A model generated the notes under the pieces. It worked only from the letters and a program-made list of their open reading frames with translations, did not search any database and was not told the DNA's origin. Shown piece after piece: positions 1 through 39,872 of a stretch of 39,872 nt of DNA. Every line of letters begins with the position of its first letter. The first letter of the stretch is position 1. The stretch spans positions 1 to 39,872 of the forward strand of contig CAIRSR010000022.1 of assembly GCA_903881315.1 (NCBI GenBank). The letters run 5' to 3'. Made by a program: the position numbers and the translations under genes. Origin of the DNA: an uncultured Thiotrichales bacterium. Its GTDB lineage: Bacteria; Pseudomonadota; Gammaproteobacteria; CAIRSR01.

Positions 1-264
1 GATTTGCAACTGGGACAGGTGCGTCTGCTCAACATAGATTTACCTCACAAAAATTACCAAGAATATCTGATATTCATGTATTTAGAGAATAGTATAGCAT
101 ATTCATGCGGTTGAAGCAGGAATCAAACTAGACCAGTACCGACTCATGGCGATCCGTGCCCGGTCGGTGTTGCGCTGTACGGCAGAGACGCGAGGTTTTT
201 TGGTGTCCTGGTAAGGTTACCATGCTGCTGTTTGTCAACATTACTCTGGATGTATCAGCCCTGT
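1..264. other. Leading non-coding region with AT-rich palindrome; possible 3' end of a truncated gene
   Basis: No complete gene is visible here. Frame 1 is open from the window edge to a TGA at 112-114 and could be the last 37 codons of a gene cut by the edge, but nothing in it is recognisable. The stretch around 40-110 is AT-rich and holds a perfect dyad, GAATATC-T-GATATTC, at 61-75. It would suit an operator or promoter region for the following gene. No convincing -35/-10 pair was found. Confidence 0.3.
61..75. promoter_or_regulatory. Perfect 15-nt palindrome, operator-like
   Basis: GAATATC and its reverse complement GATATTC are separated by one T. The site sits in an AT-rich stretch about 190 nt upstream of the HD-GYP gene. 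A compact symmetrical dyad like this is typical of a dimeric regulator site, but no regulator can be named. Confidence 0.25.
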
Positions 265-1467
265 ATGGCCAAACAAGAAATACCTATTGAACAACTCAAA
301 ATAGGGATGTTTGTTACTGCATTGGATGTCTCTTGGCTCAGGACGCCATTTTTTAAGCACGCCATGCTCATTGAGAACGGGGCGCAAGTGCAGGCGCTAA
401 GGGATTGTGGCGCTAAGGTTGTGACGATTGATACTGAAAAGGGTGCAAAGCCAGTTAGCGGGGGGCAGAAACCGCAAGGGGTAATCCCGTCGCCCGTTAG
501 TCACAAGCCAGAACCAACCTCGTTGAGGAGTGAGCTAGAGACCGCGAAGCAGGTTAAGGAATCAACAAAGAAGGTAATACGGTCGTTGTTTGCCTTGGCA
601 AAGGAAGGTGGTGCGCCGAAGGCTGAGATGGTGTTGCCGTGTATCGACCAAACGATTGATTCATTATCGCGGAACAGTCAGGCGCTGATTACCCTATTTC
701 TTTCGAAACGCCCCTCCAGTAAGCTTCACAATCATGCTTTCAATACGATGAGCATGGCCTTGCTGGTCGCCCAGCATCTCGAATATGCCGTGGAGGATCA
801 AAGGCGGTTAGGATTGGCCGCCTTGTTGATGGACATCGGTTGGCTTAAGCTCCCAGAAAAATTCTTTACCTTCCAGACGGCATATACCGATTCGGAATTT
901 GCAATGATCAAGGAGCACGTCGAATATAGCTTGCGGCTTCTTGAAAAAGGTGATTTCGACCCAGTGGTGTTCCGCCTTATTGCACAACACCATGAGCGTT
1001 ATGATGGTAGCGGTTACCCTGCGGGGTTGAGTGGTGAGCAGATACATCCCATGGGTCGTATCCTGTCATTGGTTGATCATTTCGATAGTGCTACCAATGG
1101 CTATTATGATGCGCAGCCTATTATTCCCGCCCGTGCTCTCCAGGAAATCTACAAAAAATCTTTGTTGTCATCACACGAAACCTCTTTGGTTAAGGTGCTC
1201 ATTCGTTTGGTGGGCGTTTATCCGCCATCCAGTGCGGTATTACTAAACACAGGAGAGCGAGGCGTTGTTACCCAGGTGAATTGGCGAGCACCCTTGGCTC
1301 CACGGGTAAAGATTTTCTACAACAAGTCGCTTATGCCTTTATTGCATCCCTTCGAGGTCGATCTGGCCAAGCAGGGCGCTGAGTCAACGGTCAGGGAGAT
1401 ACGCTCGGTGATCGATCCAACCCTACCGGGTGAGGATCCCGCTCGTCGCTTGCTCAATGAGGAGTAG
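265..1467 (+). CDS. HD-GYP domain protein (cyclic-di-GMP phosphodiesterase family) with altered HD dyad
   Basis: HD-GYP proteins hydrolyse cyclic di-GMP in the cytoplasm. The N-terminus (IPIEQLKIGMFV) is the DUF3391-type domain that often precedes HD-GYP. The HD-GYP domain spans roughly residues 160-310, with HHERYDGSGYP at 242-252. The residue pair that should be His-Asp reads Met-Asp (M189-D190, in LLMDIG), so one metal ligand of the family is missing, while the later His ligands and the GYP signature are kept. It may be a weak enzyme or a c-di-GMP-binding sensor; that is inference. I chose the ATG at 265, which starts at the family N-terminus; a TTG at 232 and an ATG at 250 in the same frame are possible, and none has a strong ribosome site. 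No signal peptide or membrane segment is seen. It faces the receiver-like gene convergently. Confidence 0.85.
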   Translation: MAKQEIPIEQLKIGMFVTALDVSWLRTPFFKHAMLIENGAQVQALRDCGAKVVTIDTEKGAKPVSGGQKPQGVIPSPVSHKPEPTSLRSELETAKQVKESTKKVIRSLFALAKEGGAPKAEMVLPCIDQTIDSLSRNSQALITLFLSKRPSSKLHNHAFNTMSMALLVAQHLEYAVEDQRRLGLAALLMDIGWLKLPEKFFTFQTAYTDSEFAMIKEHVEYSLRLLEKGDFDPVVFRLIAQHHERYDGSGYPAGLSGEQIHPMGRILSLVDHFDSATNGYYDAQPIIPARALQEIYKKSLLSSHETSLVKVLIRLVGVYPPSSAVLLNTGERGVVTQVNWRAPLAPRVKIFYNKSLMPLLHPFEVDLAKQGAESTVREIRSVIDPTLPGEDPARRLLNEE

Positions 1468-1646
1468 TGGAGGGGCCAAGCTTTTGTGAGGAGGGGGCAC
1501 CAGAGGGTGAGGTGAGCTGTTCATCACCCCCGTTCGGTTGTCGTGGGCGGGGGCTGTTTCGCTTGGGGTGGAGCGACGCCGATGACGACTGCAACGCCTC
1601 ACGCCAGCAGCCGTTGCGGTTATGGACGATCGGGGGCGTCAGGTGT

Positions 1647-2057
1647 TTAATGAGCGAGTTTCTCAAGCACCTTGTGGGCCAGTTCGCGGTCGATAGGGGT
1701 GGCAAGGAAGCTTGCGGCACCAGCGGCAAGGGCCGCTTGCAATTTCTCCTTGGTGGGGGCGCGCGTCAGCATGACCACCTTGAACTCGGGGTGACTGTGC
1801 CTGACGGCGGCCAAGATGGCCATCGCATCCAAGCCCTCAATGTCCATGTCTAGGATAAAGATACCGAATTTGTGTTTGGCCAATAACGGCAGCACCTCGC
1901 GTGCGCTGTCGCTCTGGCCGAGTATTCGATAGGCGAACTCGCGTAGCAACCGATTGATCTCGAGGGAGGTCTTTCTATCCTGGCATAGGATTACCGCCTG
2001 CCGTTTATGGGTCTCCACCACCTTACCTGTGGCGAAATCAAAGCTCTGTATGGACAC
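1647..2057 (-). CDS. Stand-alone, divergent response-regulator receiver protein
   Basis: This 136-residue protein is a single CheY-like receiver fold with no output domain. The likely phosphoacceptor is D70 (FILDMDIEG) and the switch residue is T98 (VVMLT). The invariant Lys that normally precedes the last-loop Pro is Thr120 (FLATPI), and only one acidic residue (D27) is obvious at the end of strand 1. Phosphorylation may therefore be altered or lost. The start is a GTG preceded by GAGAGA at about 6 nt. It is convergent with the HD-GYP gene across about 180 nt, so a functional link in signalling is possible but unproven. No histidine kinase is nearby. Confidence 0.8.
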   Translation of the reverse strand: MSIQSFDFATGKVVETHKRQAVILCQDRKTSLEINRLLREFAYRILGQSDSAREVLPLLAKHKFGIFILDMDIEGLDAMAILAAVRHSHPEFKVVMLTRAPTKEKLQAALAAGAASFLATPIDRELAHKVLEKLAH

Positions 2058-2397
2058 AATGTTCTCTCATGCTGAGTGTGGGGCAGGGAGGGGCATTAAG
2101 CCGACCGACGGACGGGTATTCCCCCGCTTGATTCTGCCGGGCAACGGGCGAGGCTCTTTTGCCGATAGCACCGTGCTACGCGCCCGCCGTTGTTTGCTGC
2201 CGTGGCGCTCGCCTGGTACGCCTCGTGTCAGCGCGACTGAGCGAACATCGCTCTGGTTTCCAGTAGGCACCCTGCGATTGTGGCACATTTCGTGTCCCAC
2301 TGTAATGCCTTGGCCAATTCTTGGGCGGGTAAGTCTTTGGCAACGTGGTGTCGGCCACCCTTGCACTCCGCACAATTACGGGGGGGATTATACCGCA

Positions 2398-2534
2398 CAC
2401 CCGTTTGGTGTGACATCGCTACCCAGCATGAGCGCTGACCACAGAGAAACCGGGTCGGTTAGCGCGTCCCATCCTGATGAGGACATCTCACTCCATGGGG
2501 CTCATCCGGTGCCTCTGGTTGCACCCGTTTGGTG
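2398..2534. repeat. Two copies of a 13-nt hairpin motif (CACC-CGTTT-GGTG)
   Basis: CACCCGTTTGGTG occurs identically at 2398-2410 and 2522-2534. Each copy is itself a small dyad with CACC/GGTG arms around CGTTT. The copies lie in the non-coding region upstream of the protease gene. They could be paired regulator sites or chance GC-rich repeats. Confidence 0.3.
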
Positions 2535-2618
2535 GTCATCTGGTGTTGCCCCCGATACCCACCATTTCTGCGCTGCGCAAGCGCTGATGCGGTAAAGTGT
2601 TGCTGTGCCCACTTTTGT

Positions 2619-2643
2619 CACATCACCACGAGAGGGTGATGTG
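2619..2643. repeat. Inverted repeat, 9-bp arms
   Basis: CACATCACC (2619-2627) pairs perfectly with GGTGATGTG (2635-2643) around a 7-nt loop. There is no T-tract, so it is not a typical intrinsic terminator. It lies about 240 nt before the protease start and could be an operator or part of the leader RNA. Confidence 0.35.
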
Positions 2644-2884
2644 CATACTGGGTGTGTGATCGCGCTTTGCTTTAATGTACGACAAAGCCTCACAGAGGAT
2701 TGTCGGGTAGGTGGTTACAAGGCATAGTGACGATGTGTCTTTTTGCCCCACCTGCTCGAATCATCCAGAAACGACTCGCTCAAGGTCTGCCCCAAGGCAA
2801 CCAGCCGAGTGGCGAGAGTAAGCGAGACGCCCAGTTTTACCAAGAGGGTAGGGATACAGAACCGCCAGCAATAGGTACCATCCC

Positions 2885-5512
2885 GTGAATACCACTATAC
2901 CGATAAAGTATTGCCTGCGTTGGATACTGACCTTTCTGCTACTCGCTGAGGCCTTACCAGCCATTGCGGGTAGTGCTGCGTCGATGCCGCGCTTCGCCCC
3001 GCTGAATCCCGCATTCTTACAGCAACAAGCGGCATCCCCCGCCCTGCAAATAGCGCCGGAGGGGCGCAGTGCAACCCAGTTCGGCATCCTCTTGGGAGGC
3101 ATTTCTGGTGGCAGCACTATGTTCTCGCAGCATGGCACCGGATATGCGCCATCACCCGCCAATCGATTGCACATGATTGGCCTAAAACCAGAGATTGCGA
3201 GGGGTATGCGCTTCGTTTCCCCGTACCCGCCATCGTTCGATTTGCGCACACTCGGCTATGTTACCAGCGTCAAAGATCAGGGCCAGTGCGGAGACTGTTG
3301 GTCGTTTTCGACTATTGCCTCCGCAGAATCCAATGCCCTGATGAGCGGGGTTGGTTCCTTTGATTTTTCGGAAAACCACCAAAATGTCCGCCACGGATTC
3401 GACAATGCTGCCTGTGTGGGCGGCAACGCCGATATCGCGACCGCCTACCAGACCCGTTGGGACAATACCGATACCAATCCAATGGCTGCTGGTCTGGTCT
3501 TTGAGACAGACGATCCGTACACCGGGATTGTCAAAACCTCCATGCCTGGTCTCCTCCCACGGGTACATATGCAGGAGGTGCTGGCCTTGCCTGACCGCGC
3601 AAGTGGCTCTGATAACGATAATTATAAATTCGCACTACAGAACTACGGCGCAGTAGATATTGCTATGTACATGGCCAGCGGTGTATCTAGCAATGCGGGA
3701 TCTAGCACTTGGAATTCAACCACAAATTCGTATTACTATCATGGTTCCGCGCAGCCAAACCACGAGGTTGCATTGGTTGGATGGGATGATAACTATTCTG
3801 CGGCCAATTTTAACAGCACTCCTCCTGGGGATGGTGCCTTTATCGTCAAGAACCAATGGGGCACCTCTTGGGGTGACAACGGTTATTTTTATATCTCCTA
3901 TTACGACTCAAAGCTTGGCGATGCACACGTTTTCCGTACACCGCAGGGTATCCATAATTATTCCCATGCCTATCTCTACGATCCTTTTGGTATGACCGGT
4001 TCTACCGGGTATCAGTCAGATACTGCCTATGGAGCCAATGTATTCACCGCAGCGGCCAGCGAGACCTTGCAGGCCGTATCCATTTATGCGCTCACGGTAA
4101 ACACAAGCTACGAGATTTCTGTCTACACCAATGTAACTGGTACGCCTTCGACGGGCACACTCGAGAATCGATCGGTGAATACCACAGGAGCATTTCCCTA
4201 TGCCGGTCATCACACCGTTACTCTATCGCGGCCAGTCGCCTTGACAGCAAAACAGAAATTCGCAATCGTCGTTCGCTTTACAACACCAAGTCTCTCCTAT
4301 CCTATCCCAGTAGAACAGCCGCTCCGTACCTATGCGAGTTCTGTTACTGCGCATAGCGGCCAGAGCTATATCAGTACTGACGGCACGACCTGGTCAGACC
4401 TCACCACCTCGTCTCCGAACGCGAATGTAAACATCCGTGCCTACACGCAAGGCATGACGGCGTCCATTCCCGACGCCCCCAGCATCAGCAACGTAAGTGC
4501 CGGTAATGCCCAGGTCATCCTGAGCTTCAACGCACCCGCAAATGATGGCGGCAGCCCCATTACCAGCTACCAGGTGATCTCGAATCCTGGCAATGTAGTC
4601 GCTACCGGTAGTACCAGCCCCCTCACCGTTAGGGGACTCCTGAACGGCACGACCTATACCTTCACCGTCACTGCGACCAATAGCGCTGGTACGAGTGGCG
4701 CATCAGCCCCCTCGGACAGGGTAACGCCAACGCTTGGCATACAGAAACAAAGCATCGGTGTAATTCGCTTTAGTCCCATTACGCTAACGGTGGGTAACAC
4801 GACCACCGTTAGCGCTAGCGCAACCTCCGGGCTTGTAGTGAGCTTTGATTCCACGACGCCGGATGTCTGCTCGGTAAACGGTAACACCGTGACCGGCCTG
4901 GCAGCCGGTATCTGCACCATTGTCGCCAACCAAGAGGGCAGTGGCAATTACTACGCGGCCCCCCAAGTCTCCAAGAATCTTACGGTCAGCAAGACCAATC
5001 AGACCATGAGCGCGATTAGCTTCAGTCCTGCGACTTTGGCAATTGGTGGGATTACTAGCATGAGCGCCAGCGCAACCTCGGGGCTTTTCGTAAACTTTAC
5101 CTCGGCCACACCGAATATCTGCGCAGTATCCGACAATTCGATAATCCCAGTCACGCCTGGTCTATGTATCATTACTGCTAATCAGTCGGGAAATGCGTAC
5201 TATTCTGCGGCACCACAAAGAACCAAGTCCATCATTGTCAATCTCGGCACACAGACGGTTGGGCCAATCAGCATTACGCCCGAGACGCTTTCTGTAAAGG
5301 GAACGGCTACGCTTAGTGCCATCGCGACTTCTGGGTTGCCGGTGAGTTTCCGCTCCACCACGCTGCGCGTTTGCGTTACCGGTGGCGACAATGGTAGCAC
5401 CGTTACGGGTCTTGCGGCTGGCGTCTGTACCATAGCGGCTACCCAGGCTGGTAATAGCAATTGGGCCCACGCTGCTTTGGTCAGTACGCGCCTCATGGTG
5501 AGCCCCCAATAA
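2885..5512 (+). CDS. Secreted papain-like cysteine protease (C1A) with lectin-like, FN3 and three Ig-like repeat domains
   Basis: An 875-residue exported peptidase. Residues 1-28 form a signal peptide (hydrophobic core LTFLLLAEALPAIAG). The C1A catalytic domain covers about 115-345: oxyanion Gln134 and nucleophile Cys138 in DQGQCGDCW, His293 in NHEVALVGW, Asn323 in KNQWGTSWG. All catalytic residues are present. A lectin-like region of the sort found after bacterial C1A domains follows (about 360-520), then an FN3 domain (about 528-617). Three Ig-like repeats of about 83 residues come next (620-702, 703-786, 787-875), sharing SATSGL..F.S.TP..C and GLAAGIC.I.A.Q.G. The start is GTG with a weak ribosome site, chosen because it gives a complete signal peptide. 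The octad-repeat gene begins 179 nt downstream on the same strand. No membrane anchor or sorting tail is visible, so the product is probably released or held by its Ig-like domains. Confidence 0.88.
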   Translation: MNTTIPIKYCLRWILTFLLLAEALPAIAGSAASMPRFAPLNPAFLQQQAASPALQIAPEGRSATQFGILLGGISGGSTMFSQHGTGYAPSPANRLHMIGLKPEIARGMRFVSPYPPSFDLRTLGYVTSVKDQGQCGDCWSFSTIASAESNALMSGVGSFDFSENHQNVRHGFDNAACVGGNADIATAYQTRWDNTDTNPMAAGLVFETDDPYTGIVKTSMPGLLPRVHMQEVLALPDRASGSDNDNYKFALQNYGAVDIAMYMASGVSSNAGSSTWNSTTNSYYYHGSAQPNHEVALVGWDDNYSAANFNSTPPGDGAFIVKNQWGTSWGDNGYFYISYYDSKLGDAHVFRTPQGIHNYSHAYLYDPFGMTGSTGYQSDTAYGANVFTAAASETLQAVSIYALTVNTSYEISVYTNVTGTPSTGTLENRSVNTTGAFPYAGHHTVTLSRPVALTAKQKFAIVVRFTTPSLSYPIPVEQPLRTYASSVTAHSGQSYISTDGTTWSDLTTSSPNANVNIRAYTQGMTASIPDAPSISNVSAGNAQVILSFNAPANDGGSPITSYQVISNPGNVVATGSTSPLTVRGLLNGTTYTFTVTATNSAGTSGASAPSDRVTPTLGIQKQSIGVIRFSPITLTVGNTTTVSASATSGLVVSFDSTTPDVCSVNGNTVTGLAAGICTIVANQEGSGNYYAAPQVSKNLTVSKTNQTMSAISFSPATLAIGGITSMSASATSGLFVNFTSATPNICAVSDNSIIPVTPGLCIITANQSGNAYYSAAPQRTKSIIVNLGTQTVGPISITPETLSVKGTATLSAIATSGLPVSFRSTTLRVCVTGGDNGSTVTGLAAGVCTIAATQAGNSNWAHAALVSTRLMVSPQ

Positions 5513-5691
5513 GGCTGATGATTGTTGCTGTGATGGGGATAGAGACCAACCGGCCTGACCGGGAGGATGGCGGAATGCGCAGTCCTTCTACCACGACTAA
5601 TTGCTGCTGATGGAAATTAGCAAAGACAACCAATGTCGTTGGTATGCTGGAGTTCCTCGCGGGCTATTCCTTTGATGGGTGAGGGAACAAT

Positions 5692-8600
5692 ATGTCTACC
5701 ACAGATGTTATCACCAACCTTGGTACCAATTCGGTTGCGTCGCTTTCTACCAGCGCTGTCGCCAAGATAACCGTTGCGGATCTCGCGAGTTTCTCCGTTG
5801 CCGATCTGACCATCCCCCAGATACCCAATCTCTCCACAGCGGTGGTAGCCGCACTAACCGCCGACCATCTTGTAACGCTATCTCAGGATCAGGTGGCGGC
5901 ATTCAAGTCTTCGCAAATAGCGGCGCTGACCACGGCAGCGCTTGTTGCAATCCCTCCCGCAGATTTTCAGATACTCACGACCGCCGTTACAGCAGCGCTA
6001 ACCACAAACCAGGTGGCAGCGCTCACCATAGACCAGATAGCACAATTTACCTCGTACCAGATAGGGGCGCTGAAATCCGCGCAGGTAGCGGCACTTTCCA
6101 CCGATGATGTGGTCGTGATTAGCCCAAGCTACCTCAGCACTGCCGCCATAGCTGCATTGAGTACCAGCCAATTGGTTGTGCTCACCACCGATCAGGTGGC
6201 TGCATTCAGCACAACCCAGGTTGTTGTCCTGAAAACAACCCAGGTGAGTGCGCTCACCACCGACCAAAGTAGCGCACTCACAGGAGACCAGATCCATGCG
6301 CTGAAGACCTCGCAGGTGGTTGTACTCAGCACGGCAGCGGTTGCGGCGCTAGGGGTTGTGAATGTCTCTCTGCTCACGACAACCCAAATAGCTGCCTTCA
6401 CGACCAATCAACTGAACGCCTTCACGACCGATCAGATGGCGGCGTTGACGAGTGGGCAGGTTAGCGCCCTAAAAACCAACCAGATCGCCGCTTTAACCAC
6501 CGACCAGGTCATGGTACTCACGAGCGATCAGGCCTTGGCACTCAAGACCTCGCAGGTTGCCGTCCTCACCACCGCAGATATTGTGGCGCTTGGCGCGACA
6601 AACCTCGCGGTGCTGAGTAGTGCCGCAGTAGCAGCACTCAGCACCTCTCAGGTAAAGGCGCTGACCCTCGATCAGATTGCAGCGCTGACGACTAGCCAGG
6701 TTGGTGCCCTAAAAACCAGCCAGATCGCTGCTTTAACCACCGATCAGGTCATGGTGCTCACGAGCGATCAGGCCTTGGCGATCAAGACCTCGCAGGTTGC
6801 CGTCTTCACCACCGCAGATATTGTGGCGCTTGGCGCGACAAACCTCGCGGTGCTGAGTAGTGCCGCAGTAGCAGCACTCAGCTCCTCTCAGGTAAAGGCG
6901 CTGACCCTCGATCAGATGGCGGCGCTGACGAGTGCCCAGGTTGGTGCCCTAAAAACCAACCAGATTAGGGTGCTCACGTCCGATCAGGTCATGGCGCTTA
7001 GTGCCGATCAGATTGGGGAGCTCAATTCTTCGCAGGCCTCAGCTTTTAGCACAACGGCAATGGCGGGCTTTGGGGTGGGCACGATTCTCTCTTTCACCAC
7101 AACCGCGATAGCAGCACTCACCACCTATCAATTCGCAGCACTTACCCCCGATCAGGTCGTGGGCCTTACCTCCGCACAGATCGGGGCGCTGAAGTCCTCA
7201 CAGGTGGCGGGATTAACCACCGCAGCAATCAGTGCATTTGCGCCAGAAGCACTCTCGGCATTTAGCACAGCAGCGATAACCGCTCTGAATACCCTTGAGA
7301 TAGCTGCATTGACCCCCTCTCAGGTGGCTGCATTCACTACGATGCAGGTTAGTGTGTTGCGCACAAACCAGGTGCGGGTACTGACCTCGGATCAGGTCGC
7401 CTCCCTCACCCCCGAGCAGATTGGCGCACTCCGCACCGCACAGGTAGCCGCCATCAGCACCAGCGCAATCACTGGGATTCTGGCAGACAGTATCCCTTCA
7501 TTCACCACAGCGGCTATCGCAGCGCTCACCACCGCAGCGCTTTGGGTTTTCTCGCCGGATCAGATCACCGCCTTTACCTCGGCCCAGATTGGCGCGATTC
7601 GCTCTGCGCAGGTAGCGGGTTTAAGCACAGCGGTAGTTATGGTGATTGCGCCGGAGGAGATCTCCGCTCTGAGTAGTGCCGCCATCGCCGCCCTTGCTAC
7701 CACCCAGATCAGCGTGTTGACACCCGATCAGATCACCGCGTTGACCACGACCCAGGTCGTCGCGCTGAAGACAACCCAGGTGCGCGCACTCACCGTTGAC
7801 CAGGTGGCAGCACTCACCTCCGCACAGATCGGCACGCTCAAGACCTCGCAGGTCTTTGCGCTCAGCACTGACGCAATCGCTGGAATTGGCATGACAGGCA
7901 TCGCCGCATTGAGTACTGCGGCGATTGCTGCTCTCAGCACCTCCCAGGTTGGCGCACTGACCGCCGATCAAGTGGCCGCCTTCACGTCCGTACAGGTTGG
8001 TGCGATCAGGTCTTCACAGATAACCGCGCTGACCACAGCGGACGTAGAGGCGCTCGGCACAACCAATCTCTCGGTGCTCAGCACCGCAACGATCGCCGCC
8101 TTTACCACCCTCCAGATCGGGGCGTTTAGCACCGATCAGATCGCAGTCTTTAGCACCCGACAGATTGGTGCCCTGAAGGCAACCCAGATAGGGGCGTTGA
8201 ATCCCTCCCAGGTGGCCGCATTCTCGAGCGTGCAGGTGGGGGCACTCAAGTCTTCGCAGGTATTGGCCTTCACGACGGCGGATATTGTGGTGCTCTCGAC
8301 CGACGTAATCCCTGCCTTGACCACCAGCGCAATAGCGGCGCTTACCACCGCAGCGGTAGCTGCGTTCACGAGCGGCGATGTCTCACAGATCGGGGCGTTC
8401 AGCACCGCACAAGTGGTGGCCATGACCTCGATCCAGATCGGGGCGCTCACCGTAGACCAGATTGGCGCATTGAGCACTGCGGCAACGAGTGCCCTGAGGA
8501 GCACCCAGGTAAGGGCGCTCAATACCGATCAGGTAGCGGCATTGACCTGGGATCAGATCGGGGCGCTGAAGGTTTCGCAAGCGGCGGCGTTTACCCCAGC

Positions 8601-10206
8601 GGATGTGGTTGCGCTTGATTGGCGGGTACAGGCATTGACCACAGCGGTGGTGGCGGCCCTCACCACCACCGAGGTTGCTGCCCTCACGCCGGATCAGGTG
8701 GCAGCCCTCACCTGGGATCAGGTCGGGGCGATGACCACCGCGCAGATCGTGGCGTTGGCGACTGGGGGCGTATCTGCTCTATGGGTGGGTGACATCCCCT
8801 GGCTCACCACCGCAGCGGTTGCCGCATTGACCCTTGCTGAAACCAGCGCCCTCACCCCAGAACAAGTCTCGTGGCTTAGCACCGGCCAGATTAGCGCCCT
8901 CAAGACAACCCAAGTCAGAGCACTCACCACCGATCAAGTGGTCGCATTATCCTTTGACCAGATTGGTGCCCTGAAACTCTCACAGGTGATGGCGCTTACC
9001 ACCGGGGACGTGGCGGCACTTGATTGGCGAGTAGCGGCGCTCAGCACCCTCGCTATCGCGGCGTTAAGCTCTGCCCAGGTGGGGGCGCTCACGTCCGATC
9101 AGATGAGCGCATTAACCGTCGATCAACTGAGCGCGATGAAGACTACGCAGCTCGTGGCGCTGACCACTACCGCCCTAGCAGGCCTTTGGGCGGACAATCT
9201 CTCCCTGCTCTCCACAACGCAGGTGGGGGCCTTGACCCCGAATCAGGTGGGTGCGCTGACGACCGATCAGATCGCAGCACTCAGCACAACCGAGGTTAGA
9301 GCACTAAAAACAACCCAGATCGCTGCCCTCACCCCCGATCAAATCACCGCCCTTTCCTCTGACGAGATTGGGGCGCTCACTACCGCGCAGATCGTGGCAT
9401 TAACGACCGCAGCCGTAGCAACACTGTGGGCAGACGACATCCCCCTGCTTACCACGAGCCAGGTGGTTGCCTTGACCACAAGCCAGGTCAGTGTACTCAC
9501 GACCTCACAGGTGGCAGCGTTCCGCATCGACCAGATTGGGGTGATGAAAACAACCCAAATTAGGGCGCTCACGACCGATCAGGTGGCCGCGCTTAGCGGG
9601 GATGAGATGGCGGCACTCACGACCAATCAGGTAAAAGCCTTGACCACAGCCGAGGTCGCGGCGATTAACCCAACCAGTCTTTCGGCATTGACCACAATGG
9701 CAATGCGGGTGTTGAGCACGTTGCAACTCGGCGCGATGACGCCTGACCAGGTGGGTGCGCTCACGACCTCGCAGATGGCGGCACTGACCAGTGCCCAGGC
9801 GGCTATCCTTAACACCATCAACCCGGGTGTGCCGACCATCCGCGTTGGTCTACGTGCCGCGACCAGGCAAGCGTTCGGAAACTGGAGCCACGAGACACTT
9901 GAGGGAGCCCGCCAAGTTGCTGCGCCGCCATCGCAAGTGGCTAACATGGCGGCGCTGTTGTCGTCCTTTATCGGGACAGGGGCGGCTGGTGGGGCGCTGT
10001 TACTTGGTGTGGGTACAGCAATCCATGATCAAGGCGGGATGGCGCTACAGATGGCGCAGGTGCTAGGGCTCTTCGATGCCAATGGTGTGCTGGTGAAGAC
10101 GCCAAACAGCGCGACCGCCCAAGGTCAGGGCAGTGCCCTTGTGGGTGACCTATTGGGTGGGGATGACCGCTTTACGAAAGGTGCCATCGCGTCAGGAAAG
10201 ACATAG
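5692..10206 (+). CDS. Giant octapeptide-repeat protein (about 170 octads, L-T-x-x-Q-V-x-A type)
   Basis: No known family is recognised. Almost all of this 1504-residue protein, from about residue 15 to 1385, is a tandem octapeptide with Leu/Phe at position 1, Thr/Ser at 2-3, Gln or Ala at 5, Val/Ile at 6 and often Ala at 8 (for example LTTDQVAA). Cys is absent. Octads that break the pattern (LGATNLAV, ILADSIPS, LWADNLSL, LDWRV and similar) recur at fixed spacing, mostly 240 nt (10 octads) or 168 nt (7 octads). The last 120 residues are non-repetitive and include a Gly/Ala-rich hydrophobic stretch (GTGAAGGALLLGVGTAIH). No signal peptide, RTX nonapeptide or LPXTG motif is seen. ATG at 5692 follows GAGGGAA at a good distance. 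A regular solenoid or filamentous surface or structural protein is likely, but cell location and function are unknown. Its upstream neighbour is a secreted cysteine protease. Confidence 0.85.
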   Translation: MSTTDVITNLGTNSVASLSTSAVAKITVADLASFSVADLTIPQIPNLSTAVVAALTADHLVTLSQDQVAAFKSSQIAALTTAALVAIPPADFQILTTAVTAALTTNQVAALTIDQIAQFTSYQIGALKSAQVAALSTDDVVVISPSYLSTAAIAALSTSQLVVLTTDQVAAFSTTQVVVLKTTQVSALTTDQSSALTGDQIHALKTSQVVVLSTAAVAALGVVNVSLLTTTQIAAFTTNQLNAFTTDQMAALTSGQVSALKTNQIAALTTDQVMVLTSDQALALKTSQVAVLTTADIVALGATNLAVLSSAAVAALSTSQVKALTLDQIAALTTSQVGALKTSQIAALTTDQVMVLTSDQALAIKTSQVAVFTTADIVALGATNLAVLSSAAVAALSSSQVKALTLDQMAALTSAQVGALKTNQIRVLTSDQVMALSADQIGELNSSQASAFSTTAMAGFGVGTILSFTTTAIAALTTYQFAALTPDQVVGLTSAQIGALKSSQVAGLTTAAISAFAPEALSAFSTAAITALNTLEIAALTPSQVAAFTTMQVSVLRTNQVRVLTSDQVASLTPEQIGALRTAQVAAISTSAITGILADSIPSFTTAAIAALTTAALWVFSPDQITAFTSAQIGAIRSAQVAGLSTAVVMVIAPEEISALSSAAIAALATTQISVLTPDQITALTTTQVVALKTTQVRALTVDQVAALTSAQIGTLKTSQVFALSTDAIAGIGMTGIAALSTAAIAALSTSQVGALTADQVAAFTSVQVGAIRSSQITALTTADVEALGTTNLSVLSTATIAAFTTLQIGAFSTDQIAVFSTRQIGALKATQIGALNPSQVAAFSSVQVGALKSSQVLAFTTADIVVLSTDVIPALTTSAIAALTTAAVAAFTSGDVSQIGAFSTAQVVAMTSIQIGALTVDQIGALSTAATSALRSTQVRALNTDQVAALTWDQIGALKVSQAAAFTPADVVALDWRVQALTTAVVAALTTTEVAALTPDQVAALTWDQVGAMTTAQIVALATGGVSALWVGDIPWLTTAAVAALTLAETSALTPEQVSWLSTGQISALKTTQVRALTTDQVVALSFDQIGALKLSQVMALTTGDVAALDWRVAALSTLAIAALSSAQVGALTSDQMSALTVDQLSAMKTTQLVALTTTALAGLWADNLSLLSTTQVGALTPNQVGALTTDQIAALSTTEVRALKTTQIAALTPDQITALSSDEIGALTTAQIVALTTAAVATLWADDIPLLTTSQVVALTTSQVSVLTTSQVAAFRIDQIGVMKTTQIRALTTDQVAALSGDEMAALTTNQVKALTTAEVAAINPTSLSALTTMAMRVLSTLQLGAMTPDQVGALTTSQMAALTSAQAAILNTINPGVPTIRVGLRAATRQAFGNWSHETLEGARQVAAPPSQVANMAALLSSFIGTGAAGGALLLGVGTAIHDQGGMALQMAQVLGLFDANGVLVKTPNSATAQGQGSALVGDLLGGDDRFTKGAIASGKT
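6481..6960 (+). repeat. 240-bp near-identical tandem duplication inside the octad-repeat gene
   Basis: Positions 6481-6720 and 6721-6960 align without gaps and show 13 differences by my count, about 95% identity. This is far higher than between other blocks of the gene. The unit is exactly 80 codons, or ten octads, so it keeps both reading frame and repeat phase. It marks a recent in-frame expansion. Confidence 0.9.
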
Positions 10207-10211
10207 CGTGC

Positions 10212-10235
10212 TGCGCACCGCTTAGGGTGTGCGCA
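10212..10235. terminator. Weak hairpin between convergent genes
   Basis: TGCGCAC (10212-10218) pairs with GTGCGCA (10229-10235) around a 10-nt loop. It fills the 31-nt gap between the converging stop codons of the octad-repeat gene and yejF. No T-run follows, so any termination would be inefficient or factor-assisted. Confidence 0.3.
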
Positions 10236-10237
10236 AC

Positions 10238-11836
10238 CTAGATGATCGCCTCAAGATCAAAGGCGGCGGCAATCAGCGCTTGGGTGTAGGGGTCGCGGGG
10301 GGCGTGGAAGACCTCGTCAACACTGCCTTGCTCGATTACCTTCCCGTTGTGCATGACCAACACCTCGTCGGCGAGTGCCCGGATGACCTGCAGGTCATGG
10401 CTAATGAAGAGATAGGCCAGTTGATGACGCGCCTGAAGTGTTCGCAGCAGATCCACGATCTGCGCCTGCACCGATCGATCAAGGGCCGAGGTTGGTTCAT
10501 CCAGTACCACCAGGCGTGGTTTTAGTACCATGGCTCGCGCAATGGCGACCCGCTGGCGTTGACCACCAGAGAGTTCGTGGGGGTAACGATGGCGAAATTC
10601 CGGATCAAGACCAACCTCCAGCAGCGCATCCCGAATCAGCACGGCACGTTCAGAAGCAGTACGCCCGAGTCGGTGTACCTGAAGCCCCTCGCCAATAATC
10701 GCTTCTACCGACATGCGTGGGCTGAGACTACCAAAGGGGTCTTGGAAGACCACCTGCATCTCGCGCCGTAAGGGCCGCAACTGACGGGCCGTGAGCCGTT
10801 GCAGGTCTACGTCGCAAAAGCGCAGATCCCCCTGACTCCGCTCAAGACGCAACAGGGCGAATCCGAGCGTGGTCTTGCCCGAGCCACTCTCGCCCACGAC
10901 CCCAACGGTACGGCCCTCGCGGATCTGTAGGGAAACGCCGTCCACCGCACGCACCTGATCTACTGTGCGGCGTAATACCCCACGGCGAATCGGAAACCAG
11001 ACGCGCACGTTACGTGCGGCTAACACAACCGGCATCTCCGTGGCGGTGCGTGTGGGGCGTCCCCCGGGCTCGGCCTTGATGAGGTGTTGGGTGTAGGGGT
11101 GGCGTGGGTTATTCAGAACCTCTGCAACCGTCCCGGCCTCGACGATGTGGCCTGCATTCATTACGCAGACCCGCTCAGCCACCTTGCGCACGATGGTGAG
11201 ATCGTGCGTGATAATGAGCAGCGCCATCCCGAGGCGTTTTTGCTCGGTCTTGAGTAGGCGCAAGATCTGTGCTTGGAGCGTTACATCCAGCGCTGTTGTC
11301 GGTTCGTCGGCGATGAGGAGATCCGGTTCATTGGCAAGCGCCATGGCGATCATGACACGTTGGCGCTGACCACCCGAAAGTTGGTGCGGAAAGGCATTGA
11401 GGCGACGCTCGGCATCCGCAAGGCCCACCTCTTGTAGTAACTCCAGGGTACGGACGCGGGCAGCGCGTCGATCCAGGCCGCGATGCACAATCAGAGTCTC
11501 GGCGACCTGTCGCTCTATGGTATGGAGCGGATTGAGGGAGGTCATGGGTTCCTGAAAGACCATGGCGATGCGATCGCCACGTACTCCCCGCAGCAGTGCT
11601 GGTTTTGCGCCCAGCAATTCCTGTCCCTGGAAAGAGACGCTACCGCGTGGATGAGACGCCAGTGGATAGGGCAGCAATTGCAGGATAGAAAGGGCTGTGA
11701 CGGACTTGCCCGAACCACTTTCCCCCACCAGCGCAACCGTCTCGCCCGGGTGGATGGTGAAGGAAACGCCGTTTACTACGCTGCGCTCCCCAAAGGCCAC
11801 CGCCAGATCTCGCACTTCAAGCAATGGAGTGGACAT
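10238..11836 (-). CDS. yejF: Duplicated-ATPase ABC transporter subunit, YejF-type (peptide / microcin C importer)
   Basis: This 532-residue protein has two complete ABC ATPase halves in one chain, as in YejF, the ATPase of the YejABEF oligopeptide and microcin C importer. Half 1 has Walker A GESGSGKS at 38-45, signature LSGGQ at 153-157 and Walker B LLIADEPTT. Half 2 has Walker A GESGSGKT at 315-322, a second LSGGQ and VVLDEPTS. Each half ends with the HPYTQ/DPYTQ stretch typical of oligopeptide ABC ATPases. It would act on the inner face of the cytoplasmic membrane. No yejA, yejB or yejE is in the window, so permease and binding protein must be elsewhere. It lies 21 nt downstream of srkA and is probably co-transcribed with it. 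Confidence 0.88.
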   Translation of the reverse strand: MSTPLLEVRDLAVAFGERSVVNGVSFTIHPGETVALVGESGSGKSVTALSILQLLPYPLASHPRGSVSFQGQELLGAKPALLRGVRGDRIAMVFQEPMTSLNPLHTIERQVAETLIVHRGLDRRAARVRTLELLQEVGLADAERRLNAFPHQLSGGQRQRVMIAMALANEPDLLIADEPTTALDVTLQAQILRLLKTEQKRLGMALLIITHDLTIVRKVAERVCVMNAGHIVEAGTVAEVLNNPRHPYTQHLIKAEPGGRPTRTATEMPVVLAARNVRVWFPIRRGVLRRTVDQVRAVDGVSLQIREGRTVGVVGESGSGKTTLGFALLRLERSQGDLRFCDVDLQRLTARQLRPLRREMQVVFQDPFGSLSPRMSVEAIIGEGLQVHRLGRTASERAVLIRDALLEVGLDPEFRHRYPHELSGGQRQRVAIARAMVLKPRLVVLDEPTSALDRSVQAQIVDLLRTLQARHQLAYLFISHDLQVIRALADEVLVMHNGKVIEQGSVDEVFHAPRDPYTQALIAAAFDLEAII

Positions 11837-11857
11837 ACTACCTCGTGGGTTCCCGCG

Positions 11858-12859
11858 CTAGATCCAACCGTAGACCTGTAGGGGTGGTTCTTCTAGGAGC
11901 TGCACTTGTTCCTCTAGCGCTAGGATCTGTTGCTCCCAGTAGGTGTCGGTGCCAAACCAGGGGAAATTGTTGGGGAAGGCCGGATCGTTCCAGCGTCGTG
12001 CAATCCACGCGCTGTAGTGGATCATGCGCAGACTACGTAAGGCTTCCACCAGATGGATCTCGCGTGGGACAAACGGATGAAACTCCTCGTAACCCGCGAG
12101 CAACTCAGAGAGTGTGCGGGTGCGTTCAAAACGATTGCCGGAGAGAAACATCCAGAGATCCTGGATGGCAGGCCCCATGCGACAATCGTCAAAGTCAACG
12201 AAATTGGGCCCGTGGTCGGCCCACAGGATGTTGCCCGGGTGGCAGTCACCATGGATGCGGATGTTCTGATGTTCACCAGCACGCCGATAGGCCGAGGCTA
12301 CCCCAGTCAGTACCTGTTCAGCAGTTTGTTGATAACGCAAGGCGAGGTGTGTGGGCGGAAAACTGTGCTCTAGCAGAAAGACCAGGGCCTCAGCGCCAAA
12401 GTTGGTCATGGTGAGATCAGGGCGATACACGAAAGGGCGTACCGCCCCGACGGCATGGATCCGCCCGATGGTGCGCCCAAGCCTTAGCATATTGTCGAGA
12501 TTGTCGAGGTCAGGCCAACGCCCACCTCGGCAGGGAAAAAGCGCAAAGCGATGAGAGGCGTACGAGAGGAGTGTCTCGCCACTGTCGTTGGCGAGCGGTG
12601 CCACGACTGGGATCTCATGTTGTGCGAGGTCACAGACAAAGGCATGTTCTTCGCGGATGGCCTCATCTGTCCAACGTCCTGGACGGTAAAATTTTGCGAT
12701 TATCGGCGCACAACCCTCTATGCTCACCTGATAGACGCGATTCTCATAGCTATTCAGCGCTATCAGCGACCCACCCGTACACCGTCCAGTGGACTCTATT
12801 GCGTCTAGGATGAGGTCGGGGGTAAGGTCGGCGTAGGGGGTAAGATTCTGCGCGGTCAT
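11858..12859 (-). CDS. srkA: Stress response kinase A (YihE/SrkA-type Ser/Thr kinase)
   Basis: SrkA is an aminoglycoside-phosphotransferase-fold protein kinase that protects cells during envelope and antibiotic stress. The 333-residue product has the ATP-binding Lys at about 56 (IIAKFYRPGRW), the catalytic loop HGDCHPGN at 203-210 with D205, and the metal-binding VDFDD with D222. The conserved FPCRGGRWP stretch also suits the family. The reading frame stays open 64 codons upstream, but the ATG at 12859 is preferred: it overlaps the stop of the upstream small gene as ATGA and begins at the family N-terminus. It is part of the minus-strand run and precedes yejF by 21 nt. Confidence 0.87.
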   Translation of the reverse strand: MTAQNLTPYADLTPDLILDAIESTGRCTGGSLIALNSYENRVYQVSIEGCAPIIAKFYRPGRWTDEAIREEHAFVCDLAQHEIPVVAPLANDSGETLLSYASHRFALFPCRGGRWPDLDNLDNMLRLGRTIGRIHAVGAVRPFVYRPDLTMTNFGAEALVFLLEHSFPPTHLALRYQQTAEQVLTGVASAYRRAGEHQNIRIHGDCHPGNILWADHGPNFVDFDDCRMGPAIQDLWMFLSGNRFERTRTLSELLAGYEEFHPFVPREIHLVEALRSLRMIHYSAWIARRWNDPAFPNNFPWFGTDTYWEQQILALEEQVQLLEEPPLQVYGWI

Positions 12860-13167
12860 GGCGGCGGGTCTTGCCCAGCATCCGCTTTCCATGGATCCCA
12901 GCCGTGCGTCAAGGCGCACTGGATGGCGAGTCGGTAGATGCGCTCGTGCCTCTCCCGTAGCTCGGTGGGGAGGTTCATTACCGCATATCCATATTGTTCC
13001 CATGCCTCGCTGACCCGCTCGTGGATGACCGCCATGGCGTTCTCCGTCCAACCCGCGCAGGTCTCGCCTTCGGGGAGGATGCCAAACACCCAGGCATCAC
13101 GGATCAACCCACCGATGGGAGTCAAGCCGCTTTGTTCGTCGTCATCGATACCAGCGTAGGTCTTCAT
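12856..13167 (-). CDS. Small conserved-looking protein, translationally coupled to srkA
   Basis: A 103-residue soluble protein I cannot assign to a named family. It has an acidic start (GIDDDEQSGLTPIGGLIRDA), a middle with FGILPEGETCAGW, and a helical C-terminal half containing HERVSEAWEQYGYAVMNL. No membrane segment or signal peptide is seen. I chose the ATG at 13167 over the longer frame (to 13248), whose extra residues look non-coding. Its TGA overlaps the srkA ATG by the ATGA arrangement, which argues that it is a real gene translated together with srkA. Confidence 0.65.
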   Translation of the reverse strand: MKTYAGIDDDEQSGLTPIGGLIRDAWVFGILPEGETCAGWTENAMAVIHERVSEAWEQYGYAVMNLPTELRERHERIYRLAIQCALTHGWDPWKADAGQDPPP

Positions 13168-13275
13168 GGTTATGGTCTTTCGTGTAAAGAATCCCGCATG
13201 AGACGCCTCTGCACCGCATGGTTCGGGGCGGTTGCTTGTCGCGACCACGCGCCGATGTAACCACCCCCTATTCCA

Positions 13276-14139
13276 TCATAAACGAGCTACCAAGGCCACC
13301 ATTTGTTCCCGTTGCGTATCGCTCGGAAAAACACCAACCGCTGCCCTTAGATTTGCCTCTAGGTGAGCCAGATCCGAGGTTGCCGGAATGGTGCAAGTCA
13401 CCGCTCGGTGACCGAGGACAAACTTCAATAGAAAGGTTGCCCAATCCTTGCAACCGAGATCAGCGGCCAGTCGCGGCAGTGGTCGCCCCTGTACGGTACG
13501 CATCAATGCGCCATGACCCAGTGGAATGTTGACAATGACCGCCACCCCCCGCTCGGCAGCCAAGGGTAAGATCTCCTTTTCTGCCTCACGGGCGGTAATG
13601 TTGTAGGGGATCTGCACAAAATCAACGGGGTGTTCGCGTAACACCTCCGCGACTTCTACCAGGGCACCAGGATGGTAGTGTGTAACACCGAGATAACGTA
13701 TCCGGCCCTCGCTCTTCCATTCCTCCAGGGTGGCAAGATGGGTACGCCAATCGATCAGATTGTGGATCTGGACGAGATCCAATGGCTGTGCCTGTAGGCG
13801 GCGTTGGGATTCTTTTAGCTGTTCGACCCCAGCGGCCTTTCCCGTGACCCATATCTTGGTGGCCCAGAACAAGCGGTGCGTAAGCTGAGACTCAGCCGCT
13901 ATGGTTCCGACTACCGTCTCTGCGTTGCCGTACATAGGGGAGGTATCGACTAAACGCCCACCGAGTTCCGCGAAATGATCCAACACCGATCGCAGGGTGC
14001 GGAGCGAAGTGGGAGCCGTACCTACATCGAAGGTGAGATAGGTACCTAAACCCACCACTGGGATTAGCTCACCCGTGCGCGGAATGGGCCGTGTCGTGAG
14101 AGGTGATTCCGTTAGCTCCGCTTTGTCACTGATCACCAT
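13276..14139 (-). CDS. Aldo/keto reductase family oxidoreductase
   Basis: A 287-residue NAD(P)H-dependent reductase with a TIM-barrel fold. The AKR catalytic tetrad can be read: D65 and Y70 in VDTSPMYG, K95 in ATKIW and H126 in QIHN. A family-typical GLGTYLTFDVG stretch lies at 30-40, and the C-terminal TIPATS segment corresponds to the cofactor-phosphate loop region. AAGGTG sits 5 nt before the ATG. The substrate cannot be inferred. It lies in the minus-strand run between the Sel1 protein (66-nt gap) and the small protein upstream of srkA (108-nt gap). Confidence 0.88.
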   Translation of the reverse strand: MVISDKAELTESPLTTRPIPRTGELIPVVGLGTYLTFDVGTAPTSLRTLRSVLDHFAELGGRLVDTSPMYGNAETVVGTIAAESQLTHRLFWATKIWVTGKAAGVEQLKESQRRLQAQPLDLVQIHNLIDWRTHLATLEEWKSEGRIRYLGVTHYHPGALVEVAEVLREHPVDFVQIPYNITAREAEKEILPLAAERGVAVIVNIPLGHGALMRTVQGRPLPRLAADLGCKDWATFLLKFVLGHRAVTCTIPATSDLAHLEANLRAAVGVFPSDTQREQMVALVARL

Positions 14140-14205
14140 TGCACCTTAAAACCCATCTGTGAGTCATCCCGTTATCCAACATGCTGGTTCGATGAACTTA
14201 TGCTA

Positions 14206-15711
14206 TCAGGAACGAAACCAGGTTTCTTTCCGTATTAGTTGGAGGAACTCTTTGGCGCGTAGATCGCCTTCTGTCGCAGCACGCTCCATCCAGATTTGAC
14301 ATTCAAGACAACTGTGCGCAACGCCGCGCCCGGTCAGGTACATAAGACCCAAACGATACTGCGCAGCCGCATGGTTCTGAGAGGCCGCGCAGCGTAGCCA
14401 GCGAACCGTTTCTGTGTCATCGGTGGTTAGATTCGCATGCGTCAGCAGCAACATCGCAAGCTCATATTGTGCATCGGCATGATCTGCCGCTGCCGCCTTC
14501 TGGAACCACCCCATCGCTTGGGCCACGTCAACCGCCCCGCCTTCGCCCCGTGCGCACAAGAGGCCCAAGACATGTTGGGCATCGATGTGGTCTGCGTTAG
14601 CTGCTTGGCGGTACCATTCGCGTGCCTCGCCAAGGTCTTGCACCACACCGAGACCATGTCGATACAAGCGGCCCATCTGGTACTGTGCACCGGCTATCCC
14701 CTGCACAGCGGCTTGATGTAACCAACGCATTGCCGCCGCCGGTTCGGCTCGTATCCCACGCCCTTCTAATAGACACACCCCAAGTTCGTGCTGAGCGGGT
14801 GCGAGCGATTGTTCGGCGGCCAAACCAAACCACTTGACGGCTTCCCGCTCGTCCTTCTGTACCCCACGACCTTCCGCATAGAGCATACCCAATTCGTACT
14901 GGGCACCGGCATGGCCCGCATTGGTGGCCAGTTGGATCCAGCGCAGGGCAAGGGCGATGTCCTCCGCGACACCGTTCCCATTGAGGTACATGACACCCAT
15001 GCGATACGCCGCCTCGGCGTTGCCCTGTTCGGCTGCGGCAGTGAACCAACGCGCCGCGAGAGTGCTGTTGCGCGGGGTGTCGTGGCCGGTCGCGTACATC
15101 AAACCGAGCTGAAACTGTGCTTGATTGTGTCCCGCTGTGGCCGCCTGTTGAAACCAGGTGAGCGCTTCTGCCGCATTTTTCGCAACCCCGTTGCCATTAA
15201 TAAACAGCTCGCCCAGGCGATACGCTGCCTCGGCGTGGCCACGTCGCGCTGCCTCCTGGAACCAGCGCAAGGATTCGCTGCGCTGACAGAGTTGCGCGAG
15301 TTGAAACTGGGATTCAACAAAACCCTGTTCAGCGGAGCGACGGAACCACTTAATGGCGTCGACGATATCCTTGGCCGCCCCTACGCCGTGCAGATACAAA
15401 AAGGCCAGGTGAAATTGGGCCTCGGCATGTCCCTGTTCTGCCGCGTGACGAAACCACTTCACCGCTTCCTGGTCGTTGCGCGGGACGCCTTGGCCATTGG
15501 CGTACATAAAAGCGAGATAGAATTGGGCGTCTGCGTCTTCTTGTAACGCGGCGAGATTAAACCAGTGTGCGGCTTTCGCAAAATCTGCATCGACGCCTTT
15601 CCCGTAATAGTAGCTAAGGCCGAGGTTGAACTGGCCCCAGACCTCTCCGCGCTCGGCAGCGCGAATGGTTCTGTTGAAAAGCTCTTGTTCTTCCTGTGAT
15701 AGAGTGGACAT
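14206..15711 (-). CDS. Sel1-like repeat protein (about 13 repeats)
   Basis: This 501-residue protein is made of about thirteen 36-residue Sel1-like (TPR-related) repeats of the form AEQGHAEAQFxLGxxYxxGxGVxxDxxEAxxWF. It forms a helical solenoid for protein-protein contact. One repeat, near residues 125-150, is shortened (QLAQLCQRSESLRWF). The start at 15711 (MSTLSQEEQELF) is chosen because the longer frame to 15828 overlaps mepA and encodes no repeats. No signal peptide is present at this start, so it is probably cytoplasmic. The mepA stop is only 14 nt upstream, suggesting one transcript. Partners are unknown. Confidence 0.88.
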   Translation of the reverse strand: MSTLSQEEQELFNRTIRAAERGEVWGQFNLGLSYYYGKGVDADFAKAAHWFNLAALQEDADAQFYLAFMYANGQGVPRNDQEAVKWFRHAAEQGHAEAQFHLAFLYLHGVGAAKDIVDAIKWFRRSAEQGFVESQFQLAQLCQRSESLRWFQEAARRGHAEAAYRLGELFINGNGVAKNAAEALTWFQQAATAGHNQAQFQLGLMYATGHDTPRNSTLAARWFTAAAEQGNAEAAYRMGVMYLNGNGVAEDIALALRWIQLATNAGHAGAQYELGMLYAEGRGVQKDEREAVKWFGLAAEQSLAPAQHELGVCLLEGRGIRAEPAAAMRWLHQAAVQGIAGAQYQMGRLYRHGLGVVQDLGEAREWYRQAANADHIDAQHVLGLLCARGEGGAVDVAQAMGWFQKAAAADHADAQYELAMLLLTHANLTTDDTETVRWLRCAASQNHAAAQYRLGLMYLTGRGVAHSCLECQIWMERAATEGDLRAKEFLQLIRKETWFRS

Positions 15712-15725
15712 AGCGGGTGAAAGTC

Positions 15726-16559
15726 TCAGTGGGCGTGTAACACCGACTCGCAGGCTGCTGGCAAAACAGGCGCAGGTGGTGGGGGAGGCGGGGCGGCCTT
15801 GGGAGCTGTCGCAATCGCCTGTAACCACCAGTCTAGTTCAGAATCGCAACCATCGCCTGTGGGGATTGGTTTCTGAGAGACACACGCCTCGTTACCCGGG
15901 GGGCAGTGCAGGCGTACATGCAGATGATCGTCGTGCCCCCACCAGGGACGCACCGTATGCAACCAACCCCGATCCGATTCTTGCTCGCAGAGGGTTTTCT
16001 TGATCACGGGATTGACGAAGATGCGATCCACCTCCGGGGAGGTCGCAACGAGACGCACCAGTTCTACCTGTGCGGATGTCCAATGGGTTAGGTCTAGGGA
16101 TTGGCTGGCCCGATTCACCATAGAGGGAGCCGCTAGGGTTTCTACTTCGTCATCGTCCAGATGGCGCTCTCTAGCCACATCCGGCAACCAATACCAGAGG
16201 TCTACATCAAGCCCGTTTTGGTGACTACGATGCAAGGACGCGGTAGGCCCACCGCGTGGTTGGCTTAGGTCTCCGACCAACATCACGCCGGTATGATTCG
16301 TAACCAGCGCCTCGCCGAGCGTACGCACAAAATGGATGAGAGAGGGATGACCATAGTTACGGTGGCGCGACAAGCGCATGACCTGGTAGCCAACACCCGT
16401 AGGGGGTAGAATGACCGCTCCGCTTACACAACCGGCAGCGGGGCTACCAATTACCTCGGGTGGAGCATGGTTCGGGGTGGTGACGTGCGACCAACTGTTC
16501 GCTGCTGCGGCAGGCACCCAAAGTGTTGCGAACAGGGCAAGCAGTGCGATAACACCCAT
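15726..16559 (-). CDS. mepA: Penicillin-insensitive murein endopeptidase (M74)
   Basis: MepA cleaves D-Ala-mDAP cross-links in periplasmic peptidoglycan. The 277-residue precursor starts with a signal peptide (MGVIALLALFATLWVPAAAA). Zinc-site motifs are present: SHQNGLDVD (H113, D120) and GHDDHLHVRLHC (H212, H214). Six cysteines (44, 191, 219, 226, 238, 270) suit the disulfides known in this family. The C-terminus carries a proline tract (KAAPPPPPPAP) that looks like an added tail. The ATG at 16559 is chosen for the signal peptide and a GAGGAG about 10 nt upstream; the 54-codon longer frame lacks a sensible N-terminus. It is the first gene of the minus-strand run. Confidence 0.9.
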   Translation of the reverse strand: MGVIALLALFATLWVPAAAANSWSHVTTPNHAPPEVIGSPAAGCVSGAVILPPTGVGYQVMRLSRHRNYGHPSLIHFVRTLGEALVTNHTGVMLVGDLSQPRGGPTASLHRSHQNGLDVDLWYWLPDVARERHLDDDEVETLAAPSMVNRASQSLDLTHWTSAQVELVRLVATSPEVDRIFVNPVIKKTLCEQESDRGWLHTVRPWWGHDDHLHVRLHCPPGNEACVSQKPIPTGDGCDSELDWWLQAIATAPKAAPPPPPPAPVLPAACESVLHAH

Positions 16560-16870
16560 GGCAGGGAGTCTCCTCGTCCTCGCAAGAAGCGTAGGCGCGG
16601 GAATTATTGAATGAACTGTTGCCTGGAGAGCATAAGGTGCGGCGAGCAGGGTGCCGCCCCCAAGCGTGGGGGTGCGCAGCGTGTGAAGGACTTTTTGAAA
16701 ACGGCGATAACGGATCGACATGTCTTTGGGGTGCCTTCGGGCCTGAAGCTGCGGCCCTCACTGGAGGGCACAGGTTGGTGCGCATTGGCCAACACAATAC
16801 CACGTAGAACCATGTTTTTCATCGCCCCCCTGAGTGTGGGTGTGTCATCCAACGAACTGGCGTAACCACG
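16560..16870. promoter_or_regulatory. Divergent intergenic region between mepA and ccmD
   Basis: About 310 nt with no convincing gene. It should hold the promoters of the leftward mepA run and the rightward ccmDE pair. A 6-bp perfect hairpin (GCCCTC-ACTG-GAGGGC, 16754-16769) is visible. No clear -35/-10 pair was identified. Open frames here (for example 16611-16865) have no recognisable features. Confidence 0.4.
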
Positions 16871-17041
16871 ATGAGTAGTTTTTTTTACATGGGCGGCTAT
16901 GCGTTCTACGTGTGGATCTCCTACGGTCTGGCTGCGGCGATCTTGGTCTTTAATCTGGTGAGTCCATTATGGCAGCAGCGGCGCATCCTGCGTCGTTTGG
17001 CACGTCGCCAACGCCACGAGAGGAGCGTATCTGCCTCATGA
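16871..17041 (+). CDS. ccmD: Heme exporter protein CcmD
   Basis: A 56-residue protein with the CcmD layout: a short N-terminus with FYMGGYAFYVW, one membrane helix (ISYGLAAAILVFNLVS) and a basic C-terminal tail (RRILRRLARRQRHERS). CcmD helps release holo-CcmE from the CcmABC complex during cytochrome c maturation. Its TGA overlaps the ccmE ATG (ATGA), which supports both calls. No strong ribosome site is seen. The rest of the system (ccmABC, ccmFGHI) is not next to it. Confidence 0.85.
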   Translation: MSSFFYMGGYAFYVWISYGLAAAILVFNLVSPLWQQRRILRRLARRQRHERSVSAS

Positions 17042-17469
17042 CTGCACGCCGCCGCAGGTTACTCCTGGTAGTCGTTACCGTGATTGGGGTTGGGTTCGCG
17101 GTTACCTTCGCCATTCACGCCCTTCGCCAAAACATGTTGTTCTTCGTGAGTCCAAGCCAAATCGCAACGGATGCCCCACACGATCGCAATTTCCGCCTCG
17201 GTGGTTTGGTGAAAAAAGGCAGCCTCACCCGCGAAGCGGATGGGCTGACCCTCCATTTTTTGGTAACGGATCTGGCAAAAGAGGTCAGTGTCGTCTACAA
17301 AGGTGTTGTCCCTGATCTATTTCGTGAGGGACAAGGTGTGGTCGCGATGGGGCGTCTCCGCCCCGATGGCGTCTTTGCGGCAGAGGAGATCTTGGCCAAA
17401 CACGATGAAAAGTACACCCCTCCCGAGGTTAGTTCCGCCCTCAAGGCCGCCCGGCAGCCCCAACCGTGA
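17038..17469 (+). CDS. ccmE: Cytochrome c-type biogenesis heme chaperone CcmE
   Basis: CcmE is a membrane-anchored periplasmic heme chaperone that carries heme covalently to apocytochromes c. The 143-residue protein has an N-terminal anchor (RRRRLLLVVVTVIGVGFAV) and the OB-fold signatures FFVSPSQI, FRLGGLVKKGS and VVYKGVVPDLFREGQG. The heme-binding His is H122 in LAKHDEKYTPPEV, which also keeps the following Tyr. The start at 17038 is chosen because it overlaps the ccmD stop and gives the standard N-terminus; the longer frame from 16969 runs through ccmD. Confidence 0.95.
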   Translation: MTARRRRLLLVVVTVIGVGFAVTFAIHALRQNMLFFVSPSQIATDAPHDRNFRLGGLVKKGSLTREADGLTLHFLVTDLAKEVSVVYKGVVPDLFREGQGVVAMGRLRPDGVFAAEEILAKHDEKYTPPEVSSALKAARQPQP

Positions 17470-17488
17470 TCGCAACGCCACGGAGAGG

Positions 17489-17523
17489 CAAGCGCCGCTG
17501 AAGTCATGCTTGTGCGGCGCTTG
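17489..17523. terminator. Hairpin between convergent ccmE and GH5 genes
   Basis: CAAGCGCCGC (17489-17498) pairs perfectly with GCGGCGCTTG (17514-17523) around a 15-nt loop. It sits in the 57-nt gap between two converging stop codons. There is no clear T-run on either side, so it may act as a bidirectional, imperfect terminator. Confidence 0.5.
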
Positions 17524-17526
17524 GTG

Positions 17527-18645
17527 TTAGCGAAAATTGCCTGGGAACCACCCCCGTTCGACGCAATCGCGCAGACTCCAGCCGGGCATGGTCTCGGTCT
17601 TGTAATTCCAAAAAAACCAACCCAGATATTTCTCAAACACCAGGAGTTGGGCGGCTGCGTAGCCGCGATAGGCTACGTCTATCTGAAAACTGTCCATGCT
17701 CGGCATACCACTACCCGATGGGTCTTTCTCCCACAAGGCGATAAAGGTTGGATCCAGTCCTAGGCTCCATTCGCCACAATAGACTCGTTGCTCATCGCGA
17801 ATCATATTGCTTGCTTCCTCCCGCCAATCAACAACCGTGTGACGGAGGTGCTGATGGATATCCATGTTGACCTCATCGTGACTAAAACACTGATAGCGAT
17901 GAATATCCAGAACGACATTAGCAAGCGCCGGATCGCTCATCATATCAAGGTATTCTCGGTAGGAGCGAAAGCCATCGTGAAACACCACGGTGACATCTTC
18001 CGGTTTACAGTATTGACGAATCCGCTGATAGGCGTCGCGGTAAAATCTTTTTAGAATAGACGTCTCAATATCCCAACGCGGTTCATTCAGTGCTTCTATT
18101 CCGTGTAGCGAGGGGCGTTGATGATAACGCTCCGCAAGCCGTTCTAACACACCTAACGAATGCTCGATGTAGGCAGGATCGGTGTGCCACTCACAAACAT
18201 TCTGGATACCACCGTTGTCAAAGCCATTCTGGCACCCAGCAGCAGCATGGAGATCAAGCACCACCGCTAGGCCAAACTCCTCGGCCCAGTCGAATACTCG
18301 GTCAACAATCTCAATGCCACCCACCACAAACGGATAGGGATTCTCTCCATAGCTACGGTGATAGGGATAGTCCTTCCCGAATACCCAGTGCCCGACGGGT
18401 AGACGAACCGCATTGATGCCTATCTTCGCCAACCAGGCAAAATCATTGCGGGTGATATAGTGGTTCCAGTGCTGCTTGAGGGTCGCGTCTGCGCTGTCCC
18501 CTAACTCGACACAGTACGAAGTCTCATCGAGAGCGGTTAGTCCCGCGAATAGACTAGGTGTTATCCATTTTTCGAGCACCAGCCAGCCGCCAAGATTGAC
18601 GCCGCGTAGTTTCTTGCCGATATTTTTATCTTGTTCGTGATTCAT
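17527..18645 (-). CDS. Glycoside hydrolase family 5, exo-beta-1,3-glucanase-like
   Basis: A 372-residue GH5 (beta/alpha)8 hydrolase most like the fungal exo-1,3-glucanase type (subfamily 9), with LRGVNLGGWLVLEKWITPSLF-type residues near the N-terminus (13-33). The acid/base is E188 (ALNEP) and the nucleophile is E292 (CGEWSLG). Supporting residues include RLPVGHW (81-87) and HRYQCF (249-254). The expected activity is release of glucose from beta-1,3-glucans or related glucosides. There is no signal peptide, which is odd for an enzyme of this type and suggests an intracellular substrate or a non-classical route. GGAG lies about 8 nt before the ATG. It is convergent with ccmE and has no sugar-uptake genes beside it. 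Confidence 0.88.
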   Translation of the reverse strand: MNHEQDKNIGKKLRGVNLGGWLVLEKWITPSLFAGLTALDETSYCVELGDSADATLKQHWNHYITRNDFAWLAKIGINAVRLPVGHWVFGKDYPYHRSYGENPYPFVVGGIEIVDRVFDWAEEFGLAVVLDLHAAAGCQNGFDNGGIQNVCEWHTDPAYIEHSLGVLERLAERYHQRPSLHGIEALNEPRWDIETSILKRFYRDAYQRIRQYCKPEDVTVVFHDGFRSYREYLDMMSDPALANVVLDIHRYQCFSHDEVNMDIHQHLRHTVVDWREEASNMIRDEQRVYCGEWSLGLDPTFIALWEKDPSGSGMPSMDSFQIDVAYRGYAAAQLLVFEKYLGWFFWNYKTETMPGWSLRDCVERGWFPGNFR

Positions 18646-19673
18646 CGGATCTCCAGACAGTGTTGCTAGGAACAGATGCTGCTTTCTGGTGTCATGAGTA
18701 AAGGAATCGTTCGGTTAATGGGTTGCCGTGTTGCGGACGATTCCAGTGATGTTTATAAAGAAGGCCAGGCCTTTTTCGCTATGCCACTGTTTTATTACCG
18801 CCATGGGGCATTGATGCTGTATGGTCTTCTGCGGTAAATGATGATGGTAGATCTAACGCGCCTCATGTGTCTTTTGCGGTGTGTGCGCCGTTGCAATGGT
18901 GCGTAGCGAGCGCTTTGGCAAGTTGGTCGGCGCTCCTGCAATGGCGAAACGAATCGGTGCTATCTCCTTGCGGTCATTGAACGCGCCACACGGCCTGCGC
19001 TATGTGACCCTGCCTTATGAGAAACCGCTCGCTGATCATAGTTAGCTAACCGCCGAGGGGTGTCGAGCACGACCATGCCGCTATCTATGGGGATGGGCTT
19101 GTGTCTTCGTCTGGCGGGCCAGATCTCTCAGCAGTTGTGCCCGACCGACAGTGCAGGTTTGTTTGGGGCGACCCGCTTTATTAGGATCATACCTTGTCTG
19201 GGGCGCTGCATGGCGTTACCGAGCGCTATCAACCCCCCTTAATTGTGGATCCACGGGTGCGTTCGCGATCACTCGTCCCCGCAAAAATTCCTTGTGCGGA
19301 TCTTCTGGTGGCAAGGTCGTTCTACCGAGGTACACATCATCGCCATCGCGCACCAAAGGGGTGCGGATTCCCCACCCTCTTGAACCATTTTAGCAGGATA
19401 CCACCGCCCTGATGAGTGGCATATAAGATATTGCATTGAATACACAAGATAAACCAACTTGGCAAGGTTTGTGCTAAGTACAGCAGCGTACGAGGCTTAT
19501 TGGTTCTTTGTTGCCTTTTCTTTTGTCTTTGTGTTGTGTCTTGAGTGGGCTGGTAATTGCTGTGTGACCGATGCGGAGATTTATTGAAGAGTATTGTTGA
19601 GCCTTTAGTCTTACCTCCCTTACCGTTGCGAAAGACCGGGCCCTATCACTGTCCAGCAGGAGAGTAACTCATC
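18646..19673. other. 1-kb region without a clear gene, with a sigma-54-like promoter
   Basis: This region separates the leftward GH5 gene from the rightward porin gene. Open frames are short (60-80 codons) and interrupted, and none has a recognisable domain. The segment 18880-19400 is stop-poor in pieces across frames and might be a decayed gene; I saw only faint, frame-switching resemblance to known proteins and make no assignment. From 19400 the sequence becomes more AT-rich and contains the sigma-54-like site at 19459-19475. Confidence 0.4.
19459..19475 (+). promoter_or_regulatory. Candidate sigma-54 promoter for the porin gene
   Basis: TTGGCAAGGTTTGTGCT has GG (19461-19462) and GC (19473-19474) separated by exactly ten bases and matches TTGGCA of the sigma-54 consensus, with a near match at the -12 element. 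Transcription from it would leave a leader of nearly 190 nt before the porin ATG. The neighbouring glnK-amtB genes belong to classic nitrogen-limitation regulons, which makes RpoN/NtrC control plausible. No NtrC site was searched for computationally. Confidence 0.5.
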
Positions 19674-20810
19674 ATGAAGCAGAACAAATTAGTACACATG
19701 TCGTTTGCGCTCGGTTTGGTCGCTGTGCCTACCCTGACGTTGGCAGCCGAAACTCCAGCCAAGCCAGCGGTACCGACGCTGGGTGACATACTCGATGCCT
19801 CTGGTATCACCATGAGTGGCTATATTGATGCTGGTTACAATTATTTATCAACCGCTAAAGGGTCGAATACCTTTCGTGCCTTCGATACGGAAAAGAATAG
19901 TTTTGATCTGCATCAGTTTGCGCTCACCATTGCTAAGCAACCAAAGGAAGGATTTGGTGGACTGTTGAATATAACCGCTGGCGAGGACGCCAAGATTACC
20001 AAATCATTTGGTTGGGATACCAATAATCTCGACATCACCCAGGGCTATGTCAGTTACGCCGGCGGCCCATTGACCGTCATTGCGGGTAAGTTTGCGACCC
20101 TTGCCGGGGCTGAGCTGATCACGAGCCCATCGAATCCAAACATTTCGCACTCCCTGTTGTTTACCTACGGCCCCTATACCCATACTGGCCTGCGCGCCAC
20201 CTATGCGATGAGTGATACCGTAAGCTTCATTGCGGGGATCAATAATGGCTGGGATCAGCTTAAGGACGCCAATAGTAACAAAACCCTGGAACTGGGTGTG
20301 ACGGCGACGCCAAACAAGATGTTTTCATTGGCGGCGACTGGTTACAGTGGTGTTGAGCCGAGGGTAATGTCGGCTTCTTCGAGCCTTCCTCCTGGGCCGC
20401 AAGGCAATCGGACTCTCCTTGATTTGGTTGGCACCATTAACGCCACCGACAGCCTCACCTTTATCCTCAATTACGATGTTGCAAGCCAGGTCAATGCCAC
20501 GGCTACCGGTGGTAAGGCGAAATGGAATACCGTGGTTGGCTATGTCAATTATGCGATCAACGAACAATGGCGCACCTCGTTTAGAGCGGAGTCATTCGAC
20601 GACAAGGATGGTTATCGACTGTTGGGGGATGGCGTGAAGCGTAAGGTAAAGGATTACACCTTGACCGTTGCCTATATGCCAACGAAAAGCACCGAGCTGC
20701 GGGTTGAGGCGCGCCAAGATAAATCGGATCAGCTTGATTTTACCGGTTCCAACGGCGCTCTGAAGAAAGAGCAGGTCTCGTATGCGGTACAAGCGTTGTA
20801 CAAGTTCTGA
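19674..20810 (+). CDS. Outer-membrane beta-barrel porin (BBP2 / OmpL-like)
   Basis: A 378-residue outer-membrane protein. A signal peptide (MSFALGLVAVPTLTLAAE) ends near residue 26. The mature part has alternating amphipathic strands, family-like segments (SGYIDAGYNY, DLHQFALTIAK, DITQGYVSYAGGPLTVIAGK) and a terminal strand ending in Phe (AVQALYKF), the usual barrel-assembly signal. It would form a passive channel. The ATG has AGGAGAG about 8 nt upstream. Its position before glnK-amtB, together with the sigma-54-like promoter, suggests a channel used under nitrogen limitation, possibly for ammonium or small nitrogen compounds; that is inference. The 626-nt gap to glnK argues for separate transcription. 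Confidence 0.82.
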   Translation: MKQNKLVHMSFALGLVAVPTLTLAAETPAKPAVPTLGDILDASGITMSGYIDAGYNYLSTAKGSNTFRAFDTEKNSFDLHQFALTIAKQPKEGFGGLLNITAGEDAKITKSFGWDTNNLDITQGYVSYAGGPLTVIAGKFATLAGAELITSPSNPNISHSLLFTYGPYTHTGLRATYAMSDTVSFIAGINNGWDQLKDANSNKTLELGVTATPNKMFSLAATGYSGVEPRVMSASSSLPPGPQGNRTLLDLVGTINATDSLTFILNYDVASQVNATATGGKAKWNTVVGYVNYAINEQWRTSFRAESFDDKDGYRLLGDGVKRKVKDYTLTVAYMPTKSTELRVEARQDKSDQLDFTGSNGALKKEQVSYAVQALYKF

Positions 20811-21775
<965 letters not shown>

Positions 21776-21797
21776 ATGTCCTAATTGAGGAATTTCC

Positions 21798-23165
21798 ATG
21801 ACACAACGTCGTTACGATATTGGCCTGCGTGCGTTAGGTTTTTTCCTGCTCGCCGCAGCGCCACTGCTGACCTCTGCAGCAGATGCTCCACCAGCCCCCG
21901 CGCCGGTTCTGAATACCGGTGATACTGCGTGGATGCTTACCTCCTCAGGCCTGGTGCTACTGATGACGGTTCCTGGGCTTGCCCTGTACTACGCGGGTAT
22001 GGTGCGCTCTAAGAATGTCCTGTCGGTGTTGATGCAGTGTTTTGCAGTTACTTGTTTGGTAACGGTGTTGTGGGTGCTCTTCGGCTATAGTGTTGCCTTC
22101 GACACCACCGGCATGGCTCAGGGGGTAATCAATCTGAACGCCTTTGTCGGTGGTTTTGCCAAGGCGTTCTTGCAAGGGGTTGGCGTGAGTGCCTTGACTC
22201 AGCCTGACACCACGGTGCCAAACGCCATCCCAGAAACAGTCTACATGATGTTCCAGATGACCTTTGCCATCATCACGCCGGCCTTGATTGTTGGCGCGTT
22301 TGCGGAACGTATGAAGTTCTCTGCGCTGCTGTGGTTCATGGGCATTTGGTCGAGTCTCGTCTATCTGCCGATTGCCCACATGGTCTGGGGAGGGGCGGGT
22401 AGCTTCTTGGGTGACCTCGGTGTGCTCGATTTTGCTGGTGGCACTGTGGTTCATATCAACGCTGGTATTGCGGGCTTGGTGGCGGCACTCATGATCGGGC
22501 GGCGCAAGGGCTTCCCGACCACCGCTATGCCTCCGCATAACTTGGGCCTAACCGTCATCGGTGCCTCTCTGCTGTGGGTTGGTTGGTTTGGGTTTAATGC
22601 CGGTAGTGCGGTTGCTGCTAACGGTGCCGCCGGAATGGCCATGGCCGTAACCCAGATCGCTACCGCCAGTGCTGCCTTGGGGTGGATGTTCGCTGAGTGG
22701 ATCTCGCACGGTAAGCCGAGCGTCCTCGGCATCGTGAGCGGCGCGGTGGCGGGTCTGGTCGCCATCACCCCGGCCTCTGGTTTTGTTGGCCCCATGGGTG
22801 CTATCGCCATCGGCGCGGTTGGTGCGGTAATCGCCTTCTTTGCCTCCACCAAGTTCAAGCGCGCCATGGGTTATGACGACTCGCTGGACGTGTTTGGCGT
22901 ACATGCTGTCGCTGGGATTGTTGGTGCCTTGTTGACTGGCGTATTTGCTGCCGCCACCCTGGGCGGCTCAAAGGCAGACCTCAACATCACGAGTCAGCTC
23001 GGGATCCAGGCGATTGGGGTGTGCACCACCATCGGCTATGACCTGGTGATGACCTTTATCATCCTGAAGGTCATCGATCTCACCCTCGGCTTGCGGGTCA
23101 CGGAAGAAGAAGAGACGCAGGGTCTCGACCTCTCGCAACATGATGAGCGCGGTTATAACCTGTAG
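21798..23165 (+). CDS. amtB: Ammonium transporter AmtB
   Basis: A 455-residue inner-membrane ammonium channel with an N-terminal signal sequence (residues 1-26) and eleven expected membrane helices. The pore twin histidines are readable as H194 (IAHMVWGG) and H369 (FGVHAVAGIVG). Other family motifs include ALYYAGMVRSKNVLS and GAFAERMKF. Its cytoplasmic C-terminal tail (EETQGLDLSQHDERGYN) is the part contacted by GlnK. It is co-transcribed with glnK and ends at a strong intrinsic terminator. Confidence 0.96.
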   Translation: MTQRRYDIGLRALGFFLLAAAPLLTSAADAPPAPAPVLNTGDTAWMLTSSGLVLLMTVPGLALYYAGMVRSKNVLSVLMQCFAVTCLVTVLWVLFGYSVAFDTTGMAQGVINLNAFVGGFAKAFLQGVGVSALTQPDTTVPNAIPETVYMMFQMTFAIITPALIVGAFAERMKFSALLWFMGIWSSLVYLPIAHMVWGGAGSFLGDLGVLDFAGGTVVHINAGIAGLVAALMIGRRKGFPTTAMPPHNLGLTVIGASLLWVGWFGFNAGSAVAANGAAGMAMAVTQIATASAALGWMFAEWISHGKPSVLGIVSGAVAGLVAITPASGFVGPMGAIAIGAVGAVIAFFASTKFKRAMGYDDSLDVFGVHAVAGIVGALLTGVFAAATLGGSKADLNITSQLGIQAIGVCTTIGYDLVMTFIILKVIDLTLGLRVTEEEETQGLDLSQHDERGYNL

Positions 23166-23184
23166 TGGTTAGCGCATGTAACCA

Positions 23185-23226
23185 ACAGGGCCTACGCAAA
23201 GAGGATTGCGTAGGCCCTGTTTTTTT
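23185..23226 (+). terminator. Intrinsic terminator after amtB
   Basis: A perfect 15-bp stem (ACAGGGCCTACGCAA at 23185-23199 with TTGCGTAGGCCCTGT at 23206-23220) has a 6-nt loop and is followed by a run of seven T. It begins 20 nt after the amtB stop and closes the glnK-amtB operon. Confidence 0.95.
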
Positions 23227-23334
23227 GTGGTGAACGCAAGCGACAAAGGCTCACTACTTGCATTCCTGATTATTCCCGCCTCCAGGCTGAGGTATTGAAG
23301 GTTTTTGGGGGTGCCAACCCCCTCAACCCCCCCC

Positions 23335-24021
23335 CTACGCTAACTCCCAATCGCGGCACACCAATTCGCCACACGCTGGCCCATCATAGGCGAGGCTGCC
23401 GAAGTACCCCTCGGAAAGGGCAATGTCCCAGAACCGATAGCGTCCCACATCGCTTGGGCAGTACTCCGATTCGAGTAGCGCCGGAGGGGCTTGGCAGGTG
23501 ACGCTAAACTGGTTGAGCGGCAGGGATAGGCCAAGCCCCTTGGCCTTGATGTAGGCCTCCTTGCGGGTCCAGGTGCTGAAAAAGGCCGAGACAAAGGCCT
23601 GCTCGTCGAGCCCACGGAGGGCTTGGTATTCGGCTGCGCTAAAAAAGCGCCGCACCAGATCGAGCCGCTCCACAACGGGCGAGGGTCGCACCGCCTCGAC
23701 ATCAACGCCGATGTCTCCAGTCTCGGCCACCGCGAGGAGTGCCAAGTCTTTGGCGTGGCTTAGGTTAAAGACGGGTGACGCGGTGCCTTCCAACGCAGGC
23801 TTGCCCCAGGCATTGTGGGTAAAGCGTAAAGCGCTGATGGGTTGTTGCGCCGCTTCGGCGAGCAACAACCGCGTTGCGCCATGGGCAATCACGAAGCGTT
23901 GCCGGAGTTCGTGGCTCCGAAAACGATCCGCCCGCGCTTTTTCTGTGCTGTCTAGCAGGGGCAGCAGGCGCGTCGTCCAGGTTTCGTTAGTGAGCGCAAT
24001 GCGCCAGACTGTCAATGTCAT
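23335..24021 (-). CDS. 4'-phosphopantetheinyl transferase, Sfp type
   Basis: This 228-residue enzyme moves the phosphopantetheine arm of CoA to a serine of carrier proteins. Family motifs are complete: WGKPAL (72-77), FNLSHA (85-90), GVDVEAV with D107 and E109, and WTRKEAYIKAKGLGL with K154 and E155. The ATG at 24021 is chosen because the family starts near there (MTLTVWRIAL) and GAGG lies about 10 nt upstream; the 38-codon longer frame is Pro/Lys-rich and unlikely. It is divergent from the NRPS gene by 240 nt and very probably activates the NRPS carrier domains (S1096 and S2507). Confidence 0.92.
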   Translation of the reverse strand: MTLTVWRIALTNETWTTRLLPLLDSTEKARADRFRSHELRQRFVIAHGATRLLLAEAAQQPISALRFTHNAWGKPALEGTASPVFNLSHAKDLALLAVAETGDIGVDVEAVRPSPVVERLDLVRRFFSAAEYQALRGLDEQAFVSAFFSTWTRKEAYIKAKGLGLSLPLNQFSVTCQAPPALLESEYCPSDVGRYRFWDIALSEGYFGSLAYDGPACGELVCRDWELA

Positions 24022-24261
24022 CTTGTCGCGACCTCTGCAAGCCAACAGAACGCTCTGAAGTTTATTGGGTAAAGAATGACCCGCTTCTGGTTTAGAATTG
24101 GCGGGTGGCGGTTTCTTGATCATACCCTTAATCACGCATCATTCATGTGGTTTGTGGGGGCGAGAGCCATGGGTATGGTGAGAGCCGCGATCGCCTGATT
24201 ATGGTGATTCTATTATCACTTGAGTAGTGTGTTGGAGCAGAAGGTAACGAGGGTATTGTAA
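24022..24261. promoter_or_regulatory. Divergent region between the PPTase and NRPS genes
   Basis: 240 nt that must hold the promoters of both genes. TATTAT at 24211-24216 could be a -10 element for the NRPS, and it lies in a small dyad (GTGAT-TCTATT-ATCAC). GAGGG at 24249-24253 is the NRPS ribosome site, 8 nt before the ATG. Confidence 0.4.
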
Positions 24262-27200
24262 ATGACGATGCTTGACGAGGCTGTGCTGGATCTGGTGGCG
24301 GAACTGGAAGTGCTGGACATCAAACTGAGCCTAGAGGGTGAGGCGCTGCGCTACAGCGCCCCCAAGGGTGGCATTGACTCGGCGTTACTGGCGCGGATGA
24401 AGACCCACAAGCAGGGTATCCTGACCCTGCTGCGCGAGCGCGCTCGGGCGGCACAGTGGTTGGCCGCGCCGATTTCGCCACAACCTGCTGGCACACTGCT
24501 GCCGCTCACCTTTGCCCAGCAGCGCTTTTGGTTCCTCGATCAGATGGCCGGTGGGAACTCGCCGATATACAACATGCTGCCGATTGTCATGCGGGTTGAC
24601 GGGGCGTTGGATGGAACCCTCTTGCCGGGGGTGATGGATACGCTTGTCCAGCGCCATCAGGTGCTGTCAAACCGTTTTGCTATCGATGGCGATGCCCCCT
24701 ATCAATGGCCCGGGCAAAAGGGCTCGGTGTCGATCAGTCACTATGATTTTCGTGTGCTAGCCAAGCACGAGGCGGAGCTTGCCATCACGACGACAATCCG
24801 TGAGGAGGGGGAGCGCACCTTCGACCTCACGCGGGGTGGGCCGTTGCTGCGACTCGGTGTGATCCGGACTGCCGAGCAGAGCCACATCCTGGTGCTGACC
24901 ATGCACCATATTGTCGGGGATGGCTGGTCGATGGGGATCCTGGTCGCGGAGTTTTCCGAGTTGTATCGGGCGGCGCAACGCGGAGTATCGCTCACGCTGT
25001 CGCCGCTGCCGATCCAGTACGGTGATTTCGCCGCCTGGGAGCGCAAACGGCTCCAGGGCGTCTTTCTCCAGCAACAGATCCACTTTTGGCGTCGCGAACT
25101 CGCGGGTGCGCCAACCCTCCTGGAACTCCCGACCGATCGCCCCCGGCCCCGCCTCCAGAGTTACAACGGCACGACCTATTCGTTCCTGCTCGATCAGGCG
25201 CTGACGTTACGGGTACGCCAGGCCTGCAGCCGTTTCGGTGTGACGCCGTTCATGTTGTTGCTGGCGGCGTTTGGGACGCTGCTCAGTCGCTACAGCGGCC
25301 AAGACGACATCATCATTGGCACGCCCATGTCGGTTCGTCCGCATCCCCAGTGCGAGGGGTTGATTGGCCTCTTCTTAAACACCCTGCCGCTGCGCGTTGA
25401 CCTCACCGGCAACCCGAGTTTCTCTGATGCGCTGCAGCGGACACGACAACACGCGCTGGCGGCCTATCAACATGGCGAGGTGCCGTTCGAGGATCTGCTC
25501 CAGGCGTTGCGCATCGATCGTGCGCTGAACCATACCCCATTGTTCCAGGTGTTGTTCGCCCTCCAGAACGCGCCGATCGAGCCCATCAATATCAGCGGGC
25601 TCACCATTACCCCGCTCGAGACGGAGAATACCAAAGCACCCTTTGATCTCGTGCTTTCTATGGAGGAGATAGCCGAAGGTATCAGCGGTCGTTTCCGCTA
25701 CAACAGCGATCTGTTTGACCGCGCCACCATCGTGCGTTTGGCCGACCACTTCTTGCGGCTGCTGGATGGGGCGCTGGCCGACACCAACCAGGCCATCGGT
25801 CTGTTACCCCTTCTTAGCAAAGCCGAACTCGACACTGACTATCTGCGGCGCGGTGGCGGCCAAAGCTTCCCGGTAACAGAGACCCTGGTAACCCTCTTCG
25901 AGCGACAGGCCGCCCAACACGCGACCGAGACCGCACTCGTCTGTGAGACCGTTGCTTGGCGCTATGAGGAATTGAATGCTCGGGCGAACCGCATTGCGCA
26001 ACGCCTGGTACGGCTCGGCGTACAGCCAGGTCATCGGGTTGGCTTGTGTATGCAGCGCTCGGCGGATCTCGTCGCAGCACTGCTTGCGATCCTCAAGACT
26101 GGCGCGGCCTATGTGCCGCTCGACCCGACCTATCCACCCGATCGTCTGACGTTTATGGTCGAAGACGCGGGGCTTGTTGTTGTCGTGACCGACCCTGCAT
26201 CCATTGGGGTGGTGCCACCCACGGTGAGCTGTTTGCTGGATGTGGGCGCAGCAGACCTAAGCGCAGAGCCGCACGATAATCTCGCGCTCGCGCTCGCTGT
26301 TGAGTCCACCGCCTATGTGATCTACACCTCGGGTTCTACTGGGCGGCCCAAGGGGGTTGGGGTCACTCACGCGAATGTGGTGCGTCTGTTCTACTCGACC
26401 GAGGCACTGTACGGTTTTGACGCAAGCGATGTGTGGACGTTATTCCACTCCTATGCCTTTGATTTCTCGGTATGGGAGTTGTGGGGGGCGCTCCTCTATG
26501 GTGGACGGCTCGTGGTGGTGCCCTACTGGGTGAGTCGCTCCCCAGACGCCTTCTTCGACCTGCTGCAACAACAACAGGTAACGGTGCTAAACCAAACGCC
26601 GTCGGCCTTCCGCCAGTTGATGGAGATCGATCGCCGTAAGGGGGTGCGCCTCACGGCGTTGCGCTGGGTGATCTTCGGCGGGGAGGCGCTAGAGACCAAG
26701 AGTCTCGAAGGCTGGTGTACCCGCTATGGGTTCGAACAGCCACAATTGATTAATATGTACGGCATCACTGAGACCACGGTGCATGTCACCTACCATCGGT
26801 TGCTGGCGGCTGACCTCGCGCGGGGCGGTAGCGTGATCGGTGCGCCCTTGCCTGATCTAACCCTCGACCTTCGCGATCGCTATGGTCAGCCGGTGCCGAT
26901 CGGGGTGGCGGGTGAGATCCTGGTTGGTGGCGCTGGTGTCGCCGAAGGGTATCTGAACCGGCCAGAACTGACGGCAGAGCGCTTTGTCGCTGCGAGTACG
27001 CTTGGTGTCAGTGGCGGGGGGGAGCCGGCGCGGGGACGCATCTACCGCAGTGGCGACTTGGCGCGGCGTTGTGCCGATGGGCAGCTTGAGTACCTGGGGC
27101 GCATCGATCTCCAGGTCAAGATTCGCGGGTTTCGCATCGAGCTTGGCGAGATCCAAAACCAGATGGCCGCCTTTCCTGGAGTGACCCATGCGCTTGTCAC

Positions 27201-30200
27201 CGTCCATGAAGGCAGTAGCGGCCCGGAACTCATTGGGTATGTGAGCTTTCAGGAAGGGGTGGAGAGTGACTCAGCGGTTCTTGCCTTGCGCGAGCAACTG
27301 CGGCAGCGCCTCCCCGATTACATGGTGCCCTCGGCGTTGCTGGCCCTCGAGCGGATGCCCTTGACGGCGAACGGCAAGATCGATCTCCGCGCCCTGCCGC
27401 CCCCCGATCGCGACCGGCGTACCCGAGAGACACGCTTCGTTGCGCCCACCACCCCGCTCGAGCAATTGCTTGCCGAGTTGTGGCAAGAGGTGCTTCAGGT
27501 CGAGAACATCGGTTGTCACGATAATTTCTTTGAACTCGGTGGTAATTCCATCAAAGGCGCAATCTTCGCCAACCGTATGCAGGAGCGCATCGGGAGTGTT
27601 TTCTATGTTGTGGCCTTGTTTGAAGCGCCAACGATCGCCGAACTCGTTGCCTACATGCGCATCCACTACCCAGAGGCGGTGCGGCAATATGAAGGGGAAG
27701 GGGCGCTTGCTATCACCCTGCAGCGCCGCTTAGATGAGCAGGACTTGGCAAACTTTAGTGCGGTGATTACGCCCCTTGCCCCGTGTCCACGCTGTACGAG
27801 TGGCCCAAAGAATCGGCGCGCCATCTTTGTGTTGGCACCACCCCGTTCGGGCACGACGCTGTTGCGGGTCTTGCTCGGTGGTCACCCGGAGTTGTTTGCG
27901 CCGCCGGAACTTGAGCTGATGCCGTTCAATACGCTCGGCGAGCGTGCTCGGATCTGTTCGGGACGCGATGCCTTCTGGCTGGAAGGGACGCTTCGGGGCG
28001 TGATGGAACTCTGCGGTGTGAGTGCCGACGAGGCCAAGGCCCTGATGGCGGTGCGGGAGTTGGCGGATGTTACCGTCAAGGATTTCTATGGGGAGCTGCA
28101 GGGGTGGCTTGGCGAGCGCATCCTGGTGGATAAATCGCCCTCCTATGTCCTCGATCGCGCCATCCTTGAGCGTATCGAGGAGACCTTTGATAGGCCGCTC
28201 TATATCCATCTGCACCGCCACCCCTATGGGATGATTAATTCCTTTGAGGAGGCAAAGCTTCACCAGATCTTCTTCCGCTACCCCCACCAGTTTACGAGCC
28301 AGCAATTGGCGGAGCTTATCTGGGTACACAGCCACCAGAACATCCTCGATTTTCTCGCGACCCTCCCCGCTGACCGCCATGCGACGGTGGGCTTTGAGGC
28401 CATCACCGCTGCGCCACGGCAAGAGATGGATCGCTTGTGTGCCTTTATTGGTCTCCCCTTTGATGAGTCGATGCTTGCCCTCTACGAGGCGAAGCAGAAG
28501 AAAAGGCGGATGACGGATGGTCTCCATGCCGAGTCGAAGATGCTCGGGGATGTGAAGTTCCACACCCACCAAGGGATCGATGCGAGCGTCAACGAGCGTT
28601 GGCGTGAGCGTTATCAAAACGACTTCCTGGGGGCGATGAGCTGGCGGATGGCGCAGCAACTCGGCTACCCACCAGCGTCTGTCGAAGCCAAGCCCGCTTC
28701 CGAGACGCCGTCTTTGTCGGCACGAGAGGTTGGCGCAGTGCCCGTTGTCTTGACGGCAATGACGAGAGAGACAAGAGGGCCGGGGGTGGTGCGCGAACTC
28801 TCTCTTGCCCAGCAGCGGCTGTGGTTCTTCGACCAGTTAGAGGGGGCGAGTAGTGCCTACAACATGCCGGTCGCATTGTGGCTTAACGGCGAGTTAAACC
28901 AGGCGGCACTGCTTGCGGCCATTACCGCAATCGGTGAGCGTCATGAGGTGCTGCGCAGCACCTTTTCCAATGTTGGGGGTGAGGCCCGCTGCCACCTGTT
29001 GGCCTTCTTACCACCACCACTGGTGATCGACCTGACCTTGCTTGAACCACGGCGACGCGAAACGGAGGCCGATCGTTGGTTGATCGAGGAGAGTGAGCGC
29101 CCCTTTGATCTCGCCCGTGGGCCACTGTTTCGAGCAACACTGGTTGTCGTTACACCAAGGCGCCATCTGCTCGTACTGAACATGCACCACATTGTTGCGG
29201 ATGGCTGGTCGCTCGGGATTGTGGCGCGTGAGTTGGCTGTGGGCTATCAGGCGCGGTGTTCCGGGAAATCGCCAGACCTACCCGACCTGGTGTTGCAATA
29301 CAGCGACTATGCGCGTTGGCAGCGGCAGTGGTTGGCGGGTGGCGAATTGGCGCGGCAGCTCGACTACTGGCGTCGGCAATTGGCCGAAACCCCGTCATTG
29401 CTAGACCTCCCAACCGACCGTCCCCGCCCCGCGTTGCAGAGCTATCGGGGTGCGACGCTGAACTTTACCCTCCCAGCGGCGCTCCACCGCAGTCTGCGCG
29501 ACTATGCGGATAGCCGGGGGGTTTCGCTCTACATGGTGTTGCTTGCGGCCTTCGGGGTGCTGCTGTATCGCTACTCGGGGCAAACCGTCGTTCCGATTGG
29601 CTCGCCGAGTGCAAACCGCTCTCGCCGTGAGATAGAGGGGATGATCGGCTTTTTCGTCAATACCCTGGTGATGAAGCTCACCATCTCTCCGGACGACTCG
29701 TTTGAAAAGCTCTTGCTCACGGTACGCAACGTGGCGTTGGATGCCTATTCTCATCAGGATGTGTCGTTCGAGCAATTGGTCGAGGTGCTGCAGCCGGAGC
29801 GTAATCTTAGCTATTCGCCCTTGTTCCAGGTCATGCTGACCATGCAGAGCGCTCCGTTGACCTTGCCGCTGTTGGATGGTCTGCAAGTGAGTGCGGCGCA
29901 ACATGAGAATCCGGTTGCTAAGTACGATCTGACCCTGACCTTTGGTGAGGGAGGGGATGACCTGGAGGGCAGCCTTGAGTACAACTCGGATCTGTTTGAC
30001 GAATGGCGGATGAGACAGCTTACGGCCCACCTCACCGAATTGTTGCGCGGTGTGGTAGCAGACCCCTCGCGACCGGTCGCAGCACTCACCTTGCTTGCCG
30101 AGGACGCCCGTCGCCAGTTGTTGGTTGACTGGAACCGTACCGAGCGATCTTGGCCGGGGGCTGCAACCTTGCACCGCCTGATCAGCGACCGAGCACGCGC

Positions 30201-32757
30201 TGTGCCTGACCGCATTGCCTTGTGTTGGGGGAGTGAGTCGCTTCGTTATGGGGAGCTAGAGCAGCGCTCTAACCAGCTTGCCCACTATCTGTTGGCGCAG
30301 GGTTTGGGGCGTGGCGATCGGGTTGCGGTGGCGTTGGAGCGAGGCGGCGACTTGGTGGTGGCGCTCTTGGCGACACTAAAGGCAGGTGGCTGCTATGTCC
30401 CCCTCGACCCGGGCTATCCGGCGGATCGTGTCGCCACTATCCTCCATGACGCGGGGAGCGGCTGGTTGCTTACCAGTAGTCGCCTACAACCCTTTTTGCC
30501 GAGTGCGCGTCACACCCTGCTGCTGGATGGCGCAGAGCAGCCCTGGCACAACGAGTCGGATGCGCTCCCAGAGGTTTGGGTGGACGGGGAGGCGTTGGCC
30601 TATGTGATCTTCACCTCGGGTTCGACCGGACGGCCCAAGGGGGTGATGTTGCCGCATCGGGCGGTCGTTAATTTTGTGCATAGCATGGTTGACGCGCCAG
30701 GCATAACGGCAAACGATACCGTGCTGGCGGTGACGACGATTGCCTTTGACATTGCTGTGTTGGAGCTGTGGGCACCGCTGGTGGTGGGGGCGCGGGTGGT
30801 TATCGGCAGCGAACTTGAGGTACGGGATGGGGGGCGGCTGCTTGAATTGTTAGAGAGTTGGCGGGTCACGCTGCTACAGGCCACCCCCGCTACCTGGCGG
30901 CTGTTGCTGGCCAGTGGTTGGACGGGGACAGAGCGGCTGAAGGCGCTCTGTGGTGGTGAGGCGCTGCCGCGTACGCTTGCGGACGAATTGCGTGGGCGTT
31001 GTGGTCAACTGTGGAATATGTATGGCCCGACCGAGACGGCGGTGTGGTCGACGGTGGCGCACCTAGGCGGGGCTCGCGCTGGGGCAGGGGTGATTGCCCC
31101 GATCGGGCGACCGATCGCGAATACCCGCATCTACCTCCTGGATGGCTATGGTGAGCCCGTGCCGCTCGGGGTGGCGGGTGAGCTCTATATCGGGGGCAGT
31201 GGGGTGGCACTCGGTTATTTGGGGCAGCCGGAACTCACTGCCGAGCGCTTCTTGCCGGATCCCTTTGTGGCCAACGGGCGGATGTATCGCAGCGGTGATT
31301 TGGCGCGTTATCTGGTGGACGGCAGCATTGAGTACCTAGGGCGGGCCGATTCGCAGGTGAAGCTTAGGGGTTTCCGTATCGAGCTTGGCGAGATCGAGCA
31401 TTGTCTACAGCAGCACCCGCAGGTAGGGCAGTGTGCGGTTGCGATCGATGGCAGCGATGAAGGGGCGCGTTTGGTGGCGTTCTGTGTCGTGGCTGGCGGG
31501 GGGTTAGACGGGGCGGGACTGCGGGCGCATCTTGCGCGTAGTCTGCCGGAGTATATGCTGCCGTCGTTGTTTGTGCCCCTCCAGGCGTTGCCGCTGACAC
31601 CAAATGGCAAGGTCGATCGCAAGGCGTTACGGGTGCCGGAGGAACTTCGCAGCACAACGACGCGCCGCCTGGTGGCCCCACGCGATCAAACCGAGCGGCG
31701 GCTCGTCACCATCTGGCAGGATCTGTTGCAGGTAGCGCCGATTGGGATAGAGGACAATTTCTTCGAGTTGGGTGGCCATTCACTGGTTGCGGTGCGCTTG
31801 ATGGCGCGGATTGCCGCCGAGTTCCAGCGCCATTTACCACTGGCGGCGTTGTTTCAGGGCACGACCGTGGCGGCGTTGGCGCACCTGTTACGCGCCGAGA
31901 AGGCGACGGGTGGCTGGGAGACGGTGGTGCCGCTCGCGCCTGACACCAGGCTTGCCCCTTTGTTCTGCGTTGCGGGTGCGGGTGGCAATGTGCTGTATCT
32001 ACAGCCGTTGACCGAGGCGTTGCGGGGTGGGGTGGCGCTGTACGGACTACAACCACCTGGACTGGATGGGGTCTCACCCGTGCTTGCTACGGTGGAGGCG
32101 TTGGCGGAACATTATCTGACCGCCATTCGTACGATCCAACCGCAGGGGCCGTATCGGTTTATTGGACATTCCTTTGGTGGGCTGGTGGTCTTTGAGATGG
32201 CGAGGCGTCTGGTCGTCGCGGGTGAGGCGGTCGAGCGGCTCGTCTTGCTAGACACGGCAGCGCCGCACTGGTTTGCGCCCACCGGTCGTGACTGGAGCAA
32301 TAGCGCCTGGCTTGCCCAGGTGGCGCGGATTGCGAGCCATCAGTATGGGGTGGCGCTCGACCTTGATGAGGAGCAGTTGGCCGCCGAGGGCAGCGAGGAG
32401 GCCGAACTCTGTTTGTTACAACGCCGTTTGATTGATTGTGGGGTGCTACCAGAAGAAGCGGAACTCTCACACCTGCGTGGCTTTATCGAGGTCTATAAGG
32501 CCAATCTGCGTGCGGACTATCAGCCCTTGCCAGAGCCGCAGCCAATCCCGACACTCCTGGTGCGCTCTGCTGATCTACAACCCGGCCAGCTTATGGACGT
32601 GCAGGCCCGCGCAGTGCGTGCCGAGGCCGACTTGGGGTGGGGGCGTTGGCTGAGTGGTGAGCTTGATATTGTCGAGGTGGCGGGCGATCACCTCACGATG
32701 TTGAATCCGCCACAGGTGGGGGAACTGGCCCTGGTCATCAAAGACCGCTTGGCCTAA
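24262..32757 (+). CDS. Two-module non-ribosomal peptide synthetase with an internal sulfotransferase domain
   Basis: A 2831-residue NRPS. Domains in order: TubC_N-like docking domain (1-60); condensation 1 (75-500, HHIVGDG at 215-221); adenylation 1 (530-1050, core motif TSGSTGRPKG from 689); carrier 1 (1065-1130, S1096 in GGNS); sulfotransferase (1185-1472, PAPS loop PPRSGTT at 1193-1199, 3'-phosphate residues R1319 and S1327); condensation 2 (1511-1945, HHIVADG at 1642-1648); adenylation 2 (1960-2460); carrier 2 (S2507); thioesterase (2565-2831, S2637 in GHSFGG, D2664, H2810). Hand alignment gives specificity codes DFWNIGMVHK for A1, the threonine code, and DILQLGMVWK for A2, close to known glycine codes. 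No epimerase, methyltransferase or ketosynthase is seen. The docking and first condensation domains imply an acyl or peptidyl donor from a partner not in this window. Product and export are unknown. Confidence 0.93.
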   Translation: MTMLDEAVLDLVAELEVLDIKLSLEGEALRYSAPKGGIDSALLARMKTHKQGILTLLRERARAAQWLAAPISPQPAGTLLPLTFAQQRFWFLDQMAGGNSPIYNMLPIVMRVDGALDGTLLPGVMDTLVQRHQVLSNRFAIDGDAPYQWPGQKGSVSISHYDFRVLAKHEAELAITTTIREEGERTFDLTRGGPLLRLGVIRTAEQSHILVLTMHHIVGDGWSMGILVAEFSELYRAAQRGVSLTLSPLPIQYGDFAAWERKRLQGVFLQQQIHFWRRELAGAPTLLELPTDRPRPRLQSYNGTTYSFLLDQALTLRVRQACSRFGVTPFMLLLAAFGTLLSRYSGQDDIIIGTPMSVRPHPQCEGLIGLFLNTLPLRVDLTGNPSFSDALQRTRQHALAAYQHGEVPFEDLLQALRIDRALNHTPLFQVLFALQNAPIEPINISGLTITPLETENTKAPFDLVLSMEEIAEGISGRFRYNSDLFDRATIVRLADHFLRLLDGALADTNQAIGLLPLLSKAELDTDYLRRGGGQSFPVTETLVTLFERQAAQHATETALVCETVAWRYEELNARANRIAQRLVRLGVQPGHRVGLCMQRSADLVAALLAILKTGAAYVPLDPTYPPDRLTFMVEDAGLVVVVTDPASIGVVPPTVSCLLDVGAADLSAEPHDNLALALAVESTAYVIYTSGSTGRPKGVGVTHANVVRLFYSTEALYGFDASDVWTLFHSYAFDFSVWELWGALLYGGRLVVVPYWVSRSPDAFFDLLQQQQVTVLNQTPSAFRQLMEIDRRKGVRLTALRWVIFGGEALETKSLEGWCTRYGFEQPQLINMYGITETTVHVTYHRLLAADLARGGSVIGAPLPDLTLDLRDRYGQPVPIGVAGEILVGGAGVAEGYLNRPELTAERFVAASTLGVSGGGEPARGRIYRSGDLARRCADGQLEYLGRIDLQVKIRGFRIELGEIQNQMAAFPGVTHALVTVHEGSSGPELIGYVSFQEGVESDSAVLALREQLRQRLPDYMVPSALLALERMPLTANGKIDLRALPPPDRDRRTRETRFVAPTTPLEQLLAELWQEVLQVENIGCHDNFFELGGNSIKGAIFANRMQERIGSVFYVVALFEAPTIAELVAYMRIHYPEAVRQYEGEGALAITLQRRLDEQDLANFSAVITPLAPCPRCTSGPKNRRAIFVLAPPRSGTTLLRVLLGGHPELFAPPELELMPFNTLGERARICSGRDAFWLEGTLRGVMELCGVSADEAKALMAVRELADVTVKDFYGELQGWLGERILVDKSPSYVLDRAILERIEETFDRPLYIHLHRHPYGMINSFEEAKLHQIFFRYPHQFTSQQLAELIWVHSHQNILDFLATLPADRHATVGFEAITAAPRQEMDRLCAFIGLPFDESMLALYEAKQKKRRMTDGLHAESKMLGDVKFHTHQGIDASVNERWRERYQNDFLGAMSWRMAQQLGYPPASVEAKPASETPSLSAREVGAVPVVLTAMTRETRGPGVVRELSLAQQRLWFFDQLEGASSAYNMPVALWLNGELNQAALLAAITAIGERHEVLRSTFSNVGGEARCHLLAFLPPPLVIDLTLLEPRRRETEADRWLIEESERPFDLARGPLFRATLVVVTPRRHLLVLNMHHIVADGWSLGIVARELAVGYQARCSGKSPDLPDLVLQYSDYARWQRQWLAGGELARQLDYWRRQLAETPSLLDLPTDRPRPALQSYRGATLNFTLPAALHRSLRDYADSRGVSLYMVLLAAFGVLLYRYSGQTVVPIGSPSANRSRREIEGMIGFFVNTLVMKLTISPDDSFEKLLLTVRNVALDAYSHQDVSFEQLVEVLQPERNLSYSPLFQVMLTMQSAPLTLPLLDGLQVSAAQHENPVAKYDLTLTFGEGGDDLEGSLEYNSDLFDEWRMRQLTAHLTELLRGVVADPSRPVAALTLLAEDARRQLLVDWNRTERSWPGAATLHRLISDRARAVPDRIALCWGSESLRYGELEQRSNQLAHYLLAQGLGRGDRVAVALERGGDLVVALLATLKAGGCYVPLDPGYPADRVATILHDAGSGWLLTSSRLQPFLPSARHTLLLDGAEQPWHNESDALPEVWVDGEALAYVIFTSGSTGRPKGVMLPHRAVVNFVHSMVDAPGITANDTVLAVTTIAFDIAVLELWAPLVVGARVVIGSELEVRDGGRLLELLESWRVTLLQATPATWRLLLASGWTGTERLKALCGGEALPRTLADELRGRCGQLWNMYGPTETAVWSTVAHLGGARAGAGVIAPIGRPIANTRIYLLDGYGEPVPLGVAGELYIGGSGVALGYLGQPELTAERFLPDPFVANGRMYRSGDLARYLVDGSIEYLGRADSQVKLRGFRIELGEIEHCLQQHPQVGQCAVAIDGSDEGARLVAFCVVAGGGLDGAGLRAHLARSLPEYMLPSLFVPLQALPLTPNGKVDRKALRVPEELRSTTTRRLVAPRDQTERRLVTIWQDLLQVAPIGIEDNFFELGGHSLVAVRLMARIAAEFQRHLPLAALFQGTTVAALAHLLRAEKATGGWETVVPLAPDTRLAPLFCVAGAGGNVLYLQPLTEALRGGVALYGLQPPGLDGVSPVLATVEALAEHYLTAIRTIQPQGPYRFIGHSFGGLVVFEMARRLVVAGEAVERLVLLDTAAPHWFAPTGRDWSNSAWLAQVARIASHQYGVALDLDEEQLAAEGSEEAELCLLQRRLIDCGVLPEEAELSHLRGFIEVYKANLRADYQPLPEPQPIPTLLVRSADLQPGQLMDVQARAVRAEADLGWGRWLSGELDIVEVAGDHLTMLNPPQVGELALVIKDRLA

Positions 32758-32794
32758 AAAAACCGTCCCCCAGCGGATTGCCGGGGGGCGGTTT
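32756..32794. terminator. Bidirectional terminator between NRPS and TolC-family gene
   Basis: AAACCGTCCCCC (32760-32771) pairs with GGGGGGCGGTTT (32783-32794) with one G-T wobble and an 11-nt loop. An A-run at 32756-32762 becomes a U-run on the minus strand, so it is a strong terminator for the TolC-family gene and a weaker one (TTT only) for the NRPS. Confidence 0.8.
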
Positions 32795-32800
32795 GGTCTC

Positions 32801-32823
32801 CGCCACATGGGGTTCATGTGGCG
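32801..32823. repeat. Second hairpin between the NRPS and TolC-family genes
   Basis: CGCCACATG and CATGTGGCG pair perfectly over 9 bp around a 5-nt loop. It lies between the TolC-family stop codon and the main terminator. It lacks a T-run and may protect the transcript end. Confidence 0.45.
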
Positions 32824-32841
32824 GGTGGTTGGTGGCGGGGG

Positions 32842-34533
32842 TTAATGTTGCTTGGGTATGTTGCTCGGTACCTTTGGTGTGGCGGTGTTAGGCAGCGTCG
32901 TCATGCTTTGCAGGGTGATCTGGTTCTCGCCTTCGGCAGGATTGATCAACGTGCCGGACTGATGACGTGCCTCAATCACGAGCTTGGCCAGTGACGCTTC
33001 GGCTGCGATGCGGTCGGCAGCCGAGTTGACCCAGTAGCGCTCGGTGTCGAATTGGCGGAAGGCGTTATCCAAGGTCTGGCGTTTGTCGGAGACGGCAGCC
33101 TCGACCGACTTTGCATAGGTCATCGCTGACTCGCGTGCTGACTTGGCTGTGGCCGCCGTGGAGGCGATCCGATCGGCGATTCCCTTCAGGTCAACATTCA
33201 GCTTGCGGACGCCGTTGTTTAGGTCGATCTGGGCCTTCATCTTGTTCAGGGTTGCCTGGGTGACACGGCCCCGTGCGGCGGTATTGCCACCCAGTTTCAT
33301 GTTGAACTGCAGGCCCACGGTATAGCCGAGATTTCCGCTGAGATTATCGACTGCGCCGGTGAATCCATCCACGCTGTTCTTACCAAAGGTCGCCATCTGT
33401 TGGTGGAGCGCCATCACCAGGTTCAGCTCTGGCTTCTGGTAGTCTTCCATCCCCTTCAGAAGTTCGTCGGCGGCCAGAACCTGGGTATTGAGCGCCTTGA
33501 TATCGAACCGCTTGCTCATGGCAAGATCGTTCCACGCCTTGACATCGATCCCGTCGATGTCAGAAATGGTTGGGATCTGGTCAGTGGCGTCGCCGATTGC
33601 GGTTGCCTTGGCGAGCGGGATACCGAGTGCGTTGGCAAGATTAGAGCGGCTGGCTTGGAGTGCGGTTTCTGCCGTCTTCAGATCCTTTTGCTTCTCTTGT
33701 AAGAAGGCGTCAAAACGACTTAGATAGGCAGCATTTTGGGCGCGGACACCAGTAGGGTTCGGCTGGTGGTCAATGACCTCGTTAATCCGTTGCGTCCACT
33801 TCGAGATACGCTCAAACGATGCCTTACGCAATTCGTAATTGGCCACCGCAGCGCGGTTGTCCCAATACGCATAGACCGCGCTGGCGAGGATGCTGGAAAG
33901 GGCATAGTTCAGGTGGTCGATGGCGGCGGCGTGTAGCAGTTCCTTCGATTTGTAGTCGCCAATTCCTTGGGCGAGATCACCGCGCCCCCACAGAGGGAAC
34001 CTGGTAATGAACTTTAGCACCCCGTAGGTATACGGGAAATAATTGCTGAAGGTGACGTGCATTCCGCCATTATTGAGCGCCTGGAGGAGGGGGGCGGCGG
34101 CCAGCTTGTCGTGATCGGAATCCTTTTGCGTCTCCGTCAACGTCAGTTCGGTGTAGATTCCGCTGAGAAAGATCTTGGTTAAGGAGACCGTGAGGTCGTC
34201 CTGGCGGTAGTTGTCTGGCAAGAACGAGGTAACGGGGCTGCCGCCGGTGAGTGAGGCAAGCGCCACCCTTTCGATCTCTGCTGGATAATCGAAGCCGCCC
34301 AACTGGTTGGCCATGATCGAGGCGGAGAGCTTCGGGTCGAAGAACTGGTAGGCAATATCCTTGTCGGCACCCTTCAACTTGACGTTGATGCCTTCGGTCA
34401 TGATCTGGGGTGAATTCTTAAGGGCTAGGCCGGTAGCCTCCTGGAGGGTCAGGGCGTGGAGGTCTACGCTAAACAGTGCCGACACGGCGAGTGCCAAAGC
34501 GAGGGGCTTCATTGTAAAGCTGGGAGCGTTCAT
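32842..34533 (-). CDS. TolC-family outer-membrane efflux-type protein
   Basis: A 563-residue exported protein with a signal peptide (LALALAVSALFSVDLHA) followed by LTLQEATGLALKNSPQI, the opening of the outer-membrane efflux protein fold. Two long helical regions (about 235-330 and 420-540) with coiled-coil character flank beta segments, as expected for a trimeric TolC-type channel-tunnel. It is somewhat longer than a typical TolC. No adaptor or inner-membrane pump gene is adjacent, so its partner system is unknown. It is convergent with the NRPS gene, so a role in exporting its product is possible but unsupported. A second in-frame ATG at 34512 could be the true start; neither start has a good ribosome site. 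Confidence 0.8.
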   Translation of the reverse strand: MNAPSFTMKPLALALAVSALFSVDLHALTLQEATGLALKNSPQIMTEGINVKLKGADKDIAYQFFDPKLSASIMANQLGGFDYPAEIERVALASLTGGSPVTSFLPDNYRQDDLTVSLTKIFLSGIYTELTLTETQKDSDHDKLAAAPLLQALNNGGMHVTFSNYFPYTYGVLKFITRFPLWGRGDLAQGIGDYKSKELLHAAAIDHLNYALSSILASAVYAYWDNRAAVANYELRKASFERISKWTQRINEVIDHQPNPTGVRAQNAAYLSRFDAFLQEKQKDLKTAETALQASRSNLANALGIPLAKATAIGDATDQIPTISDIDGIDVKAWNDLAMSKRFDIKALNTQVLAADELLKGMEDYQKPELNLVMALHQQMATFGKNSVDGFTGAVDNLSGNLGYTVGLQFNMKLGGNTAARGRVTQATLNKMKAQIDLNNGVRKLNVDLKGIADRIASTAATAKSARESAMTYAKSVEAAVSDKRQTLDNAFRQFDTERYWVNSAADRIAAEASLAKLVIEARHQSGTLINPAEGENQITLQSMTTLPNTATPKVPSNIPKQH

Positions 34534-34567
34534 AGGTAGAAGCTTTTTCCGTTTGAGAGGTGGTGAA

Positions 34568-34638
34568 ACCCGTACGCCGCGAATTCAACGGGGCTTTGCA
34601 ACGCATATTCCTGGCGTTTTAGTCGGCGTCGTACGGGT
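34568..34638. repeat. Long-range inverted repeat upstream of the TolC-family gene
   Basis: ACCCGTAC (34568-34575) pairs perfectly with GTACGGGT (34631-34638). Pairing continues inward through GCCG/CGGC with a small bulge and encloses about 48 nt. It fills most of the 134-nt gap between two minus-strand genes. It could be a large transcript-end structure for the 757-residue protein gene or a small mobile repeat; no T-run is present. Confidence 0.4.
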
Positions 34639-34667
34639 GAATCAATGTCGGGGTGCCTTATGCTCGG

Positions 34668-36941
34668 TTAGCCGCAGTTGGCCTGTTTCCCACGGCGGCG
34701 CAGCATTGGGTATCCCATGGCGATGAGCACCAGGAGTGGCAGGGTTGGGTCAAAGCCATTCCTGCCGTTGCTGATGCTACAACCGCCGCCACCACCTGCG
34801 ATGCTCCCGGGGTTGCCGATGCTCCCAGCGTTCGGTAGGTTAGCCTGCTGATAACCGAGGTTGAGATTGTTCGCCTTGTTCTTGACAATCTTCTGCTCGT
34901 TTTGGCTGGTTACTACCGTTTGCATATCCGCCTTTGTGTTAGCGAGCACCGTTGACCCGGCAGCGAGTCCGGTGTTGCTTGGTGCGGTAGCTAATTGGGT
35001 GCCATCAAACCCGCCAGGCGTACCCGTGAGGGTGCCGTCCAGCCAGTGCATCGCGTTCAGGATGAACTGTTGGTTATTGTTGGCGATGGGGTTGTTGAAG
35101 CCCATGCGGGTCTGGCCATCGGCAGCCATCTGTGCGGTCCACATGCCAGCCTCGCCCCAGAGCATAAATCTCCCTGCGCCTACGGTGGCAGTAGCACCTT
35201 GGAGGGTGTACTGGGTGTATGGCGTAATCGCATTACCCTGCGCATTCTTGCTGACAAGAACAGGCCCGGTCTTTATCGATGGTGCGGTATAGGCGGGGGT
35301 CAGTTGATTCGTCAGCACGTAGGTAATCAGGTTCGTCATGGAATCATCACTGTTGATCCCGACATAGGCGTCATCGGCTGGGGTGATGACGTTATAGGTG
35401 CCATAACCAAGTCGCAGAACGTCATTTTCTGCGATGAGGCCGACCAGGCTTGTATCCGCAGTTGCTGGCGTGAAGGTGAAGCTCGTGCCAGTGAAGGAAG
35501 TAACGTAGGGGAGTGCGCCGACCGGGTTCGGGTTTACGTCTGTCGCAAAGCCGCGCACGATGGGGTGATCCACCAACCAGCCGTCGCCGTCAGCGAAGCC
35601 CGCGAAATTGGCGGCACTAGCAGACGACGAGCCGCCCACTGGTTGGGCACCCTGAACCGGTGCTAGGTTTGCGGTTGCTGGCTGACCCGCCCAAAATACC
35701 ATGGTGTTGATCTCAGCGCCCAATTGCACCGATAGCACACTGATGTACTGCTTGAGGTCATCCTTTACGGTGCGTTGTTTTGAGCCGCAATAGGTTACCC
35801 CACCCACGGTAAACTCCGTAGTAGGATCAGGTACATAGTTGCTGTGGTAGATGCTGGCGGGGGCCGGGGTCAGGGTCGTCATCTGCTGGCCCATGATGTT
35901 CTCGGCGGACGGATAGACATTCACGCCAGGCATTGGGTTGGGCAGGATGTCGTGGAGGATGTCGTGGAGAAAGACATCGTTATAGGCCGGGTCAAAACCG
36001 TACCCGTCAGCAATCGAGAAACCAAATGCCTGTGCGAGATCCGAAGCGGCACCCGGAAACGGATAATGATCGGCAACCAGCAGTAATGAACCACCCCCCT
36101 GAACCCAGGCGACCAGGCTCGCAATCTCATTGGCGGTGAATCCGCTGGAGATTGGTGAAACCCACGACTGAGAGGTCTTGGTTTTCGCAAACCCGGTTGG
36201 GTTTGTTGCGTTGGGATAGGGCTGTGCTGCGTCGCAATCTTGATTTTGCTGATTATTGGCGGTTCCCAGGGGATTAACGATAATCAACACGTCGTTAGCA
36301 ATAGCGACCTTGGCGTCAACGGTGCTCGCTTGGCCGGCGATGCGCAGCTTATTCAGATTGGCAGCGGTAAACGTGGCAGTGGGCGCACTGGCATTAAAGC
36401 CCGGGACAAGGGAGCTAAAATCTTTAACGTCATAACTGTCCGCAACCCCCACGAGTGTTGCAAAGGGCAGGAAGCGGCCCGTCCGCACATGGAAATTGTT
36501 GTGGGTATCATCAATATAGATGGTCTTGTGGACGGTATGTGCGGCATCGGCAAATTCTGAATACTGCGCACCAGAGACGAATAGCCCACCACTGCCATCG
36601 GTGGCGACCCTTATGCCAGTAATGTTTCCGTTGCCGTCATTCGTTGTGCCGAACTGAAGGAAACACTGGTCGTTAATCTGATTGTTGGCGCACTGGATCG
36701 CGACATTCTTTGTGCAGCTATTGTAGGCATCAACCAAGCTTTGTTTTGTTGCATAACTGGCAGCGACGGTTGTACCGTTCAGGGTTGTTGGTTGACTAGT
36801 CCCCCAAGGATTCGCCCCGCCAACATTCCAGCAGGCCTCAATGCTGTTTGGTTGTGGATCCGCCATTGTTGTCAACGGCACTGTCATGGACAGCAGAAGC
36901 CATAGCAACCGAGTGTTGCGATGGGTTAGTGAAAATTTCAT
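34668..36941 (-). CDS. Large secreted protein of unknown function with a Cys-containing C-terminal sorting-like tail
   Basis: A 757-residue protein with a signal peptide (LLWLLLSMTVPLTTMA). Residues of about 210-300 (VLIIVNPLG, then IASLVAWVQGGGSLLLVADH) resemble the glutamine-amidotransferase-like DUF4350 fold, without an obvious catalytic Cys. The remainder is rich in Asn, Thr and Gly, with an ordered-looking YGTYNVITPADDAYVG region. The C-terminus (716-757) has a Gly run plus Cys (GGGGGCSISN), then DPTLPLLVLIAMGYPML and a basic RRRGK end. This has the tripartite shape of CTERM sorting signals such as MYXO-, JDVT- or GlyGly-CTERM, which are processed by a dedicated membrane protease; none is in the window. 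GGAG lies 7 nt before the ATG. Function unknown. Confidence 0.78.
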   Translation of the reverse strand: MKFSLTHRNTRLLWLLLSMTVPLTTMADPQPNSIEACWNVGGANPWGTSQPTTLNGTTVAASYATKQSLVDAYNSCTKNVAIQCANNQINDQCFLQFGTTNDGNGNITGIRVATDGSGGLFVSGAQYSEFADAAHTVHKTIYIDDTHNNFHVRTGRFLPFATLVGVADSYDVKDFSSLVPGFNASAPTATFTAANLNKLRIAGQASTVDAKVAIANDVLIIVNPLGTANNQQNQDCDAAQPYPNATNPTGFAKTKTSQSWVSPISSGFTANEIASLVAWVQGGGSLLLVADHYPFPGAASDLAQAFGFSIADGYGFDPAYNDVFLHDILHDILPNPMPGVNVYPSAENIMGQQMTTLTPAPASIYHSNYVPDPTTEFTVGGVTYCGSKQRTVKDDLKQYISVLSVQLGAEINTMVFWAGQPATANLAPVQGAQPVGGSSSASAANFAGFADGDGWLVDHPIVRGFATDVNPNPVGALPYVTSFTGTSFTFTPATADTSLVGLIAENDVLRLGYGTYNVITPADDAYVGINSDDSMTNLITYVLTNQLTPAYTAPSIKTGPVLVSKNAQGNAITPYTQYTLQGATATVGAGRFMLWGEAGMWTAQMAADGQTRMGFNNPIANNNQQFILNAMHWLDGTLTGTPGGFDGTQLATAPSNTGLAAGSTVLANTKADMQTVVTSQNEQKIVKNKANNLNLGYQQANLPNAGSIGNPGSIAGGGGGCSISNGRNGFDPTLPLLVLIAMGYPMLRRRGKQANCG

Positions 36942-37171
36942 AGGGAAGCTCCAAGCTCAAGGCAAGTGCGGTGGTGTTTTCGATTTGGTCAGGGGTAATA
37001 ACCTACGGGAATTCTCGGGAAATCAGTCCTCAAGAGCTACCGCAGGATGATAAGATTAGGTTGAATACGCTACCACAGGAAATATCCTCTGTTAGGGAGG
37101 ATGGCGGGGGGCGTCTATCCCTCGGGGGTTATAGGAATGCGTAGATACCGACACTCATATGGGTGGAATCC
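36942..37171. other. 230-nt spacer upstream of the secreted-protein gene
   Basis: Non-coding. It should hold the promoter of the leftward 757-residue protein gene and the 3' end of the first DUF697-like transcript. A 6-bp hairpin (ATCCTC/GAGGAT, 37084-37102) is visible. No clear terminator was found. Confidence 0.35.
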
Positions 37172-37744
37172 CTAGGTGCCTGCGTGTGCGGCAACCAATT
37201 GGGGCACGACCAGCTTGCCGCGCTGATACTCCGAGTGGTAGAGTTTTTTCGTAGACTTTTTGTCCAGACTGAGGAGTGTGCCGCCAGATTCGAAATGGTG
37301 CTGGAAGACCTTGCCAACCGCAAAGACCGCAACGCCGTTTGCCATGGAATATACCGTCGCGGAGGCGAGATAACCAATCAGTGGTATTGTGGTGAGCGCC
37401 GATCGAGAATGACTGACAACATAAATTGAACCAATGCTACCAACCACGGACAAAAACATCTTGATGAGCGCCAGCCGATTCGGAAACGGAAAGCCGTAGA
37501 TCTTGGCGAGTTCGCCAATCATTACGATCTCGATGGTGGCGACACCGGCGGCATCAACCAGTGGCATCGGCAGCAGTCCGCACCCAACCGCGATGAGGAT
37601 ATTGCGATTGATAAGCTGCTCTGCTTTTTTGCGGCGCAGCGCTTGTTCGGCATAGATCTCGTTTTGGGTAATAATGTTGTCGAGTTCTTGGGTTGCGAGA
37701 GCGTTGCTATGTTGATCACCACTACTCAGGGTCTGGGTGTTCAT
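37172..37744 (-). CDS. DUF697-like membrane protein (paralog 1)
   Basis: A 190-residue protein related to the DUF697 family, which is often linked to membrane-associated GTPases. It has a hydrophilic N-terminus with a likely helix (EIYAEQALRRKKAEQLINRN), a hydrophobic Gly/Pro hairpin (ILIAVGCGLLPMPLVDAAGVA), a second membrane-prone region (110-145) and a C-terminal motif GKVFQHHFESGGTLLSLD. GAGGAA lies 9 nt before the ATG. The same C-terminal motif and order occur in the next gene upstream, showing gene duplication. No GTPase is adjacent. Function unknown. Confidence 0.75.
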   Translation of the reverse strand: MNTQTLSSGDQHSNALATQELDNIITQNEIYAEQALRRKKAEQLINRNILIAVGCGLLPMPLVDAAGVATIEIVMIGELAKIYGFPFPNRLALIKMFLSVVGSIGSIYVVSHSRSALTTIPLIGYLASATVYSMANGVAVFAVGKVFQHHFESGGTLLSLDKKSTKKLYHSEYQRGKLVVPQLVAAHAGT

Positions 37745-38030
37745 GTCAGAGATTCCTCAGTGGTTCATGCCGACAGGCATATACGGGTGTTCGTGCGCTG
37801 AAGGTATGCGTTGCTAAGCCTTGTTGCCTACCAGGGGTGTTCTGGTGGAGAGGTTAATTTTGTTCGGTTTGTGTTCGCCAAGACAGAGATGGCCTTTGAC
37901 AAGGCGTCTTTCTCTCTCGGTATGGATTGTCCCGTCCTGCAAGAAATATCCCACGCACAGCAGAGACAAGAAAAAGCCACCAGAGAGAACCTGCAAAGTA
38001 TACTGTCCTTACTGGGTTCCTCACGGCAAA
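37745..38030. other. Spacer between the two DUF697-like genes
   Basis: About 286 nt with no supported gene. With the terminator on its right it makes the two paralogs separate transcription units, so the promoter of the first gene should be here. No clear promoter elements were identified. Confidence 0.4.
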
Positions 38031-38069
38031 ACAAAAAAGGGGTTCCGTTTATCGAAACGGAACCCCTTT
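38031..38069 (-). terminator. Intrinsic terminator of the second DUF697-like gene
   Basis: AAAGGGGTTCCGTTT (38036-38050) and AAACGGAACCCCTTT (38055-38069) form a perfect 15-bp stem with a 4-nt loop. The A-rich tract to its left gives a U-run on the minus-strand transcript. It lies about 20 nt beyond the stop of the 38092-38616 gene. Confidence 0.93.
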
Positions 38070-38091
38070 AGGGTATCACAACAAAGCGCCT

Positions 38092-38616
38092 TTAGGCGTT
38101 AGCGGTAGCCGCTGCTGGAGCAGCCTTCGCGTCGCCGCCGACAACCTTCTTGCCCTCTTCGAGGGCGGAGGCAAAATAGGCGCGTACCTTCTCGGGGTCA
38201 AAGCTGAGGAAGGTGCCGCCGGACTCAAAGTGTTGAGTAAACACCTTGCCAATTGCGTAGGTCGAAGCGCCGCCGAGTGTCCCCATGCTGATAGCGCCCG
38301 CCACTTGTCCGACCAGTGGGATCATCTTGACGAGGCTTGCGGTCATCGGGGTCATTGAGACCGGAACAACGCCACCGACGAGGCCGGTGATCGCTTCTTT
38401 GCCAAGGTTCTTGGAGAAAGGAACCCCATAGACGTTGCTAAGGCTGTGCAGCATCTTGAGCTGTACCGAGGTCAGTGCCAGCAGGTCAAGCATCGGGATA
38501 GGGATGAGCCCCGGCGCGACCGAGCCGATGCTGTAATTACGAACCACCTTGTTTGCTGCCGCGAGCTTTTGCTCGGGAGTCATTGCCACAGCGGCCTCTA
38601 CTTGTTCAGTTGCCAT
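38092..38616 (-). CDS. DUF697-like membrane protein (paralog 2)
   Basis: A 174-residue protein of the same type as the gene at 37172-37744. It shares a Pro/Gly hydrophobic hairpin (SIGSVAPGLIPIPMLDLLAL), a YGVPFSKN segment matching YGFPFPNR of its paralog, a second hydrophobic region (95-130) and GKVFTQHFESGGTFLSFD near the end. The C-terminus is Ala-rich (AKAAPAAATANA), unlike the paralog. AAGGAGAG lies about 3 nt before the ATG. It has its own terminator. Function unknown; a homo- or hetero-oligomeric membrane role is a guess. Confidence 0.8.
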   Translation of the reverse strand: MATEQVEAAVAMTPEQKLAAANKVVRNYSIGSVAPGLIPIPMLDLLALTSVQLKMLHSLSNVYGVPFSKNLGKEAITGLVGGVVPVSMTPMTASLVKMIPLVGQVAGAISMGTLGGASTYAIGKVFTQHFESGGTFLSFDPEKVRAYFASALEEGKKVVGGDAKAAPAAATANA

Positions 38617-39332
38617 ATACTCTCCTTAAATAGGGGAATGCCGCACCAGTCTGTGTTCAACAGGTTGGCGTGGTTTAGTCGTGTGTTGGAACGGGTGAAA
38701 CATAGGTTCACTCATTGGATCCCGTAGCATTTGGCGTCCACATCAGTCTCTCGGACCAAAACGCACACCTTTACTAAAGAGCCATCGTACCACAGGCCTT
38801 GGTGCGCACGTAGCCAATCTATCGGGAAAAGTGACAAGGATCTATCACCATCCGCCAATACTACCAGTCTTGCGTACCCACAATCTACACTGTTTGGGTA
38901 ACAAAACGAGGCACCCAAGAGGCGCTGATCTGTCCGCGAGCGTTCTACGAGGGGTGCTTTCTGTAGTATCCTAGGCGGCGCTTGGCGGTAGTGCGAGATG
39001 TTGCTTCCCGTTAGTGGAATACAGCTATCTACCCGATGGGGGTAGTAGGGGTGTGTTCCCCAACGAGTCGCTTCCGCAACCCATGTGCGGGCTGAGGACG
39101 ATGACCTTTTTGAGAGCTTCTAAGGAGCTTCCTGAGCAGGAGAGAACTTCAATCATCTCTAACATCATAGCCTCCAGCCCCACCATAAAGAGGCAGTATT
39201 ACCGTCGAGGATTGGATAGTTCCCTAGTCAAGGCTGAAGTTCTCCGTACTTTGAGAGGTGGGGTGTGAGTGCATAATGCTGTCCTGGCTCAGTCGTTGGT
39301 TGTATCGATTAAGACATTGATGGGGATGCGCA
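38617..39332. other. 716-nt region without a clear gene
   Basis: It separates the leftward DUF697-like gene from the rightward caspase-like fragment. A plus-strand frame to 39268 could encode a small protein of 55 residues starting at 39101 (ATG just after GAGG), with a basic, helical C-terminus (TIKRQYYRRGLDSSLVKAEVL); support is weak and no family is recognised. A minus-strand frame at 38712-38918 is likewise unsupported. Confidence 0.35.
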
Positions 39333-39761
39333 ATGGCCGGAAGAGTAGTCTTGTTGTTAACAATGTTACTTATACTACCAATGCGAATAGCCATGGCGAT
39401 GGATGGGCGTGATGTTCCATTAATTTCTCATGGCGAAAACCGTGTGGCATTAGTAATAGGCAACAATAACTATGCCAATGTGACTAAGCTACAGAATGCA
39501 GTGGCGGATGCCAAGGCAATGCGCGATGAGTTGAAGAAACTTGGCTTTGATGTCGTATACAGGCAGGATGCCAATCGTAAGGAGATGAACAAGGCGGTTG
39601 ATGCGTTTACGTCAAAGATAGCCGCGAATACTGTAGGAATGGTATTTTACGCAGGTCATGGGGTACAAATTGATAGCAATAACTACCTGCTCCCAGTAGA
39701 CATTGAGGCACAAGAAGCAAGTGATGTAGTTCACGATGGCGTCGGCACTGGTCTAGTTTGA
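39333..39761 (+). pseudogene. Truncated caspase-like (C14 / metacaspase-type) protein lacking the catalytic Cys
   Basis: The 142-residue product begins with a signal peptide (VVLLLTMLLILPMRIAMA) and a p20-like caspase fold: RVALVIGNNNYANV, LQNAVADAKAMRDELKKLGF, then the catalytic His109 in FYAGHGVQ and NNYLLPVD. In complete family members a second motif with the catalytic Cys (LDACRxNP) follows some 45-55 residues after the His. Here the frame stops 33 residues after it, and none of the three forward frames after the stop shows the motif before the window ends. It is probably the 5' part of a broken gene, though a short regulatory or inactive form cannot be excluded. Ribosome site GGGGA lies upstream of the ATG. 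Confidence 0.7.
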
Positions 39762-39872
39762 TTCGGTTTGTAACTTGTTGATTCTTCCTGGTGCATTAGA
39801 TGTTTTTCTGGAGCATTAGAATCTGTTCCCAAGAGAAGCCATTTTCTATAACACCTAAGGCAACTGCGGGGA

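Follow-up and report, generated by a model that had tools for sequence, protein, structure and literature searches.

The window, i.e., the whole 39,872-nucleotide stretch analyzed, contains a nonribosomal peptide synthetase (NRPS) gene whose open frame encodes an uninterrupted protein of 2831 aa (Table 1). According to Pfam, its domain order is TubC_N-C-A(Thr)-PCP-ST-C-A(Gly)-PCP-TE, in which ST is a sulfotransferase. PCP1, ST, and C2 lie within one open frame; thus, the ST is fused in the NRPS. Because a TubC_N docking domain stands at the start of the protein, an upstream partner protein is predicted. The specificity codes of the adenylation domains were read via alignment on GrsA positions. 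The A2 code, DILQLGMVWK, was taken to mean Gly. A1 carries the code of a Thr-activating domain, DFWNIGMVHK; for cyanopeptolins, Table 1 of PMC2533009 pairs an identical code (OciA-A2) with Thr.

Table 1. Features of the NRPS gene and its neighbors, in window coordinates
Feature	Position	Strand	Evidence or remark
4'-Phosphopantetheinyl transferase, divergent from NRPS	23335..24135	-	Pfam; relative inside Balneolaceae cluster
NRPS, TubC_N-C1-A1-PCP1-ST-C2-A2-PCP2-TE	24262..32757	+	ORF and Pfam
TubC_N docking domain, aa 10-59	24289..24438	+	Pfam PF18563, 2.2e-13
Condensation domain 1 (C1), MHHIVGDG intact	24472..25821	+	Pfam, motif
Adenylation domain 1 (A1), code DFWNIGMVHK, Thr	25882..27411	+	Alignment on GrsA positions; code-Thr pairing, PMC2533009
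Peptidyl carrier 1 (PCP1), LGGNSIKG	27442..27711	+	Pfam
Sulfotransferase domain (ST), aa 1185-1475, CurM/OLS family	27814..28686	+	Pfam, homology, tree, model
PAPS loop PPRSGTT, aa 1193-1199	27838..27858	+	Alignment
E1216 (APPELEL), candidate catalytic base	27907..27909	+	Alignment
R1319-H1320-P ... S1327, 3'-phosphate-binding pair	28216..28242	+	R, H, and S invariant, 25/25
H1436 of KFHTH, candidate active-site residue	28567..28569	+	Alignment and model
Condensation domain 2 (C2), MHHIVADG	28786..30126	+	Pfam, motif
Adenylation domain 2 (A2), code DILQLGMVWK, taken as Gly	30157..31641	+	Alignment on GrsA positions
Peptidyl carrier 2 (PCP2)	31672..31911	+	Pfam
Thioesterase (TE), GHSFGG	31942..32754	+	Pfam PF00975, 1.4e-29
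Outer membrane efflux-type protein, convergent with NRPS	32842..34533	-	Pfam OEP, 2.9e-7
ABC_transp_aux-like protein, JDVT-CTERM sorting signal at end	34668..36941	-	Relatives beside clusters L027, L028, and G057
DUF697 protein	37172..37744	-	Relative beside L028 cluster
DUF697 protein	38092..38616	-	Relatives beside clusters L027 and L028 and on own contig C113

Elsewhere in the window, positions 5692-10206 encode a 1504-aa protein with 39 ALTTAQ repeats (Pfam PF20080), and positions 2885-5512 encode a papain-like protease that also has lectin-like and fn3 domains; in the sister genome G399, a relative with 56% identity to this protease is encoded near the NRPS. Neither the Rfam nor the tRNA scan gave any match in the window.

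The Sulfotransfer_3 family matched aa 1188-1402, between the PP-binding and second Condensation domains, with an E-value of 4.9e-26 and a score of 92.8 bits against a cutoff of 27. In a profile search of the whole genome, the match covered window positions 27823-28467 (8.3e-28) and was the single one above the cutoff in the 3.36-Mb assembly. By homology, the ST extends over about aa 1185-1475; a preliminary description of the locus had placed it at 27811-28674 (aa 1184-1471). That description had proposed a complete PAPS-site sulfotransferase between carrier 1 and condensation 2, directly after a Thr-loading carrier, and the Pfam score and order, the intact frame, and the A1 code bear this out.

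Among solved structures, the nearest by sequence (phmmer against the PDB) were the CurM ST (4gbm, 1.3e-56 over ~298 aa) and the ST of the Synechococcus olefin synthase (OLS; 4gox, 3.3e-56 over ~264 aa); tyrosylprotein sulfotransferases (TPSTs) ranked after these and far weaker. An AlphaFold model of PCP1-ST, built on an 18-row alignment that left out one row from a plasmid record, had a mean pLDDT of 84 and a pTM of 0.78. Foldseek aligned it with 4gbm and 4gox at TM scores of 0.91 and 0.93, respectively, normalized by target. Kinship with CurM, cited at the outset as an analogy, was thus recovered in both sequence and predicted fold. The lowest-confidence part within the modeled ST, aa ~1423-1431 near H1436, is probably a mobile flap.

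When 25 STs were aligned, R1195, E1241, K1291, R1319, H1320, S1327, and E1379 were invariant, and T1198 was replaced by S alone. The PPRSGTT loop and the pair R1319 and S1327, spaced eight residues apart, had both been pointed out earlier, and the PAPS-site residues were retained throughout this alignment. E1216 was kept in 24 of the 25 STs (S in the Cys-module ST of locus L031) and H1436 in 23 (Y in L031 and R in genome G791). In the TPST motif EETR, the second Glu is the counterpart of E1216, which is therefore a candidate catalytic base; judged from the alignment, E1216 and H1436 are both candidate catalytic residues. A chance match or a pseudogene was ruled out by the E-values, the intact frame, and the conservation. 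A stand-alone ST joined through an assembly error was also ruled out, because the same domain order was found in independent genomes.

Relatives were sought in 1,696 genomes and in one scan of genome contigs. The ST domain was rare yet widespread, occurring in 9 of 399 genomes of a phylum sample at 1e-15. At 1e-30, it was found in 7 of 369 genomes of a class sample, in 2 of 297 around Fulvivirga, in 1 of 301 around Ardenticatenaceae, and in 1 of 297 around Desulfamplus. The same C-A-PCP-ST-C-A-PCP-TE protein, 76% identical, is present in G399 (the MAG of L029). This order was also found in G401 (ORF cut at the contig start), a Balneolaceae genome (L028), Desulfamplus magnetovallimortis (L027), a Bacteroidetes MAG (L026; with a frame break close to the start), and G057, which comes from another class of the same phylum. 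The C-A-PCP-ST-C order, which the preliminary description had proposed looking for, therefore recurs in independent genomes of several phyla. In other lines, the ST likewise follows a carrier, namely, in Fulvivirga, Ardenticatenaceae, Aliikangiella (two in one protein), G450, G791, G540, G430, three 2-Mb genomes (stand-alone PCP-ST), and an Agrobacterium vitis plasmid (A-PCP-ST-TE). All NRPS-clade STs examined come behind a carrier.

In a tree of the 25 STs, comprising 19 carrier-linked NRPS rows and 6 polyketide rows (CurM, OLS, Calothrix, G590, and G407), the split between the two sets was supported at 100/99. Thus, the carrier-linked NRPS STs form a sister clade outside the polyketide clade. 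The window ST and its orthologues were grouped with a support of 99/97. The domain resembles a CurM/OLS-type PAPS sulfotransferase in whole-domain homology, predicted fold, PAPS loop, and R...S pair, but it falls outside the polyketide ST clade and is followed by a C domain instead of a hydrolyzing and decarboxylating TE. NRPSs may have taken up the ST as a cassette, placed after a carrier and before the condensation domain that follows.

Variants of this arrangement were also observed. The stand-alone PCP-ST proteins of the three 2-Mb genomes (L018:5817-8870, L019:8179-11266, and L020:6661-9748) are followed by a protein that combines carrier and thioesterase-like parts and by a PPTase, with no NRPS seen nearby; they are possibly a trans-acting version. 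In G450 (L075:978-16387) and G791 (L086:2860-14577), A-PCP-ST occurs with a PKS/aminotransferase/NRPS line, and a neighboring protein in G450 combines formyltransferase, adenylation, and luciferase-like monooxygenase domains.

Upstream of the ST, the A-domain code corresponds to Thr in the window, G399/L029, G401, L026, L027, L028, and Fulvivirga and to Ser in G057 and G450. In G057, the conserved cluster has thus exchanged Thr for Ser with the ST still present, and the β-hydroxyl is therefore kept. In the Aliikangiella NRPS, both STs come after an Asp-like A domain (DIPRVGHxGK), and the gene is immediately followed by two genes for TauD-family dioxygenases (1.3e-40 and 6.2e-41); these modules would fit β-hydroxy-Asp made by TauD-type dioxygenases. 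The product of this single NRPS with its two STs and two TauD-type genes (L032:3551-17995 and L084:11330-15820) possibly contains two sulfated β-hydroxy-Asp residues. The sole Cys-like code, DLYNMSLIWK, was found in Ardenticatenaceae (L031:2269-6852), where the Cys-reading module precedes an ST with S and Y at the E1216 and H1436 equivalents, which is perhaps inactive or altered in function. The codes of A. vitis (DAEVVGAVAK) and G791 (DVLLNSLVNK) match no decodable substrate.

Counted per independent lineage, Ser/Thr modules made up 4 of 8 modules before an ST versus 1 of 18 other modules at the same loci (Fisher p = 0.02), in a small hand count whose counting unit was our choice. This bias of the upstream A domains favors sulfation of Thr while it is carrier bound, and it is very probable that the window ST sulfates Thr at all, whatever follows. 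The earlier proposal that the ST acts on carrier-bound Thr is upheld to this extent; a free Thr is not required, because in relatives C1 receives a chain from an upstream polyketide synthase (PKS) and an aminotransferase-NRPS. Chain-Thr-S-PCP1 and free Thr-S-PCP1 are equally possible substrates.

In Balneolaceae, Desulfamplus, and G057, the ST-NRPS stands behind a PKS (KS-AT-KR-ACP) and an aminotransferase-C-A-PCP protein; in the Balneolaceae cluster PKS, no AT was detected. The A domain of the aminotransferase-NRPS has the code DATK[VI]GEVGK, probably Asn. In the host of the window, contig C92 carries a carrier-aminotransferase-C-A-PCP protein 53% identical to that of G057, and contig C113 carries a PKS 58% identical to that of G057 over 669 aa. 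Further on, C113 encodes a DUF697 protein, a cyclic-peptide-type ABC exporter, a TEII, an APS kinase, a Band7 protein, a periplasmic binding protein, and large PKS proteins including FAAL-ACP-KS-AT-DH, KS-AT-DH-KR-ACP, and KS-AT-DH-MT-KR-ACP. Of these, genes for DUF697, the exporter, TEII, and Band7 were also found next to the clusters of Balneolaceae and Desulfamplus.

By comparison with its relatives, the window NRPS appears to be the end of a conserved FAAL/PKS/aminotransferase-NRPS cluster. Because relatives carry these parts together, we infer that C22 (the contig of the window), C113, and C92 serve one pathway in the host. The predicted line would use a fatty acyl starter, followed by PKS extension, β-amination, Asn, a C2 unit with a hydroxyl, Thr (sulfated), Gly, and release. 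An accessory set of DUF697, ABC_transp_aux-like, Band7, and DUF481 proteins was observed in varying combinations beside ST-NRPS clusters of several phyla (window 34668-38616, C113:6066-6632, L027:16025-20399, L028:16066-20426, and G057 [C10] 44165-45205).

No second full-length APS kinase gene was found in the assembly besides that on C113 (6.7e-71), which lies near the partner PKS, TEII, and cyclic-peptide-type exporter. Judged from this gene, the host appears to have a PAPS supply. The A-PCP-ST-TE gene of A. vitis has cysD close by, together with a cysN that includes an APS-kinase part. In G399, G401, and G057, APS kinase is encoded away from the cluster, and in G400 it is present and this ST is absent. 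APS kinase was therefore rejected as a conserved gene of the cluster; its position beside the PKS is peculiar to the host of the window.

In the mechanism proposed here, A1 would load Thr on PCP1, and C1 would join it to the chain from the upstream PKS. PCP1 would offer Thr, free or acylated, to the ST, which would move sulfate from PAPS to the Thr β-hydroxyl. C2 would then hand the O-sulfothreonyl chain on to Gly, and the TE would free a product still bearing the sulfate. The domain with its intact PAPS site and predicted fold, the Thr and Gly codes, the clade, and the conserved cluster were observed here; we infer the ST activity, the form of the substrate, the order of the steps, and the retention of sulfate. 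Taken jointly, it is on balance probable that the domain is a CurM/OLS-family, PAPS-dependent O-sulfotransferase that sulfates carrier-bound Thr in cis and that the product keeps O-sulfothreonine.

Several observations favor retention. Oci, the cyanopeptolin synthetase of Planktothrix, contains an in-line ST, and its peptides carry HO3SO-CH2-CH(OMe)-CO-, with the β-O-sulfate kept (PMC2533009); retention is favored because this in-line NRPS ST of known product keeps its sulfate. It is also favored because sulfo-Thr persists in isolated peptides, which are stable enough for isolation (PMC13369874), and because neither a lyase domain (Pfam) nor room for one (domain layout) was found between PCP1 and C2. 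In addition, the post-ST C domains of Fulvivirga and Aliikangiella look ordinary, clustering with the ordinary C domains of their own genomes in a C-domain tree in which the long-branch row L077 is placed unreliably. A specialized dehydrating C domain after the ST was rejected, since post-ST C domains form no single clade in this tree. As a point against retention, an O-sulfothreonine at the thioester stage could eliminate without a dedicated domain.

By analogy with CurM, it had been suggested earlier that sulfation could trigger elimination. Thr on PCP1 would be sulfated, and α-proton abstraction would expel the sulfate, spontaneously, in the ST pocket, or in C2, to give dehydrobutyrine either before Gly is coupled or thereafter. 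The nearest characterized homologues, CurM and OLS, activate a β-hydroxyl for elimination, and common descent with them speaks for this route; Thr, Ser, and β-hydroxy-Asp would all yield dehydro residues. Foldseek placed retinol dehydratase, which we take to be a sulfotransferase that dehydrates with sulfate as the leaving group, among the structural neighbors of the ST model. However, sulfate loss in CurM/HlaB is coupled to TE hydrolysis and decarboxylation (PMC6274090), which is impossible in midchain. Because the PCP1 chain passes to a C domain and not to a TE, CurM elimination is not transferable here. The lack of a lyase domain or of room for one, the mixed type of the post-ST C domains (C2 reads MHHIVADG), and the sulfate retained by Oci also oppose it. 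Elimination at this module is thus unlikely, and this part of the preliminary description was not upheld. For the clade as a whole, the idea that sulfate serves as the leaving group when carrier-bound Ser, Thr, or β-hydroxy-Asp is converted into midchain dehydroamino acids or small rings is a tentative proposal that we consider doubtful; if true, this route to dehydro residues and rings would differ from the known C-domain routes.

The ST could also sulfate another hydroxyl of the PCP1-borne chain, such as a β-hydroxyl from the KR of the upstream PKS, instead of Thr. The KR in the upstream PKS of relatives, together with the host's own C113, makes a second hydroxyl in the chain probable. Nevertheless, this acceptor is improbable: the Fulvivirga ST stands behind a Thr module without such a PKS being seen, the A-PCP-ST of G450 (Ser code) has no C domain of its own, and a KR hydroxyl would be farther from the thioester than in CurM. 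Ring closure, in which an amide oxygen or the Gly nitrogen displaces the Thr sulfate to form a methyloxazoline or a 4-methyl β-lactam, is more improbable still. Activation of a β-hydroxyl beside an amide is the chemistry of such closures, and the ring-promoting sulfotransferase LGS1 is among the structural neighbors (Foldseek), but C2 lacks the extra His of the nocardicin β-lactam-forming C domain, whose motif is HHHxxxDG. Least probable of all is a catalytically dead or purely structural ST: site residues can disappear, as in the L031 copy, but the window copy and all close relatives have retained the PAPS loop, R1319/S1327, E1216, and H1436 over a large phylogenetic distance.

This use of an in-line ST had been said to appear undescribed, which is too strong because the Oci NRPS has a built-in ST (PMC2533009); an ST built into an NRPS is already known. 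No description combining an ST domain, an NRPS, and Thr/Dhb was found in the mostly nonsubscription literature, which is weak evidence of absence. As far as this literature goes, the carrier-linked clade, its link with midchain β-hydroxy residues, and the conserved cluster appear to be new. Here, a carrier-linked ST clade spans several phyla and is apparently tied to modules for β-hydroxy amino acids; one such ST is used by a conserved gene cluster of lipopeptide type. Should the sulfate be kept, genome mining would have a rule by which O-sulfated Thr/Ser residues in peptides can be predicted; should it be lost, a new in-line route to dehydroamino acids would result.

Compared with known systems, the window ST is closest to the STs of CurM (curacin A) and OLS, with ~35-37% identity over the whole domain and the same predicted fold, PAPS-site residues, and candidate catalytic residues. 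Like these and the ST-TE of HlaB (haliamide), it is fused in an assembly line with a presumed β-hydroxyl acceptor. Those STs stand before the terminal TE of polyketide lines, and their action results in decarboxylative elimination, whereas the window ST lies in the PCP-ST-C order in mid-NRPS after Thr. The Oci ST, as described, is likewise built into an NRPS, and its product is sulfated on the β-oxygen of a three-carbon acid (PMC2533009), but it works with a glyceric acid starter and not with a midchain amino acid. SulN of sulfazecin biosynthesis also carries out PAPS-dependent sulfation of an NRPS carrier-bound peptide; in contrast, it is a separate, trans-acting enzyme that N-sulfonates Dap (PMC11298585). 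The A-PCP-ST-TE protein of A. vitis plasmid pRvVAT039a (L047) belongs to the same ST clade (44% identity) and shares the PCP-ST order, with cysD/cysN(+APS kinase) nearby, but it is a single module in which the ST is followed by a TE, with the code DAEVVGAVAK. Located beside ectB (L047:12943-21701), it offers a compact, culturable system for this ST clade.
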